Position numbers and translations under genes: made by a program
Notes under the pieces: generated by a model
Databases searched by the model: none
What the model was told of the DNA's origin: nothing
What the model saw: only the letters and a program-made list of their open reading frames with translations
Assembly: GCF_003443615.1 (NCBI RefSeq)
Contig: NZ_CP031967.1
Location: 992,001 to 1,056,000 of the forward strand
DNA length: 64,000 nt
Origin: Alteromonas sp. BL110
GTDB lineage: Bacteria; Pseudomonadota; Gammaproteobacteria; Enterobacterales; Alteromonadaceae
Reading direction: 5' to 3'
Part shown: positions 1-64,000 of the stretch, piece after piece
How positions within the stretch are numbered: the first letter of the stretch is position 1
Layout of the letters: every line of letters starts with the position of its first letter

Positions 1-1096
1 GTTCAATGCCATCACCGTTATCTACTACAGAAAACTGGGCACCGCTCGCACCGCGCTGCCAATATACGTTGATTTCCCCGCCCGCAGGGGTGTAGTGAAC
101 GGCGTTAAATACTAAGTTAGAACAGGCACTGCGAAGCTCAGTTTCTACACCAAAAACATACAGCTCTTCATCAATATGGAATTTGATAGAGTGGTTCTTT
201 TCTTTGTTAAGGGCCAGTGCTTCTCTTTCCACTTGGGCAAGCACAGCAGGAATATTCACCACGTTTTCGTAAATACGTTCAGAACTTGCTTCGATACGCG
301 ATAACACAAGCAAATCTTCTATCAAGTTTTGCATGCGATGAGTTTGCGATGTCATTTCTTTCATCGCTTTGTGCATAAACGGATCGGTTTGTTCGTCAAC
401 CGGAAGGATCTCTAAGTATCCATTGATAACCGTTAGCGGCGTTCGAAGCTCATGAGATACGTTCGCCACAAAATCCTTACGCATTTCTTCAAGCTGAGAT
501 ACGCGCGTTATATCCCGGGCAATCAGAAGAAGGTGCTCGTCGCCATAAGGCATTATTCGATATTCAAAGGTTTTATTGGGGTTCGTCGGCGATGGTACTT
601 CAATAGGGTATTTGTAGTTACCCGCATGGAAGTACTGAATAAATTCAGGATGACGCAACAAATTGTCGATTCGACGGCCTGAGTCCTGGGGCCACTTTAG
701 GCCTAAATCTAACCGCGCAAGGCGATTACACCACATAATACATGCTTTTGAATCAACCACTACTGCTGCATCTGGCAAGGCTTCAGAACCCTCTCTAAAG
801 CGTTTTACTAACTCGCCAAGTTCTTTACGCTTGTTGCGATTTCGGCGCTGAAGGTAATAAATACCTTCATAAATATGCTCCCATACACCTCGAACAGTAG
901 GAGGAGACATTTTGCGACTGTGCCACAGCCAGCGATTCAGCTTATAAAGATGCCAGTAGTTGAATAGTAGTAACAAAGTCGCACCAATGGCGACAGCGAA
1001 TAGCATATCGTCCAGATACCACCCGACCAGCGCAAAAATCACCAGGAATAGCACTAAGCGCAATGTACTTCTCAACCAAGAGAACGGGTAATACAT
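1..1096 (-). CDS. phoR: Phosphate regulon sensor histidine kinase PhoR (3' end beyond the window)
   Basis: Inner-membrane sensor kinase that phosphorylates PhoB when phosphate is scarce. I translated the minus strand by hand. It opens MYYPFSWLRS, followed by two hydrophobic segments (about residues 8-45), then the PhoR-type stretch LNRWLWHSRKMSPPTVRG, a PAS domain, and the H-box FVANVSHELRTPLTVINGYL carrying the phospho-acceptor His. The last visible residues are in the N/D box (VDNGDGIE), so roughly the final 60-70 residues of the ATPase domain lie outside the window. The start is ATG at 1096, about 100 bases after the phoB stop, as in a phoB-phoR operon. The frame stays open upstream, so a slightly longer N-terminus (GTG near 1178) is possible. 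Identification is firm from similarity to E. coli PhoR around the membrane and H-box regions. Confidence 0.93.
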   Translation of the reverse strand, partial: MYYPFSWLRSTLRLVLFLVIFALVGWYLDDMLFAVAIGATLLLLFNYWHLYKLNRWLWHSRKMSPPTVRGVWEHIYEGIYYLQRRNRNKRKELGELVKRFREGSEALPDAAVVVDSKACIMWCNRLARLDLGLKWPQDSGRRIDNLLRHPEFIQYFHAGNYKYPIEVPSPTNPNKTFEYRIMPYGDEHLLLIARDITRVSQLEEMRKDFVANVSHELRTPLTVINGYLEILPVDEQTDPFMHKAMKEMTSQTHRMQNLIEDLLVLSRIEASSERIYENVVNIPAVLAQVEREALALNKEKNHSIKFHIDEELYVFGVETELRSACSNLVFNAVHYTPAGGEINVYWQRGASGAQFSVVDNGDGIE

Positions 1097-1197
1097 GAAA
1101 TAGCTCGCGTTGTTGAAAGTGGAAATAAACGCACGCTCGCGTGGCGCAGAGACGTGGAGGGAATGGTGCCATACCACTCCCTGAACACTACATCTTA

Positions 1198-1887
1198 TTA
1201 AAGCTTAGTAGAAAAACGATAACCCGCACCGCGTACGGTTTGGATCATAGCATCATGTCCGTGGCGAGAGATAGCTTTGCGCAAGCGTCGGATGTGAACA
1301 TCTACTGTTCTGTCTTCAACGTAAACATTGGTGCCCCACACGTTATCAAGAAGAAGCTCTCGGCTGTATACTCGCTCTGGATGGGTCATGAAAAAGTGCA
1401 ATAGCTTGAATTCTGTCGGCCCCATATCCAGTGGCTCTTCATTTGCCATAACGCGATGCGATACAGGTTCAAGTTTAAGCCCGTTAAACTCAATCGGCTC
1501 TTCATTTGATGTGGGCGTAACTCTACGCATTACCGCTTTAATTCTTGCCACTAGCTCCTTTGGCGAGAAGGGTTTAGTCACGTAATCGTCAGCACCTGCA
1601 TCTAGGCCTCGAATTTTATCTTCTTCTTCCCCCCGGGCAGTAAGCATGATGACGGGAATGTCACGAGTAAACTCGTGTTGCTTTAAACTTTTTGCTAGCT
1701 GCACACCGCTTCCACCCGGCAGCATCCAATCCAGTAGGATCAAATCGGGGTAAGGTTCGCAAATTTTTTCCTGCGCGATGTCGAAATCTTCGGCTTCAAT
1801 AATGTTAAAACCAGACTGCTCAAGTACAAACTTAAGCATCTCACGGATAGGCGCTTCGTCCTCAACCACCAACACTGTACGAGACAT
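1198..1887 (-). CDS. phoB: Phosphate regulon response regulator PhoB
   Basis: OmpR/PhoB-type transcription factor, 229 residues, matching the usual length. The receiver domain (1-120) begins [18 protein letters not shown], almost as in E. coli PhoB. The phospho-acceptor is Asp53 (LLDWML), with Thr83 and Lys105 completing the switch triad. The C-terminal winged helix (about 135-229) has the typical [11 protein letters not shown] recognition helix and ends in GAGYRFS. An in-frame ATG exists six codons upstream at 1905. I prefer 1887 because a GCAGGAA ribosome site sits about 8 bases before it and the family begins there. It is transcribed with phoR downstream. Expected targets such as pst or phoA are not in the window. 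Confidence 0.96.
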
Positions 1888-1944
1888 CGTAATATTCCTG
1901 CTCATTTATAAACGCCGTTATTATTAATGTGGTCTGTGACAGTT

Positions 1945-1973
1945 TTATTAAAACGATTACATTAATGTGTCAA
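1945..1973 (-). promoter_or_regulatory. Predicted sigma-70 promoter of phoBR
   Basis: On the minus strand there is TTGACA (1968-1973), a 17-base spacer, then TAATAA (1945-1950), placing transcription start near 1938, about 50 bases before the phoB ATG. A CTGTCAC lies just downstream of the -10 and resembles one half of a Pho box. A properly spaced second half (11-base period) is not present, so PhoB autoregulation cannot be claimed from this. Confidence 0.5.
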
Positions 1974-2152
1974 GTTTAATACGGTTATAAAACACGGTTT
2001 GACCAAAGTTTATACATAGAATCTTGTTTATTCATACAATTGCGCATATTCTTGAATTGTCAAAAATATCTACACGTATGTAATTCAAAATGGCGCTTTC
2101 ATCACAAGTGTGAGAATCATAAAAGTCTGAAGTAACAGGGGTGTGTTTTTCT

Positions 2153-3883
2153 ATGGCTGCGGTCAAGACAGGGTTATCAAGGAAGCTCTTAGCAAGGGTA
2201 TTGTCGGTGTACTTTGCGCTCACACTTCTTGTGACATTAGGACAAATTTTTACAGAATACCTTAGTACTAAAAATCACGTTGAAAGCGAGCTTCAAACGT
2301 TAAAAAACACCTTTTCTTCTAGTCTTACTCGCGCATTGTGGGAGCTCAATAATGACCAAGTGCGAGCCATCGCTGAAGGGCTAATGTCATTGCCTATTGT
2401 GGAGGGACTTCAAGTACGGGGTGAAAATGGCAACTACATTGCTGAGTACGGCATTCGGGTTCAGCGCTCTCCCGCGCCTATCAATCAAGAATTGATAGAG
2501 GATCATCCCGGTGGCGTTTTTAGCTATAGCTTTCCACTCGTTTTCAAATTCTCTGGCCGCGAGTCTACCGTAGGCGATGTTACTTTATACTCAAGCTTCG
2601 ATACTATATTTAGCCGTATTGAAGTAGGTGTTTTCTTTCTTATCGGCAACGCGATAGTGAAGACTACCTTCCTTGTTTTTTTATTTATGACAGCCTTTCG
2701 CACTATGCTCTCTGAACCCTTACAGTCCATCACTGAGCAAATGGGTAACTTCGACCCTCAGCACCCTGCAGAGAGTAAGTTCAACATCAAATCGGATGAT
2801 GACAACGAGCTATTGCAACTTAAAGAGTCGTATAACAATGTTATTGATGACCTTATCATTTCAAATAACAAGCTGAATAATGCGCAAAGCGAGCTAACGC
2901 TTGCCAATAAAAAGTTAGATGATCAAAACCTTATTTTAGAACAGGAAGTGGCGAAAAAAACCGCGTCTTTGTCACAAATCATGCTCGATTTAGAGCAGCA
3001 AAAAGACGAGCTTATTGCCCACCAGCGGGAGCTTCGCCAGGAAAACGAAAATCGCCAGTATATAGAAGCAGAGCTTCGCAAACGCAACCAAGAACTCGCA
3101 AGCTCAATGGACACGCTTCACCAAGCGCAAGAGCAGTTAGTAGAATCAGAGCGCATGGCTTCACTTGGCGGGCTTGTTGCCGGTATTGCACACGACGTTA
3201 ATACGCCTTTAGGCGTGAGCGTTACCGCAGCCAGTTTTCTGCAAGAGCGACTAAACAACCTGAAGACTGATTTTGAAGATAAAAGCCTGACCAGTAAAAA
3301 TATGGCAAGTTTTATTGATGAAGCAGAGCAAACTGCGCTTTTACTCTTAAGTAACTTAGAGCGCGCCTCTGACCTTATCGCCAGCTTTAAACAAGTGGCC
3401 GTTGACCAAACCAGTGAAACCGAGCGCGAGTTTGTATTAGGTGACTACATCAAGGAAATCATTCAATCTCTCAAGCCAAGCTTTAAACAAACCCAACATC
3501 AAATCAACGTAACCTGCCCTGATAATTTAGTTGTAACCTGTGCCCCCGGCGCTATTGCTCAAATTGTGACAAATATGGTCGTTAATTCGCTCATGCATGG
3601 CTTTGAAAGTAAAGCCGCTGGCACAGTAACACTCGATGTGAAAGAAGAGGGTGATAATGTTGTTATTTCCTATAATGATGACGGCAGGGGCTTAAGTGAA
3701 GATGAATTAAGTCAGTTATTTGATGCTTTCTTTACCACTAAACGAGGAGAAGGTGGCAGCGGTCTGGGCACACATATTATGTATAACTTGGTGACGCAGT
3801 CACTGCATGGCCACATCGAAGCAAACAGCACGGTCGGCAACGGCTTACAGTACACCATTCGTTTTCCCAAAAAGAGTGTGTAA
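2153..3883 (+). CDS. Orphan membrane sensor histidine kinase
   Basis: Two-component sensor of about 576 residues with no response regulator next to it. Order of parts: TM1 (about 15-37), a periplasmic domain of roughly 140 residues, TM2 (about 160-185), a HAMP-like linker, and a long Gln/Glu-rich coiled coil (about 230-330). Then comes the H-box ERMASLGGLVAGIAHDVNTP with the phospho-His near residue 347, the N-box TNMVVNSLMHGF, the G1 box DDGRGL and the G2 box GGSGLG. The HDVNTPLG form of the H-box is typical of kinases that often lack a HAMP or partner gene. GTG at 2141 could also start the frame. ATG 2153 is chosen because an AGGGG lies about 11 bases upstream. The ligand and partner are unknown; the periplasmic domain matches nothing I recognise. 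Confidence 0.85.
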   Translation: MAAVKTGLSRKLLARVLSVYFALTLLVTLGQIFTEYLSTKNHVESELQTLKNTFSSSLTRALWELNNDQVRAIAEGLMSLPIVEGLQVRGENGNYIAEYGIRVQRSPAPINQELIEDHPGGVFSYSFPLVFKFSGRESTVGDVTLYSSFDTIFSRIEVGVFFLIGNAIVKTTFLVFLFMTAFRTMLSEPLQSITEQMGNFDPQHPAESKFNIKSDDDNELLQLKESYNNVIDDLIISNNKLNNAQSELTLANKKLDDQNLILEQEVAKKTASLSQIMLDLEQQKDELIAHQRELRQENENRQYIEAELRKRNQELASSMDTLHQAQEQLVESERMASLGGLVAGIAHDVNTPLGVSVTAASFLQERLNNLKTDFEDKSLTSKNMASFIDEAEQTALLLLSNLERASDLIASFKQVAVDQTSETEREFVLGDYIKEIIQSLKPSFKQTQHQINVTCPDNLVVTCAPGAIAQIVTNMVVNSLMHGFESKAAGTVTLDVKEEGDNVVISYNDDGRGLSEDELSQLFDAFFTTKRGEGGSGLGTHIMYNLVTQSLHGHIEANSTVGNGLQYTIRFPKKSV

Positions 3884-4018
3884 CCTTTTTTACTATTTTT
3901 AATTAGGGCGCGCACTTCAAGCGCCCGTTTATGTATCTAACAATCCTTTATTCAATTGCACCGCAAGTCTTACGTTGGTACGCTTGCGCCCTATTTTTAT
4001 CAAGAGAATGCTTACACT

Positions 4019-4930
4019 ATGTGGTTTAAAAATGTAAAAGCCTATCAAATTACTCAGCCGCTATCGCTAGACGAGGGTGATTTAGAGCGAGTCTTAAACG
4101 AACATGCTTTTCGCCCGTGCGGCAGCCAAGATTTAGCAACCATGGGGTTTGCCTCTCCGTTTTCTCAAGCTGGTAAGCAAGGCACCATGTTTCATGTTGT
4201 TCAACAGCGCTTTTGGATAACGCTAAAGAAACAAGAAAAAATATTGCCTGGTGCTGTAGTCAATGCAGAGCTTGACGAAATGGTGGCTAAAATTGAGATG
4301 GAAACGGGTTCGCCAGTCGGCAAAAAAGCTAAAGCAGACCTTAAGCAAGAAATTCAAACTCGCCTGCTGCCTCAGGCCTTTACAAAAAACACTTACACGC
4401 ACGGTTTTATCTCGCTTGCAGACAATTTGGTAGTAGTTGATGCGTCATCTGACGGCAAAGCCGAAGCCTTTTTGGCTATGGTAAGAAAAGCCATTGGTTC
4501 ACTACCGGTCGTTCCCTTTACGCGCAGAAGCCTTCAAAGCGAACTTACGCACTGGGTTACTGAGTCAACACCAGAAGGTGTTGGGCTACTTGAAGAAGCA
4601 GAGCTTAAATCTACCGATGATACAGGCAGTGTCATTCGCTGTAAGAACCAACCCCTTGATAGCGAAGAAATCAGTATTCACTTGGATGCCGGTAAGCTAG
4701 TTCAAAAAGTCGCGTTTGAATATGCAGAAACCTTAACGGCTATTATGTGTGAAGATGGTGCTATTAAACGTATTAAGTTCACCGACCGCATCAAAGAAGA
4801 AACTGACGACGTACCAAAGGATCAGGTAGAAGCACGCCTTGATGCAGAGTTCGCGCTAATGTCAGCAGAAATTTGTACGCTGCTCAATTTCCTTAGTGGT
4901 GCGCTCAATCTTAACGACGATAGTTTGTAA
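4019..4930 (+). CDS. rdgC: Recombination-associated protein RdgC
   Basis: Nucleoid-associated ring-shaped dimer that binds double-stranded DNA and restrains RecA. The protein is 303 residues, the same as E. coli RdgC, and opens with the family signature MWFKNVKAYQIT. It continues with FRPCGSQDLATMGFASPF and HVVQQRFWITLKKQEKILPG, both typical of RdgC. The frame is open for 21 more codons upstream. ATG 4019 is favoured by homology and by a GAGA about 11 bases before it. It is a single gene ending in a hairpin at 4986-5019. Confidence 0.96.
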   Translation: MWFKNVKAYQITQPLSLDEGDLERVLNEHAFRPCGSQDLATMGFASPFSQAGKQGTMFHVVQQRFWITLKKQEKILPGAVVNAELDEMVAKIEMETGSPVGKKAKADLKQEIQTRLLPQAFTKNTYTHGFISLADNLVVVDASSDGKAEAFLAMVRKAIGSLPVVPFTRRSLQSELTHWVTESTPEGVGLLEEAELKSTDDTGSVIRCKNQPLDSEEISIHLDAGKLVQKVAFEYAETLTAIMCEDGAIKRIKFTDRIKEETDDVPKDQVEARLDAEFALMSAEICTLLNFLSGALNLNDDSL

Positions 4931-4985
4931 GCGAGCGATCAATAAAGCGCAATCTATTCTCAAATTTCAATTAACCGTTTAATTC

Positions 4986-5019
4986 AAAGCCTAATCACTA
5001 TTACAGTAATTAGGCTTTT
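4986..5019 (+). terminator. Intrinsic terminator after rdgC
   Basis: Inverted repeat AAAGCCTAAT / ATTAGGCTTT around a 13-base loop, ending in a short T run. It lies 55 bases after the rdgC stop. Confidence 0.6.
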
Positions 5020-5118
5020 CATAAATATCCCTAGCGTACCCTTTTTAATTAGCTTGCTTTTGTAGAGGCGATTTTTACAAAAGCTTTCTAGCCGCTCAAA
5101 AAACATTACTTAGCCACT

Positions 5119-5682
5119 TCAAGCGGGGTAGTGAATTACCACAACAAAGCGCGTTTCTCCTACTTCGTCTCGATAACCGTGGGGCTGGTCTGCACGCAAC
5201 ATACATTGCTCTTGAGCCTGATAGCTTTTCCACTGTCCATCTTGCAAAACCCCTAACTTTCCTTGTAGTACGTGAATGTGTTCTGTCACACCTATTTGAT
5301 GGGCCGAAGAGTGCTGCTCATGAAAATCCTTCAAGCAAAGCTCAAACATTTCAAACTGAGTCACTGCACTAAACGGGAATAGCGTTTTAATGGTTACGTT
5401 TGGGTCGTTAGCGAACTTATCATCTGCGTGTTGAGACGTAGGTGCTGCTTCATCACCAGACAAGAAAGAAGAAAAAGAGCACGCAAGACCTGTGGCTATT
5501 TTCCATAAGGTAGCGATAGTTGGGCTGGACTCACCTCGCTCTATTTGCCCAAGCATGGCTTTGGACACCCCGGTTAATTTGGCTGTTTTATCAAGCGAAA
5601 GGCCTCGCTCTTTACGAACTGATTGCAGGTGTTGGGCAATGCTTTTTGAAATAGCAGAAGGCTGCGCATTCGCTTTTGTCAT
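5119..5682 (-). CDS. XRE-family regulator with C-terminal cupin domain
   Basis: Transcriptional regulator of 187 residues. The N-terminal helix-turn-helix (about 14-68) reads LQSVRKERGLSLDKTAKLTG then VSKAMLGQIERGESSPTIAT. A linker leads to a cupin fold (about 115-185) containing EHIHVLQGKLGVLQDG and ADQPHGYRD, where small-molecule effectors bind in this family. It is divergent from the BenE-type transporter at 5868, and two related palindromes sit between the two starts. The arrangement suggests local control of the transporter and of itself, with a transported small molecule as effector. Effector and sign of regulation are unknown. Confidence 0.85.
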   Translation of the reverse strand: MTKANAQPSAISKSIAQHLQSVRKERGLSLDKTAKLTGVSKAMLGQIERGESSPTIATLWKIATGLACSFSSFLSGDEAAPTSQHADDKFANDPNVTIKTLFPFSAVTQFEMFELCLKDFHEQHSSAHQIGVTEHIHVLQGKLGVLQDGQWKSYQAQEQCMLRADQPHGYRDEVGETRFVVVIHYPA

Positions 5683-5724
5683 TTATTGAAGGCCTTTTAT
5701 TTCGTCGCTGATATGAACAAAGCA

Positions 5725-5746
5725 TTTGTGCGCTATAACGCACAAA
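5725..5746. promoter_or_regulatory. Palindromic operator 1 between regulator and benE
   Basis: Perfect palindrome with 8-base arms, TTTGTGCG and CGCACAAA, around CTATAA. It begins 42 bases upstream of the regulator start. Its core GTGCGCTATAACGCAC recurs in reverse orientation at 5763-5778 with one change. Confidence 0.65.
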
Positions 5747-5760
5747 TGGTAAATTACCTA

Positions 5761-5780
5761 TTGTACGTTATAGCGCACGA
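5761..5780. promoter_or_regulatory. Palindromic operator 2 between regulator and benE
   Basis: GTACGTTATAGCGCAC at 5763-5778 is the reverse complement of the operator 1 core with a single mismatch. Centres are 35 bases apart, a little over three helical turns, consistent with two dimers of the divergent XRE-cupin regulator. Confidence 0.6.
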
Positions 5781-5867
5781 AAAGGTAGAGTAGCACATTG
5801 ATAGACACTAAAAGCGTGTTTTTATCACTCGTCGAGTCCAAATCGAAATTCCATCACGAGGGTTTTC

Positions 5868-7058
5868 ATGAGTAAATGGAAGTTAAGCCATATCAGCGCG
5901 GGGCTTACCGCCGTTACGGTAGGTTACAGTAGCTCTGTTGTCATTATTATTGACGTAGCGCGCAAAGCCGGCGCTAGCGATGACATGGTAATAAGCTGGT
6001 TATTCGCGCTAGGGCTTGGTATGGGTATTACCTGCATTCTATTTTCCTGGCTATCCAAACTGCCTGTTGTTACAGCGTGGTCTACGCCTGGCGCGGCTTT
6101 CTTGTTAACCAGTATTGGTGATTACCGATTAAGCGAAGCCATTGGCGCTTTTGTAATATGCGCAATGCTTTCTCTTGTAACGGCGCAAAGTCGTAGCCTG
6201 CTTAAACAAATAAGTCGCATTCCTCCTTCAATTTCATCGTCACTTGTGGCCGGTATCCTCTTACCCATATGCCTTGCGATATTTACCGATGTAAAAGAAG
6301 CGCCGCACCTAGTTGCGTTATTTATTTCCGCTTACCTAATAGGGAGCCGACTATTTCCCCGTTATCTGATGCTGTTATTACTGGTTATGTCTGTGGGAAT
6401 TAGTTTGTTTATGGGGAGTGCCAGCGGTGTTGTTGCTTTACCAAGCACCTCATCAGGGCTGTCATCAATATTTACCCTGCCCGAGCCTATTTGGGTAACG
6501 CCCACTTTCTCTTTAAGTGCCACTATTGGGTTAGCCTTTCCCCTTTTCGTTATCACTACGCTTTCTCAAAACTTGCCTGCCATAGCTATTCATCACGCCC
6601 ACGGCTATACGCCCGACCATAAGCCTATTTTATCAGGTATCGCCATTGTTCAGGCCCTATTAGCACCGTTTGGTGGTTTTACCTTTAACTTAGCGGCAAT
6701 CACGGCCGCATTGTGCATGGGTGAGCAAGCGGATAGTGAAAAGTCACAGCGCTATAGAGCTGCCATAGCGGCCGGCGTGGCGTACTTATTTATGGGGCTA
6801 TTAGCGTCAGTTGTCGTAGCATTATTTGTTAGCATGCCCAGTATCATTATTCACCTACTTGCTGGACTAGCTCTCTTAGCTACGCTACAAGGGGCGATAG
6901 TTCGCGCTATGGAAGTTGAGCACCACAGGGCTCCAGCACTGCTTACCATGCTATGTACGGCGTCAGGCTTTAGCTTATTTTCTATGACTTCAGCGGTGTG
7001 GGGATTGGGGCTAGGTTTACTATTACTGTATGTTCAAAAGAAACCTGCTAGCGCGTAG
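5868..7058 (+). CDS. benE: BenE-family benzoate/H+ symporter-like transporter
   Basis: Inner-membrane transporter of 396 residues with about 12 hydrophobic segments. The N-terminal part matches the BenE family: SHISAGLTAVTVGYSSSVVI, then VVTAWSTPGAAFLLTS, a typical substrate-binding region. Further family blocks are SLVAGILLPICLAIF and APFGGFTFNLAAITAALCMG. Characterised members import benzoate with protons, but no aromatic catabolic genes are nearby, so the substrate here is open. It is divergently arranged with a cupin-type regulator and has two operator-like palindromes upstream. It appears to be a single-gene unit. Confidence 0.88.
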   Translation: MSKWKLSHISAGLTAVTVGYSSSVVIIIDVARKAGASDDMVISWLFALGLGMGITCILFSWLSKLPVVTAWSTPGAAFLLTSIGDYRLSEAIGAFVICAMLSLVTAQSRSLLKQISRIPPSISSSLVAGILLPICLAIFTDVKEAPHLVALFISAYLIGSRLFPRYLMLLLLVMSVGISLFMGSASGVVALPSTSSGLSSIFTLPEPIWVTPTFSLSATIGLAFPLFVITTLSQNLPAIAIHHAHGYTPDHKPILSGIAIVQALLAPFGGFTFNLAAITAALCMGEQADSEKSQRYRAAIAAGVAYLFMGLLASVVVALFVSMPSIIIHLLAGLALLATLQGAIVRAMEVEHHRAPALLTMLCTASGFSLFSMTSAVWGLGLGLLLLYVQKKPASA

Positions 7059-7104
7059 GTTTGCTGATTAAGCGCTGTACCTATAGCTAACCTACATAAT
7101 AAAA

Positions 7105-7142
7105 AGGCCGATACGTTTGAAGATGCACCTCTGTATCGGCCT
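7105..7142 (-). terminator. Terminator of the HDOD gene
   Basis: Arms AGGCCGATAC and GTATCGGCCT around an 18-base loop. On the minus strand the hairpin is followed by TTTTTATT, so it terminates transcription coming from 8024. It also lies after benE and may act weakly there. Confidence 0.7.
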
Positions 7143-7187
7143 AACACTACTTTGTAGAATTGGGGGGTAGCTCAAAAGCTTAACTGC

Positions 7188-8024
7188 TTATAAGAAAATT
7201 TGCTTCGCGGCGCTTGTTAGCTCTTCAAATTCATCAGAGTGAAGCTCGCCCATATCTTCGACCACACCACGTTGTATAGCTAAGTTCAAAATAGCGTCTT
7301 TTTGGCTACCTGCAGCACCCGAAACCGCCGCACCTACGCGAACAAAGTCAATATAACTTAGCGCATCAGGGAGATAGCTTAAGTCTTTCCAGTTTTTCGC
7401 TACATTAACGAAGCTTTCACCAAAACCCCATTCCCGCATAATACTCGCGCCAATGCGGCCCGCGAGTTTATCTATCGCCACTTCAAGGAAAGAAGGATTA
7501 GCAAAAACCTCAGGGTGACGTTCAGCTTCGGTCAAAATAGGCAGTACGCCAATATTGTGTACCAATGCAGCTAAGGTCATAGTATCCATGCTCATTTCCC
7601 GCTTTTTGGTGCGAGCTATGTAAAGCTGTAATACCGCCATTGCACTGGCAACTATGTTTACCGTATTCGCCCATTCCTGTTGCAGATAACGAGCAACTAC
7701 ATCGTTTTTAGATACGAACAGCTGCTCCATTGCCAGTGCGGTAGAAATATTCTTAATTTGTCGCAGGCCAATACGCGTTACTGCCTGACTGATAGAGGTT
7801 ACTTTAACACTGCGCCCCATATAAGCACTGTTTGCAATTTTGATCATTCTTGCACTAAGTGATGGGTCTTGTCCGATTACCTCGCCCATAGCATTAAGAT
7901 TAATGTCGGGGTCATCTGCTGCTTTACGGACTTTCAATGCAATAGCAGGAAGTGTAGGAAGGACCAGTGTGTCATTGTTTATTTTTTCAACCAAGATAGT
8001 TGAAAGCGCGTTCTGTGTAGACAT
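7188..8024 (-). CDS. HDOD domain protein
   Basis: Soluble protein of about 278 residues made almost entirely of one HDOD domain, an HD-like fold without the full catalytic set. HDOD proteins act in signalling, often near chemotaxis or cyclic-di-GMP systems. Typical blocks are LPTLPAIALKVRKAADDPDI, IGQDPSLSARMIKIANSAYM and SISQAVTRIGLRQIKNI. Near the middle is VHNIGVLPILTEAERHPEVF. A TTG at 8048 could start the frame. The ATG at 8024 is preferred because AAGGG sits about 8 bases before it, and the residues encoded between are simply the ribosome-site region. Stands alone; no receiver or GGDEF domain is attached, so its partner is unknown. Confidence 0.85.
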   Translation of the reverse strand: MSTQNALSTILVEKINNDTLVLPTLPAIALKVRKAADDPDINLNAMGEVIGQDPSLSARMIKIANSAYMGRSVKVTSISQAVTRIGLRQIKNISTALAMEQLFVSKNDVVARYLQQEWANTVNIVASAMAVLQLYIARTKKREMSMDTMTLAALVHNIGVLPILTEAERHPEVFANPSFLEVAIDKLAGRIGASIMREWGFGESFVNVAKNWKDLSYLPDALSYIDFVRVGAAVSGAAGSQKDAILNLAIQRGVVEDMGELHSDEFEELTSAAKQIFL

Positions 8025-8465
8025 ATTTCTACCCTTAGAAAGTTCCAAATTGCCTTGATAAGGCGATAGTTTGCGTTACCCGTACTCCATTTAGCCAACA
8101 TCAACCTGATGCGCCAAATAAATTGAGTATTTGTGCGTTGCATTCCCTGCGCTTATTCACATAGGCCTCTATGTTTCACGCTAAAATACAAACCGTTTAT
8201 TGTTTTATTATGGTATTTCTATCACCATACTATAGTAGCTCTCTCGTTTCGACCAACTAAAAAAGACGGGCTTAATGCGAATGTTTAACGGCCGCAGTAG
8301 CCCAAGAGCTCACTCAAAGTATAGACAACAAGCAGCAAACCACTATTGATATTAAGCAAATAATTTTCATACTTTTGTATAAAATCAAAAGCATAGCTAT
8401 AGTGAGTTACGCAAACACCTCCCCACATACTTAAATCAATACGGGAAAACGACACGGTAAACCTT
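8025..8465. other. Intergenic region between divergent HDOD and peptidase genes
   Basis: About 440 bases without a convincing gene. It must hold promoters for both flanking genes, but no clear -35/-10 pair or palindrome with long arms stands out. A/T-rich tracts occur at 8200-8230 and 8350-8395. Confidence 0.4.
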
Positions 8466-10163
8466 ATGATTAAAAAAACGACTTCAACTTATTCGCCTAT
8501 TGCTGCTGCAGTAGCAGGGCTATTTATGCTGACCGCCTGCAGCAAAAGCGCCGATACAACGCAAACTCAAACGGCAAAGCCTGAAACCGATACAGCGCAA
8601 ACTTTACTTGTAGACGAGTCCCGCTTGTCTATTTATCACGGTGTAGACCTTACCAGCGATTTATCACACCTTAGTGACAACCAGCATAAAATGCTTTCGC
8701 TTTTAATAGATGCGTCAAAAATTATGGATGACCTGTTTTGGAAGCAGGCATTTTTTGAAGATAAAGACGCCTTCCTTTCCTCAATAAGCGACGAAAAAGT
8801 ACGCCATTTTGCCGCCATAAACTATGGACCTTGGGATCGACTTAACGGCGATACACCATTTATCAGCGGCTATGCAGACAAAACCCTAGGCGCTGAGTTT
8901 TACCCTCACGATATGGAAAAGGAAGAATTTGCTACGGCTGAGTTTGCCGACAAACAAGGCTTGTATTCTATGGTGAAGCGCGATGAAGCCGGTAACCTTT
9001 ATTCTGTGCCCTACTCTGAAGCATTTAAAAGCGAATTAATGAAGGCATCTGATTTGCTTAAGGAGGCGTCTACCCTGGCTGAAGACGAAAGCTTCAAGCA
9101 ATACCTGCAACTGCGTTCTGAGGCATTGTTGTCTAACGACTATCTTGCTTCCGATATGGCGTGGATGGATATGAAGACCAACCCTGTTGAGCTGGTTATT
9201 GGCCCTATTGAAAGCTACGAAGATCAACTCTTTGGCTATCGCGCGGCATTTGAAGCCTACGTGCTTATTAAAGATTTAGCGTGGAGTGAGAAGCTAGCTA
9301 AGTACGCCGCTTTCCTACCTGAGCTTCAGCAAGGCCTTCCTGTTGCTGATGCTTACAAAGCTGAGATGCCTGGCTCTGATGCAGACCTCAATGCGTATGA
9401 CGTTATTTATTACGCAGGCCACTCTAATGCCGGTAGCAAAACCATTGCGATTAACCTGCCAAATGACGAGCGCGTACAGCTAGAAAAAGGCACCCGCCGT
9501 CTACAGCTGAAAAACGCAATGCGCGCCAAATTCGATACTATTTTAGTACCTATTGCAGATACGCTAATTGTGCCTGAACAACGTGAACACATTACGTTTG
9601 ACGCCTTTTTCGCAAATACTATGTTTCACGAAGTGGCTCATGGTCTTGGCATTAAAAACACCTTAGACGGTTCGGGTACCGTGCGCGGCGCACTTAAGGA
9701 ACATGCTTCAGCCCTTGAAGAAGGTAAAGCAGATATTCTAGGTTTGTACATGGTACAAAGCCTTCTAGAAAAAGGTGAAATTACCGAAGGTACACTGGAA
9801 GACTATTACGTTACTTTTATGGCGGGAATTTTCCGTTCAGTGCGTTTCGGTGCAAGCTCTGCTCACGGCAAAGCGAACATGATTCGTTTTAACTTTTTTG
9901 CACAGCAAGGTGCGTTTGAGAAAACAGAAGACGGCATGTATCGCGTGAATATGGAGAAGATGGGTGCTGCAGTAGAGGCACTTTCTGAATTGATCCTTAC
10001 GCTTCAAGGTGACGGCGATTACGACGGTGTCGCAAAACTGGTCGAAACTATGGGTGTAATTAAGCCTGACCTCGCGTCAGATTTAGCACGCTTAGAAGCA
10101 GCCAGCATCCCGGTTGATATTCACTTTAATCAAGGTAAGAAAGTGTTAGGACTTGCTGAATAA
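8466..10163 (+). CDS. Peptidase M49-like (dipeptidyl-peptidase III-type) zinc lipoprotein
   Basis: 565-residue lipoprotein. The signal peptide ends in a lipobox (LTAC, Cys about residue 25), so the enzyme is membrane-anchored and faces the periplasm. A zinc site is visible: HEVAH at 388-392 and EEGKAD at 418-423, about 30 residues later. This is the spacing and type of the M49 family (HExxxH ... EExxAD/E), except that the first motif has the shorter HExxH form. Such proteins are often annotated as Zn-dependent hydrolases. Probable role is peptide hydrolysis at the envelope; substrate unknown. It is a single gene ending at a strong bidirectional terminator shared with hinT. Confidence 0.75.
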   Translation: MIKKTTSTYSPIAAAVAGLFMLTACSKSADTTQTQTAKPETDTAQTLLVDESRLSIYHGVDLTSDLSHLSDNQHKMLSLLIDASKIMDDLFWKQAFFEDKDAFLSSISDEKVRHFAAINYGPWDRLNGDTPFISGYADKTLGAEFYPHDMEKEEFATAEFADKQGLYSMVKRDEAGNLYSVPYSEAFKSELMKASDLLKEASTLAEDESFKQYLQLRSEALLSNDYLASDMAWMDMKTNPVELVIGPIESYEDQLFGYRAAFEAYVLIKDLAWSEKLAKYAAFLPELQQGLPVADAYKAEMPGSDADLNAYDVIYYAGHSNAGSKTIAINLPNDERVQLEKGTRRLQLKNAMRAKFDTILVPIADTLIVPEQREHITFDAFFANTMFHEVAHGLGIKNTLDGSGTVRGALKEHASALEEGKADILGLYMVQSLLEKGEITEGTLEDYYVTFMAGIFRSVRFGASSAHGKANMIRFNFFAQQGAFEKTEDGMYRVNMEKMGAAVEALSELILTLQGDGDYDGVAKLVETMGVIKPDLASDLARLEAASIPVDIHFNQGKKVLGLAE

Positions 10164-10208
10164 GCTATTTTATTTCAATTATTTAGCTAATATAGCTGCA
10201 GCGTAAAC

Positions 10209-10244
10209 AAAAATGCCGCCTTCTAAATAGAAGGCGGCATTTTT
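10209..10244. terminator. Bidirectional terminator between peptidase gene and hinT
   Basis: Perfect 17-base arms (AAAAATGCCGCCTTCTA and complement) around AA, with T tracts on the 3' side of either strand. It ends both convergent genes. Confidence 0.9.
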
Positions 10245-10263
10245 TTATCTTTAAGCGAAAACG

Positions 10264-10635
10264 TTACTCTACGTGCTGCTTCATATTCTCAGTATACGGA
10301 GGCCAGCCCAGCGGTTTGCCCGCCAACACGTGAAGGTGAATGTGATATACGGTTTGGCCGCCGTATTCGTTACAATTCATGACGGTACGAAAACCCTGAT
10401 CGGCAAATCCTTGCTCCTTGGCAATTTTTGCTGCTACATATGACAAGTGCCCTACTACTTCGCGATCTTCTTCAGCAATATCATTTACCGTGGCAATTTG
10501 CTTTTTAGGAATAACCAAAAAGTGAGTAGGCGCCTGAGGGTTTATATCTTTAAACGCCAGCGCTAGTTCGTCTTCGTACAAAATCTCTGCTGGAATTTCC
10601 TTGCTGATAATTTTATCAAAAATTGTTTCTGCCAT
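10264..10635 (-). CDS. hinT: HIT-family purine nucleoside phosphoramidase HinT
   Basis: Small cytoplasmic nucleotide hydrolase of 123 residues. The family opening MAETIFDKIISKEIPAEILY is present. The catalytic histidine triad H98-x-H100-x-H102 lies in QTVYHIHLHVLAG, with the upstream His in APTHFLVIPK. Characterised HinT proteins cleave AMP-lysine and other nucleoside phosphoramidates. Single gene, convergent with the M49-like lipoprotein gene. Confidence 0.94.
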   Translation of the reverse strand: MAETIFDKIISKEIPAEILYEDELALAFKDINPQAPTHFLVIPKKQIATVNDIAEEDREVVGHLSYVAAKIAKEQGFADQGFRTVMNCNEYGGQTVYHIHLHVLAGKPLGWPPYTENMKQHVE

Positions 10636-10755
10636 GTCTCACATTCCTTTTTAATCAGGTGTTTAACTATTGCGTTAGCGATCGATGGTTGTTCTCTCGC
10701 CAATGCAATAACAAAGTCTAAACTACAGTGTTTTTACTCGGCTCGATGCCTTGTA

Positions 10756-11556
10756 TTAAGCGAAAACAAACCATAGAAGTATTACGCCCAACGCTAAGCG
10801 ATAGATAACGAAAGGCAGCATGCCTATACGAGATATCCAGCTTAGGAATAAATAAATACAAAGGTAAGCACTTACAAATGAAAATGCTGCGCCATACAGC
10901 AATGCATACCAGTCCACCGCTTCATTTGCTTTGAGTAAATCTAAGGTGGCTAGCAACCCTGCACCTAAGATGACAGGTATAGACAGTAAGAAAGAAAAGC
11001 GCGCGCAGGCTTCGCGTTTTAATCCTAGCATCAAGCCAGCAGTCATAGTTATACCCGAGCGAGATGTCCCCGGAATTAACGCTAACACCTGGGCTAAGCC
11101 GATATAAATGGCTTGTTTTAGCGTTAGGCCTTCAAGCTCTTGTTCCCGCTTTGCTGTCGAATCGGCATACCATAAAAGCAAACCGAAAATGATGGTGGTA
11201 CCTGCGATTACCAATGCTGTACGTGCATTATCTTCTATCCAGCCTTTCATCAAAAAGCCAATGATGACCGCTGGAATAGTCGCCACAATAACGTACCACG
11301 CAAGTTTACTGTCGGTAGATTGCTGCTTGCTGAAGCCTTGAGTCACCCATGCTACTGTCATCTGCCCTATTTCTTGACGAAAATAGATCATAACTGCAAG
11401 AAGGCTTCCCACATGTACTGCTACGTCAAACGCCAAACCCTGGCTTACCCAACCGAAAAGCTCAGCGGGTAGCAGCAAGTGCCCAGAACTACTGATTGGA
11501 AGAAATTCAGTAACGCCCTGAATGATTGCTAAAATAATGATTTCGAAAAGTGTCAT
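10756..11556 (-). CDS. uppP: Undecaprenyl-diphosphatase (UppP/BacA)
   Basis: Integral membrane enzyme that recycles undecaprenyl diphosphate to the monophosphate carrier used for peptidoglycan synthesis; it also gives bacitracin tolerance. 266 residues, normal for the family, mostly hydrophobic. The two active-site blocks are visible: QGVTEFLPISSSGHLLL near the N-terminus and PGTSRSGITM in the middle. The frame extends to a TTG at 11574, but the extra codons encode the ribosome site (AAAGGA), so ATG 11556 (MTLFEII) is the start. It begins 8 bases after the folK stop, making folB-folK-uppP one operon. Confidence 0.95.
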   Translation of the reverse strand: MTLFEIIILAIIQGVTEFLPISSSGHLLLPAELFGWVSQGLAFDVAVHVGSLLAVMIYFRQEIGQMTVAWVTQGFSKQQSTDSKLAWYVIVATIPAVIIGFLMKGWIEDNARTALVIAGTTIIFGLLLWYADSTAKREQELEGLTLKQAIYIGLAQVLALIPGTSRSGITMTAGLMLGLKREACARFSFLLSIPVILGAGLLATLDLLKANEAVDWYALLYGAAFSFVSAYLCIYLFLSWISRIGMLPFVIYRLALGVILLWFVFA

Positions 11557-11564
11557 TCCTTTGC

Positions 11565-12059
11565 TTAACTCCAAGTAAAGTCAATTGGCCATAATTGTTG
11601 TTTCTGTTTATCAAAGTTTTGCCACATTTGGGCATAGGTTTCTTGCGTTTCAGGGTGAATGTCGTCGGGAACAAGTTCAGCTAACGGCCAAAGCACAAAC
11701 GCGTTGTAACAAATCTCTTCGCGAGGCAAAACCACAGGGGATGTGGTTACCTTACTATCATAGGTAAGCAAATCGAGATCAAGGGTTCTAGCGCAGAATT
11801 TTTTATCGGTATGCACTCTTCCATTGTCTTTCTCAATTGCTTTCAGTATTGCACACACCTCTTCAACATTTTTTGATGTTGTCGCCCGGGCGGCAGCATT
11901 ATAAAAAGGACTCCCGTTGAAGCCTACAGCTTCGCTTTCATAAACGGAAGACACTGAAACATCTGAGAAGTGTTGTTTTAGGGCAACCAAAGACTGTCTC
12001 GTATAATGCTCGCGCTCAATATTAGAACCAATGCTGATTAAAATGGTATGTTTAGGCAT
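11565..12059 (-). CDS. folK: 6-hydroxymethyl-7,8-dihydropterin pyrophosphokinase FolK
   Basis: Folate pathway enzyme transferring pyrophosphate from ATP to 6-hydroxymethyl-dihydropterin. 164 residues. Typical blocks: ILISIGSNIEREHYTRQS, VYESEAVGF, FYNAAARATT and the ATP/metal region RTLDLDLLTYD, followed by LPREEICYNAFVLWPLAEL. Its ATG overlaps the folB stop by one base (TAATG), indicating translational coupling. Confidence 0.93.
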   Translation of the reverse strand: MPKHTILISIGSNIEREHYTRQSLVALKQHFSDVSVSSVYESEAVGFNGSPFYNAAARATTSKNVEEVCAILKAIEKDNGRVHTDKKFCARTLDLDLLTYDSKVTTSPVVLPREEICYNAFVLWPLAELVPDDIHPETQETYAQMWQNFDKQKQQLWPIDFTWS

Positions 12060-12412
12060 TAGATGCGCTCTTTTCGCATTTCAACGGCAACGGTTTGCGC
12101 ATTAGGAAGAATATTAGGTTTAACGATTTTAAGCGTTATTGAAGCAACCGAGAAGTGTTCAAGTACGGCATCCATAACCTTACTCCCGAAAGCCTCTAGT
12201 AGTTCGAACGTACTTTCTTTACCAACTTCCACGATGCACTCGGCTACTTTTGCATAATCTACCGTATCAGCAACATCATCACTTTGCATCGCTGTGCTTA
12301 AGTCGACATCAAGTGTTACATCGAGAAGTAGTTGGGTGGTTCTAACTCGTTCCCAATCATAAACACCAATCAGGGTGTCTACTTCAAGCCCTGTTATATA
12401 AATTTTTCCCAT
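12059..12412 (-). CDS. folB: Dihydroneopterin aldolase FolB
   Basis: 117-residue folate enzyme that converts dihydroneopterin to 6-hydroxymethyl-dihydropterin, the FolK substrate. Opens GKIYITGLEVDTLIGVYDWE, the usual family start (I-x-G-L-x-V-x-T-I-G-V-Y-x-W-E). DTVDYAKVAECIVEVG and the Glu-rich SFELLEAFG carry active-site residues. First gene of folB-folK-uppP. Confidence 0.94.
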   Translation of the reverse strand: MGKIYITGLEVDTLIGVYDWERVRTTQLLLDVTLDVDLSTAMQSDDVADTVDYAKVAECIVEVGKESTFELLEAFGSKVMDAVLEHFSVASITLKIVKPNILPNAQTVAVEMRKERI

Positions 12413-12703
12413 GGAATTTTTTCATCTTGTCTGTTATCAAACCAGTTTATTGCCCTACTTTCCGGCTTCAATACTGGTCTTACTACTGCGCTTTCAACCA
12501 CATATTGCTGGTAAACGGTGGTATATCGCGTTTGGATGGAGTAGCTTTACGCTTGTGTGGCACAACTATAACGCTGTATGACAACTGGGGGCAACCAAGG
12601 TTTTGTAATTTAATAGGACACAAGCCTTTAACCTCTTATAAGAGAAGTGAAACCTGATAGAAGGTCGTACTTCGAAAACGCTTTTGATAATTAGAATGAA
12701 AAA
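12413..12703. other. Divergent promoter region folB / plsY
   Basis: 291 bases between divergent starts. Apart from a short palindrome CTCTTATAAGAG (12633-12644), about 60 bases before plsY, I see no defined element. Confidence 0.4.
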
Positions 12704-13306
12704 ATGATTTCGCTAACGCTTTTAATGGCTGCTGTTGCCTACCTCTTCGGTTCACTTTCAAGTGCAGTGGTTATTAGCCAATTATTTGGTCTACCCGACC
12801 CAAGAACCGCTGGCTCTAAAAACCCTGGAGCAACTAATGTGTACCGCTTGGGTGGTCGAATTCCCGCGCTGCTCGTGCTTGTTATGGATATTTTGAAAGG
12901 CACTATTCCGGTGTACGGCAGCTATTTTTTGGGTATAGAACCAATAATGCTGGGCATAATTGCAATCTTTGCCTGTTTAGGTCATATATTTCCGCTTTAT
13001 TTTGGTTTCAAAGGCGGTAAAGCCGTCGCTACCGCCTTTGGTGCCATGTTGCCTATTGGGCTCGATTTAGCAGGGCTGCTTGTTCTAAGCTGGGTAGTAG
13101 TGGTTTTTCTTACCGGCTATTCTTCGCTCGGTGCGCTCGTTGCGGTGTCGCTTGCGCCGCTTTTCACGTTTTTAATTAAGCCTTTGTACACCGTGCCGGT
13201 AGCAATGCTTTCACTGCTTATTATTTTACGCCATAAAGACAACATTGCCCGCCTGTTAGCAGGCAATGAAAGTAAAGTGTGGGATAAAGGCAAAGTTAAA
13301 GAGTAA
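12704..13306 (+). CDS. plsY: Glycerol-3-phosphate acyltransferase PlsY
   Basis: Inner-membrane enzyme that moves the acyl group from acyl-phosphate to glycerol-3-phosphate, the first step of phospholipid synthesis. 200 residues with about five membrane segments. The three conserved cytoplasmic motifs are visible: [36 protein letters not shown] and, near the C-terminus, [11 protein letters not shown]. Divergent from folB, a common gammaproteobacterial arrangement. Its last 11 bases overlap the 3' end of the convergent phosphodiesterase gene. Confidence 0.95.
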
Positions 13307-14603
13307 GTGCCTGCTGCAGTACATCCAGCTTTCCATCTATAGGCGTAACAGGCGAAATACCCAATATTTTAGCCAGCGCTGGATAAACCTCTAAATTGCT
13401 AAATGTAGGTATAGTGGTGTTCGTTTTAAACGCCGGCCCTACTGCAACAAAGGTCGCTCCCATATCAGGTAACGTATTTACGTAGCCATGGCCACCTTTG
13501 CTAACATGCGTACTGTTGGCGTTTTTGAAACGGGCTGGTGGCGCAATTTCGATAATGATATCGCCCGTTCTGCTTCCTACTTCCATGTGACGCTGAGCGC
13601 GCTGGGTGTCATTGAGCACAATGAAGCGGTTTTCGGCTATATAGGTAAGACGTTCTATTTCTTCGGTGATTTGTTTATCGAGCACGTTTTCTCTGGCGTA
13701 AAGATGAACTTGCGCCCCTTCATTTTCAATAATGAAGCTATCAGGAATGGATAAAGACTCTACTTCAATAAGCTGGCTTTCATCGATAGGTGTCATACCG
13801 TGGTCTGACACCACCACTAAATTTATCGGCAAATCTAATGCAGCTATACGCTCATAAAGCTGACCAATAAGTGCATCTACTTCTTGCACCGCATCATTCG
13901 TTTTATCAGCCAACGGTCCTTCATCATGGCCTACCGTATCGGTTAACGAAAAATAGCCAGCGATAAAACGAGGTCGTGATACTTCAGGAAGTTTAAGCCA
14001 ATTTATAATTTGGTCGATTCGTTGCTGATAATCGGCGTATTTAGAGTAGTGGAAAAAGTAGCTGGGCTGTGTCCCCGAAATACGAGCATCAGACTCTGGC
14101 CAGAAAAAGGTAGCGGCCTTCATCCCATGATATTCCACTAAGTTCCATAGCGGCGTTGCCGTGATCCACGTGCTATCCATCCCGCCATAGCCCAACTGAT
14201 ATTTTGCATAACCCTCTTTTGTAGGACGGGATTTATCATAAAAACGGTTATTCACAATACCGTGGTGTTTAGGAAGCAGCCCTGTGATCAACGAAATATG
14301 GTTGGGAAAGGTATTTGACGGATAAACAGGGGTCATCGATGATGCTCTTACCCCTTGCTTTGCGATGGCACCAAGGTGCTTGGCATCGTGTAACTCGATG
14401 TAATCATGGCGAAATCCATCAAGAGAAATTAACACTACATACTGCTCTTGCTTTAGCACTTTGTCTGCTTCGTTTGAAAGTGCTTTACTTGAGGCAAATG
14501 CATTAGACGCGGTGAGCGCTGCAAAGAAAATCGAAATAAATAACGACAGGGCTAACAATAATAGCGATGCATTTTGTTTTCTTTCGTTTGTTGCTAAGCG
14601 CAT
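13296..14603 (-). CDS. Exported type I phosphodiesterase/nucleotide pyrophosphatase (alkaline phosphatase superfamily)
   Basis: 435 residues with an N-terminal signal or anchor (about 12-37, ending AFASS). The catalytic core is that of the NPP family. [13 protein letters not shown] supplies the first metal ligand, [20 protein letters not shown] contains the Thr nucleophile, and SDHGM and GGHGY hold further metal ligands. It probably hydrolyses nucleotides or other phosphodiesters in the periplasm; the exact substrate cannot be read. Same strand as tsaD, but a terminator hairpin lies only about 40 bases before its start. The 3' end overlaps plsY by 11 bases, tail to tail. Confidence 0.85.
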
Positions 14604-14644
14604 ATTCTTTTACGTCCTTACTCAATATTTGCCGTGGTAAAACA

Positions 14645-14675
14645 AAAGGCAATGGGATGCGCTCCCATTGCCTTT
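14645..14675 (-). terminator. Terminator after tsaD, in the NPP gene leader
   Basis: Perfect 13-base arms AAAGGCAATGGGA / TCCCATTGCCTTT around a 5-base loop. On the minus strand it is followed by TGTTTTACC, so it ends tsaD transcripts. The next gene starts at 14603, leaving little room for a separate promoter. Confidence 0.75.
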
Positions 14676-14795
14676 GCTCTTTGCTTGACTGTGTTGCCTG
14701 TTTGTTGTGCTCAATATCTGCCTTATACACATCTTATGCATACCGATGATATGCAGTATCGATTTCACAACATTGTTTAAACCCTGTCGGCGCTC

Positions 14796-15821
14796 TTAAA
14801 TTACAGACAAGGTATCAAGAGGCCAGCGCGGTTTGGCTTGTGAAGATAATGACAAGGTTTCACCAGCTTTCAGGCGCTGCATTCCCGCATAAGCAATCAT
14901 GGCACCATTATCTGTACAATACGCTAAGCTAGGGTAAAACACCTCACCTTTCAGCTCTTGCATCAGGGCTTTCATCTCACTGCGCAGCATTGTATTTGCA
15001 CTGACGCCGCCAGCAATAACCAATCGTTTCATTCCTGTCTGCTTCAACGCTCGCTTACATTTAATAATAAGCGTATCCACTACGGCCTCTTGGAATGCGT
15101 AGGCAATATTAGCTTTGATTTGTTCAGCATCACCATCGGTTAAGTCAGCATCACGAATGGTGTTTGCAGCAAAGGTTTTTAAACCGCTAAAACTGAAATC
15201 TAAGCCCGGTCTGTCGGTCATTGGGCGTGGGAATTTGTAGTGTCCCGCCTCGCCCTTTTCGGCCAATTTTGCTAAGAGAGGGCCGCCAGGATAATCAAGA
15301 CCAAGTAGTTTAGCGGTTTTATCAAAAGCTTCGCCTGCGGCATCATCGATAGACTCGCCGAGTACTTCATACTGACCAATGCCTTCTACTTTAACCAGCA
15401 TTGAGTGACCGCCCGACACCAACAGTGCAACAAAAGGAAATTCTGGCGCATCGTCTTCAAGCATAGGCGCTAGCAAGTGCCCCTCCATGTGATGAACGCC
15501 TACTGCAGGTACGTTCCACGCATAGGAGAGCGACCGCCCTACCGATGAGCCTACTAACAGCGCCCCTACTAAACCCGGGCCTTGGGTAAAGGCAACGCCG
15601 TCGATATCTGATGGTTTGGTATTCGCATCTTCCATGGCTTTTTCAATTAAAGGAATGATTTTTCTAACGTGATCCCGTGAAGCAAGCTCGGGCACGACAC
15701 CGCCATAATCAGCGTGCAGCTTTACTTGGCTGTATAGTTCGTGTGACAACAAGCCTTTTTCATCGTCATAAACGGCGATGCCAGTTTCGTCACAAGATGT
15801 TTCTATTCCTAAAATACGCAT
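14796..15821 (-). CDS. tsaD: tRNA N6-threonylcarbamoyladenosine synthase subunit TsaD
   Basis: Essential ASKHA-fold enzyme that transfers the threonylcarbamoyl group to A37 of ANN-decoding tRNAs with TsaB and TsaE. 341 residues. Opens [20 protein letters not shown], the family start. The metal-binding HxxxH is in [14 protein letters not shown] (about 109-122), and there are substrate-binding VSGGHSML and [11 protein letters not shown]. Ends [11 protein letters not shown]. Divergent from rpsU, as in most gammaproteobacteria. Confidence 0.97.
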
Positions 15822-16343
15822 GGGGAGTAACCCTTTCTACTACTAACTTCAACGCCTAGCCTCTGGATTTACAAAGCTGCCTAACACATGAATTGCTCAT
15901 TGATAGTGCTGTAAACAGCACGTAATAAAGCGAATACCAAAAACTGTGAAAATAATTCTGGCGATCTGGCGGGATCATCTTTATGATCCCGGCGCGATCA
16001 TAACACTACCCTCGTCAGGATCATTTGCTTTCTATTTTTGATCACACTTACAGTTCAAATGAAAAGTGAGCAAAAAGCATTCTGAAAAGGGCGCTTATAC
16101 AAGCCGCGTTAAACAACACGATGCTTAACGAGCGCAGAGTTTACCTTTAATCCTGCATTCATGGAATGCCAGTGAACAGGTAAATGAACGGTAAATGCAC
16201 AATATTGGCTATTTTTTAGCAATTCATCCTTTACTTTCTCTGTAGATATGATTAGAATTTCGCACCATTTTTAACCCGGGTGGCCTTTTTAGCGCACAAT
16301 TTTACCCGGATTTACACAGTAAAAGTTTTGAGGTGAGTGTTTA
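15822..16343. other. tsaD-rpsU intergenic region with GATC cluster and hairpins
   Basis: 522 bases with no supported gene. It contains a small hairpin GTGCTGTAAACAGCAC (15906-15921) and a second one, GGGATCATCTTTATGATCCC (15971-15990). Six GATC tetramers fall in 15963-16043, far above chance. The word GGTAAATG occurs twice near 16178-16195. Promoters of both divergent units must lie here, but none can be placed confidently. Confidence 0.5.
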
Positions 16344-16559
16344 ATGCCTATCGTTAAAGTTAGAGAAAACGAGCCGTTTGATGTGGCGCTGCGTCGTTTT
16401 AAGCGTTCTTGTGAAAAAGCAGGTGTTCTTTCTGAAGTTCGTCGTCGTGAATTCTTCGAAAAGCCAACTTGGGAACGCAAGCGCAAGAAAGCTGCCGCTA
16501 AGAAGCGTCATCTTAAGAAGCTAGCTCGTGAAAACGCACGTCGCGTAAAACTCTACTAA
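16344..16559 (+). CDS. rpsU: 30S ribosomal protein S21
   Basis: 71-residue basic ribosomal protein of the small subunit platform, needed for efficient initiation. [40 protein letters not shown] and the Lys/Arg-rich tail [20 protein letters not shown] are all canonical. The start follows a GAGGTGAG ribosome site. First gene of the macromolecular synthesis region rpsU-yqeY-dnaG-rpoD. Confidence 0.98.
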
Positions 16560-16581
16560 TATAGGGTTAAGTAACGAGTCT

Positions 16582-16609
16582 GAAAGGTGTTGCAATTGCA
16601 GCACCTTTC
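16582..16609 (+). terminator. Hairpin after rpsU (attenuator-like)
   Basis: Arms GAAAGGTG / CACCTTTC with an inner TGC/GCA extension give a nearly perfect hairpin. Only a weak T-rich stretch follows (16624-16632), so partial termination that lowers dnaG expression relative to rpsU is plausible. Confidence 0.55.
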
Positions 16610-16704
16610 GCGTTTCTGGGCCTCTATTTTTTGGCCTTATTATTTAACGACTCCATTTTTCCTTTTCAAATGGTTGCATTTGATTTTCAACCTGGGGCTT
16701 AATA

Positions 16705-16763
16705 ATACCAGTCCGCATAGATCATTACCTTCTGAGCCGGCAATGCTCTATGCGGATTGGTAT
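16705..16763. repeat. Dispersed intergenic repeat with inverted termini (complete copy)
   Basis: 59-base element whose ends ATACCAGTCCGCATAGA and TCTATGCGGATTGGTAT are inverted copies with one mismatch. The left 40 bases align with 51508-51550. It lies between rpsU and yqeY, ending about 30 bases before the yqeY start. No coding capacity; it may form a hairpin in the transcript. Confidence 0.6.
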
Positions 16764-16795
16764 AAGCAATCTACTAATAAAAATCAGGAAGCATC

Positions 16796-17242
16796 ATGGC
16801 ACTAATTGATGATTTAAAAGCAGCGCAGAAAGATGCGATGCGTGCAAAAGAAAAAGTACGTCTTGGTACTATTCGTATGGCTATGGCTGCCATTAAGCAA
16901 AAAGAAATCGATGAACAAATCACGCTAGACGATAGCGCAATCTTAGCGGTATTGACCAAAATGGTTAAACAGCGTCAAGACGCGGCTGCCCAATACGACG
17001 CCGCCAATCGCGAAGACCTCGCTAGCAAAGAGCGTGAAGAAATCACTTATATTGAAGATTTCTTGCCACAGCCTTTGACTGACGATGAACTAAATGCCCT
17101 TATCGACGAAACTATGGCGGCGACTGGCGCGTCGGGTATGCAAGATATGGGTAAAGTCATGGGCGCATTGAAGCCAAAAGTTCAAGGCCGCACCGACATG
17201 GGTGCATTGAGTGCTAAAATAAAGGCACGCTTGAACGCTTAG
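16796..17242 (+). CDS. GatB/YqeY domain protein
   Basis: 148-residue cytoplasmic protein of the YqeY family, related to the C-terminal tRNA-binding tail of the amidotransferase subunit GatB. MALIDDLKAAQKDAMRAKEK, RLGTIRMAMAAIKQKEID and the C-terminal block MGKVMGALKPKVQGRTDMG are characteristic. Often placed between rpsU and dnaG. Its molecular function is not established, although amidotransferase or tRNA binding is often suggested. Confidence 0.93.
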   Translation: MALIDDLKAAQKDAMRAKEKVRLGTIRMAMAAIKQKEIDEQITLDDSAILAVLTKMVKQRQDAAAQYDAANREDLASKEREEITYIEDFLPQPLTDDELNALIDETMAATGASGMQDMGKVMGALKPKVQGRTDMGALSAKIKARLNA

Positions 17243-17272
17243 GCTTAGTCCTTTATTTAAGTGAAGTATTTT

Positions 17273-17296
17273 GAAGGTGTGTATATCCACACCTTC
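17273..17296 (+). terminator. Hairpin after yqeY
   Basis: Perfect arms GAAGGTGTG / CACACCTTC around TATATC, followed by a moderately T-rich stretch. Partial terminator before dnaG. Confidence 0.6.
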
Positions 17297-17415
17297 GTTA
17301 TTCTCATTTATACACTTCCCTGTTACAGTACTCCACTGCTTTCATCATGTCGTTGCCTTTTGTTTAGAAAGCCATCACGACTTGTGCTTTACTAATCCTT
17401 GTTGAAAATACCCTC

Positions 17416-19194
17416 ATGGCTGGAAAAATACCTCGCGATTTTATAGATGATCTACTTTCACGTACTGACGTGGTAGAAGTAGTGGATAGCCGAGTCAAAC
17501 TCAAAAAAGCAGGTAAGAATTACCAAGCATGCTGCCCATTCCACAATGAGAAATCACCGTCTTTCACCGTCAGCCAAGATAAGCAGTTCTATCACTGTTT
17601 CGGATGCGGCGCTCACGGTAATGCTATCTCCTTTATTATGGAATTCGACCGTCTAGAGTTTGTAGAGGCTATTGAAGAGCTAGCGCGTTATCACGGGCTT
17701 GAAGTACCTCGAGAAAAAGGCAGTCGCCCTGCCATGAGCGAAGAGAAAAAGCAGCAACAACAAGACGACTATGCAGTGATGGAACAAGTTACACGCTTTT
17801 TCCAGCACCAGTTGCGCCAAAACGGTAATAGTAAAAAAGCCATCGACTATTTAAAGAACCGTGGGCTTAGTGGCGACATCGTCAAGCAATGGGAAATTGG
17901 CTATGCCCCTGACAGCTGGGACGCCCTGCTAAGTACCTTTGGCAAAGATCCACAGCGCATCAAGCAGCTGGTAGATTTAAAACTGGTCAATAAAAACGAC
18001 CAAGGACGTACCTACGACTTCTTTCGCGACCGCATAATGTTTCCTATCAGGGACAAACGGGGTCGAGTGGTAGGCTTTGGTGGACGTGTATTAGATGACG
18101 GCGGCCCCAAGTATTTAAACTCGCCAGAGACCCGAATATTTCATAAAGGCAGTGAGCTTTTTGGGTTTTACTCAGCGCGCCAGAACAATCGAACGCTAGA
18201 TACTGTTGTTGTTGTTGAAGGCTATATGGACGTAGTGGCATTGAGTCAGTTCGACATTAATATTGCTACCGCTGCCTTAGGTACGGCCACCACACCTGAG
18301 CATATTCAGATGTTGGTTCGCGCCACTTCACATATCGTGTGCTGCTACGACGGCGACAGAGCTGGCCGTGAAGCAGCATGGCGCGCGCTAGAGAATGCCT
18401 TACCTGCGTTAAAAGACGGTGTGCGTATATCGTTTTTATTTCTACCTGACGGCGAAGACCCAGACACTATGGTACGCCAAGTAGGTAAAGATGCTTTCAT
18501 GGAAATGCTCGATAACGCTATGCCACTATCTCGCTTCTTTTTTGAGAATTTGCTAAAAACCCACAACGTGGGTACGCCAGAAGGTAAAATTGCCCTTAAA
18601 AAAGCAGCAATGCCGCTGATTGAAAGCACCTTAGGCGATGACCAAAAGCAAATGCTATTAGAAGAGTTAGCCAAGCACACCGGAGAGTTCGATAGGTTTA
18701 AACTTCAGCAAGATATTACCAAAGCGAATCAAGGGTCGAAGCAAGCATATTCTCCTAATCGTAACCAAGTAAACAAACCAAAACTATCGCCACTTCGTAT
18801 GTTGATACGCTTATTGCTTGATAAGCCTGAGTTAGCCGCACGTTGCGAAGATGTACAGATCGATATATTCGCAGGCAGTCAGGCTGCCGGTATGGATTTA
18901 TTGCGTGATATTCACAGCTATTGTGTCAGCCACCCTCAAGCAAAAACCGCACAGCTTGTTGAAAATTTCCGCGACCATCCCCATTCTTCTACTATCGCGA
19001 AATTATTGTTACAAGAACACTTAGTTAAAGACGAGGATGCTGAGCGTGTTTATAACGACAGCTTCGCTCGCTTACTGGACGGGCATTTCGATAGCCGCAT
19101 TGAAACCTTAATTTCACGCTCGCGGGTTCAGCCGCTAACGCAAGCGGAAAAACAGGAATTGAACCTGCTTATGAGGGAAAGACAGAAGAGTTAA
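17416..19194 (+). CDS. dnaG: DNA primase DnaG
   Basis: Primase that lays down RNA primers for replication. 592 residues. The N-terminal CHC2 zinc finger (about 36-65) reads CCPFHNEKSPSF ... FYHCFGCGAHGNA. The RNA polymerase core includes the TOPRIM parts VVVEGYMDVVAL (catalytic Glu) and CCYDGDRAGREA (metal-binding Asp pair). The C-terminal 150 residues form the DnaB-binding domain. Opens MAGKIPRDFIDDLLSRTDVV as expected. Between yqeY and rpoD in the standard order. Confidence 0.97.
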   Translation: MAGKIPRDFIDDLLSRTDVVEVVDSRVKLKKAGKNYQACCPFHNEKSPSFTVSQDKQFYHCFGCGAHGNAISFIMEFDRLEFVEAIEELARYHGLEVPREKGSRPAMSEEKKQQQQDDYAVMEQVTRFFQHQLRQNGNSKKAIDYLKNRGLSGDIVKQWEIGYAPDSWDALLSTFGKDPQRIKQLVDLKLVNKNDQGRTYDFFRDRIMFPIRDKRGRVVGFGGRVLDDGGPKYLNSPETRIFHKGSELFGFYSARQNNRTLDTVVVVEGYMDVVALSQFDINIATAALGTATTPEHIQMLVRATSHIVCCYDGDRAGREAAWRALENALPALKDGVRISFLFLPDGEDPDTMVRQVGKDAFMEMLDNAMPLSRFFFENLLKTHNVGTPEGKIALKKAAMPLIESTLGDDQKQMLLEELAKHTGEFDRFKLQQDITKANQGSKQAYSPNRNQVNKPKLSPLRMLIRLLLDKPELAARCEDVQIDIFAGSQAAGMDLLRDIHSYCVSHPQAKTAQLVENFRDHPHSSTIAKLLLQEHLVKDEDAERVYNDSFARLLDGHFDSRIETLISRSRVQPLTQAEKQELNLLMRERQKS

Positions 19195-19636
19195 CCTAGG
19201 GGTAATGAACTTCGGGTTGATCTGTTTTTGCGTAGTAAGCTTTACGATTAATTCGCTTTCACCTTGCAATTATGCACTATGCAAGTAATAAAAGCGGAAA
19301 TGTAAAAAGCACTGGCTAAAAAATCGGCCGTCAATCTGGTAAAACCACCGCTTATTCTGCTATACTGGCTAATTCGCTGCGGGCATGTTTGAACATGGTT
19401 CACACTTTTATGTGAACAAAAATGCAGCAACACGAGTAGCAAAGATATAGCCGAACATAACGGGCAGAACCGAACCCGAGCAGATGTGCATCGTAAACAT
19501 ATTGGTTTATACCAGCGTGGCATCTAGCATTAACGGCCTTGATACAAATGCAGTACTACAGCAGAACGGGGAACATACCTAGGCGTATGTTGTCTTTTCT
19601 ATTGCAAACTAATTGAATGTGAGAAGTGTAGGTTAT
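19195..19636 (+). promoter_or_regulatory. rpoD upstream/leader region with two hairpins
   Basis: About 440 bases. A TATACT at 19361 could be a -10 but lacks a good -35. Downstream are two perfect hairpins. GTTCACA/TGTGAAC at 19398-19417 has a 6-base loop. AACATAC/GTATGTT at 19572-19591 is followed by GTCTTTTC, about 45 bases before the rpoD start. The second resembles a weak terminator in the leader. I see no LexA box. Confidence 0.4.
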
Positions 19637-21473
19637 ATGGCGCAAAGCAAGCAGTCTCAGATTAAACTCCTGATTGCAAAAGGTAAAGAGCAAGGTTACT
19701 TAACCTTTGCAGAAGTAAACGACCACCTGCCGCAAGATATTGTCGATTCTGATCAAATCGAAGACATAATCCGCATGATTAATGACATGGGAATTCAAGT
19801 TTCTGAATCAGCTCCTGATGCAGATGAACTTCTCATGCAAGAAGCGAATGCTGATGAAGATGCTGCAGAAGCAGCAGCTCAAGCACTTGCTACTGTAGAA
19901 AGTGAAATTGGCCGTACGACTGACCCAGTTCGCATGTATATGCGTGAAATGGGTACCGTTGAACTTCTTACTCGTGAAGGCGAAATTGAAATCGCTAAGC
20001 GTATTGAAGACGGTATTAACCAAGTACAGTGCTCGGTTGCTGAATATCCAGAAGCGATCACTTACCTGTTAGATCAGTGGGATTTATACGAAGCCGAAGA
20101 AATTCGCCTAAGCGATATTATCTCTGGCTTTGTTGATCCTAACGATGATCAAGATCTCGCGCCAACTGCGACGCACGTAGGCTCAGAGTTATCTGAAGAA
20201 GAGTTAGATGACGAAGATGGCGATGATGATGATGATGACGACGAAGATGAAGACGATAGCGGCGTAGACCCAGAGCTTGCACGCGAACGCTTCGCAGAAC
20301 TTCGTGAACAGTACCTAAAAACTCGTGATGTTATCGAGAAGAAGGGTCGTTCTCATGCCGATTCTCGCACACAAATAAACGCTTTAAGCGACGTATTTAA
20401 AGAGTTCCGTCTAGTTCCTAAGCAATTTGATCGCATGGTTAAGAACATGCGTGCAATGATGGACAAAGTACGTATCCAAGAACGTCTTGTAATGAAGTTC
20501 TGTGTTGTTAATGCAAAAATGCCTAAGAAAGATTTTATAAAAGCTTTTGCGGGTAATGAAACATCTACTGCGTGGTTATACGAAGCAGTTAAGTCAGGTG
20601 CGCCTTACGCAGCTGAGCTTGCAGTTAACCAAGAAGAGATTGAACGCTGCATTAGCAAGATGAATCAGGTTGAGCAAGAAACTGGCTTGGTTATCGCTGA
20701 TATTAAAGACATTAACCGTCGCATGTCGATTGGTGAAGCGAAAGCGCGTCGTGCGAAAAAAGAAATGGTTGAAGCTAACCTTCGTCTTGTAATCTCGATT
20801 GCGAAGAAGTATACCAACCGCGGTCTTCAGTTCCTTGACCTTATCCAAGAAGGTAATATCGGTCTGATGAAAGCGGTAGATAAGTTCGAATACCGTCGTG
20901 GTTATAAGTTCTCTACGTATGCTACATGGTGGATTCGTCAGGCGATTACTCGTTCAATTGCTGACCAGGCGCGTACTATCCGTATCCCTGTGCACATGAT
21001 TGAAACGATTAACAAGCTAAACCGTATCTCACGTCAAATGCTTCAGGAAATGGGTCGCGAACCTACGCCTGAAGAATTGTCAGAGCGCATGTTAATGCCT
21101 GAAGACAAGATTCGTAAAGTACTTAAGATTGCTAAAGAGCCAATCTCGATGGAAACACCTATCGGCGATGATGAAGATTCACATCTTGGCGACTTTATCG
21201 AGGACAGCACTATTATTCAGCCCCTCGATTCAGCTACTGGCGGTAGCTTAAAAGGCGCTACGCAAGAAGTACTCGCAGGCCCTAACGGCTCGTGAGGCGA
21301 AAGTTCTACGTATGCGTTTCGGTATCGATATGAATACTGACCATACGCTTGAAGAAGTAGGCAAACAGTTTGACGTTACCCGTGAGCGTATCCGTCAGAT
21401 TGAAGCTAAAGCACTTCGCAAGCTTCGCCACCCTAGCCGTTCTGAGCAGCTACGCAGCTTCTTAGACGAATAG
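19637..21473 (+). CDS. rpoD: RNA polymerase primary sigma factor RpoD, frameshifted near the 3' end
   Basis: Housekeeping sigma-70. Region 1.1 opens [20 protein letters not shown]; region 1.2, the acidic non-conserved insert (about 195-220) and regions 2-3 are all intact. The frame breaks inside VLAG at 21280-21282, where CCC stands in place of an expected CC. As written, translation ends at 21295 (GPNGS), giving 552 residues without region 4. Removing one C restores [19 protein letters not shown] through [14 protein letters not shown] to the stop at 21471-21473, giving 611 residues against 613 in E. coli. An intact region 4 reading frame right after the break argues for a sequencing or assembly error in an essential gene. 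ATG 19637 is chosen by homology; the frame extends 8 codons upstream. Confidence 0.95.
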
Positions 21474-21492
21474 AAAAAGCATTGCTTTGTTT

Positions 21493-21524
21493 AAAAATCC
21501 CCGGCCTTGGCTGGGGATTTTTTT
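21493..21524 (+). terminator. Strong intrinsic terminator of rpoD
   Basis: AAAAATCCCC...GGGGATTTTT with an inner GGCC/GGCT region and a seven-base T run, 20 bases after the restored rpoD stop. Confidence 0.9.
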
Positions 21525-21593
21525 GTTTTAATTTCCCGAAGTTCTTTCTGTAAAAAGCTGCAACTCGTTGCTTTAGCATTTCGCTAGACCCAC

Positions 21594-21618
21594 AAAAAAG
21601 CCCCCGTTAGGAGGCTTT
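21594..21618 (-). terminator. Terminator of the chemoreceptor gene
   Basis: Minus-strand hairpin AAAGCCTCC / GGGGGCTTT around TAAC, followed by TTTTTTG, 30 bases after the stop at 21648. Confidence 0.8.
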
Positions 21619-21647
21619 CAATACGCTTTAGAGTAGTTAACTACAAC

Positions 21648-23267
21648 CTACACCCTAAACTGCTTAGCAATTGACTCGAGGTGTTGCGCAAGGTCAGCAA
21701 GTTCATTACACATAGTTCCCAATTCACCTGAACGACTTGCAGTTTGCTCAGTGCGCTGATGAATTTCATCAACGTGACGTACAATGTCAACCGCAACAGT
21801 GCGCTGATCTTCAGTGTTGTGGGCAATTTGCTCATTCATTTGATTGATGCGACCGATTGTACTGGTAATCGTCTCTAAGCTGCTACCCGCTTTATTGGCG
21901 GTTTCAACGCTATTTGTGGCTTGTTCGGTGCCACGAGCCATTACCTCAACCGCCGAATGTGCAGCGCTTTGAAGCTGTTCTATAGTGCTCTGAATTTCTT
22001 CTGTAGACTGTTGGGTACGCGATGCGAGCGTTCTTACTTCATCGGCGACTACCGCAAAGCCTCGCCCTTGTTCACCGGCCCTTGCTGCCTCGATAGCCGC
22101 GTTAAGTGCAAGTAGGTTGGTTTGTTCCGCTATGCCCTTGATTACATCTAGCACTGAACCGACTTTGTTTGAGTCAGACTCTAAGCGCCCAATAACGTCA
22201 GCTGTCTCGCGCACGTTTTCAGCAAGCTGCTGAATACTAGTCACGGTTTGCTGTACGATTTGACGACCTTCACTTGCCGCTGTAGTCGCTTCATTGGCGT
22301 CACTTGCTGCTTGGGCTGCACTATGTGCAACGCCATCAACAGAGCCGCTCATAGTATCTACCGCTTGCTTAGCATTTGTTGCAGACTTCTGTTGTACATC
22401 AATGGTGCGCTGAGTTTCTTCAGTTACGCCGCGAAGGTTTTGCGCTAAGTTCGATAGCGGTAAGCTCGCTTCAACCACGTCACGTACTACACCTTGAAGT
22501 TTATCCATAAATTGATTGAACCAGTATACCAGCTCACCAATTTCATCTTCACTCTTTGTATCAATACGAACTGTTAAGTCGCCATTTTCTTGCGCAATAT
22601 CTTTAAGAGAACGAACGACATCATCAATACTCTGCTTAATGCCGCGCACAATAGGCACTGCTGTGGCAAATAACAAAACGGTTACAACAATAGCTAAAAT
22701 AACGCCTGTACTAATAAGCGAAGTATTAGCGCTATCTGTATTTTCAAACGATTCTTCGAACGCGGTTTGTTGTGCGTCGCGAAACTGTGACATAGCGGCA
22801 ATCGCGCCGTCATAAGACTGGTTCATTTGTGCCGACAGTTCGCCCAACCGACTAAAGTCAGCTGTGCCATTTACCATAGACTGTGAAACGTCGTAGGCGA
22901 CGTCAAAATATTTGTCAAAACCTGAAGATATACGAGCGATATCTGAACGAAATTCCGGGCTGATGTTCGCTATTTGATTAAGCCCTTTCTTCGCTTCTTC
23001 GGCTAACTCTTTCGCCACGGTAAGGGTATCTTGATCACCTGTTGTTACCGCGCTCGCGAGGGTATCACGCACTTTTTGCATGTCGACCAATGTCGATGCC
23101 GATAACTGTAAGGCTGGGAATTGAACTTTCTGTACTTTTTCTAGCGTTGCGCCATTATTGAGCGCAGTGTAAACAGTGATAAGCAAATAAATAATAAAAC
23201 TTAGCGCTGCGATCCCCGGTATAAGAAAGATCTTAGTCGCAATTGGCATTTTCTTTAGAAAGTTCAT
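21648..23267 (-). CDS. Methyl-accepting chemotaxis protein
   Basis: Transmembrane chemoreceptor of 539 residues. TM1 (about 12-32) is followed by a helical periplasmic sensor of roughly 155 residues, TM2 (about 190-212), a HAMP domain, and a cytoplasmic signalling rod. The hairpin tip reads [20 protein letters not shown] then [18 protein letters not shown], the CheA/CheW contact region. No C-terminal CheR pentapeptide is visible. ATG 23267 is the start; a TTG directly before it is in frame. The sensor domain gives no clear ligand. No che genes lie nearby. Confidence 0.92.
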
Positions 23268-23424
23268 CAACTATCCCACTGTTTTTTATGATCGTACAAC
23301 TACTTTTCACCTAACTTTTCAAAAAGCGCTGCACTTTGTTTGGTCTACCTAATTTATCTACCTGTTAGTAAAAAACTTTAACGAAATTATGGCCTCGCAC
23401 ACGTGCAAGGCCATAAATAGGTAG

Positions 23425-24606
23425 TTAGAACGTATAATTTACGCCAACTTTAAGCAGAGTTGCATCATTTAGATCATTTAGGTCGTCTGAGTACCAAGTT
23501 ACATCGGTCTTAAGTGCAAAGCCTGGTTCAACATCGTAGCGAAGGCCTACAGTAACCGCTGATACATCTAGCTCTTGTTGAGCAGCAATGCCGGCAGCAC
23601 CTTGATAGATAGAAGCCCAAGTCGCATCGGTAACCGCATCTCCAGTAGAGATAGTAGAAGGAAGCGCAGCTACTAGACCAAGCTGAGTACCGTTATCCGC
23701 TTCTTCAACTTCATAGGTAATGTGCGGCGTAAACTTGCCGAAGCGCATACCCGCAGTAACGTACCACGCTTTATTATCAGCGATAACAGAACCATCAACC
23801 TCAGTCTGGGTGAATTCTGCGCCTACAAACCAATCGTACTTGTCGATATCAACTGCTACTTCAAAAAAGGTCCCAGTATCATCATTTACACTGAAGCCTT
23901 CAGCCGCAGCAGACGCATTGGGAATAACTGCGCCGAACGCCGACATTCCGTCTATGAACGAGTCAAAATCTTCATTCGCAGCACTAGTCGTACCGCGTGC
24001 AAGCAAGGTACGAGCGCTGAACCAGTCACGTGTCGCCTCAAAAGAAACTGCCACTACATTTTTTAGATCTAGCGCTGCAGGCGTACCTGAAATCGTCGTA
24101 TCAGTTTCAACACGTCCCATAGTTAGCTGAGCGCCGTATTCCCAATCACCCGAGTAATTCGTGTAATCAACGCGAACACCATCGATATTGTTAAAGTCGA
24201 TACCGTAAATTGCATCAGGTGGTGTTAACCAGTGGTAAGAGTAACCGATATCAAGAGATGCTGAGTATTTGAAAAGTGGCATACGTAAGCGGCCAGCACT
24301 AATGTTGACGTTGTTGTTCAACATGTAAGTCATGTAAGCCCATTCGAAATCGGCGTCGTAGTCTTCACTACCGCGGCCAACTAACTGTGCTGTAGCAGAA
24401 AGCTTATCGCTAACGTCACCGCGAACTTGCAGACCAAACACACTGGCTGGGTCGAAGTTAAAATCACTGTCGTAGCCGTACACTGACTCGTCATCGTCTA
24501 GTGTCATTCCGCCGATAAGGTTTGCAAAGCCGTTAATTTGAATGTCGGCAAGTACTGGTGTAGCCAAAAGGCCAGCCATAGATAAGATAGCTAATTTGGT
24601 TTTCAT
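23425..24606 (-). CDS. Outer-membrane porin, paired with a PstS-like protein
   Basis: 393 residues. A signal peptide ends VLADIQ, and alternating polar/hydrophobic strands follow throughout. The protein closes in an aromatic residue (KVGVNYTF), the usual beta-barrel assembly signal. The stretch SAGRLRMPLFKYSASLDIGY resembles porins of the phosphate-selective/OprP-type group, but the substrate is not certain. It starts 34 bases after the short PstS-like gene on the same strand, so the two probably form an operon for uptake of an anion across the outer membrane. Confidence 0.8.
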   Translation of the reverse strand: MKTKLAILSMAGLLATPVLADIQINGFANLIGGMTLDDDESVYGYDSDFNFDPASVFGLQVRGDVSDKLSATAQLVGRGSEDYDADFEWAYMTYMLNNNVNISAGRLRMPLFKYSASLDIGYSYHWLTPPDAIYGIDFNNIDGVRVDYTNYSGDWEYGAQLTMGRVETDTTISGTPAALDLKNVVAVSFEATRDWFSARTLLARGTTSAANEDFDSFIDGMSAFGAVIPNASAAAEGFSVNDDTGTFFEVAVDIDKYDWFVGAEFTQTEVDGSVIADNKAWYVTAGMRFGKFTPHITYEVEEADNGTQLGLVAALPSTISTGDAVTDATWASIYQGAAGIAAQQELDVSAVTVGLRYDVEPGFALKTDVTWYSDDLNDLNDATLLKVGVNYTF

Positions 24607-24640
24607 GCGTGTTCCTTAAATTCTTTGTATTAACGGTAAG

Positions 24641-25045
24641 TTAGAAGGTAGCGACAACACGTACGCTGTCATTAACGGCGCCAGCGTCGACATAACCAAT
24701 AGCGCCAGGATTACTTGCAACTGTAGATATAACATCTGCGTCACTACCCAACGCCTTAGGAGGCTGACCTTTACCCGTAAAAACAAGTTTCGACCAAAAC
24801 GCAGTAAGTTGAGCTGCGGTTTTGTTTAGTACCTTACCGTTAAATTCGTCTGTGGCAGATTGACCTTCAGCTAACGCAACAGGCTCTGCTTTTGTACCGC
24901 TAGGAAATGCTTTGGCCTTGTTTAAGAAAAGTCGGCTAATGCTGTCTTTATCTAGTGAATCGCCATTGCTAGGATGCACGATGACTGCCACGTCAGCGAT
25001 CGCGACGTTACAGCATAGTCCGGCTGCAAGTATCCATTTTTTCAT
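24641..25045 (-). CDS. Short PstS-like periplasmic phosphate-binding protein
   Basis: About 134 residues with signal peptide MKKWILAAGLCCNVAIADVA. It matches the core of PstS-like binding proteins: VIVHPSNGDSLDKDSISRLF, FLNKAKAFPSGTKAEPVALA, FWSKLVFTGKGQPPKALGSD, ending VASNPGAIGYVDAGAVNDSV. This is only about half the length of a full PstS and resembles one lobe, as in a known small family. A longer frame reaches 25165. The AGAGGA ribosome site and the signal peptide place the start at 25045 or the adjacent ATG at 25048. First gene ahead of a porin. Confidence 0.82.
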   Translation of the reverse strand: MKKWILAAGLCCNVAIADVAVIVHPSNGDSLDKDSISRLFLNKAKAFPSGTKAEPVALAEGQSATDEFNGKVLNKTAAQLTAFWSKLVFTGKGQPPKALGSDADVISTVASNPGAIGYVDAGAVNDSVRVVATF

Positions 25046-25543
25046 CATATGTCCTCTGGAGTCTTTGTGAATGCTAGCCCATCGCTCTTCACTTTCTTTG
25101 AAGGCGCTAAAAACGACATTTGCGTGTTTGAGCGATATGAAGCAAACAGGTGCTTGTGTGTCCAAACATTTACTACGTGATAAGTATTGGTCACAAACGC
25201 AATATTCGCCACTTTGAGCTTTAAATATTTATCTTATATAAATTAATAGCTTATATAAGTACTTGAGAATTGTGCGCAGTGTAGTGAAAGTGGAAAGTTA
25301 AACAACTATACGATTGTCTAATACATACTGTTAGCGTGTATGAAGGCCGATAAGAAAAATAAATGCAAGACAAAAAAGAAGAGTTACCTTAACAATATCA
25401 ACAACTTAAAAAAATCAGACGCTATAGCAGAAGTAATAAAAACCGATATTAGAGTATGAAAAAAGATACCTAACTCTTTTGAACTCGCACCAATTTGTGT
25501 TGGCACGAGTTCAAAAGGCAATCAATAAACTACGAGAGAATTT
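25046..25543. other. Intergenic region upstream of the PstS-like gene
   Basis: About 500 bases without a supported gene. It holds a pair of CTTATATAA direct repeats 17 bases apart (25233-25241, 25250-25258) in an A/T-rich stretch, and at its right end the hairpin that follows the RND operon. No Pho box was found. Confidence 0.45.
25476..25517 (-). terminator. Long hairpin after the RND pump operon
   Basis: Perfect 12-base arms CTTTTGAACTCG / CGAGTTCAAAAG with an inner CCAA/TTGG pair, 27 bases after the pump gene stop. No clear T run follows on either strand, so it may stabilise the mRNA 3' end rather than terminate alone. Confidence 0.55.
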
Positions 25544-28500
25544 CTACGACTCACCTTTCTTGTAAGGAATCGCTTTTTCTAGCGCTTCGATTTCGTTGGT
25601 TCGCTGCATTGGAGAGCCAGTATTTCTTGCTAGCCAACTATACGCTGTGGGTACAACATAAAGGGTCATAAATGCCGAAACAAGTACGCCTGAGAAAATA
25701 ACCATACCAATTACCATACGGCTCTCAGCGCCAGGCCCTGATGCAAGTACCAAAGGCAAAGAACTAAACACGGTGGTAAAACCTGTCATAACGATAGGGC
25801 GCAAGCGCTGTGCGGCAGCACGCTTAAGTGCGAGTTCAAACTCCATACCCGCATCACGAAGCTGATTAGCGAATTCTACTATCAAGATACCATTTTTAGC
25901 GGCAAGCCCGATAAGCATCACCAAACCAATTTGGCTGTAGATATTAATCGTCATATCACTGAAAAACAGCCCGATGTATGCCCCGACGAGGGCTAAAGGC
26001 ACAGTAAGCATTATCACTAAAGGATGCACCCAACTTTCAAACTGCGCGGCCAATATTAAGTAAGTGACCGCAAGCGCTAGCATAAAGACATAAACAAATG
26101 AGTTGCCCGCTTCTTGATAAAGCTGTGACTCACCTTTGTAATCTATAGATACGTTATCGGGCAGTTCAGTAGCCACAATATTTTCTAAATAGGCGAGTGC
26201 CTCACCAAGAGTATAACCCTCTGCCAAGTTCGCCGATATGGTTACAGCTCGCATTCTGTTATAACGATTAAGCTGCGCAGATGTTGCTTGCTCCTCAAAC
26301 GTTAGTAAGTTATCCATAGGAATAAGCTCACCCGTACGTGACGAACGCACGTATAAATTTTCAATACTGTTAGGGCTTCTGAAGTCTTCTTCGATGCCTT
26401 CCATGATGACATCGTATTCCTCACCTCTATCAAGGAAAGTAGACACCGTACGCTGACCTAGCATAACCTCCAATGTGCCGCCAATATCGCTAATTGATAC
26501 ACCTAGGTCAGCCGCTCTGTCGCGATTAATATTAACTAACAGCTGTGGTGACGTCTCTTTATAATCAGAGTCTAGCCGAATTAATCCCAGGTTTTGCGCT
26601 GCTTTTTTTAACACTATGTCGCGCCATTCTACGAGGTTCTCATAAGTGTCACCCTGTAAGACAAACTGAACTGGGCGTCCGAGCCCGCCTCCTGATATAC
26701 CGCTTCGCATAATTGCAAACGCGCGAACATCGGGCACGCTGTTAAGCTTGCCGCTGATTTCATCCATGAGTGAAAATGTGCTGAAATCACGTTCGTCCCA
26801 ATCTGCAGAACCGACGATCGCAATCCCCGCATTTCCGCCGAAACCAGGTGTTCTCACCAAAAGACGATTAATTTTACCGCTCTCACGATAGGGCATTAAT
26901 ATGCTTTCTATTTGCTCTAGATTCCTTGCGTTACTTTCAAAGCTCGCCCCTTCTTGAGCGTTCATTAAGATGAAAAAGTTACCTCTATCTTCTTTAGGAA
27001 CGAACTCGCTTGGAATCTTCTCTGATAGCTGAACTAACGCAACAACCGCAATAACAAGCATTAGCAGCATAAGAAAAGGTTGGTGTAAGGTTTTACCCAA
27101 CGTATTGAAGTAACGGGTTTCGAGCTTTGAAAATCGCTTATCCATCCAGCTTCCAAAGCCTGATGAACGTGGGCGTTTTTTAAGTATTTTCGACGCCATC
27201 ATGGGTGACAAAGTAAGCGCAGTAAAACTAGAAAATGCCACGGCTGCAGCAATAGCTAACGCAAATTCGGTGAACAGCCTGCCAATATTCCCTTCAAGGA
27301 AGACCAAAGGAACGAACACTGAAATAAGTACAAGTGTGGTCGCAATCACGGCAAACCCGACCTCTTTTGCGCCGCGATAGGCAGCTAAAATAGGCGGTTC
27401 GCCCATCTCAATGCGTCGATAGATGTTTTCAAGTACAACAATAGCGTCATCTACCACAAGACCAATCGCTAACACCATAGCAAGCAAGGTAAGCAGGTTT
27501 ATCGAAAAGCCCAGCGCATACATCACGATAAAAGCCGCAATAATAGAAACGGGAACGGTAACCGCAGGAATCAAGGTGGCGCGAATATTACCTAGGAAAA
27601 GGTATATTACTATCACCACCATCAGCATTGCGATCCCCAAAGTCTCATATACCTCGTCAATCGACGCCTCAATGAAAACTGATGAGTCGTAGCTTGGTAC
27701 AATAAAAATGTTATCTGGAAGGGTCGCTTCTATTCTTTCTATCTGCGCTTTAGCTGCCCGGGCTACTTCGAGAGTATTGGCTTTAGACTGCTTGATAATG
27801 CCAAGACCTATCATATTGACGCCATCACCACGAAACTCTGTTTCATCATCCTCAGCGGTTAGTTCAACGTGGGCTATTTCACCTAGGCGTACAAGATAGC
27901 CGTTATCCCCTACTGCAACGGTTAGGGCTGCAAAATCATCCGGCGTTAGGAAAGTGCGCGCTACCCTTACTTCAAAGTCACGATCATTACTTTCTACTTC
28001 ACCGGCAGGCAACTCAACATTTTCGGCACGGATCACCTGCTCTACATCACTAACTGTTATGCCTCTAGCCGCCATGGCATTGCGGTCTAAAAACACTTTC
28101 ATGGCGTAGCGTCTACCACCACCAATTTGAATTCTAGCCACACCATCCACAATGGATAGCCTGTCAACCAGTACACGCTCTGCGTAGTCGGTCAGCTCCA
28201 TGGTATTGAGGTTAGTGCTTCGTAAGTTGTACCACACTACGGCGCTTTCATCTGAGTTCGCTTTAGACACTTCAGGTGGATCGGCTTGGTCGGGCAAGTT
28301 ATTCAAAGCTCGGCTGACTCGCTCGCGCACATCGTTGGCTGCCGCATCAATATCTCTGGAAAGTTTAAACTCGATAGTGATGTCTGAGCGACCATTACGA
28401 GACGTGGAAGTTACGTTCTTTATACCTTCAATACCCGAAATTCTGTCTTCTAAAAGCTGGGTAATTCGGGTCTCGACTATATTCGCTGAAGCCCCAGTGT

Positions 28501-28651
28501 AGTTTGTATTAACCGATACTATAGGTGGGTCTATATCGGGATATTCCCGTAAACTCAACATAGAGAATGCGACAATACCAAAAATAATCAGTAGTAAATT
28601 GAGTACGGTTGCAAAAACCGGGCGCTTTACAGAAACGTCTGACAATAGCAT
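25544..28651 (-). CDS. RND multidrug efflux permease (AcrB/HAE-1 family)
   Basis: Proton-driven inner-membrane trimeric pump subunit, 1035 residues, normal for the HAE-1 class. It opens MLLSDVSVKRPVFATVLNLL (TM1). Transmembrane motif LAIGLVVDDAIVVLENIYRR (about 400-420) carries the two Asp residues of the proton relay. FGLSPMM-like and GLAAKNGILIVEFANQLRDA blocks in the second half are also typical. Large periplasmic porter loops follow TM1 and TM7. It lies 14 bases after the adaptor gene. No outer-membrane TolC-type gene or TetR repressor is adjacent, so it likely uses a shared TolC. Substrates unknown. Confidence 0.93.
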   Translation of the reverse strand: MLLSDVSVKRPVFATVLNLLLIIFGIVAFSMLSLREYPDIDPPIVSVNTNYTGASANIVETRITQLLEDRISGIEGIKNVTSTSRNGRSDITIEFKLSRDIDAAANDVRERVSRALNNLPDQADPPEVSKANSDESAVVWYNLRSTNLNTMELTDYAERVLVDRLSIVDGVARIQIGGGRRYAMKVFLDRNAMAARGITVSDVEQVIRAENVELPAGEVESNDRDFEVRVARTFLTPDDFAALTVAVGDNGYLVRLGEIAHVELTAEDDETEFRGDGVNMIGLGIIKQSKANTLEVARAAKAQIERIEATLPDNIFIVPSYDSSVFIEASIDEVYETLGIAMLMVVIVIYLFLGNIRATLIPAVTVPVSIIAAFIVMYALGFSINLLTLLAMVLAIGLVVDDAIVVLENIYRRIEMGEPPILAAYRGAKEVGFAVIATTLVLISVFVPLVFLEGNIGRLFTEFALAIAAAVAFSSFTALTLSPMMASKILKKRPRSSGFGSWMDKRFSKLETRYFNTLGKTLHQPFLMLLMLVIAVVALVQLSEKIPSEFVPKEDRGNFFILMNAQEGASFESNARNLEQIESILMPYRESGKINRLLVRTPGFGGNAGIAIVGSADWDERDFSTFSLMDEISGKLNSVPDVRAFAIMRSGISGGGLGRPVQFVLQGDTYENLVEWRDIVLKKAAQNLGLIRLDSDYKETSPQLLVNINRDRAADLGVSISDIGGTLEVMLGQRTVSTFLDRGEEYDVIMEGIEEDFRSPNSIENLYVRSSRTGELIPMDNLLTFEEQATSAQLNRYNRMRAVTISANLAEGYTLGEALAYLENIVATELPDNVSIDYKGESQLYQEAGNSFVYVFMLALAVTYLILAAQFESWVHPLVIMLTVPLALVGAYIGLFFSDMTINIYSQIGLVMLIGLAAKNGILIVEFANQLRDAGMEFELALKRAAAQRLRPIVMTGFTTVFSSLPLVLASGPGAESRMVIGMVIFSGVLVSAFMTLYVVPTAYSWLARNTGSPMQRTNEIEALEKAIPYKKGES

Positions 28652-28664
28652 AACTGTTTGCTCC

Positions 28665-29714
28665 CTAGCGGTTTAATACATTAACCGGAGATTGGTCACG
28701 TACGCGAAGTGTACCTTCGGTTATTACTTCATCTCCTTCACTTAAACCGCTGACAATTTGCACTTGCCCTGGACGACGCTCACCAATTTCCACTTCGGTT
28801 TGATGTGCTACATTATCTTTAACTACATAAACAAACTGTTTGTCTTGCACTGGCACCAGTGCCTTTTCTGGCAAGACTAAAGCACTAAGTACACGTTTTT
28901 CTACCACGACGGTCAGCAGCATACCTGGGCGTAGACGACTGTCTTGGTTGTCAATAGTTGCGCGCACGCGAATAGAGCGGCTAATGGGGTCCAAGCGCGT
29001 ATCAATATTAGTGATTTTTCCTGTAAACTCTTCTCCAGGATAAGCGACTGATGACGCACTTACCAATTGCCCTTTAGCCACGCTGGCAAGGTGGTTTTCA
29101 GCGATACTAAAATCAACTTTGATTTGGCTAATATCATCTAACGTGGTGATGGTATCGCCTGGCTGGATAAGTGAACCAATACTGATTTCGCGGTTACCCA
29201 AAAGCCCGTTAAATGGCGCGCGAACTTGTAGATCATTGAGCTGTGCTAACGCGACATCTAACTGGGCCTGTAACGCTTTTACTCGGGCCTGTTGTTCATC
29301 GAGAAGCTGCTCAGAGGTAGCATTTGACTGACGTAAATCGGCTATGCGGGTAAACTGGCGTTTTGCTTCATCAATGTTCGCTTTGAGTTCTTCCACTCTG
29401 GCGCGCTCTTCAGTGTTGTTAAGCTGCACCAAAAGCTCGCCCTCAACGACTTTATCGCCATCATCGAAATTTATTGTTTTTACCGTATCGGTAACTTGCG
29501 CCGTAATATTCACCGACTCGTTCGCAGTAGCTGTGCCGAGCGACTCGATAGTGATAGGAAATGCCTGTGACGAAACTACTGCTGTATTTACTGGTGTGGC
29601 TCTAGCGGCAGCGTTTGCTTTACTTTCTTCCTGAGGCACATTCAAATATGCCACAACACCAGCAAGCAACACCACGCCAAGTAATAAGGGCGATAACGAT
29701 AATCGTGAAGACAT
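28665..29714 (-). CDS. RND periplasmic adaptor (membrane fusion protein)
   Basis: 349 residues. An N-terminal membrane anchor or signal (about 6-24) is followed by a lipoyl half-motif (VNITAQVTDTVKTINFDDGD), an alpha-hairpin rich in Glu/Arg/Gln (about 100-150), and the second lipoyl half LQVRAPFNGLLGNREISIGS. The beta-barrel and membrane-proximal domains complete the protein. It links the RND permease to the outer-membrane channel. No lipobox is seen. First gene of the two-gene efflux operon. Confidence 0.92.
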   Translation of the reverse strand: MSSRLSLSPLLLGVVLLAGVVAYLNVPQEESKANAAARATPVNTAVVSSQAFPITIESLGTATANESVNITAQVTDTVKTINFDDGDKVVEGELLVQLNNTEERARVEELKANIDEAKRQFTRIADLRQSNATSEQLLDEQQARVKALQAQLDVALAQLNDLQVRAPFNGLLGNREISIGSLIQPGDTITTLDDISQIKVDFSIAENHLASVAKGQLVSASSVAYPGEEFTGKITNIDTRLDPISRSIRVRATIDNQDSRLRPGMLLTVVVEKRVLSALVLPEKALVPVQDKQFVYVVKDNVAHQTEVEIGERRPGQVQIVSGLSEGDEVITEGTLRVRDQSPVNVLNR

Positions 29715-29784
29715 AACCTTTCCTATTGGTAAAATAGCATTGCGTTGAGCCTGAAGTTTTTTAAAAAGATCAACGAATACTCAA

Positions 29785-29840
29785 GTACACAAAGTTCGCT
29801 TTACTCGAGCACAAACTTTCCCAAACATATTTTTGTGTAC
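29785..29840. promoter_or_regulatory. Inverted repeat in the RND / NUDIX divergent region
   Basis: GTACACAAA (29785-29793) and TTTGTGTAC (29832-29840) form perfect 9-base arms 38 bases apart. They lie between the divergent starts at 29714 and 29947. They could be two half-sites or two operators of an unlinked regulator. Confidence 0.4.
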
Positions 29841-29946
29841 CGCGTTATTATTGTTTGTTGTATTATTTTTGCGTAGAGTCTGTTCGATAATATTGATTGC
29901 TTTTACAACAATCGCAAACACCCGCTAGAGTATTTTACCCAAATCA

Positions 29947-30492
29947 ATGGTCATCTTATTTCGCTTATCAGCTATATTCGCTGTTTTAACGCTTTTCGCA
30001 TGTTCACAGTCAGCGCCTAGTACCCCAATGTGCCGTGTTTCAGATGCACTGTTATCTAAGAATGTTAACGGTCAGATAAACGCTAAAATTTCGCCTGTTG
30101 GCGCGGCCTGTTTAATAAAAACCAATGAGAGAGTGTTGCTAATCAAACACCGCCTGTCTGGCAAATTAGACTTCCCCGGTGGAGGGCTAGTTGAAGGTGA
30201 ATCACTTGCCTGCACCGCCCATCGAGAGACATGGGAGGAAACGGGTTTTAACGTTGAAGTGAAGGAATATTTATCGACCACGGTCAATGGCCTAGTCATA
30301 TTTGGCTGTCATACAGACGCAGGCATTGAAAAACTTCCGAACACTTTCGAGGCGCCTTCGTGGGCCAAGATAGAAGTTGTCAGCCTCGTTAAAGTTGACC
30401 CATTTTTGCTCGACCATGATGCGCTACGTTATGCCGACGATCTTATTCCCTTGCGCGATGGCTACACCCAATTCGTTATAAAGCAGCACTGA
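29947..30492 (+). CDS. Predicted lipoprotein NUDIX hydrolase
   Basis: 181 residues. The N-terminus is a lipoprotein signal (MVILFRLSAIFAVLTLFACS, lipobox Cys19), so the protein should be anchored on the periplasmic side. A complete NUDIX box lies at 79-101: G79, E85, then RETWEETGF from 93, matching GX5EX7REUXEEXGU. The family hydrolyses nucleoside diphosphates linked to other groups. Most members are cytoplasmic; an exported lipid-anchored one is unusual, since nucleotide substrates are scarce in the periplasm. The C-terminal half is ordinary. Divergent from the efflux operon and 66 bases before an aldolase gene. Confidence 0.8.
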   Translation: MVILFRLSAIFAVLTLFACSQSAPSTPMCRVSDALLSKNVNGQINAKISPVGAACLIKTNERVLLIKHRLSGKLDFPGGGLVEGESLACTAHRETWEETGFNVEVKEYLSTTVNGLVIFGCHTDAGIEKLPNTFEAPSWAKIEVVSLVKVDPFLLDHDALRYADDLIPLRDGYTQFVIKQH

Positions 30493-30557
30493 CAAAGCAT
30501 TGTTCATTGTGCCGGGGATTGGTAAATTGTCCCAATAGAATAAACAGGAGAAGTGGC

Positions 30558-31325
30558 TTGTTTTCACTGCCAACGTTAAGCCTAAAAGGCAAAGTATCTG
30601 AACAGGAATGGCAAACCCGTATCGATTTAGCCGCATGCTACCGATTAGTGGCTGATATGCGATGGGGCGATCTTATCTATACTCACATTTCCGCCAAGGT
30701 TCCGGGCACAGACCATTATCTTGTTAACGCCTTTGGGCTTACCTTTGAGGAAGTTACGGCTTCTAACCTGGTCAAAGTCGACTTAGACGGCAATATACTT
30801 GACGACACACCCTATGGGATTAACCCGGCCGGATTCACTATTCACAGTGCAATTCACGAAGTGCGCCACGACGCCCAGTGCGTTATCCACCTACATACGT
30901 TAGCTACCATCTCTGTGGCTTCGGTGAAAGGCGGATTGAAGCCCTGGAGTCAATATTCAATGTTTTCGCTTCCTTCGCTTTCTTATCACAGCTATGAAGG
31001 CTTGGCCGTAGACGATAGCGAAAAGAAGCGTTTGCAAGACGATCTTGGCGATACTAATCATATGCTTTTGCCTAACCATGGCGGTTTAACCCTTGGCCCA
31101 ACGGTTGGCGACGCCTTTATGCGCTTTTACGATTTACAGCGTGCGTGCGAAATTCAGCTTGCCCTGATGCAGTCTAACGAAGAGGTTATCGAAATACCGC
31201 AAAGCATTATTGATGGTATATACGCCCAGGCAAATGTGGTTCACAGCGGCGAAACAGGCGGACAAAAAGCATGGCCTGCCATGCTGCGCAAAGCCTATAA
31301 ATTAGACCCAAGTTTTTGCGAATAA
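30558..31325 (+). CDS. Class II aldolase/adducin family protein
   Basis: 255 residues of the zinc-dependent AraD/FucA-like fold. RIDLAACYRLVADMRWGDLI starts the domain; the zinc-binding histidines are in VIHLHTLATISVAS and further on in MLLPNHGGLTLGPT. Members cleave or epimerise phosphorylated sugars, or act on other hydroxy-carbonyl compounds. The start is taken as TTG 30558 because AGGAG stands 8 bases before it; another TTG at 30507 lacks a ribosome site. It begins a short run with the enolase-superfamily gene 55 bases downstream and may supply the carbon-carbon cleavage step of a sugar-acid pathway. Confidence 0.82.
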   Translation: MFSLPTLSLKGKVSEQEWQTRIDLAACYRLVADMRWGDLIYTHISAKVPGTDHYLVNAFGLTFEEVTASNLVKVDLDGNILDDTPYGINPAGFTIHSAIHEVRHDAQCVIHLHTLATISVASVKGGLKPWSQYSMFSLPSLSYHSYEGLAVDDSEKKRLQDDLGDTNHMLLPNHGGLTLGPTVGDAFMRFYDLQRACEIQLALMQSNEEVIEIPQSIIDGIYAQANVVHSGETGGQKAWPAMLRKAYKLDPSFCE

Positions 31326-31379
31326 TTAAGCTTATTTAGCTAAACGCCAACTCATTTTAAACAGGAATTGTTTTAACAC

Positions 31380-32564
31380 ATGAAAGTCACCAAAGTAGAA
31401 ATTTTCGATATCGAATGCCCTAAACGCCCACAGTGGAACCCTGTATTCGTGCGTGTTTACACCGATGAAGGCATTACTGGCGTAGGTGAAGCAGGGCTTG
31501 CTTATGACTGGGGTCACAGCGCCGCCGCGCATATGATTAAAGAGATTTCCGAGGCGATGCTGATTGGCTTTAATCCTTTTCACACTGAACTGCTTTGGTC
31601 GAGAATGCTACGCGAGGGCTTTTGGGGACTAGGCGGCGGCCCGGTAATTTATGCCGCGATGAGCGCGATTGATACTGCTCTTTGGGACATCAAAGGTAAG
31701 GCGCTTGGTTTGCCTGTATATGAATTGCTTGGTGGTAAAACGAATGGCAAACTTCGTAGCTACGCTAGTCAGCTGCAGTTTGACTGGGATAAAGAAGTAA
31801 CCAAGCTTAATGACCCCGCAGATTATGCTCGCGCCACTGAAAAAGCCCTGAAAGACGGTTACGATGCGGTGAAAGTTGACCCCATCGTTTACGATAAAGA
31901 CGGTAACACTCACTTTGACAGAACGAAGCTGTTTACTAAACCCGAGCTTAAACTTTTCAAAGCTCGCCTTCAGGCGATTAGAGACACCATGGGCGAAGAT
32001 GGCGACATCATCTTTGAATGTCACAGTTTGTTAGGTGCGTCAACGGCCATTCAACTGGGTGGTATTGTTGAAGAAATTGGCTGCTTGTATTACGAAGAAC
32101 CGGTTAATTATCTCAACTCTAAGCTTCACGATAAAGTGGCGAAGAACGTCAATGTGCCTATTGCGGGCGGTGAACGCTTGTACCATCGCTGGGATGTACG
32201 CCCTTACCTTGAAGACCAATCAATTGATGTACTTCAACCTGATGTTGGCCTTTGTGGTGGTTTCACCGAAGCGAAAAAGGTATGTGACTATGCTGACATT
32301 TACGATGTACGCGTTCAGGCACACGTTTGCGGAGGTCCAGTTGCGACAGCGGCAAGCCTACATCTAGAAACGGCCATTCCAAACTTCCTAATTCACGAGC
32401 ACCACACCTACGCCATTAAAGACTGGAACCGTGAACTTTGTATTCAAGATCCTCAGCCTGTAAACGGCTTTATTGAAGCACCTGACGCGCCGGGAATTGG
32501 TATCGACCTAAACGATGAGGTGGTTTACCGCTCGCCACACATGACGGTAACTGAGCTTAAATAG
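31380..32564 (+). CDS. Mandelate racemase/enolase-superfamily sugar-acid dehydratase
   Basis: 394 residues. The N-terminal capping domain begins KVTKVEIFDIECPKRPQWNP. The TIM barrel shows metal ligands in FECHS, YYEEPVNY and IAGGERLYHRWD. A catalytic Asp/His dyad is in QPDVGLCGG and VQAHVCGGP. At the usual KxK position it reads KVDP, so the second Lys is replaced by Asp, a pattern of galactonate-type dehydratases rather than racemases. Probable activity is dehydration of an aldonic acid to a 2-keto-3-deoxy acid. Substrate not readable. It is grouped with an aldolase, a lactonase and an SDR gene. Confidence 0.82.
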   Translation: MKVTKVEIFDIECPKRPQWNPVFVRVYTDEGITGVGEAGLAYDWGHSAAAHMIKEISEAMLIGFNPFHTELLWSRMLREGFWGLGGGPVIYAAMSAIDTALWDIKGKALGLPVYELLGGKTNGKLRSYASQLQFDWDKEVTKLNDPADYARATEKALKDGYDAVKVDPIVYDKDGNTHFDRTKLFTKPELKLFKARLQAIRDTMGEDGDIIFECHSLLGASTAIQLGGIVEEIGCLYYEEPVNYLNSKLHDKVAKNVNVPIAGGERLYHRWDVRPYLEDQSIDVLQPDVGLCGGFTEAKKVCDYADIYDVRVQAHVCGGPVATAASLHLETAIPNFLIHEHHTYAIKDWNRELCIQDPQPVNGFIEAPDAPGIGIDLNDEVVYRSPHMTVTELK

Positions 32565-32710
32565 CAAAGACGCATACCGGCAATCTTGTAAGCTTGTAAG
32601 TTAACTACATAGGATATGCTTGCACGGTGTCTGCACAAGCTATTCTTATTGGGTATCTGGGTAGCTTAACAGCGTCGGAGTAAGCTATGAAGCATGTTCC
32701 AGGCTAGCCT

Positions 32711-33586
32711 TTAAGCAATGTTGTACCATTGCTTAGCGTTTCTAGACAACAGCGCCACTTTTTGAACCTCGGAAAGCGGCGCTACCATATCTGAGAATCC
32801 ATGCCAAAGTGCAGCATAAGGCATTCGCCACTGGCACAGCGGGAAGTTGCTAGCAAGCATAATTTGATTTGTGCCAACTATGTTCAACAAGTTTTCAAAA
32901 ATATAGTAAGCCCGCTGCCACCGCCAGCTGCGCTCCTGCATTTCTAACCCCGAAAACTTAAATGCAACCTGCCCGGTTTCACTCAAGACTCGAATATTTT
33001 GTCGCCACGTTTTAAACGCAAAGCTATTTATATCAATTGGCGCAATAGCAGCGTGATCAATCGCTACTTTCAAAGCTGGGTTTTGTTCTAATACGTTAAG
33101 TAATGCACTCACGGCATTGCTATTTGCAATATTTAGCTGCGCCTCAAAAGACAAGCCTCTAGAAGCCATATGACTAAGCGCCCACTTTACTTTAGGAGCG
33201 CGTAGAAGGGTTTCAGCGTCGTTATCTAAGATATGGCGAAGCCCGCGTACTGAGGGGTAAAGCGCTAGCTTATCGATATGACTGCCAACGCTATTTGCAG
33301 CTAAATCTATGCAACCAACGGAGCGAAATGGCAGCGTACAATGACGCTCTAGAAAGGCAATTTCTCGCCACGGTCTACTGTTATCGTAGCCAGCTTCAAT
33401 ATGAACAAACCCACAAAGCTGACCTAGAGAAGCGCGATGAAGCATCGCCTCTGTGGTATTTTTAGCAATACTTTTCTTATCAGCCCAAAAAGGCGCATTA
33501 GTGGGTTTTAGCCAATTGTACTGACCTTCATCCAAAGCAAAAAGATGGATATGAGGGTCTACCCACGTTTGTGAATGCTGAACCAT
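32711..33586 (-). CDS. COG3618-type amidohydrolase (sugar lactonase-like)
   Basis: 291 residues of the amidohydrolase-2 group that includes L-fucono- and L-rhamnono-lactonases. The N-terminal metal motif reads WVDPHIHLFALDEGQYNWL (HxH), with VHIEAGY, SVRGLRHIL and AIDHAAIAPID in the barrel. The final block IMLASNFPLCQW has Asn where many relatives have Asp in GSDWP. Likely hydrolyses a sugar lactone to the acid used by the enolase-superfamily dehydratase across the intergenic space. It is tail to tail with that gene. Confidence 0.78.
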   Translation of the reverse strand: MVQHSQTWVDPHIHLFALDEGQYNWLKPTNAPFWADKKSIAKNTTEAMLHRASLGQLCGFVHIEAGYDNSRPWREIAFLERHCTLPFRSVGCIDLAANSVGSHIDKLALYPSVRGLRHILDNDAETLLRAPKVKWALSHMASRGLSFEAQLNIANSNAVSALLNVLEQNPALKVAIDHAAIAPIDINSFAFKTWRQNIRVLSETGQVAFKFSGLEMQERSWRWQRAYYIFENLLNIVGTNQIMLASNFPLCQWRMPYAALWHGFSDMVAPLSEVQKVALLSRNAKQWYNIA

Positions 33587-33710
33587 TTTTTATTCTTTAA
33601 CCCTGAGTTTGTGCACTTGCGTGTAGCGTTTTTTACATCGCCTACTTGCCGTAGTGCTAATTGACCCTCACTATTAAGCAGCGCCTTCTGTGCCTCTTAT
33701 TGAGCTCTTT

Positions 33711-34502
33711 CTATTGAGCTGTATAGCCCCCATCAACAGCGTACAAACTACCCGTGATGAAAGATGCTTTATCGCTGCATAAAAAATAGGTCAGTTCAGC
33801 TACGTCTTCAGGCTGACCTAAGCGACCAATAGGCTGCGCAGCAGCTTCTTCGGCTACTACTTCACTTTTATCTGCCCCAGAACGTGCCACGTAATTGTCA
33901 ATGGCATTGTGAAAAAGAGGCGTTTCGATAGTACCAGGGCACACCGCATTAACGCGAATGTTATAGGGTGCATAGTCAAGCGCGGTAGTTTTTGCCATAG
34001 ACGCCAGTGCACCTTTACTTACCCCGTAGGCAAAGGAGTTTCGCTTTCCTACAAAAGACTGATCTGAACCCATTACCACAATGGCTCCACTTCCCTGCTT
34101 TTTCATCGTCGGCAAGCATGATTTAATTGCGCCATAGGCGCCTTTTACGTTAAGACTAAGCACCTTATCAAGCAAGGCTTCGTCAGTATCTTCAATAGTT
34201 GCAGATACGTGGATACCTGCATTACATATCAACGCATCTATACGCTGATAAGACGCAATAACTTCATCGATTGCAGCCTCAATATTACTTACCACGCTTA
34301 CATCACAAGGCTTCCATATAGCATTGGGTATTGGTTGCTCAAAGTCTCTAATATCCAAATTAACGACGTGATAACCGTTTTGACTAAACAACTTACATAC
34401 CGCAAAACCAATGCCTAAGCTTCCCCCCGTTACAATACAAACTGGGCCCGGCGAATATTCACTACTATGGTAAAGATTTTTCTTCGCGCTATCTGAATTC
34501 AT
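33711..34502 (-). CDS. SDR-family NAD(P)-dependent oxidoreductase
   Basis: 263-residue classical short-chain dehydrogenase. Cofactor motif CIVTGGSLGIGFAVC, structural NAG in ALICNAGIHVS, and the catalytic Ser, Tyr and Lys in VVMGSDQSF and FAYGVSKGALASM. The PG motif is in AVCPGTIETPLF, and the end is ITGSLYAVDGGYTAQ. By context it could oxidise a sugar to its lactone, the first step of the neighbouring pathway. Same strand as the lactonase gene, 124 bases upstream. Confidence 0.84.
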   Translation of the reverse strand: MNSDSAKKNLYHSSEYSPGPVCIVTGGSLGIGFAVCKLFSQNGYHVVNLDIRDFEQPIPNAIWKPCDVSVVSNIEAAIDEVIASYQRIDALICNAGIHVSATIEDTDEALLDKVLSLNVKGAYGAIKSCLPTMKKQGSGAIVVMGSDQSFVGKRNSFAYGVSKGALASMAKTTALDYAPYNIRVNAVCPGTIETPLFHNAIDNYVARSGADKSEVVAEEAAAQPIGRLGQPEDVAELTYFLCSDKASFITGSLYAVDGGYTAQ

Positions 34503-34783
34503 GTTTTTATATACCGTGTTGCTGGTGTGTCTGTGAATGCGTTACTTTTAAGTAAGCTAAGCATGCCAGTGGGAGTCTGAATTGCAAGAGAGCTTAGCAC
34601 TTGTGTTCTCCATTCTAAATTAACATTGATGCGCGAGGCGTGATCTCCAGTAATTTCAGTTATAGCTCAATCCCCATATCATCCAAATTTATTATTAACT
34701 TTCCTTTAACGGACTATTCGGACTACGCTTTTTGTGACTATAATAAGCAAAATTAAAACACTTGTTTGAAAAAGGAGTCATCC

Positions 34784-36544
34784 ATGCCTCTGTACCACGC
34801 CCCTACAACTGATTTTCAATTCTTACTAAAAGACTGGCTTGGACTCGATGCTCACTACGAAAAGCTCGGTATCAGCGACTTTGATAGCGACCTAGCCAAT
34901 GAGATTATTGCGCAGGGCGCAAAATTTGCTCTTGATGTAATAGCCCCTCTTAATCGTGAAGGCGACGAAGAAGGCTGTAAGCTTGAAGACGGTAAAATTA
35001 CTACGCCTAAAGGCTTTGCAGATGCCTATCAGGAATATGTAGCTAACGGCTGGAATGCGATGCTAGGCACTGCCGAGTACGACGGGCAAGACTTGCCGTA
35101 CACCATGGCTGTGCCTGTTCACGAGATGCTAAACGCGGCGAATTTGAGCTGGCGCTTAACTACTATGCTGACCGAAAGCGCGACACTTGCAGTGACTAAA
35201 CACGCCAGTAAAGAATTAAAAGATATTTACCTTGCTAAGCTAATCAGTGGTGAATGGACAGGTACCATGAACCTGACCGAACCTCACGCGGGAACCGATT
35301 TGAGCTTGCTTAGCACCAAAGCTGATCCACAAGCCGACGGCACCTATAAAGTAACGGGTAATAAGATTTTTATCACTGCCGGTGATCACGACTGGAGCTC
35401 GAACGTTATTCACCTTGTTCTTGCTCGACTGCCTGACGCGCCAAAAGGTGTTAAGGGTATAAGTCTGTTCTTAGTACCTAAGTTCCTTCCAGACGCCAGC
35501 AATGAGCCTGGTGAGGCGAACAGCCTTTCGGTAGGAAGCATTGAACACAAAATGGGGATTAAGGCCAGCCCAACCTGTGTGATGAACTTCGACGGCGCAA
35601 CAGGCTACCTTGTCGGTGAAGAAAACCAAGGCTTAGCATGCATGTTCACTATGATGAACGACGCCCGCTTCCAGGTAGGCCTTCAAGGCTTAGGTGCGGC
35701 AGAAGCATCGTACCAAGGCGCGCTAACCTACGCTCGCGAACGTGTACAGTCTCGCGCACCTCAGGGTATCCAAAACCCAGAAGGCAAAGCAGACCCAATC
35801 GTATTTCAACCTGACGTAGCGCGTATGTTACTTACGCAGAAATCATTGATTGAAGGCTGCCGTGCACTTTCACTTTTCTACGCGAAATTTATGGACGTAG
35901 AAAAGCTGGGTGAAGGCCAGGAAAAAGAAGATGCCGACAAAATACTTCAGTTTTTAACACCAATTTGCAAAGCCTTTATGACGGATATGGGCCTTGAAAC
36001 CACCAGCTTAGGTGTTCAGGTTTTCGGTGGTCACGGATTTATTCGTGAGTGGGGTATGGAGCAACTTATGCGCGATGTGCGCATAGCAATGCTGTACGAA
36101 GGAACAAACGGCATTCAGGCGCTAGACCTTATCGGCCGTAAGCTTACCCGCGATGGCGGACAGATGATGGAAGCGACTTATAAAGCGTTCAGTGCACTGG
36201 TTAACGATATTCAAGACAGTGAAGCGAAAGGCCTAGCACAAGGTATTCTTGATGATTGGCGCGCATCGTCAGCAGACTGTTTAGGGATGGATGCGACAAC
36301 CGCAGCCGCCGCCGCTTGCGACTATCTCGCTTACAGTGCTTACTCACTTATTGGTGTACTGTGGTACAGCATGGCCGACAAAGCTCAGGCTTCAGGTAAC
36401 GCGGTACTAGCAGCGTCTAAGATGAAAACACGTGACTTCTATATGGAACGCATTTTAGTACGCCGTGACGCGCATAAAGCCGCTTACAAAGCGGGCCCTG
36501 AAAGCACACTCGCTATTTCGGGTAATGAGTTTGATTACCTGTAA
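34784..36544 (+). CDS. Acyl-CoA dehydrogenase (DmdC-like, with C-terminal extension)
   Basis: FAD enzyme of 586 residues, longer than the usual ~380. An N-terminal extension (YHAPTTDFQFLLKDWLGLD) and an extra C-terminal domain are typical of the group that includes 3-methylmercaptopropionyl-CoA dehydrogenase DmdC. TGTMNLTEPHAGTDLSLL is the FAD/substrate block, MGIKASPTCVMNFDG follows, and MLYEGTNGIQALDLIGRKL contains the usual catalytic Glu region. Whether it acts in DMSP breakdown or on fatty acyl-CoA cannot be decided; no dmdA/B/D genes are here. ATG 34784 follows AAGGAG; a TTG at 34766 is in frame. Confidence 0.85.
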   Translation: MPLYHAPTTDFQFLLKDWLGLDAHYEKLGISDFDSDLANEIIAQGAKFALDVIAPLNREGDEEGCKLEDGKITTPKGFADAYQEYVANGWNAMLGTAEYDGQDLPYTMAVPVHEMLNAANLSWRLTTMLTESATLAVTKHASKELKDIYLAKLISGEWTGTMNLTEPHAGTDLSLLSTKADPQADGTYKVTGNKIFITAGDHDWSSNVIHLVLARLPDAPKGVKGISLFLVPKFLPDASNEPGEANSLSVGSIEHKMGIKASPTCVMNFDGATGYLVGEENQGLACMFTMMNDARFQVGLQGLGAAEASYQGALTYARERVQSRAPQGIQNPEGKADPIVFQPDVARMLLTQKSLIEGCRALSLFYAKFMDVEKLGEGQEKEDADKILQFLTPICKAFMTDMGLETTSLGVQVFGGHGFIREWGMEQLMRDVRIAMLYEGTNGIQALDLIGRKLTRDGGQMMEATYKAFSALVNDIQDSEAKGLAQGILDDWRASSADCLGMDATTAAAAACDYLAYSAYSLIGVLWYSMADKAQASGNAVLAASKMKTRDFYMERILVRRDAHKAAYKAGPESTLAISGNEFDYL

Positions 36545-36560
36545 GCGACATACGCTTTCC

Positions 36561-36617
36561 TAGCCCAATAAAGTTGGGCTAAGAACACAAAAAAGGTCAC
36601 TACACGTGACCTTTTTT
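36561..36617. terminator. Tandem hairpins between the dehydrogenase and DUF3016 genes
   Basis: First hairpin TAGCCCAA/TTGGGCTA (36561-36581). The second, AAAAAAGGTCAC/GTGACCTTTTTT around TACAC (36589-36617), has T runs on both strands, so it ends both convergent genes. Confidence 0.85.
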
Positions 36618-36639
36618 ATTGCCTTTTTAAGGGAATGTT

Positions 36640-37185
36640 TTAATCGTTTGCCGCGACTTGCGTGGAGAACGTATCAGCAAACCAGTCGTTAAGCATGGCT
36701 TTCTCGTACGACAACGACTCGGTGCGATTATGACGAATATTCGATTCCATAAAGTCCATGTCTTTAAGCTTCACATCTTCACCACTCAAAATGACCTGAC
36801 CATCAGAATTAGATAGCGAGTAACTAAACGTCATTCTTGGAATATCGATGCGTTTAATTATTCGCACATCGCTGCCAGCCCCGCTGCCAAAACCTACAAA
36901 CTGACTCGGCCAAACCTGCCCCGCTAAATCAACGTTTGTTACTGTCATCGACAGAACTTGTGATTCGGGTAATTCGCTGGCCAATTCTGTAATATGCTCT
37001 TCCAGGTCTTTTAAGGTTCGCTCACGAAAGCGTTTACGAGATTCATTGGCTGGCCTGACGTCGCTGTAAGACTCTGGCTCTTCCCATGTTATCTCTACCT
37101 CAGCGGCTTGGGTTGGTGCGAAAACCACAAGAGCCCCTACTGCTGCGGCGCAACTTAAACAAGAAAAAGTACGTAATTTATTCAC
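36640..37185 (-). CDS. DUF3016 family secreted protein
   Basis: About 181 residues with a signal peptide (ending TQAAEVEI). The block VEITWEEPESYSDVRPANES is the start of the DUF3016 domain, which fills the rest. It shows an amphipathic helix (about 50-75) and beta strands (RIIKRIDIPRMTFSYSLSNS). Function of the family is unknown; it is expected in the periplasm. An AGGAG lies one base before an ATG at 37191 but 7 bases before the GTG at 37185, so the GTG is the better start; the choice adds or removes two residues. Confidence 0.75.
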   Translation of the reverse strand: MNKLRTFSCLSCAAAVGALVVFAPTQAAEVEITWEEPESYSDVRPANESRKRFRERTLKDLEEHITELASELPESQVLSMTVTNVDLAGQVWPSQFVGFGSGAGSDVRIIKRIDIPRMTFSYSLSNSDGQVILSGEDVKLKDMDFMESNIRHNRTESLSYEKAMLNDWFADTFSTQVAAND

Positions 37186-37303
37186 TTTCATGCTCCTAAA
37201 TTCAGTCGTTTAACCTTAAGTTAGCAAGCGTTGGGAAAGTTATTAATCAAAAAAACATTAGAAAAGTTTTAGGTTCAACTTTTTCTTACGTAAAACGCTA
37301 ATG

Positions 37304-37669
37304 TCACTTTGAAACTTGCATAACCGGAGACTGCTTAACAATTAGGCACAGTTTCGCGCGTTTAGTTCCCGTAAAGTTAGGGTTTATATCATCGTTATCA
37401 CAATAGGTGTGGTGAAAGCGTTTTACGCTCGCAGCATCGGCAGTAATTTGTTTAACGTAACTTTGCTGGTAAGGTTTCAAAGGGCTTAATTCGATATTTA
37501 TTTTATCTTGCAAACTACGTAATTCTTTTCGCTCCGGAAGCGTGGCAACGGTCACCAGCCAGTCAGAAAAAGAATTTTGGATATCTTCAAATAGATACTG
37601 AACAAAAGAAGAGCGCAGCACTATTACCAAAACAATAATTTCCGCAGCGATAATAAAGAACCGTAACAT
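37304..37669 (-). CDS. Unknown small membrane-anchored protein
   Basis: 121 residues. One N-terminal membrane segment (about 3-20, FFIIAAEIIVLVIVLRSS) is followed by a polar, probably helical domain with two Cys (in HHTYCDNDD and AKLCLIVK) that could pair in the periplasm. I do not recognise a family. GAGAAG precedes the ATG at good distance and codon use looks like its neighbours, so I take it as real. Downstream is the DUF3016 gene on the same strand, 118 bases away. Confidence 0.55.
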   Translation of the reverse strand: MLRFFIIAAEIIVLVIVLRSSFVQYLFEDIQNSFSDWLVTVATLPERKELRSLQDKINIELSPLKPYQQSYVKQITADAASVKRFHHTYCDNDDINPNFTGTKRAKLCLIVKQSPVMQVSK

Positions 37670-38147
37670 GACTTCTCAGCTAACTTTGATAGAGGTTTAC
37701 AACATGTAGCGCCACTTTGTGCGCCTTTTATCAACAATATGCTTAATAAATGCGTTGCTAATTTATATTACAACAAGGTTCACTGTACATGATTTGGGCG
37801 CTTATTAACCATATTATTGCGCATCATAGTAATGAGATATCTAACTCGCTGTAAATACAGTAGTTTATACCAAGGTATAACTTGTAGATTTTTTAAACCG
37901 ACACTTTGTAGGGCTAAGCAGTTAACGAATCTTATGCTCATCAATCATGTTACTGTATTTTAAAATTTACAAAATGAACTAATGTCACTGAGAATAACCG
38001 CCTCTCATGTTACTTTCTGAACTTTCAGTATTGACTGAAAGTTTAAAAAGGTAGACCATACGCCGCATTATTGATCTATATTAAATATGACGTGTTAAAC
38101 GCAGTTATACTGCACAGGCAGTTTGTTACGTCACATAAGGTTAAGCT
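37670..38147. other. Intergenic region upstream of ccoG with two palindromes
   Basis: 478 bases without a gene. It contains TTATACCAAGGTATAA (37865-37880), AACTTTCAG/CTGAAAGTT around TATTGA (38020-38043), and the FNR-type promoter near 38071-38111. Confidence 0.5.
38071..38111 (+). promoter_or_regulatory. FNR-type class II promoter of ccoG
   Basis: TTGATCTATATTAA (38071-38084) matches the FNR/Anr site TTGATN4ATCAA except one base. A TATACT -10 lies at 38106-38111, giving a start near 38118. The FNR site is then centred at about -41, exactly the class II activator position. Activation of ccoG when oxygen is low fits its role in cbb3 oxidase maturation. Confidence 0.6.
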
Positions 38148-39578
38148 ATGAATGAACAAATACCGGTCAAAAACGTAACACCGGTAAAAGTACATAAACC
38201 CAAAGGAACCACAGAAGGCAAACGGCATGACTCACGCAGCCGTATTTATGTGCGCGCTGTGCAGGGCCCTCTGGAAACGTTTAGACGTTTCTTTGGTCTT
38301 TTCTTTTTAGCTCTTTTTGCCATCATTCCGTGGATTCAGTACAACGGCCATCAGGCGGTACTGCTTGATATCGGCGAACAGCGTTTTACTATTTTCTCGC
38401 TTACTTTGTGGCCTCAAGACCTTACCTTACTGGCTTATATATTTATTGTTTCCGCTTTCGCATTGTTTTTTGTCACTACCTTCGCTGGCAGAGTGTGGTG
38501 TGGCTTCATGTGCCCACAGACAACATGGGTATATATATACACATGGTTTGAAGAGAAGTTTGAAGGCCCACGAAATAAGCGCATAGCTCTTGATGCGCGC
38601 AAAATGGATACCGACAAATTCTTGCGTAAAACGGCAAAGCATACTGCTTGGGTTCTGGTAGCACTATTAACTGCACTAACCTTTGTCGGCTACTTCACCC
38701 CTATTGATACCCTGTTTGTGGACTTTGTGACATTTAATACCAGCTTCTGGGCGGGTTTCTCTGTTATCTTTTTTGCGGTCTGTACCTATGGTAATGCAGG
38801 CTATATGCGTGAAATCATGTGCACGCACATTTGTCCATACGCACGCTTTCAGTCGGCCATGTTCGACAAAGACACCTTTACCGTATCGTACAATGCAAAA
38901 CGTGGCGAACAACGCGGTCCGCGCCCTCGTAAGCTCAGCCATGAACAGGTTCAGGAAAAAGGTTTAGGTGACTGCATCGACTGTAATTTGTGTGTTCAAG
39001 TATGCCCAACCGGTATTGATATTCGCAATGGACTTCAATACGAATGCATCAACTGCGGCGCCTGTGTTGATGCCTGTAATGGCGTAATGGACAAGATGGG
39101 TTATCCCAAGGGCTTGATAAGTTTTACCTCAGAAGAAGAGCTTGCGGGAGGTAAGACTCACGTTTTTCGTCCTAAGCTAATTGGTTACTTTATCGTTCTT
39201 TTAGTTATGACAGGTTTGTTGTTCGCCAATATTTGGATGCGCAGCCCAACCGAAGTCGACATCATCCGCGACAGAAACTCATTGTACCGCGAGACCAATG
39301 AAGGGCTTATTGAAAACGTATATACCATCAAGGTGCTCAATAAAACCCAACAACAGCAAACATACACTATTGCTGTAAAAGGTCTTCCTGATTATGAGTA
39401 CATAGGTGAGCAGAAAGTGACAGTTAAAGGCGGTGCGGTTTATAGTACGCCGATTTCTGTTGCAACTGACGCGTATAATCTGGAAGATACGGTTACCGAT
39501 ATTTTTATCAGTGTAACCACCACTATTGATGGGGAGACGGTTACTGTTGATGAACCAACCAAATTCCTTTATCGATGA
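38148..39578 (+). CDS. ccoG: Cytochrome c oxidase accessory protein CcoG
   Basis: Membrane-bound iron-sulphur protein (476 residues) that helps deliver copper to cbb3 oxidase by reducing Cu(II). Membrane segments lie at about 45-65, 88-110, 160-182, 195-215 and 340-360. AGRVWCGFMCPQTTWVYIYT contains conserved Cys. Two 4Fe-4S motifs are visible: CIDCNLCVQVCPTGIDIRNG and CINCGACVDACNGVM. A C-terminal Ig-like domain is periplasmic. The ccoNOPQ and ccoS/I genes are not in the window. Its stop overlaps the srkA ATG by four bases. Confidence 0.95.
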   Translation: MNEQIPVKNVTPVKVHKPKGTTEGKRHDSRSRIYVRAVQGPLETFRRFFGLFFLALFAIIPWIQYNGHQAVLLDIGEQRFTIFSLTLWPQDLTLLAYIFIVSAFALFFVTTFAGRVWCGFMCPQTTWVYIYTWFEEKFEGPRNKRIALDARKMDTDKFLRKTAKHTAWVLVALLTALTFVGYFTPIDTLFVDFVTFNTSFWAGFSVIFFAVCTYGNAGYMREIMCTHICPYARFQSAMFDKDTFTVSYNAKRGEQRGPRPRKLSHEQVQEKGLGDCIDCNLCVQVCPTGIDIRNGLQYECINCGACVDACNGVMDKMGYPKGLISFTSEEELAGGKTHVFRPKLIGYFIVLLVMTGLLFANIWMRSPTEVDIIRDRNSLYRETNEGLIENVYTIKVLNKTQQQQTYTIAVKGLPDYEYIGEQKVTVKGGAVYSTPISVATDAYNLEDTVTDIFISVTTTIDGETVTVDEPTKFLYR

Positions 39579-40558
39579 CAGATTTTTCTTTTTCTGGGCT
39601 TAGTCCAGACACCATATTAGATGCCCTGGAAAGCCAGGGCATTTTTCTTCAAAGCGGACTGCTAGCGCTAAACAGCTATGAAAACCGCGTTTATCAATTT
39701 TTGGCTGAAGACGGGCAGCGCTACGTAGTAAAATTTTATCGGCCTGGTCGATGGACAGACGCGCAAATTCTTGAAGAGCACGAGTTCGCCGCTGAACTTA
39801 TGGATAATGACATCCCGTTGGCCGCGCCTATAGTTTTAAACGGCAGTACGCTACACCATCACACGGTGGCTGAGACTGACTATCGATTTACGCTATTTCC
39901 TTCGGTAGGCGGTAGACAATTTGAAAACGATAACCTTGACCAGCTCGAATGGATGGGGCGTTTTATTGGCCGTATACACCGCGTCGCTTCAGCTAAAGGT
40001 TTTACTCATCGCCCTTCTATTGAGATTGAAAGTTATCTTAAAGAGCCCAAACAAGTCCTTGAACAAAGTACCCTGCTACCCGAACATCTAAAAACGGCCT
40101 TTTTTGCCATACTCAACCCTGTGATTGACGCGACCCTTAAGGCTTACAAACCCACATCGAATATTCGATTACACGGTGACTGCCACCCTGGCAATATATT
40201 ATGGCGTGACGGGCCGACCTTCGTTGACCTTGATGACTGCCGTATGGGGCCAGCTATACAAGATTTATGGATGATGTTAAGTGGCGACCGCCAACAACAG
40301 CTTTTGCAACTTGATACTCTGGTAGAGGCCTACGAAGAATTCCATGAATTCGATACGGCACAACTACCGCTTATTGAACCTCTTAGAGCCATGCGCATGG
40401 TGCATTACATGGCATGGCTTTCTCGTCGTTGGGAAGACCCTGCTTTCCCTCGTGCATTTCCCTGGTTTGCTGAAGACAAATATTGGGAAGGCCAGATACT
40501 TGCCCTAAAAGAACAGCTATCTGCACTCCAGGAGCCACCGCTGAAATTGGGTTACTGA
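39575..40558 (+). CDS. srkA: Stress response kinase A (SrkA/YihE)
   Basis: Cytoplasmic Ser/Thr kinase of the aminoglycoside-phosphotransferase fold, 327 residues, matching the E. coli protein (328). YENRVYQFLAEDGQRYVVKF is the ATP-binding sheet; LHGDCHPGNILWRDG is the catalytic loop; TFVDLDDCRMGPAIQDLWM holds the metal-binding Asp. Conserved C-terminal block MVHYMAWLSRRWEDPAFPRA. In E. coli it protects against stress-induced death; dsbA lies downstream of it there, and here dsbA is about 2.8 kb away with btuB between. Confidence 0.92.
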   Translation: MTDFSFSGLSPDTILDALESQGIFLQSGLLALNSYENRVYQFLAEDGQRYVVKFYRPGRWTDAQILEEHEFAAELMDNDIPLAAPIVLNGSTLHHHTVAETDYRFTLFPSVGGRQFENDNLDQLEWMGRFIGRIHRVASAKGFTHRPSIEIESYLKEPKQVLEQSTLLPEHLKTAFFAILNPVIDATLKAYKPTSNIRLHGDCHPGNILWRDGPTFVDLDDCRMGPAIQDLWMMLSGDRQQQLLQLDTLVEAYEEFHEFDTAQLPLIEPLRAMRMVHYMAWLSRRWEDPAFPRAFPWFAEDKYWEGQILALKEQLSALQEPPLKLGY

Positions 40559-40675
40559 TTAGACTTTTACACTACGTAACAGAGCGCTTTTTCGATACTC
40601 TTATAGGTTTCGAAAAAGCGTAAGTTATAAGAAACCGTATTCGCTATCACTTTTTAAGTTCTATATAATCACGCG

Positions 40676-40912
40676 GTGTAGGTGCTCTTGTCTCGCTCTA
40701 TAACAACCACATGACAAGAGGTAAACGGGAAATCAGTGAAAAGCTGATGCTGCCCCCGCAACGGTAAACTCAACGCATTGTCGTTTTCTTTTCAATCGCC
40801 ACTGTCTTTTATACGTTAACGCGCTACTGCGCAATAAAACGCCACTAGATGGGAAGGCAAAAGAGCTATTACATTCTTAGTAATGGTGAGTAAGCCCGGA
40901 TACCGGCCTGTA
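40676..40912 (+). promoter_or_regulatory. Cobalamin (B12) riboswitch upstream of btuB
   Basis: Hallmarks of the AdoCbl-type element are present in order: stem CTCTTGTC/GACAAGAG; GGGAA near 40726; GTGAAAAGCTGATGCTGCCC then CCGCAACGGTAA (the B12 box area, 40737-40766); GGGAAGG near 40852; and the closing GGATACCGGCC (40898-40908). It should lower btuB expression when cobalamin is plentiful. No terminator is evident before the start, so translational control is more likely. Confidence 0.9.
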
Positions 40913-41018
40913 CTTCATGGTGTCGTTTGTTTGCTCACTTTCAAAAGAAGTTACGCAACAACGTGCACTTTCACTCATCATGTGCTCGGGTGGAGCGCAT
41001 CAAAGACAATATAAAACC

Positions 41019-42941
41019 ATGCGTACACATTTTACTAAAGCAGCCCTTAGCGCTGCAGTTATTTCGTGCTTAAGCACACCTGCCTTTGCTCAAACCTCAA
41101 ATCAAGATATTGAAACGCTAACCGTTACCGGCACCCGTTTGCCTATTTCACTAACTAAACTGCCTGGCTCAGTTTCGGTGCTGACTGAAAGCGATATTAA
41201 AGCTTCAGGCGCGCTTCAAATTACAGATTTAGTTCGCGGCTTACCTGGCGTTAGCTTGTCTCAGTCAGGCAGCCCTGGTGGTTTAACCGAACTGCGCGTG
41301 CGCGGCGGTGAAACCAACCATCTTCTTGTTTTAATTGATGGTGTTGTTGCCAATGACGTAGGCCAAGGGAGTCTTGTTGACCTTGCGCACCTTACCAGTG
41401 CTAACGTAGTGCGCATTGAGCTACTTCGCGGCCCACAAAGTGCAAGGTGGGGTAGCGGTGCAATTGGTGGTGTACTAAGCATTACCACCAAATCTGGCCA
41501 ATTTGCCGACAATATATCTCACGTAGATTTTTCTGCTGGCGTTGGCACTCAGGGTACCCTTCAGGGCAGTATGAATGCGCGCTCACAAAGCGATAACGTG
41601 GGTGTGTCAGCCTACGCGAGCTACATTCGAACTGACGGCGATAATGTGTCTCGCGTTGGTAACGAAGACGATGGCTATGACAATATGACTGCCGGCATAA
41701 ATCTCAATTATGCCGCCACCACCGAGCATACCTTCATAGCCAATTTACGTACTGTTCAATATGAAAATGACTATGATAGTACTGACTTTGTAATAACCGG
41801 CCTTCCCGCTGATTCAGATAACGTGACAGATGGCGAGCAAGTTAGTGCAAAGTTAAAATGGGAGTTTGCCCCTGAAAGTAAGGCTTTCCGCTCGGCATTA
41901 AGTGCACACTATCGTAAAGATGAAAACGACAATACTGAATCGGGTACTGATACAGGCGGCACCACAGGTGAACGTATTGAGTTAAATTGGACCGGTTTTT
42001 ACACCATCGACAATTGGGATCTTGCAGGCGGTGTTGAATATCTGAAGCGCCTTTTTGAACAGCGCGGCCCTATTGTATTTGGCGATCCTAATCAAAAACA
42101 ACACGACAACACCTACAGCGTATTTGCAGAAGCAAACAGCCAGCTAACCGAGTCGCTAACGGCAACGTTGAGCGCAAGGTTCGACAACAATAGTGAGTTT
42201 GACAATGCCGTTAGTTATCGCGGCGGTCTCACGTGGCAACTTAACGACCACTACGCTGTTTTCACAAGCTATGGTAGAGCGGTTAAAACGCCTACTTTTA
42301 CCGAGCGTTTCGGTTATTTCTCTGCAAGCTTTATAGGTAACCCTAACCTAGAGCCTGAGACCAGTGAAGAATGGGAAGTGGGTATTAAAGCCAACTGGCA
42401 ATCGCTTTCTGGTCAAATCAGTACCTATACCACTGATCTTGAAGACGAAATTAACGGCTTTGTGTTTGTATCTGACTTGGGTGCATTCAGTGCTGATAAT
42501 ATCGACGGTGAAAGTTCACGAGAAGGGATTGATGTTGAGTTAAACTGGGACAGTGGCTATGGTGACCTTACCGCTGCCTACAGCTATCTAGACGCTGAAC
42601 AAACTGACAGTGGCATCACAAGCACCGAGTTACGTCGTGCTCGCCATCAAGGCTCGATAACTTATACCACTGACTTCGGTACAGAAAAGTTCAGTTTTTA
42701 CACCAAGCTTGCCTACACAGGTAGTCGTTACGATACTTTCTTCCCACCATACCCTGAGCCGTCTCAAACGTTAGCGCTTTCAGCTTATACCCTTGCTACG
42801 GTTAACTTAGGTTATCAAATTGATAGTCAGTGGCAGGTCTCGTTGAAAGTCGACAATGCATTTGATGCCGACTATGAAGACATCGTGGGTTATGCGGGGC
42901 AGGAGCGACGAGCGCTGTTTTCTGTTAACTATACGATGTAG
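41019..42941 (+). CDS. btuB: TonB-dependent vitamin B12 receptor BtuB
   Basis: Outer-membrane receptor of about 640 residues. The signal peptide MRTHFTKAALSAAVISCLST ends at AFAQ. A TonB-box-like IETLTVTGTRLP and the plug domain follow (SGALQITDLVRGLPGVSLSQ, TNHLLVLIDGVVAND, RIELLRGPQSARWGSGAIGG). The 22-strand barrel ends with an aromatic-containing strand (ALFSVNYTM). The riboswitch upstream supports cobalamin as ligand. The frame extends 34 codons further upstream into the riboswitch 3' edge, but the signal peptide places the start at 41019. No convincing ribosome site is seen there. Transport partners BtuCDF are not nearby. Confidence 0.9.
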   Translation: MRTHFTKAALSAAVISCLSTPAFAQTSNQDIETLTVTGTRLPISLTKLPGSVSVLTESDIKASGALQITDLVRGLPGVSLSQSGSPGGLTELRVRGGETNHLLVLIDGVVANDVGQGSLVDLAHLTSANVVRIELLRGPQSARWGSGAIGGVLSITTKSGQFADNISHVDFSAGVGTQGTLQGSMNARSQSDNVGVSAYASYIRTDGDNVSRVGNEDDGYDNMTAGINLNYAATTEHTFIANLRTVQYENDYDSTDFVITGLPADSDNVTDGEQVSAKLKWEFAPESKAFRSALSAHYRKDENDNTESGTDTGGTTGERIELNWTGFYTIDNWDLAGGVEYLKRLFEQRGPIVFGDPNQKQHDNTYSVFAEANSQLTESLTATLSARFDNNSEFDNAVSYRGGLTWQLNDHYAVFTSYGRAVKTPTFTERFGYFSASFIGNPNLEPETSEEWEVGIKANWQSLSGQISTYTTDLEDEINGFVFVSDLGAFSADNIDGESSREGIDVELNWDSGYGDLTAAYSYLDAEQTDSGITSTELRRARHQGSITYTTDFGTEKFSFYTKLAYTGSRYDTFFPPYPEPSQTLALSAYTLATVNLGYQIDSQWQVSLKVDNAFDADYEDIVGYAGQERRALFSVNYTM

Positions 42942-43317
42942 TTAATTTAGGCTTAGCCTGGTTCGCGACGTAATAATTGGCGTAAGCTAGCAATTTAATC
43001 GGCTACACCTTGGTGTAGCCGTTTTTCGTTCAATAGTTTGGCGTCTATTTTATTAATAATCCTTTCTATCTTTTTTACCGCTGACTTAGGCTTCAGCACA
43101 TTCTCTTTCTCATCCCCAACCCTCGCCTTTGCAGTTAATGCTATTCATCTTCTATTCATGGTAAGACGTTTATTCTGCGACAATCGCTTATCCTATCGCA
43201 GACAATGTTAACCTTATCGCGTACTAATACTTTGTTGTAAAACAGGTCCTAGTTAAGCGAATAAGGCTGTGATAATCTCAACATTGATAATCGTTTATTA
43301 ATACAGGATCATAATCC
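42942..43317. other. Intergenic region btuB-dsbA
   Basis: 376 bases. Apart from the btuB terminator at 43001 I see no structured element or gene. Confidence 0.4.
43001..43026 (+). terminator. Terminator of btuB
   Basis: GGCTACACC/GGTGTAGCC around TT, followed by GTTTTTC, 60 bases after the stop. Confidence 0.85.
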
Positions 43318-43950
43318 ATGAAAAAGTTTGCAGTAATGTTTGTCATGGCAATACTTTTGCCTTTAACAGCTTGCGCTCAAGAGCCGGCGTCTAAATGGAA
43401 AGAAGGCACGCACTATAAAGTGCTTGATAAAGAAGCCACAGATAAACCAGTAATTACTGAGTACTTCTCATTTTGGTGCCCGCATTGCTTCCAATTTGAG
43501 CCAATCGTTGCACAAATTAAAGAGAAGAAAAGCGACGGTACTAAGTTCAATAAAGTACACGTAAACTTTATGCGCTTTACCGGCCCCGAAGTTCAGGACG
43601 ATGCGACCAAAGCCATGCTTATTGCTCGCGCAATGAAGCAAGAAGACGCAATGAACAATGCTATCTTTAACTATATTCATAAGCAGCGTGCGTCTATCAC
43701 AGGGCTGAAAGACCTTCGCAACATCTTTGTTGTTAACGGCGTAGACGGCGCAGAGTTTGACAAAATGGCTAAGAGCTTCGGCGTTAACAGCATGGTGCGC
43801 AAAAACCAACAGCAAATCGATGAATACCGTGAACACCTAACAGGTGTGCCTAGCTTTATTATCAACGGTAAATATCAGCCAACGTTCACCTCTGATATGA
43901 CCTTTGATGACATCGCTGACCTCATCGTGTGGTTATCCGAACAGAAGTAA
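43318..43950 (+). CDS. dsbA: Thiol:disulfide interchange protein DsbA
   Basis: Periplasmic oxidase that introduces disulfides into secreted proteins. 210 residues. Signal peptide, then thioredoxin fold with the active site C54-P-H-C57 in EYFSFWCPHCFQFEPIV; the helical insert and the cis-Pro loop TGVPSFIINGKY complete it. The signal contains LTACAQ: Cys19 could be a lipobox Cys or part of an ordinary ACA/Q cleavage site. Single gene ending at the hairpin 43995-44020. Confidence 0.93.
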   Translation: MKKFAVMFVMAILLPLTACAQEPASKWKEGTHYKVLDKEATDKPVITEYFSFWCPHCFQFEPIVAQIKEKKSDGTKFNKVHVNFMRFTGPEVQDDATKAMLIARAMKQEDAMNNAIFNYIHKQRASITGLKDLRNIFVVNGVDGAEFDKMAKSFGVNSMVRKNQQQIDEYREHLTGVPSFIINGKYQPTFTSDMTFDDIADLIVWLSEQK

Positions 43951-43994
43951 TTGCCTGTTATCAATTAGGCTTCACATTAATCCCTTAATAATTG

Positions 43995-44020
43995 AATGGG
44001 CGCTAAGGCGCCCATTTTTA
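43995..44020 (+). terminator. Terminator of dsbA
   Basis: AATGGGCGC/GCGCCCATT around TAAG with a following TTTA, 45 bases after the dsbA stop and 20 bases before the next gene. Confidence 0.75.
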
Positions 44021-44039
44021 CGCCCAGGAGTTTTTTCAC

Positions 44040-44630
44040 ATGCATGCTGTTAGTGATTTCGCCGAATTCATTTGCGAACTCGATCAACTTAAAGCGGTTA
44101 AGCGTCAGATTACGCTTCCAAGTGATAACCATCGTCAGGAAAACTCTGCAGAGCACAGCTGGCATGTCGCATTAATGGCAAACATGTTAAGTGAATATGC
44201 AGCCAAGCCAATTGATATCACGCGAGTTATTCGCATGATCCTTATTCACGATATCGTAGAAATTGACGCTGGTGATATGTTTGCGTTTAACCAGCAAAGC
44301 GATCATGACGCACAAGCTGAGAAGGAACTCGCGGCCGCTAAGCGTATTTTTGGTTTGTTGCCTAGTCCACTTGATAGCGAAATGCTCGACTTATGGCTTG
44401 AGTTTGAAGCTGCAGAAACCGCTGATGCTGAATTTGCGAAAGCTATGGACCGAGTACTTCCTGTATTTCAAAATATGAAAGACAATGGAGGAAGTTGGAA
44501 GCGTCACGGTATTGCAAGAGAGAAAATTGAAGCGCGAAATGCCCATTTGAAATCTTGTGCGCCAGCACTATGGGACTATGTTATGCAGCAGTTAGATACT
44601 GCCGTTGAAAAAGGCTGGCTAAGTCGATAA
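44040..44630 (+). CDS. HD-domain phosphohydrolase (COG1896/HDDC2-like)
   Basis: 196-residue soluble HD protein. Metal-binding motif His pair in RQENSAEHSWHVALMANMLS and the HD doublet in IRMILIHDIVEIDAGDMF, with AMDRVLPVFQNMKDNGGSWK further on. Relatives (YfbR, HDDC2) hydrolyse deoxynucleoside 5'-monophosphates; the exact substrate is inferred. The gene begins 20 bases after the dsbA terminator and has GGAG 8 bases before its ATG. Confidence 0.85.
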   Translation: MHAVSDFAEFICELDQLKAVKRQITLPSDNHRQENSAEHSWHVALMANMLSEYAAKPIDITRVIRMILIHDIVEIDAGDMFAFNQQSDHDAQAEKELAAAKRIFGLLPSPLDSEMLDLWLEFEAAETADAEFAKAMDRVLPVFQNMKDNGGSWKRHGIAREKIEARNAHLKSCAPALWDYVMQQLDTAVEKGWLSR

Positions 44631-44701
44631 TGACTTAGCCAATCTGAGTCTAATTTATCTATAACGCGATGCTAGCGTCTGCAGGTTGATTCGCGCGGCG
44701 A

Positions 44702-45922
44702 TTAAAAGCGTGTACCAACCCACATCCAAAAGCGGTTAGCATCTACTTTTATATCGCCCGCATCGTAAGTACCGTATTTGATGCCGAAGTTATACTTACC
44801 TGCAAACTTCTTGGTGTATTGAACATTGAATTCGCTACCTAAATCATCAACACCATTGCTGCTGTCGTCAGCACTGAAATCATGATAGGCCAAAAGCCAC
44901 TTACCGCCGGCTAAACCACCAGAAAGTGAAAACTTAAGGTCTTGTAAGCCTTGTGTTGGCGTACCCAAAAACTGATCGGTCCAACCGTTGAACTTGTGTA
45001 GTGTGGCAAGCGGCGTAGCAAATCCATACAGTCCATCATCTGAACCCAGAACTTCATAATCGACTTTAGCGGTTACACCAGAGAAGGTTGCGGCTAAATA
45101 AGCATTTAGGTAAGACGCGTCGAAATCAGTGGCTGTTTCTCCTGCGCCGGCTTCGCTCGATTGAGTCGCAAACTCAGCGCCATAAGCCCAATTTACACTG
45201 TCACCTTTCATCTTTCCGTCATAGCTTACACCATATGTATCCAGCGCATTGTCCGTATCATTATCTACTTCTAATAAATACGCATAGGCTACAAACTTAC
45301 CGATTTTCGATTTGTAAGATGCGTGAAGAATATGATCTTTTGAATCTAAATCAGCGGCTTCTGCGAAAATGCGGTTGCGCTTGTACAAATAGCTATAGAA
45401 AAGCTCTAAATTGTCTGTTGCGGCATATTTTGTACTTACGGCATCAAAGGTCTGGCGATCCTGTCTCCAGCCAACGTGACCAACGAATCTGTGGTCATCT
45501 AGCGTAATAACTTGGCGACCAACCTTGGCTGTAAAGCCATCTGTTTTGTATTGAATAAAAGCTTGGTCAACTTCGGTGGTTTCTGGGTCAGCAATGACAG
45601 AGTATTCACCCACATTGAAGCCAGTAGGCCCTACGGTAAACTCATCTTGTCCCATTACAATGCGGCTGTCTTCAACCTCAGCGGTAAATGAGAAACCATT
45701 GACACTTCCTGAGCTAAAGCCTAAACGGGTACGTAAGGTCAGCGCGCTTGCATCTTCTAATGCATTGTCTTGATCTACAGCCTCGTAACGCAAATTCAGG
45801 TCAGCCCATGCTTTTGAGTCACTTAGCGCAGAGTGAATATCAGCAGCCATCGCGCTGCCGCCTAATACTGTCATAACAGAGGCAGCAAGCATATTAATGC
45901 TTAGTTTTTTAAACGTGTTCAT
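44702..45922 (-). CDS. Alginate-export-type outer-membrane porin next to the nitrate transport genes
   Basis: 406 residues. The signal peptide ends GSAMAADIH and the rest is beta-barrel-like, ending in Phe (MWVGTRF). Strand pairs such as AWADLNLRYEAVDQDNALED and TAKVGRQVITLDDHRFVGHV resemble the alginate-export/OprD-like barrel group. It follows nrtD on the same strand after 135 bases that include a hairpin. It may therefore be the outer-membrane entry for nitrate in this operon, transcribed by partial read-through; the substrate is not shown by the sequence itself. Confidence 0.75.
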   Translation of the reverse strand: MNTFKKLSINMLAASVMTVLGGSAMAADIHSALSDSKAWADLNLRYEAVDQDNALEDASALTLRTRLGFSSGSVNGFSFTAEVEDSRIVMGQDEFTVGPTGFNVGEYSVIADPETTEVDQAFIQYKTDGFTAKVGRQVITLDDHRFVGHVGWRQDRQTFDAVSTKYAATDNLELFYSYLYKRNRIFAEAADLDSKDHILHASYKSKIGKFVAYAYLLEVDNDTDNALDTYGVSYDGKMKGDSVNWAYGAEFATQSSEAGAGETATDFDASYLNAYLAATFSGVTAKVDYEVLGSDDGLYGFATPLATLHKFNGWTDQFLGTPTQGLQDLKFSLSGGLAGGKWLLAYHDFSADDSSNGVDDLGSEFNVQYTKKFAGKYNFGIKYGTYDAGDIKVDANRFWMWVGTRF

Positions 45923-46018
45923 GCGTGTTCCCTATCGGTTTAAATTTAAATTTTTATTAGTCAGCACTTACCCAGCCAGCATTAAAACGCTGGTTGAAAA
46001 GTGAAAGTTATAGGTGGT

Positions 46019-46038
46019 GGGCGGTAAAACTACCGCCC
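46019..46038. repeat. Hairpin between nrtD and the porin gene
   Basis: GGGCGGTA/TACCGCCC around AAAC. No T run on the minus strand, so it may trim or stabilise mRNA, or attenuate porin expression, rather than act as a full terminator. Confidence 0.5.
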
Positions 46039-46057
46039 TTATCAGATGCCGATAGTG

Positions 46058-46933
46058 CTAGGCAGCATCTGATTTCTTAGTGTCTTTTTTTTCAGATGTC
46101 ACCCCGCTGGGTTTTGATGTTCCGTTGTTAGTACGTGAAGTAACGGTTTCAACCTTTTTCTGCTTATCGTATAGGAAGGTTAATACCTCATGTCGGTAGT
46201 GGTTGTATTGTTTATGGTCTGCAAGTGCTAATCTGTCTCGCGGACGAGGTAATTCAATATCTAAGATTTCGCCAATAGTGGCTGCAGGGCCATTGTTCAT
46301 CATAACAATGCGGTCAGATAGCAATACTGCTTCATCCACATCATGAGTAATCATGATGACGGTATTACCTAAATCAGCATGAATTTCCATTAGCGAGTCT
46401 TGAAGATGAGCGCGTGTTAACGCGTCTAGCGCGCCGAACGGTTCGTCCATAAGTAACACTTTAGGCTCCATTGCAAGCGCGCGCGCAATACCCACACGCT
46501 GCTTCATACCACCTGAGATCTCACTTGGTAATTTATCGAGTGCGTGGGTCATGTGTACAAGCTCTAAGTTATGCATGATCCAGTCGCGCATCTCGCCTTT
46601 GCTCTTGCCTCGCATGGTCGATTTAACCGCCAGTTCAACATTTTTATATACAGTAAGCCACGGCAATAGCGAATGGTTTTGAAATACTACGGCGCGCTCT
46701 GGTCCAGGCTGCTTTACTTCAGCGCCATCTAATATCACGCCACCAGAAGTAGCCTGATGCAAACCTGCGATAATATTTAGTACCGTCGATTTTCCGCAGC
46801 CAGAGTGGCCAATTAATGAAACAAATTCACCTTTGCTAATTTTAAGATTTACATCTTGAAGCGCAGTAAATGGCCCCTTCGGTGTTGGGAAGTCGATACC
46901 TACCTGCTCTAACTCTAGGTGTTTAGTGTGCAT
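46058..46933 (-). CDS. nrtD: Nitrate ABC transporter ATP-binding protein NrtD
   Basis: 291 residues, NitT/TauT-type ABC ATPase. Walker A GHSGCGKSTVLNIIAG, Q-loop VVFQNHSLLPWLTVYKN, signature EISGGMKQRVGIARALA, Walker B VLLMDEPFGALDALT, and H-loop MITHDVDEAVLL. The C-terminal 40 residues are a Lys/Ser/Thr-rich tail without a known domain. Third gene of nrtA-nrtB-nrtD, 16 bases after nrtB. Confidence 0.92.
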   Translation of the reverse strand: MHTKHLELEQVGIDFPTPKGPFTALQDVNLKISKGEFVSLIGHSGCGKSTVLNIIAGLHQATSGGVILDGAEVKQPGPERAVVFQNHSLLPWLTVYKNVELAVKSTMRGKSKGEMRDWIMHNLELVHMTHALDKLPSEISGGMKQRVGIARALAMEPKVLLMDEPFGALDALTRAHLQDSLMEIHADLGNTVIMITHDVDEAVLLSDRIVMMNNGPAATIGEILDIELPRPRDRLALADHKQYNHYRHEVLTFLYDKQKKVETVTSRTNNGTSKPSGVTSEKKDTKKSDAA

Positions 46934-46949
46934 AAATTTCTCCTCAAAA

Positions 46950-47945
46950 TTAGCGTAATACGCTCGACTTATCCCAGCTTACCGCGCGCTGAATTGATAA
47001 CATTAAGCGGTCTAAAACGAAACCAATTGCCCCAATAGTAAGCACTGCCACCATAATTCGGGCTAAAGATTCAGAACTACCGTTTTGAAACTCATCCCAG
47101 ACAAACTTTCCTAACCCTGGGTTTTGGGCAAGCATCTCTGCAGCTATAAGTACCATCCACCCAATACCGAGCGATAATCGAAGCCCAGTGAAAATCATCG
47201 GAATTGAAGATGGCAGTACTATTTTCGTAAGGTGCGCAAAAGGTGTAAGACGCAGTACTTTGCTCACATTGATAAGATCTTTTTCGATGTTTGACACCCC
47301 TACTGCAGTGTTAATAAGGGTTGGCCATAAGCAGCAGAGCGAGACCGTGAAGGCGGAAGTTACAAACGACTTAGAAAACGCCGGGTCATCACTGACATAA
47401 AGTGCACTCACTACCATAGTGACTAGTGGCAACCATGCTAGTGGAGAGACAGGTTTAAATAACTGAATAAGCGGGTTTATAGCCGTGTAGGCAGATTTGC
47501 TTAAACCACACAAAATGCCTACGGGAACAGCTATTACGGATGCAATAAAAAATCCAACCATAACGGTATAAAGGCTGGTCCAAATTTGATCGAAGAAAGT
47601 GGGCGAACCGGTAAAATCTCGTATCTTCGGCTCGTAAGTAGGGTCCTGCGCCACTCTTGCCGCATTTCGAGCTTCTTGACGTTGATAAAAGGCATCTGCC
47701 TTTTCACGTTGTGCGACATGCTCGTCTATTAAAGCACCTGCTTGCTCAAAAACTTGTGCAGGGCCTGGGAATTGTCCTAACGATGTATCGATACTTTTTG
47801 CAACGCCATTCCAAATGGCCAAGAACATCAGCAAGCCAATTACAGGCAGCAACAACGCAGGCGTGGATTGGTATAAACGACTCAATAAAGAGTTTGCGTT
47901 TGACGGCGATGATGGAAGGCGAAGAATGGTTGTCATCTTGCTCAT
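46950..47945 (-). CDS. nrtB: Nitrate ABC transporter permease NrtB
   Basis: 331 residues with about six membrane segments. TM1 lies at about 30-50. A polar, Arg/Ala-rich stretch (about 65-115) precedes TM2, making it longer than TauC-type permeases. The cytoplasmic loop that contacts the ATPase contains ALYVSDDPAFSKSF and LRLTPFAHLTKIVLPSSIPM (EAA-like), followed by FTGLRLSLGIGWMVLIAAEM. Member of the CmpB/NrtB permease group by sequence and position. Confidence 0.9.
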   Translation of the reverse strand: MSKMTTILRLPSSPSNANSLLSRLYQSTPALLLPVIGLLMFLAIWNGVAKSIDTSLGQFPGPAQVFEQAGALIDEHVAQREKADAFYQRQEARNAARVAQDPTYEPKIRDFTGSPTFFDQIWTSLYTVMVGFFIASVIAVPVGILCGLSKSAYTAINPLIQLFKPVSPLAWLPLVTMVVSALYVSDDPAFSKSFVTSAFTVSLCCLWPTLINTAVGVSNIEKDLINVSKVLRLTPFAHLTKIVLPSSIPMIFTGLRLSLGIGWMVLIAAEMLAQNPGLGKFVWDEFQNGSSESLARIMVAVLTIGAIGFVLDRLMLSIQRAVSWDKSSVLR

Positions 47946-48032
47946 TGCTTGCTCCTGATACTTAATGTGCGCTAATGCGCTGTGAATGCCCCGCCTTCAC
48001 TCAAGGGTCGACGGGGCTGCTGTACTAGACAC

Positions 48033-49442
48033 TTACAGAACAGTGTCGCCTTTAAGACCAATATCAAATTGCTCTAAATAGGCGTTAGGTTTACTTCCAT
48101 CAAACGTTACGCCATCAATAAACTCACTCTGAGGCGGCTTGTAGCCTGTTTCCGATTCAAACTCAGGGAAATCAGAGGCCTTTGCTTTGCCCTCAGCGAT
48201 TAGCGCTTTAGCAGCTTGAGCATAAACTTCTGGCTTGTAGACTTTTTTGGCCGTTTCTTTGTACCAATCGTCAGACTTAGCTTCTGAAATTTGTCCCCAG
48301 CGGCGCATTTGTGTGAGATACCAAATTGCATCACTGTAGTATGGATAAGTGGCGTTGTAGCGGAAGAACACATTAAAGTCTGGCACCTCACGCTTATCAC
48401 CTTTTTCGTATTCGAAGGTGCCCGTCATGCTGTTAGCCAGTACGTCTTCGTCTGCGCCAACGTAGTTGCTTTTAGCAAGAATTTTTACTGCTTCAGGACG
48501 GTTAGCATTGTCGTTTTCATCCAACCACATTGCTGCACGAATTAAGGCTTTTACCACGCGAATGTGAGTATTTGGATACTTATCAGCCCAACCTTGGCTT
48601 ACGCCAAATACTTTTTCTGGGTTGTTTTTCCAGATTTCATAATCGGTAATTACAGGTACACCAATACCTTTAAACACCGCTTGTTGGTTCCATGGCTCAC
48701 CTACGCAGTAGCCATAAATAGTGCCCGCTTCCATTGTCGCCGGCATTTGAGGTGGTGGCGTTACAGACAATAGCGCTTGTGCATCGATTTGGCCTGCGGT
48801 ATCCCCCTTATGAGGGGCGTAATAGCCTGGGTGAATGCCACCTGCAGCTAGCCAATAACGCAGTTCGTAGTTGTGGGTAGACACAGGAAATACCATGCCC
48901 ATATTGAAGGGTTTCCCAGCGTTGCGGTATTCATCAACGACCGGTTTAAGGTAATCAGCTTTGATTGGATGAACTGGCTTACCATCTTCCTGTGGAATGT
49001 GGGCCTTCATTTTTTCCCAAATCTCATTTGATACAGTAATACCATTGCCGTTTAGGTCCATGCTAAACGCAGTAACAACATGAGATTCCGTACCAAAGCC
49101 AATAGTCGCGCCCAGTGGCTGACCTGCAAGCATATGCGCGCCATCTAGCTGGCCATCAATAACCCGATCAAGAAGCACTTTCCAGTTAGCTTGGGCTTCT
49201 AATGTGACGTAAAGCCCTTCATCTTCGAAAAAGCCTTTTTCATAGGCCACTGCAAGCGGCGCCATATCTGTCAGTTTAATAAAGCCAAACTTCAGCTCTT
49301 CTTTCTCTGGCCATCCTACTGCGGGCGCTTGTGCTGAAACAGATGTTGAAAATGTTGCTACAGAGACGACAAGTGCAGCACAAACGCTAGCGCCCACCGT
49401 TCTAAAGCGTTCTAGTAATGATGTTGCCTTTAATCCAGTCAT
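48033..49442 (-). CDS. nrtA: Nitrate-binding protein NrtA
   Basis: 469 residues with a signal peptide (ending VSAQAPAV). NrtA/CmpA-type solute-binding protein: [20 protein letters not shown], the ligand-side block [40 protein letters not shown], and [20 protein letters not shown]. The start has GAGGA 6-7 bases ahead. First gene of the nitrate uptake operon. The leader holds a terminator and a NasR-type hairpin; further upstream are a -24/-12 promoter and NtrC-like sites. Confidence 0.94.
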
Positions 49443-49459
49443 ACATGTTCCTCGTAGCC

Positions 49460-49546
49460 AAAAAAAAACCCACCAGCTAAAGACATTTCACTGTCTAGCA
49501 TGGTGGGCTTCGTTGCCGTGTTAGTAACATCGGAGTAATTACTAAC
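49460..49546 (-). promoter_or_regulatory. NasR-type antitermination leader of nrtA
   Basis: Reading the minus strand: hairpin P1 (GTTAGTAA/TTACTAAC, 49520-49546), then P2 with stem GGC/GCC and hexaloop AACGAA (49506-49517). Then comes an intrinsic terminator whose arms CCCACC/GGTGGG (49469-49507) share bases with P2, with an inner AGACA/TGTCT stem and nine U. P2 and the terminator cannot form together. ANTAR proteins are known to bind two small hairpins with hexaloops having A at position 1 and G at position 4; P2 fits exactly, P1 only as a stem. Confidence 0.8.
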
Positions 49547-49822
49547 GCATCAAGTTGTATTGGTAAGTCAGGAATTCCCGCTCACACACCTCATCTTAAA
49601 GGGAGGTTATATAAAAGCTTTAGCTTAATAAAACCATCTTTTTTATTGTTATTATCATTTGCCACAAATGCTGGAGAAGATGGAGCTTCCTTACTACTCT
49701 CCACTGATTCCTAACAATTTTTCTTATTCACACTATGGAAAATGTTGTGCTTTACACGATGCACGAACAGCCGTGTAGCATTCGCTGCCCTATACGGCAA
49801 CGTTATTTTGCACGTTTTACTT

Positions 49823-49839
49823 AGCAGTCAACGTGCCAA
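49823..49839 (-). promoter_or_regulatory. Sigma-54 promoter of the nrt operon
   Basis: Minus-strand TTGGCACGTTGACTGCT has GG and GC exactly ten bases apart (the -24/-12 rule) and matches TGGCACN5TTGCW in nearly all positions. Predicted start is about 49812, giving a leader of about 370 bases. Confidence 0.72.
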
Positions 49840-49914
49840 AATTTTAAGCTACTGATTATTATATTAATAATTTGAAACCGGGGCGTATGATTAGCACAAA
49901 AAGAAAGGTTTGGT

Positions 49915-49963
49915 GCACCAAAACGGTGGAGGTGTTCAACCATGGTGCGAGTAAATAGGCACC
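49915..49963. promoter_or_regulatory. NtrC-like enhancer sites upstream of the nrt promoter
   Basis: GCACCAAAACGGTGG (49915-49929) fits GCACCN5GGTGC with one mismatch. A GGTGC half-site (49944-49948) and a GCACC half-site (49959-49963) follow. They lie about 105-150 bases upstream of the predicted start, the normal distance for NtrC. Confidence 0.6.
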
Positions 49964-50021
49964 ACGATTGAATTAATCCGAATGGACAGGTGAGCTCAAT
50001 TCGAGGGGTAGGCGCTTTGTT

Positions 50022-51338
50022 CTACAGACGTTTAGTAAACTGTCCGATAGCGTTAACTACCTCGTTCGCTCCACTTTGAATTTCACCCATCGCGTTACCT
50101 GATTGGGTTGAATATTCTAATGCATCGCGGGCTTTTTCTTGCCCAGCCTCGATAAGCTGAACGGCATTTTCAGTAAGTTTCCTGTTCTCTACCACCACAT
50201 TTACTATTTCTTCCGTAGCGCTACTTGTCCGTGAGGCCAATTGTCTTACTTCATCTGCCACCACAGCAAACCCTCTACCTTGATCTCCTGCACGAGCGGC
50301 TTCAATAGCGGCGTTTAGCGCAAGTAAATTGGTTTGATCGGCAATTCCGCTAATACTTTTAACCAAATCAGCAACTTTTTGAGATTGCTCATCAAGGTCT
50401 TTAATGCCTTCGCTCGCATTACCCATCTGGGTAGTAAGTTCGTTCATTGCTTTCACTGTAGCATTGAGAACTTCACTACCTTTGCGGGCTTGCTCTCCCG
50501 TCTCTTGCGATATGTTAAACGCCACGTTAGCCGCCTCAGATATAGCGAATTCACGCTGCATTTGCTCAGTAATGACAGTGGCAAACTTGACGACTTTATA
50601 AAAGTTTCCGTCTTCATTTCTAATTGGGTTATACGACGCTTCTAACCAGACTTCGTTGCCCCTACTGTCTATTCGCTTAAACCTACCTGACTCTAACTTC
50701 CCTTGAGCTAAGTCCCTCCAGAAGTGCTTATATTCTTCTGAGTTAGCTTCTTGTTCGGTACAGAAGATTCTGTGATGCTTACCTTCTATCTGCTCCAAGG
50801 TGTAACCCATACCTTTAAGAAAGTTGTCATTCGCTGTTATTATCGTTCCATCTAAATTGAACTCAATGACAGCAGATGAACGATGGAGAGCAGCAATCAT
50901 GTCGCGAAGTTCGTTGCTATGCGTAATATTTCGCGTTTGTTCGGCCATGTAGAAGGCGATATATTTTACGCTACCCTGCGCATCATCAACGGGCTGCACA
51001 ATACCTCGCACCCATATTTCTTGGCCTTTCGCATCCATAAAGCTAACAGCACCGTGCCAATGGCGATGCGTTTTTATAGCTCCGAGCATATCCTGGGCGG
51101 CAGGCTTTCTGAGCGCATTTTGGCTCATCATACTTTCAAGAGACTTTCCTTCTAATTCACCTATTGAGTAGCCAGTTGCTTGAGAACACAAGTCGTTAAT
51201 AGTATTAACTCTGCCGTCAGGGCTTAACTCTATGTAAAGCATCTCTTCGCGAAGCTCTTCCTGAACTGTTTGATATGCCTCAATTTCTTTTTGCAAACGT
51301 GAGTTGTCAGCTATCAACTCTTTATTTTTAAAAAACAT
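50022..51338 (-). CDS. Soluble PAS-PAS chemoreceptor (BdlA-like)
   Basis: 438 residues without membrane segments. An N-terminal coiled stretch is followed by two PAS domains (about 45-145 and 165-270; second one [20 protein letters not shown]). The receptor signalling rod (about 280-438) has tip [20 protein letters not shown] then [20 protein letters not shown]. The layout and length are those of BdlA of Pseudomonas (417 residues), which acts in biofilm dispersal. ATG 51338 has CAGGAG 8 bases ahead; another ATG at 51380 lies upstream without one. Located between nrtA and ybiB; a link to nitrate sensing is only positional. Confidence 0.85.
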
Positions 51339-51507
51339 TCTCTGCTCCTGATGAACTAAGCGGCGCTTATTCTTCAGCATGTAAGCTTTCGGCGATACAG
51401 TCTTTGACAGATAGACCCTGCTCCGTCACTCGCAATTACGCTTAGTGTCTGAAACGATAAGCTAAATTTTTTTGGTTTTGATTAAAGATAGCAGAGGAAT
51501 TGAAGTT

Positions 51508-51550
51508 TATACCAATCCGCATAGATAATTGCCCACTCAGAAGGCGCTGG
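51508..51550. repeat. Dispersed intergenic repeat (partial second copy)
   Basis: TATACCAATCCGCATAGA followed by about 25 bases that align with the left part of 16705-16763. The right inverted end is missing here. It lies just beyond the ybiB stop. Confidence 0.55.
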
Positions 51551-51585
51551 CAAGTTTCCTAGCGAAGCGTGGGAATGCAGGAAGG

Positions 51586-52572
51586 CTAGAATGGCATTGC
51601 CGTTTTTTGTCTTTTTGACCAAAGCAGCCTTGCTTGCGACAAGGCATCTGCAGCATCACAATTTTGAAGAAGCACTAAGTAGCTGGCTAGTGTACTTAAT
51701 ATGGCTTGTTCACCGTAAAGGCTACTCGCTTTACCCGCCCAAACATCTAGCATATCGTCTACGTTCATATGTTTGTCTTTAAGCGCCCATTTGTCGGCAA
51801 CCACCGGCATTATTACTTCTTCAGTTTTACCATTTCGGGTAATGAATAGTTCGGTTTCCCTCTCTCCGTTTACCTCAGGGTCGCCACCGTCGCCGCGAAA
51901 GCAGAGGGCGTTAATCGACGGGTAATTTTCATTTACACGGCAGTGCTTATGGTCAAGATGCATGTGGTACACCCCCTGCACACAAAACTCTGCGCCAGTG
52001 GGGTTCAATAACCTGGCTAGAGTGTTGGCACAAGAACGCAACCCAAACACGTCTCGCAGCTTAATAATGGTATCTAGGGACGGTAACAAATAAGATAAAT
52101 CGAGATAGGTTACGCATTTATCAGCAAGCTGCTGGTTTGCCTCAGCGATACTGGTAACCTCAACAAGGCCTAACTTGGGTAGCGCTATGCTTGCATAGAG
52201 GCGTCCTGAGCCCGGCTCATGGGCACCGTGAAGCATAATTGAATAACCGTTTTTGGCCAGTACAGCTACCGCCAGTAAGTACCAAGGAAGCTGGCGACGT
52301 TTTCCTGCATAACACCCAATATCTAACGTCGGGGTAAGTGTCTTAACCTCTGGCTCAATGAGTTCTCGGCATGCATCAACAAAACCAATAACTTCTTCTG
52401 GGGTTTCTTCACGGGTGCGAAGTAACATAAGAAATGCGCCGCGTTGATCGCCGGTCACCTTATTGGCCAATACCATTTTCATGGCATGGTAAGCTTCATC
52501 ACGGGTAAGACTACGCCCCCCTTTTTGACCCTTACCAATAATCTTTATGTATTCGCTAAATGGTTGTTGCAT
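51586..52572 (-). CDS. ybiB: YbiB/TrpD2-type glycosyltransferase-fold protein
   Basis: 328 residues related to anthranilate phosphoribosyltransferase but with altered active-site motifs: LTRDEAYHAMKMVLANKVTG, LDIGCYAGKRRQLPWYLLAV, MLHGAHEPGSGRLYASIALP, RSCANTLARLLNPTGA. E. coli YbiB (TrpD2) binds nucleic acids without a known enzymatic activity. It is the last gene of the nitrate/nitrite reductase operon and its first 17 bases overlap cobA. Why it is kept with nitrate assimilation is not known. Confidence 0.85.
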   Translation of the reverse strand: MQQPFSEYIKIIGKGQKGGRSLTRDEAYHAMKMVLANKVTGDQRGAFLMLLRTREETPEEVIGFVDACRELIEPEVKTLTPTLDIGCYAGKRRQLPWYLLAVAVLAKNGYSIMLHGAHEPGSGRLYASIALPKLGLVEVTSIAEANQQLADKCVTYLDLSYLLPSLDTIIKLRDVFGLRSCANTLARLLNPTGAEFCVQGVYHMHLDHKHCRVNENYPSINALCFRGDGGDPEVNGERETELFITRNGKTEEVIMPVVADKWALKDKHMNVDDMLDVWAGKASSLYGEQAILSTLASYLVLLQNCDAADALSQARLLWSKRQKTAMPF

Positions 52573-53533
52573 GCTCAGATGAATGTAGTAGAAGTGTATT
52601 TACCTGTTGACGAGACTCTACCACCTTTCCAAATATAAGTAACGTGGGCCCGCTTAAATTTGCAGCCTCTACTTTGCGATGAATATCGGAGAGCTCACCA
52701 GTAATTACGCGCTGTTGAGGCGATGTAGCATTTTCAATTGCTGCCACCGACCACGTACTTGGTACTTTGTGCTGTATCAAACCTTTGCAAAGCCCCTCAA
52801 GTCGGCTTAACCCCATATAAACTACCATGGTTTGCTTTAACACATTTTGCGCCATGGGCGCCATTTCAGGCCATTGCTCTGCATCTTTAAAATGTGCCGT
52901 CATAAAACTTACTGACTGAGCACAGCGCCTATCGGTTAGAGGGATACCCGTATAGGCCGACACACCCGATGCCGCTGTAATCCCTGGCACAATAGCAAAC
53001 GGGATATTAGCTTTTGTAAGCGCATCCGTTTCTTCACAGGTTCTGGCGAATAAGGCAGGGTCGCCACCTTTTAACCGAACCACAGTATGGCCCAAGCTGG
53101 CCAGTTCAACCACTCGCTTGCAAATTTCTTCTTGGGTAAAGCTATGCTTTTTGCAGCGCTTTCCTACGTATTCTTTCGCTACGCTCGAGGGAATGAGCGA
53201 TAGAATATCTTCGCTTACAAGTGCATCAAACAATACCACGTCGGCTTGCTGTAAAAGGCGAAGCGCTTTTAAGGTGAGCAGCTCTGCATCGCCAGGGCCT
53301 GCGCCGACGATAAACACCTGGCCCTGCTTATGATTCGCATTTCGTAGGTTTGCTGTCTTCAGCCACTTGTCTAGGTACGAATGCTTAACTAAAGATTTGC
53401 TATTTTCAGGACGCTGGCGTGTAGCCGAAGTCTTAGCGGAACTAGCATCGCGATAAAAGAAATTAAACAAAGGTTTTTGCTGTTTGAATAAGGTGCGCAA
53501 AAACGGTAACGACCAGCTAGATGCAATTGACAT
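52556..53533 (-). CDS. cobA: Uroporphyrinogen-III C-methyltransferase CobA
   Basis: SAM-dependent enzyme making precorrin-2, the first committed step to siroheme, the cofactor of NirB. 325 residues: a variable N-terminal extension (about 1-68), then the methyltransferase domain with GQVFIVGAGPGDAELLTLKA (signature), VVRLKGGDPALFARTCEE and VPGITAASGVSAYTGIPLTD. The extension is longer than in plain SUMT and has no domain I recognise. Follows nasA by 12 bases. Confidence 0.93.
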   Translation of the reverse strand: MSIASSWSLPFLRTLFKQQKPLFNFFYRDASSAKTSATRQRPENSKSLVKHSYLDKWLKTANLRNANHKQGQVFIVGAGPGDAELLTLKALRLLQQADVVLFDALVSEDILSLIPSSVAKEYVGKRCKKHSFTQEEICKRVVELASLGHTVVRLKGGDPALFARTCEETDALTKANIPFAIVPGITAASGVSAYTGIPLTDRRCAQSVSFMTAHFKDAEQWPEMAPMAQNVLKQTMVVYMGLSRLEGLCKGLIQHKVPSTWSVAAIENATSPQQRVITGELSDIHRKVEAANLSGPTLLIFGKVVESRQQVNTLLLHSSEHATTI

Positions 53534-53545
53534 AATTTAACGCTC

Positions 53546-56464
53546 CTAAACAGATTGGGTTTCTATAACTAAATGCTTGTCTATAAGCTGAGACAAGGCG
53601 GGCTTACAAGAACCACAGTTAGTGCCACATTTTAACTGATTACCAAGTTCGTGTACCGATGAGCAGCCTTTGATGATGGCATCTGTAATCGTCTTTTCTC
53701 GTACTTCAAAGCAGCTACAAACTACATCGCCATTTAGAAACGCTTCATCCACCTGGCCTCGCAATAAGTTGCGTTGTGACTCACTAGAAATAGGCGTATT
53801 TAAAAGGCTAGCAAGCCATGCGTTAGGCACTGACCATGTGCTTTTTGAATGCGGCGCTGGCTGCGCTATTGTACGTGTGGCTGCTGGTGACCTTGCAGCT
53901 TTTTCTGGCTCATCGCCTAGAAACGCAGCAAAGCAGAGTATGTCATCGACAAGCGCAAGGCATACTGAGTACTTATGATGATGAAACTGCAATAGCACCG
54001 CGTTTTGCGACAGTAGAGGTATCAACGCTTGTGTAAATTCTCGACGGCCTTTGTTCGAAGCTACGTTTAATACTGATAGCGCTTCTTCAGAACTACTTCC
54101 CTTTGATGTAGCGCCTTCGGCCTCAAGCGGTGTTTTATTCCAGTAATCACATACTTTCTTTAGCGCTTCTTGATTATCGATGCAGGGATTATCGATGCTG
54201 TTTTTTAAGTCGTGTGACGATTGTATTTTTGACGATAAAAACAGTTTTCCATACGTAGCGTAGCGTACAGGCGCAATAGCCACAGCAGCGTGTTTTAGTT
54301 CGGGCTGTCCTGAAATAGGGTCTACCGCGCTGGCGTAAAGTGCACCTAGCTTACTGTGAGAGCCCCATTGTGCCGACCAATGAATGGGAATGAACACTTC
54401 CCCTTCGCGCATATCCGTATCCGCTTTAACCGGGTAAATAACTGGGGCGTCTTGACACACCGCACTTGTTAGAGAGACGAGGTCATTATTTGCAACACCC
54501 AAATCAGCAGCATCTTTAGGGTTTATGTATACAGAGGCGCTGGGCATATGGGCGAGTAACTTTGCGGCTTTACCTGTGCGCGTCATGGTGTGCCATTGGT
54601 CTCGCGCTCGGCCGCTGTTAACGACAAAAGGGTAAGCATCTGACGTTACCTGCAACGGGGCTTTATAGGTTACAGGAATGAGCCTAGCTTTACCGCTAGG
54701 GGTTGAAAACTGCTTGTCTTCAAAAGGACGCTTGCTAATAAGGTTAGGCTTATTGTTTGCACTGAGCTTAGCGCTACATGAAGACGTATTTAAAACTGCG
54801 TTCTGAAAAGGCCACTGGATAGGCGATAGACCGTTGTACTGAACTTCACTTAACGCTTGTAAGGGAGAAAGGTCTAATTGTCGTTTCCCATTATTGTGAT
54901 AGCCGGTTAGCCCAGCGTATTCGCAGAATATTTGTGACGGATGGGTAAAATTAAATGCCTCGCCAAAGCCCATTTTCGTCGCCACGTCGCACATAATTTG
55001 CCAATCGTGTTTTGCATTACCTGGCGGTGGCAATATACCGCGCTGACGTGAAATACGGCGTTCTGAGTTTGTCACCGTACCGTCTTTTTCCGACCATCCC
55101 GTGGCGGGAAGAGCAATATGAGCGTAGGCAAGCGTATCATTCGATTCGACAATATCAGACACTACGACCATCTCGCACTTTGAAAGTGCGCGCTCAACTT
55201 GGACTCGATTAGGCATACTGACAACAGGGTTAGTCCCCATTATCCAAACGAATTTTACCTTTCCTTCCTCAATAGCATTAAATAGATCTACGGCTTTGAG
55301 CCCCTGCCCTTTGGGCATAACGGGTGCATCCCAGTAGGTTTTTACTGATTCGATATGTTCAGGGTTGTCTAAATCCATATGTGCAGCAAGCATGTTAGCT
55401 AGCCCACCTACTTCACGCCCTCCCATGGCATTGGGCTGACCTGTGATGGAAAATGGACCACAACCGTCTTTGGCAATTAAGTCTGTAGCCAGGTGACAGT
55501 TAATGATGGCTTGGGCTTTATCTACACCAGCTGAAGACTGATTAACGCCCATAGAATAAAAAGTAATTGCACTAGACGCTTTACAGAATGCGTCGAAAAA
55601 AGCCTTAACCTTGCTTAGTTCTATACCGCATACGCTAGCCACGTCATCCAGTGTTAAGGTACTTGCACTTTCAAGCGCTTCATCAAGCCCGTCGGCATAG
55701 GTTTCAACGGTGGCTTTATCAATTCTACCTTGTGCGTTTGCATAGCTAAGTAAGCCGTTAAACAGCGCAACGTCACTACCTGGTGTTATAGGCAGGTGTA
55801 GGTCAGCTATCGTACAGGTTTCCGTTTTGCGAGGGTCGACAACGATGACCTTCATATTTGGGTTCTTCAGCTTTGCTCGCTGAATGCGCTGAAAAAGCAC
55901 GGGGTGCGCCCACGCCGTATTGCTGCCGGTGATGACTAATAAATCTGTACACTCTAAGTCGGTGTAATCACAAGGCACCACGTCTTCACCAAAGGCGCGC
56001 TTATAAGCGGCTACGGCTGATGACATGCAAAGACGAGAGTTGGTATCTATATTGGCACTGCCGATATAACCTTTCATTAGTTTATTGGCAATATAGTAGT
56101 CTTCGGTAAGAAGCTGGCCTGATACATAAAAAGCAACGGCATCCGCGCCATACTGCGCAATGGTAGATGTGATCTTGTCCGCAATCACACCGGTGGCCGT
56201 GTCCCAATCCACCGGTTGACCCGCTATGGTTGGGTGAAGCAAACGTCCATTTAGGTCGTTTGTTTCAAGCAGGTTTGTTCCTTTAACACACAATCTTCCA
56301 TAATTGGCGGGATGCTCTGGCGTGCCTTTAACAGTGTCCAGGGATACGGCACGCTTGCTTACGTTGCAACTGATATCTACACCACACCCTACGCCACAGT
56401 ATGGGCATGTTGTTTGTCTTAGTTGTTCAGACATCATGTCGGGTTGTCGTGTAGCCATATTCAT
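53546..56464 (-). CDS. nasA: Assimilatory nitrate reductase catalytic subunit NasA
   Basis: 972-residue molybdopterin enzyme reducing nitrate to nitrite in the cytoplasm. The N-terminal 4Fe-4S site uses C20, C23, C27 (TCPYCGVGCG) and a fourth Cys in GRLCVKG. The MGD-binding core follows (SRLCMSSAVAAYKRAFGEDV, SNTAWAHPVLFQRI, CGPFSITGQPNAMGGREVGG). A C-terminal BFD-like [2Fe-2S] domain (about 895-950) reads CSCFEVREK ... CGTNCGSCKPAL, supplying an electron entry as in NasA with no NasC partner here. Between nirD and cobA. Confidence 0.96.
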   Translation of the reverse strand: MNMATRQPDMMSEQLRQTTCPYCGVGCGVDISCNVSKRAVSLDTVKGTPEHPANYGRLCVKGTNLLETNDLNGRLLHPTIAGQPVDWDTATGVIADKITSTIAQYGADAVAFYVSGQLLTEDYYIANKLMKGYIGSANIDTNSRLCMSSAVAAYKRAFGEDVVPCDYTDLECTDLLVITGSNTAWAHPVLFQRIQRAKLKNPNMKVIVVDPRKTETCTIADLHLPITPGSDVALFNGLLSYANAQGRIDKATVETYADGLDEALESASTLTLDDVASVCGIELSKVKAFFDAFCKASSAITFYSMGVNQSSAGVDKAQAIINCHLATDLIAKDGCGPFSITGQPNAMGGREVGGLANMLAAHMDLDNPEHIESVKTYWDAPVMPKGQGLKAVDLFNAIEEGKVKFVWIMGTNPVVSMPNRVQVERALSKCEMVVVSDIVESNDTLAYAHIALPATGWSEKDGTVTNSERRISRQRGILPPPGNAKHDWQIMCDVATKMGFGEAFNFTHPSQIFCEYAGLTGYHNNGKRQLDLSPLQALSEVQYNGLSPIQWPFQNAVLNTSSCSAKLSANNKPNLISKRPFEDKQFSTPSGKARLIPVTYKAPLQVTSDAYPFVVNSGRARDQWHTMTRTGKAAKLLAHMPSASVYINPKDAADLGVANNDLVSLTSAVCQDAPVIYPVKADTDMREGEVFIPIHWSAQWGSHSKLGALYASAVDPISGQPELKHAAVAIAPVRYATYGKLFLSSKIQSSHDLKNSIDNPCIDNQEALKKVCDYWNKTPLEAEGATSKGSSSEEALSVLNVASNKGRREFTQALIPLLSQNAVLLQFHHHKYSVCLALVDDILCFAAFLGDEPEKAARSPAATRTIAQPAPHSKSTWSVPNAWLASLLNTPISSESQRNLLRGQVDEAFLNGDVVCSCFEVREKTITDAIIKGCSSVHELGNQLKCGTNCGSCKPALSQLIDKHLVIETQSV

Positions 56465-56552
56465 GTCATTACCTTTTTCGATTTCGCAGTAATTGAATGC
56501 GTTTTTGCAAGAAGGTTTTATTCATATGGGCATTCAAATAAGGGCAGTTCGC

Positions 56553-56921
56553 TTAAATGCCTACAAATACCTTCTCGCCCTCTACCTTTACAGGGTAAGC
56601 CGTGACGAATACATCATCGTGCTCTTTACACAGCCCCGTTTCTAAAAAGTAATGCTCTTTGTACAGCGGCGAAGCGACAACTGGTGCGCCGCCTATCGAC
56701 CCCAAAAGTCCGCGATAAAGCACGTTTGCTTTACCAATAGGGTCGTAGTTACTAATGGCAAAAACCTGAGTTTCGCCCTTTATTTTCAAACAGAAAAGAG
56801 CCACTTGCTGTGAGTCAACAAGGGCGCAAACGCCACTGTTTGTCACTAGGTCGTTCGTCTCACAAACTAGGTGCCATTGCACTGCCTGTTCCGATGCTAT
56901 TACGTTTTGCGCAGCTGTCAT
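56553..56921 (-). CDS. nirD: Nitrite reductase (NADH) small subunit NirD
   Basis: 122-residue partner of NirB with a Rieske-like fold that lacks the cluster ligands, as usual for NirD. WHLVCETNDLVTNSGVCALV, QVALFCLKIKGETQVFAISN and GSIGGAPVVASPLYKEHYFL are typical. Follows nirB by 57 bases. Confidence 0.92.
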   Translation of the reverse strand: MTAAQNVIASEQAVQWHLVCETNDLVTNSGVCALVDSQQVALFCLKIKGETQVFAISNYDPIGKANVLYRGLLGSIGGAPVVASPLYKEHYFLETGLCKEHDDVFVTAYPVKVEGEKVFVGI

Positions 56922-56978
56922 AATTTGTATCTCCTAACAAGGTTGATAAGCCAGTGGCTACACCATTAAGTCTATGGG

Positions 56979-59528
56979 CTACACCATAGAGACGGGAATA
57001 AACTGATCTTTCCCTGCTACTTTTTCAGCTTCCGTGGCTGGGCGAACCTGTCCGCGCTCTGAAACAAACTGAATATTGGTGTCGCTGGCACTACTGTTTA
57101 CAAATTGACGGAAACGTTTGCGCGACTCAGGGTCTTCAATGGTGGTTTTCCATTCGCACTGATAAGCATCAACCACAGCATCCATCTGTGCTTCAAGCTC
57201 TTCATTAATGCCAAGTGCATCGTTGATCACAACATCTTGCAGGTAAGCTAACCCACCTTCTAAGTTGTCCATCCACACTGATGTGCGCTGTAAGCGGTCG
57301 GCCGTTTTCACATAAAACATCAGCACGCGGTCGATGTATTTAATAAGCGTTTCCGTATCTAGGTCGGTGGCAAACAGATCGGCATGTCGTGGTTTCATAC
57401 CGCCATTTCCGCACACATACAGGTTCCAACCTTGCTCGGTAGCGATAACACCAATGTCTTTGCTTTGTGCCTCTGCACACTCGCGGGTACAGCCTGATAC
57501 GGCAAATTTGATTTTGTGCGGCGCACGTAAGCCCTTGTATCGGTTTTCCAAATCAATAGCCGTGCCCACTGAGTCCTGCACACCGTAGCGGCACCAAGTA
57601 CTTCCCACACAAGATTTCACAGTACGCAGTGCTTTCGCATACGCGTGACCGGTTTCAAATCCACCGGCGACGAGCTTTTCCCAAATATCAGGTAAATGCT
57701 CTACACGCGCGCCAAATAAATCGATGCGCTGCCCACCAGTGATTTTGGTGTAAAGGTTATATTCTTTCGCCACTTCGCCTAACAAAATCAATTTTTCTGG
57801 CGTGATTTCTCCGCCCGGCACGCGAGGCACCACAGAATAGGTACCGTCTTTTTGCATGTTGCCAAGATAGATGTCATTGGTGTCTTGTAGAGGAAGGTGT
57901 GAAGCTTTTAGGATGTAGTCGTTGTAGACTGATGCCAGAATAGACCCCACAGCAGGCTTACAAATTTCACAACCTAGGCCTTCACCATGTTGTTCAAGTA
58001 GCTCATCGAAAGTGCGAATACCGTTAACTTTAACAATGTGAAACAGCTCCTGTCGGGTGTAATTGAAGTGCTCACAAATCGCTTTCGATACTTCAACACC
58101 GCGCTTTTCAAGCTCGCTGTCTACCACATTTTTAAGCAGGGCGGCACAACCCCCACAACCAGTACTGGCTTTAGTTTCACCTTTTACGTCGCCAACGCTG
58201 CAACAGCCACCTTCAATAGCTGAAACAATGTCGCCCTTTGTCACGTTTAGGCACGAGCATATAGACGCGGTGTCTGGCAGAGCATCGGCACCTAGTGCTG
58301 GTGCGGCATCGGATGATGGAAGAATTAGACTTTCTGGGTGTTCAGGTAATTCGATGTTGTTAAGCGTATACTGTAAAAGCGTATCGTAGTCGCTGGTATC
58401 GCCAACAAGAACAGCACCTAGTATGTACTTTTGCTCGCTATCTACCACCAGCTTTTTATACACGCCTTCAGGCTGATTCAAGTAGGTGTAGCTAAGGGCA
58501 CCTTCTGTACGTTCGTGCGCATCGCCAATTGAGCCCACTTCTACGCCCATTAGCTTCAGTTTGGTACTCATATCTGCGCCAACGAACTCGGCATCGCCAC
58601 CGGTTATATGACTTACTGCCGTGCGTGCCATGGTATAACCAGGTGCAACCAGGCCAAAGATTTTGTTATCCCACAGCGCACATTCGCCCACTGCGTAAAT
58701 ATTAGGGTCAGAGGTCACGCAGTGGTTATCAATGACAATACCGCCGCGCTCGCCTAATGTTAATGCTGACTTTCTACCAAGCTGATCTGACGGACGAATG
58801 CCGGCAGAAAATAAAATCATATCGGTCTCAAGCGCGGTTCCGTCAGCAAACACCATTTTATAGCGGCAGGTATCACCAGCTTCGATAGTTTGGGTTGCCT
58901 TTTGGGTATGAACGGTTACGCCTAAATCTTCAATTTTGTCTTTAAGTACGGTACCACCGGCTTGGTCTAACTGCACCGCCATAAGCTGTGGCGCAAATTC
59001 AACCACGTGAGTATCTAGTCCAGCTTGCTTTAAGGCGTTCGCGGCTTCTAAACCTAGAAGACCACCACCAACAACAACACCTACTTTACTCACCGCTGCT
59101 GACGCTTCAATAGCGAGTAGGTCGTCAATGGTGCGGTACACTAGGCAATGCTCTTGATCGTTACCTGGAATGGGGGGCACGAAAGGATAAGAACCGGTGG
59201 CAAGAACCAGCTTGTCGTAGTTGAACACCTGCCCTTCTGACGTTGTGACTTTATTATTATCACGGTCAATATCAGTAACTAAGGCATTGGTAACAACATT
59301 TATGCCCCACTCGGCATACTGAGCGGGTGTAGTAAGCGCTAAGTCGTCAGCACTCGCACCACTAAAAAAAGATGACAAATAAACGCGGTCGTACGCGAGG
59401 CGAGATTCGCCGCATAAAACGGTTATTTCTACATTGGCATCGCTTTGGTGAAGCTGCTCAACAAAATGGTGCCCCACCATGCCGTTGCCTACGACGACAA
59501 TTTGCGTTTTTGAGTCCAATGAAGTCAT
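56979..59528 (-). CDS. nirB: Nitrite reductase (NADH) large subunit NirB
   Basis: 849 residues. N-terminal FAD/NAD module (VVVGNGMVGHHFVEQL at about 5-22; GVVVGGGLLGLEAANALKQA). A BFD-like [2Fe-2S] region (about 420-470) contains CSCLNVTKGD ... STGCGGCAAL. The siroheme/4Fe-4S part has TVKSCVGSTWCRYGVQDSVG and FAVSGCTRECAEAQSKDIGV. It reduces nitrite to ammonium with NADH. The frame extends to an ATG at 59552, but that stretch encodes the ribosome site; 59528 follows GGGGAA. First gene of nirB-nirD-nasA-cobA-ybiB, behind a NasR-type leader. Confidence 0.97.
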   Translation of the reverse strand: MTSLDSKTQIVVVGNGMVGHHFVEQLHQSDANVEITVLCGESRLAYDRVYLSSFFSGASADDLALTTPAQYAEWGINVVTNALVTDIDRDNNKVTTSEGQVFNYDKLVLATGSYPFVPPIPGNDQEHCLVYRTIDDLLAIEASAAVSKVGVVVGGGLLGLEAANALKQAGLDTHVVEFAPQLMAVQLDQAGGTVLKDKIEDLGVTVHTQKATQTIEAGDTCRYKMVFADGTALETDMILFSAGIRPSDQLGRKSALTLGERGGIVIDNHCVTSDPNIYAVGECALWDNKIFGLVAPGYTMARTAVSHITGGDAEFVGADMSTKLKLMGVEVGSIGDAHERTEGALSYTYLNQPEGVYKKLVVDSEQKYILGAVLVGDTSDYDTLLQYTLNNIELPEHPESLILPSSDAAPALGADALPDTASICSCLNVTKGDIVSAIEGGCCSVGDVKGETKASTGCGGCAALLKNVVDSELEKRGVEVSKAICEHFNYTRQELFHIVKVNGIRTFDELLEQHGEGLGCEICKPAVGSILASVYNDYILKASHLPLQDTNDIYLGNMQKDGTYSVVPRVPGGEITPEKLILLGEVAKEYNLYTKITGGQRIDLFGARVEHLPDIWEKLVAGGFETGHAYAKALRTVKSCVGSTWCRYGVQDSVGTAIDLENRYKGLRAPHKIKFAVSGCTRECAEAQSKDIGVIATEQGWNLYVCGNGGMKPRHADLFATDLDTETLIKYIDRVLMFYVKTADRLQRTSVWMDNLEGGLAYLQDVVINDALGINEELEAQMDAVVDAYQCEWKTTIEDPESRKRFRQFVNSSASDTNIQFVSERGQVRPATEAEKVAGKDQFIPVSMV

Positions 59529-59550
59529 GGTATTCCCCTTTTTTCGGGAC

Positions 59551-59636
59551 AAAAAAAAGCCCGCTTCAACTTTCGTTGATGCGGGCTTCGTTGCCTATTT
59601 TGCTAGTACTGACGCTAAAGTTCAGCAGAATCTAGC
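59551..59636 (-). promoter_or_regulatory. NasR-type antitermination leader of nirB
   Basis: Minus strand: P1 (GCTAG/CTAGC with inner CTGA/TCAG, 59602-59636), six bases, then P2 GGC-AACGAA-GCC (59584-59595). Then the terminator GCCCGC/GCGGGC (59559-59586) with inner TCAAC/GTTGA and eight U (59551-59558). P2 uses the same 12 bases as the nrtA leader and competes with the terminator. It ends 22 bases before the nirB ATG. Confidence 0.82.
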
Positions 59637-59721
59637 TAACACATTTTACGGAGTGTTATAAATCACACAATTTTTCAGCGATTGACACAAATCACTAAAA
59701 CACACTTTACGCTTATAGCTA

Positions 59722-59738
59722 TCCAAGTTCAGTGCCAA
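59722..59738 (-). promoter_or_regulatory. Probable sigma-54 promoter of the nirB operon
   Basis: Minus-strand TTGGCACTGAACTTGGA matches TGGCACN5TTGCW except that the -12 GC is GG. Position and partner sites support it; predicted start is near 59711. Confidence 0.5.
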
Positions 59739-59801
59739 ATTCGTAATACATTGTTTTTATTAAATTTACCGTAAAATAAGCATTATACAGACTTCACAAC
59801 T

Positions 59802-59837
59802 GCACCAAACAAACGCAAAACTGTGTTTACTTGGTGC
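59802..59837. promoter_or_regulatory. NtrC-like half-sites upstream of nirB
   Basis: GCACC (59802-59806) and GGTGC (59833-59837), in TGCACCAAAC and CTTGGTGCATT, lie about 90-125 bases upstream of the predicted start. Only half-sites match well. Confidence 0.4.
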
Positions 59838-59857
59838 ATTAAGTGCTATCGAATAAC

Positions 59858-61423
<1,566 letters not shown>

Positions 61424-61881
61424 GTTCTCTCAGAAGCTAAGATGTTAAACACAACAACCCACCGTGGCGTAAACCGCGTGATAGCAGTACACCAGGTAGG
61501 TAGAATGATTTTTCGGCGATTCTATCACCATTGTAGCTTAAAATCTTTTAATAGATTGTTACTATCGCATAATCACAATTTAGAGAGCACGGCCGCAAGA
61601 GAAGAAGAGTAAAAGTCACTTCATCTCTCGTTAACACCGCTTCTCGAATTAGTTTCAAGCGCACTAAATTTATGAGCCTTTGCTGACAAAAGGCATGTTA
61701 CGTGGCATCGTATTGCAGTATTTTAACAACCCAGCCCATCGGTGCGCTTAGCTCGTAGTATTAGTTCGTAGCATTAGTTCGTAGCATTAGCTCGTATTAT
61801 TAACCCGCTACTTTGCACTAAGTCGCACATGATGATGTGGCAATGATGTAAGGCATAGGTCTTATTTAACGAGGAGTTTAC
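61424..61881. other. Intergenic region upstream of the SulP gene, with tandem repeat
   Basis: 458 bases between divergent starts. Apart from the 4 x 13-base repeat at 61748-61799 no element or gene is evident. Confidence 0.45.
61748..61799. repeat. Tandem repeat, four 13-base units
   Basis: Units TTAGCTCGTAGTA, TTAGTTCGTAGCA, TTAGTTCGTAGCA and TTAGCTCGTATTA run without gaps. The two inner units are identical. The period is not a multiple of the helix turn. About 80 bases before a small membrane-protein gene. Confidence 0.8.
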
Positions 61882-62169
61882 GTGGTACCTTATATTCTTA
61901 CCATTTTGTGCGTGCTAGTGGCAGGCGCGATTCATTGGATGTCGCCAAAGGCTTATTGGAAAGCCACTATTATGTCTACCGCCGTTATCTTATTATTTTC
62001 TGTCGCTGCGCTGTTTATTTTCAAGGCTTCAGGAATGCTTGTAAGCGAACATACCGGGGAAAATGCAGACTTCTCGGGGCAGATGCTTACCATTACGACT
62101 ATGATTGCCTTCTTTGGCTTTTTGATTTCTCTCTTTGTTGGTTGGTTTCTTCGCGTGGTTCGAAACTAG
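61882..62169 (+). CDS. Small unknown three-helix membrane protein
   Basis: 95 residues with three hydrophobic segments (about 2-20, 29-47, 70-92) separated by short loops (HWMSPKAYWK; SEHTGENADFSGQ). Starts at GTG 61882, with GAGGAG about 8 bases before it, so translation looks real. I recognise no family. It is 228 bases ahead of nasR on the same strand; a weak hairpin (62292-62308) lies between. Confidence 0.6.
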   Translation: MVPYILTILCVLVAGAIHWMSPKAYWKATIMSTAVILLFSVAALFIFKASGMLVSEHTGENADFSGQMLTITTMIAFFGFLISLFVGWFLRVVRN

Positions 62170-62202
62170 CTTCTGAGTTTAAATCTAAGTATCTAAAGGC
62201 GG

Positions 62203-62223
62203 ATTGCACCACTAAAGTGCAAT
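62203..62223. promoter_or_regulatory. NtrC-like palindrome between small membrane gene and nasR
   Basis: ATTGCAC/GTGCAAT around CACTAAA. Read as GCACCACTAAAGTGC it fits GCACCN5GGTGC with one mismatch. No -24/-12 element follows before nasR, so its role is uncertain. Confidence 0.35.
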
Positions 62224-62291
62224 ACCGCTTGCGATCTTTCTTAACCTGCCCATCAGTTGTAACTCGTTACATACAATCAATTCTGCTTATC

Positions 62292-62308
62292 ACCTGTAAA
62301 AATCAGGT
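62292..62308 (+). terminator. Weak hairpin before nasR
   Basis: ACCTG/CAGGT around TAAAAAT, with only a TT afterwards. Possible end of the small membrane-protein transcript. Confidence 0.3.
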
Positions 62309-62397
62309 TTGCTAAGCATTCAGCGCATTACGCCCCCCATCTAAACCTTGCATAACTACATTCTTATAAACAGGGCATAAGTGTTGCTTAATTTATT

Positions 62398-63816
62398 GTG
62401 CTTGAAAGCAATACTTCGCAAAAAACTATCAATAAAAAAGCGAATTGCGTAAACCAACATTTAGCAGGGCCTCTTATGCTGCACGAACCTGAACAAACCA
62501 TTGCGCTTTGTAGCGATGCGACCAAACGTTTTTTGCTCGCCGCAAAACATGCAGAAATCACTGTGTTAGAACAGCTTTCTAGTAACTGTCGTATTGTTAT
62601 TGCGGTTCGTGAGCTTATACATGAACTGCAAAAAGAGCGCGGAGCCAGCAATATCTTTCTTGCGTCTAAAGCCGAGCGCTACCAAGTTGAGCGAATGCAG
62701 TATGTCAGTGCTAGTGAACAAGCAGAGTCAATGCTAAAAAGCCATTTGAAGTCTCTCTACTTAACTGATGAGATCACTTCTGGTAACCCGCGCCTATTAA
62801 GCAGTATTACTTTAGCCATGCAGGCGACAGACTATTTGCCACGCTTAAGAGAACAAGTCAGTAAGCAGCAGCTAACGCCACTAGAATCAACACGAGCCTA
62901 CAGCCGTTTAGTGGCAAGTTTACTTACTGTCATTTTTGAAGCAGCAGATATTGCAAGCGATCCAACCATTACCCGCTTACTGGTTGCTTTGTTCAACTTC
63001 ATGCAGGCCAAAGAATATGCAGGGCAAGAGCGAGCGTGGGGGGCAATTGGTTTTGCAGAAACCCATTTCGATGTGCGCCTATGTGAAAAGCTTACTGCGC
63101 TTCAGCATGCCCAAGAGCATCACTTCAATATATTCTGTGAATTTAGCTGTAAGCCGCATAAAGAGGCATTGGAAGCATTAAATAAAAGCCCTGCCGCAAT
63201 AGATATTACACAGCTTAGAAATATGATCGCGCAGCTAGGAGACGGCAGCCCTATTGCCGGCGAAATATCAGAAGTTTGGTTCGATGTTGCAACCCGACGT
63301 ATAGATGCAATGCAGGATATCGAGGTAGCATTGACCGAAGCCTTAACACAGCAAGCTAACAGTAAAGTAGCCAATGCAAAAAATGAAATGGCCAATCATC
63401 AACAGTTGCTTACACGCTTTAACAATGAGCACGCCAATGATGGCTCGCCGCTCACTTTACTGTTTGACCCCAGCATGCCCGGCTTAGCGGAAGATACAAA
63501 AGACGACGAGATTAAAACGCTGTCACTCGATGAGCAGACTAAAACCTTATCGGCCCACCGCTCTTTTTACGACTTACTGCGTTCACAAGCCCAGCATATA
63601 GAAGACATGGGACGAGAGCTTGAAGAGGCTAAGCGTGCAATTCAAGATCAGAAGCTGATAAGCCGAGCAAAGCTGGTAGTAATGGAACAATTTGGACTAA
63701 GCGAAAACAATGCGTATCGCCGACTGCAAAAACAAGCGATGAGCGAAAATACAACCATAGCGGCTATTGCCACTAAGATAGTAGATATTACTACGAAAAA
63801 TTCTTTGAGAAAGTAG
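62398..63816 (+). CDS. nasR: Nitrate-responsive antitermination regulator NasR (NIT + ANTAR)
   Basis: 472 residues. The NIT nitrate-sensing domain (about 60-330) has LIHELQKERGASNIFLASKA and FMQAKEYAGQERAWGAIGFA, closely matching Klebsiella NasR (ERGASNIW; MQGKELAGQERALGALGF). The C-terminal ANTAR domain (about 405-465) reads IQDQKLISRAKLVVMEQFGL then SENNAYRRLQKQAMSENTTI. When nitrate binds, NasR stabilises leader hairpins so that polymerase passes a terminator. Two matching leaders are in this window (nrtA and nirB). GTG 62398 is the longest start and has no clear ribosome site; ATG 62476 (MLHEPEQTIALC) is a good alternative. Confidence 0.92.
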   Translation: MLESNTSQKTINKKANCVNQHLAGPLMLHEPEQTIALCSDATKRFLLAAKHAEITVLEQLSSNCRIVIAVRELIHELQKERGASNIFLASKAERYQVERMQYVSASEQAESMLKSHLKSLYLTDEITSGNPRLLSSITLAMQATDYLPRLREQVSKQQLTPLESTRAYSRLVASLLTVIFEAADIASDPTITRLLVALFNFMQAKEYAGQERAWGAIGFAETHFDVRLCEKLTALQHAQEHHFNIFCEFSCKPHKEALEALNKSPAAIDITQLRNMIAQLGDGSPIAGEISEVWFDVATRRIDAMQDIEVALTEALTQQANSKVANAKNEMANHQQLLTRFNNEHANDGSPLTLLFDPSMPGLAEDTKDDEIKTLSLDEQTKTLSAHRSFYDLLRSQAQHIEDMGRELEEAKRAIQDQKLISRAKLVVMEQFGLSENNAYRRLQKQAMSENTTIAAIATKIVDITTKNSLRK

Positions 63817-63834
63817 CTACAGCTATTTCAGTCT

Positions 63835-64000
63835 TTATTCGCATAACTGCAGTAAAGGCCACACATCAAGCCAATTCTTAGATTCAAGTCGCTTACTAAA
63901 AATATCGGGTCTTGGATATTGGGGGTTAATACTTATGGTGCCCGCGAAATTTGCTGCTAAGCCAAATGGTGCAAGTACGTCTAAATCATCATTCGCTAAT
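63835..64000 (-). CDS. Nucleotidyltransferase-family protein (5' part beyond the window)
   Basis: C-terminal 55 codons read by hand on the minus strand. The sequence DDLDVLAPFGLAANFAGTIS is followed by PDIFSKRLESKNWLDVWPLL and a stop at 63835. This is the usual end of the COG3575 (DUF925) family, which closes with APYGLxDLF ... R...K.WL.RWP. The gene's start and catalytic motifs lie outside. It is convergent with nasR, 18 bases apart. Confidence 0.72.
   Translation of the reverse strand, partial: LANDDLDVLAPFGLAANFAGTISINPQYPRPDIFSKRLESKNWLDVWPLLQLCE

Follow-up and report, generated by a model that had tools for sequence, protein, structure and literature searches.

Antitermination by ANTAR proteins is described as dependent on two hexaloops, yet a dimer has been observed binding one at a time, and PMC8934654 raises the question of why both are required. 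The eut leaders of Enterococcus faecalis, read by EutV, carry an A1/G4 hairpin (P2) that is mutually exclusive with a terminator; induction in vivo falls when either loop is altered, and the EutV dimer is proposed to shift from P1 to P2 (PMC3369931, PMC8934654). In Klebsiella oxytoca, the NIT-ANTAR protein NasR is paired with the nasF leader of a nitrate assimilation operon, which has a sigma54-like box and an intrinsic terminator that overlaps a P2 with an A1/G4 hexaloop. We found P2, terminator and sigma54-like box together in 30/31 Enterobacterales nasR loci, and all 30 detected nasF leaders carry a second, C:G-closed A1/G4 hexaloop (P1) 7-12 nt 5' of P2, against 2.1 expected from shuffles within 90 nt of P2.

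Alteromonas is abundant in the sea. The window analyzed here is a 64,000-nucleotide stretch of the Alteromonas sp. BL110 genome (contig NZ_CP031967.1), and it shares with Klebsiella the NIT-ANTAR protein, the sigma54-like box, the nitrate assimilation operon and the P2 overlapping an intrinsic terminator. The P2 stem and loop are GGC and AACGAA, compared to GGAU and AAAGGC or AACGGC in nasF, and the C:G-closed A1/G4 P1 loop of nasF is absent. The antitermination principle is known, but where two recognition loops are believed to be needed, the nrtA and nirB leaders seem to keep only one. Sequence and folding agree with the original prediction that nrtA and nirB have matching leaders, each with P1, an identical GGC-AACGAA-GCC P2 and a U-run terminator that uses the P2 3' arm, and that uptake (nrtABC) and reduction (nirBD-nasA) both lie behind such switches. 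The features are:

46058..46933, minus strand: nrtC, ATPase (TIGR01184, over cut-off)
46950..47945, minus strand: nrtB, permease (best NCBIfam match TIGR01183 ntrB, score under the model cut-off)
48033..49442, minus strand: nrtA, nitrate ABC transporter substrate-binding protein (NMT1-like)
49460..49510, minus strand: intrinsic terminator of the nrtA leader, U-run 49468-49460, overlapping the 3' half of P2
49506..49517, minus strand: P2 of the nrtA leader, GGC-AACGAA-GCC, a C:G-closed A1/G4 hexaloop
49520..49546, minus strand: P1 hairpin of the nrtA leader, GTTAGTAAT-TACTCCGAT-GTTACTAAC, 9 bp with a 9-nt loop that is not an A1/G4 hexaloop
49823..49838, minus strand: sigma54-like box of nrtA, TGGCACGTTGACTGCT, 11/12 consensus letters
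53546..56464, minus strand: probable assimilatory nitrate reductase, a molybdopterin oxidoreductase carrying a BFD-like domain (matches to the NasC and NasA models score under the cut-offs)
56553..56921, minus strand: nirD, nitrite reductase small subunit (Rieske)
56979..59528, minus strand: nirB, nitrite reductase large subunit, ATG start at 59528
59551..59589, minus strand: intrinsic terminator of the nirB leader, U-run 59558-59551, overlapping the 3' half of P2
59584..59595, minus strand: P2 of the nirB leader, GGC-AACGAA-GCC
59602..59636, minus strand: P1 hairpin of the nirB leader, GCTAG...CTAGC enclosing a TGCTGA/TCAGTA stem; its loop is not A1/G4
59722..59737, minus strand: sigma54-like box of nirB, TGGCACTGAACTTGGA, 10/12 consensus letters
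62398..63816, plus strand: nasR, NIT-ANTAR protein; residues aligned with Klebsiella 340 and 366 are both Q

The TTG start given for nirB in the ORF list, at 59552, falls inside the terminator. Sigma54-like scores of at least 10/12 occurred upstream of nrtA in 18/31 Alteromonas sequences (0.6% of base shuffles), and 10/12 was reached upstream of nirB in 24/33 (0.8% of base shuffles).

Both terminators fold strongly (nrtA, -24.5 kcal/mol, z -6.4; nirB, -22.8 kcal/mol, z -6.7; 0/200 shuffles equally stable in each case), with a 5' arm that starts within the P2 loop and absorbs the P2 3' arm, making terminator and P2 mutually exclusive. A dedicated terminator scan picked up neither of the two, we think due to a stem mismatch and bulges; their existence was settled by folding. 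Across the window and 25 relatives, P2 with its A1 and G4 is present in 26/26 nirB and 25/25 nrtA leaders, the lower nrtA count reflecting one contig (L044) that stops before nrtA. Variation is almost absent from A1 and the 5' half of P2, although neither takes part in the terminator. In the wider leader comparison L113, a leader not assigned to a gene, is tallied with nrtA.

A pattern of P2 plus T-run occurs in 47/59 genomes of the genus, a count in which a few forward matches (e.g. one each in G019 and G029) sit elsewhere, and the reversed control pattern occurs in 1, ruling out a chance origin. Exactly these 47 genomes hold nirB, and 46 of them have one ANTAR protein; the sole exception is a 590-contig draft with 7% contamination. 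A genome with nirB but no NasR, which would have served as a natural experiment, was not found among the 59; in the 12 genomes lacking nirB, the ANTAR match and the pattern are missing too.

P1 is where the nrtA and nirB leaders depart from the canonical form. Within 90 nt of P2, a C:G-closed A1/G4 P1 was found in 0/33 Alteromonas nirB leaders (1.1 expected from shuffles), 0/31 nrtA leaders (0.8 expected) and 0/14 nirB leaders from elsewhere in the family (0.8 expected). Over longer stretches, with stems of at least 4 bp, the counts were 0/33 for nirB (140 nt; 0.5 expected) and 3/31 for nrtA (320 nt; 1.5 expected). Both window leaders have the upstream P1 hairpin of the dual-hexaloop ANTAR RNA motif (PMC3369931) without its A1/G4 hexaloop, and the description of them as NasR-type holds for the P2/terminator switch and fails for the P1 loop. 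The covariance search proposed with the original prediction, run with a model of the canonical dual-hexaloop NasR RNA (R1), found neither leader, even unfiltered and at E values as high as 10, because P1 lacks the A1/G4 hexaloop. Rfam at the gathering threshold gave 0 matches over either leader, and may hold no ANTAR RNA family.

The P1 stem is kept but is weak in many nirB leaders, 19/33 of which fold with z below -1, compared to 30/31 nrtA leaders. In the window it is clear at nrtA (-8.3 kcal/mol, z -3.3, 1/200 shuffles as stable) and weak at nirB (z -1.4, 14/200), and a perfect stem ending at most 8 nt from P2 beats shuffles (p 0.05) in 18/28 distinct nrtA and 12/31 distinct nirB leaders. 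Compensatory changes among relatives, also proposed as a check, were seen in P1, with both sides changed in 5/9 pairs among family nirB leaders (n=7) and 2/9 among nrtA leaders (n=6), whereas the P2 stem was constant in both of these alignments (nirB and nrtA), indicating conservation and no covariation.

The window had been thought to contain a complete sensor-RNA-target set. This did not stand, as the same genome has a third leader about 0.84 Mb away:

C1:152688: nirC leader, P2 and terminator before a nirC-type FNT gene

Its P2, GGAC-AAAGGC-GUCC, is again A1/G4 and linked to a terminator but differs in its letters from that of nrtA and nirB, and by eye a sigma54-like TGGCACTTTTTTGGCA lies upstream. 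The genus has not lost the P1 loop altogether, as 6/34 distinct Alteromonas nirC leaders retain a C:G-closed A1/G4 P1 (0.8 expected); at leaders of this two-loop form NasR may still read both loops. The window species' own nirC P1, read by eye, has a 6-bp stem and the loop AAAAAC, with A1 and without G4. Among 10 family nirC leaders, 3 strict P1 matches (0.4 expected) overlapped a stronger GGAGGUG hairpin, and we did not count them as P1. The arrangement suggests a regulon of uptake, reduction and a nirC-type channel that sigma54 and nitrate would gate jointly, and the one-loop nrtA/nirB leaders beside two-loop nirC leaders of sister species are ready material for asking why two hexaloops are used.

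NasR, as predicted, is an ANTAR protein with NIT and ANTAR domains. No second ANTAR match was found in the genome, and the protein is homologous to 4AKK (E 1.3e-35). Alteromonas differs from Klebsiella at NasR positions 340, 366 and 193. The position of Klebsiella Arg340 is Q in 22 and H in 5 of 27 Alteromonas NasR proteins, and Q in 19 and H in 1 of 20 other family loci. The NIT residues R176 and R236 are kept in 27/27 NasR; R176 is named in PMC7496416. That paper describes Arg340 as near-universal in ANTAR domains and reports that Klebsiella NasR no longer binds RNA with R340A and binds it less well with R340K (PMC7496416). Q at 340 could mean altered RNA binding by the Alteromonas protein.

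We consider it likely that nrtABC and nirBD-nasA each lie behind an antitermination leader that responds to nitrate through the single NasR, with P2 as the only canonical ANTAR site. Comparison establishes the two leaders, their terminators, the conserved P2, its occurrence together with one ANTAR protein and the lack of a canonical P1 loop, and it supports antitermination by NasR well; NasR binding, NasR-dependent read-through, a nitrate response, sigma54 use and the role of P1 are inferred. Transcription would start at a sigma54-type promoter, probably under nitrogen-limitation control, and in the absence of nitrate would halt at the U-run terminator. With nitrate present, a NasR ANTAR dimer would sit on the P2 A1/G4 hexaloop and hold the P2 3' arm (GCC), blocking the base of the terminator. 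P1, which unlike its counterpart in the Klebsiella nasF leader appears to have lost the A1/G4 hexaloop while retaining the hairpin, would most likely be a structural neighbor that insulates the 3-bp P2, stacks on it or makes polymerase pause.

NasR might instead read P1, or a weak hairpin upstream, together with P2 through a relaxed loop, making these dual-hexaloop leaders with a divergent first loop. The P1 hairpin folds with z below -1 in 30/31 nrtA leaders, and A1/G4 hexaloops with any closing pair (at least 3 bp, at most 90 nt away) are commoner than expected at nirB (17/33 against 9.6). A single weak hairpin closed by A-U, UAA-AAUGUG-UUA, accounts for 7 of the 17, and its window copy lies at 59648-59637. 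A1/G4 hexaloops ending at most 15 nt from P2 occur in 4/31 distinct nirB leaders (1.9 expected), in L142 on a 9-bp stem, so a degenerate second ANTAR site may exist; the nirC leaders, with 6/34 two-loop forms and an A1 in the window species' P1 loop, point the same way. Yet nrtA has no excess (4/31 against 6.3 expected), the P1 loops adjoining P2 range from 3 nt upward with none common across the family, and R1 misses both leaders; we regard a relaxed first loop as unlikely. It is highly improbable that the leaders are constitutive attenuators, or answer to another factor, with P2 merely a part of the terminator. Such a reading draws on the fact that NasR is linked to the leaders through sequence and lacks the R340 that is essential in Klebsiella (PMC7496416), but the terminator does not account for the near-invariant P2 5' half and A1, the pattern, nirB and the single ANTAR protein are gained or missing together, and E358, K347 and M370 are kept in 27/27 Alteromonas NasR, with Y or H at 362.

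We judge the chances about even that a whole NasR lineage antiterminates through one A1/G4 hexaloop, the nrtA/nirB P1 having turned from a site that recruits ANTAR protein into a plain structural hairpin and Arg340, whose EutV counterpart contacts G4, having then become Gln or His in Alteromonadaceae. If true, a single-hexaloop lineage would contradict the view that ANTAR antitermination needs two. NasR matches in 52 of 390 genomes yielded 40 Pseudomonadales loci; no leader was detected near nasR in 6/20 other-family loci (L191-L195, L204) or, by script, in 23/40 Pseudomonadales loci, a number of which we went on to inspect by eye. On the tree, L159, L246, L254, L262, L267 and L276 were labeled by eye as dual (L246 although G opens both loops) and L241-L244, L248, L250 and L259 as P2-only; L258, L260 and L270 were also called P2-only, each having a relaxed-test match judged to be chance. 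The label of L279 depends on a U:G-closed loop, Alteromonas rows were labeled from nrtA/nirB with nirC ignored, and 18/91 rows are unlabeled; an independent-pairs test of Arg340 against the P1 loop comprised 5 pairs only. R340 is kept in 40/40 Pseudomonadales loci, and several of their leaders (e.g. L241-L244, L248, L250, L255-L258, L260, L266) lack a canonical P1, so we rejected loss of Arg340 as the driver of P1-loop loss. As read from these loci, loss of the P1 loop is the earlier change and loss of Arg340 the later.

The switch ahead of nrtA and nirB is, judging from sequence, well supported as the expected case of NasR antitermination, and its single-loop leader form would be a variant meriting experiment. 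The original prediction of a matching P2 mini-hairpin in the two leaders holds to the letter in the window sequence, as does that of a terminator taking up part of P2. In the nrtA and nirB folds alike the terminator 5' arm starts within the P2 loop, which makes the two structures mutually exclusive. The ANTAR protein NasR is encoded where proposed, at 62398; it carries NIT and ANTAR domains, matches the solved Klebsiella NasR (4AKK) in sequence (E 1.3e-35), and is the one ANTAR match in the 4.46-Mb genome. NasR proteins sharing 90-93% identity with it carry Alteromonas names.

Features of the window (window positions)
49838-49823: sigma54-like box of nrtA, 11/12 letters
49546-49520 (-): nrtA leader P1, 9-bp hairpin, z -3.3 folded alone; two-base linker to P2
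49517-49506 (-): nrtA leader P2, GGC-AACGAA-GCC
49468-49460 (-): nrtA terminator U-run, nine U; fold -24.5 kcal/mol, z -6.4
59737-59722: sigma54-like box of nirB, 10/12 letters
59636-59602 (-): nirB leader P1, longer and bulged, z -1.4 folded alone; six-base linker to P2
59595-59584 (-): nirB leader P2, same as nrtA P2
59558-59551 (-): nirB terminator U-run, eight U; fold -22.8 kcal/mol, z -6.7
62398-63816: nasR ORF, NIT domain at E 5e-49, ANTAR domain at E 9e-16

The nrtA leader is followed by the genes of a nitrate ABC transporter, the nirB leader by those for NirB, NirD and what is probably an assimilatory nitrate reductase. Conservation of the reductase (53546-56464, -) falls far below that of the genes around it: in the fetched locus L040, for instance, it is 59% vs 85% for NirB. 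A PAS-PAS methyl-accepting chemotaxis gene (50022-51380, -) separates the two operons in the window and in fetched loci L028-L040; it had no match in L041-L052.

P2 with a T-run was present in 26/26 nirB and 25/25 nrtA leaders from the window and 25 fetched relatives. Across the genus the pattern occurred in 47/59 genomes (reversed control pattern in 1), the same 47 that have nirB, and 46 of these encode one ANTAR protein each; the sole genome with the pattern but without an ANTAR match is G005, a draft in 590 contigs that is 7% contaminated. The window's own genome has the pattern at two distinct places, the nrtA and nirB leaders. An Rfam search over both leaders returned no family at threshold. 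Sigma54-like boxes of at least 10/12 letters were found in 24/33 nirB and 18/31 nrtA upstreams of Alteromonas and in 30/30 Enterobacterales nasF upstreams, with 3/11 for nirC and 2/14 for other-family nirB, the remainder mostly at 9; about 1% of base shuffles reach this level. A sigma54 promoter would probably mean nitrogen-limitation control.

Canonical dual leaders carry A1/G4 hexaloops on both P1 and P2. Of 31 Enterobacterales nasR loci, all but L072 yielded a nasF leader, and the P2 of these 30 reads GGAU-AAAGGC-GUCC or GGAU-AACGGC-GUCC. All 30 have a C:G-closed A1/G4 P1 hexaloop 7-12 nt upstream of P2 (2.1 expected from shuffles), whereas within 90 nt such a P1 was found in 0/33 Alteromonas nirB (1.1 expected) and 0/31 nrtA leaders (0.8 expected); other-family nirB leaders likewise gave 0/14 (0.8 expected). 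Requiring a stem of at least 4 bp over longer stretches yielded 0/33 for nirB (140 nt; 0.5 expected) and 3/31 for nrtA (320 nt; 1.5 expected), the three matches being mutually dissimilar in sequence and place. In a class-wide sample of 369 genomes, six of nine non-Alteromonas NasR genomes had the canonical pair (loci L153, L154, L155, L085, L158 and L159, the last by eye); no leader was seen in the stretches inspected from the remaining three, L160 included. At NasR locus L246 (about 13750-13789), the P1 loop GACGUA and P2 loop GACGGC are both G-initial by eye; that position 1 has changed in both loops together may mean that the same site reads them.

A covariance search had been proposed as a check, and our canonical dual-motif model (5/7 P1 pairs changed on both sides) missed both leaders of the window even when run unfiltered with an E limit of 10. 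Its best own-genome match (15.6 bits, E 0.12), the GGAC-AAAGGC-GUCC site ahead of nirC at C1:152688, covers the P2 part only and is not significant alone. Among 40 other loci it found four at E <1e-5 (L153, L154, L159 and L263, all outside its training set) and also matched L242, called P2-only, at E 8e-4; many dual-called loci were missed or matched in part, so the model is specific, not sensitive. A1/G4 hexaloops with any closing pair (at least 3 bp, within 90 nt) would weigh against a departure of the P1 loop from nasF in nirB, where they occur in 17/33 leaders (9.6 expected); nrtA had 4/31 (6.3 expected) and nirC 4/11 (3.0 expected). In seven nirB rows, one identical with the window's, this hexaloop sits on a weak hairpin closed by an A-U pair (59648-59637 in the window). 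Such A1/G4 hexaloops ending at most 15 nt from P2 occurred in 4/31 distinct nirB (1.9 expected) and 0/28 distinct nrtA leaders (1.2 expected).

P1 itself appears to survive as a stem, outliving its loop in the nrtA and nirB leaders. Its fold had z < -1 in 30/31 nrtA (median -2.6), 19/33 nirB (median -1.3) and 12/14 other-family nirB leaders, and, counting distinct sequences, a perfect stem ended at most 8 nt from P2 (p 0.05 vs shuffles) in 18/28 nrtA, 12/31 nirB and 9/13 family nirB leaders. Loop size runs from 3 nt up, with no one loop common to the family. The compensatory changes anticipated in relatives were borne out for P1, in 5/9 pairs of seven family nirB leaders (covariation score reached by 0/500 shuffles) and 2/9 pairs of six nrtA leaders (17/500 by score, 149/500 by pair number), scores inflated by kinship of the sequences; they were absent for P2, whose stem is invariant in the counted nirB and nrtA alignments.

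The claim that one window holds the complete sensor-RNA-target set has to be given up, as a third NasR-type leader lies upstream of nirC at C1:152688 of the same genome.

Features of the third site (positions in fetched locus L281)
1501-1546: third leader, GGAC-AAAGGC-GUCC and terminator
1636-2484: nirC, 282-residue NirC-type FNT protein, downstream of the leader

The 14-base motif GGAYAAAGRCGTCC occurs in 41/59 genus genomes (reversed control 7); of 30 sites inspected, 28 lie upstream of nirC, while a scored terminator was present at 26 and a strict P1 (at most 90 nt) at 6. Over 160 nt, 6/34 distinct nirC leaders had a C:G-closed A1/G4 P1 of at least 4 bp (0.8 expected). By eye, the window species' nirC P1 has a 6-bp stem and loop AAAAAC, lacking G4, and a near relative (L301) has loop AAAGGC with the same stem and linker length, a comparison that reads as a loop decayed on a retained stem.

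On a tree of 91 NasR rows, 73 labelled P2-only or dual (several by eye), leader type required 5 changes vs 22.9 for shuffled labels (0/500), a count helped by near-copies among rows; leader type therefore tracks NasR lineage. Klebsiella Arg340 is near-universal among ANTAR domains and essential to RNA binding, and R366A protein does not bind RNA, according to PMC7496416; EutV Arg142, which touches G4 of P2 according to PMC8934654, corresponds to Arg340 by our own numbering match. Residue 340 is either Q or H in 27/27 Alteromonas and 20/20 other-family loci, and R in Enterobacterales (30/30), other gamma (7/7, three gapped rows left out) and Pseudomonadales loci (40/40). Position 366 is Q in 27/27 Alteromonas, and in 35/44 P2-only vs 1/29 dual rows, with only 5 independent pairs. 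Arg340 loss as the cause of P1-loop loss is ruled out by the Pseudomonadales sample: a strict P1 within 130 nt was found in 16/29 scripted leaders (1.9 expected), and some leaders lacking it co-occur with Arg340, so the Arg340 loss came later.

Among the 15 papers listed on Alteromonas, NasR and nitrate assimilation, none names these leaders in its title or abstract opening; supplementary target tables of PMC3369931 may list them. Outside P1, P2 and terminator, the nrtA leader has, upstream of P1, a stretch of some 45 nt at 49607-49561 (-), reading CCTCCCTTTAAGATGAGGTGTGTGAGCGGGAATTCC..., that is almost invariant among the closest relatives. Directly upstream of P1 in the nirB leader, 59657-59638 (-) holds a hairpin-forming AACACTCCGTAAAATGTGTT kept in the window's clade; this sequence and the P1 loop of the nrtA leader have ACTCCG in common. 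A cobalamin riboswitch lies at 40663-40925 (+) of the window (94 bits, far over the Rfam threshold).
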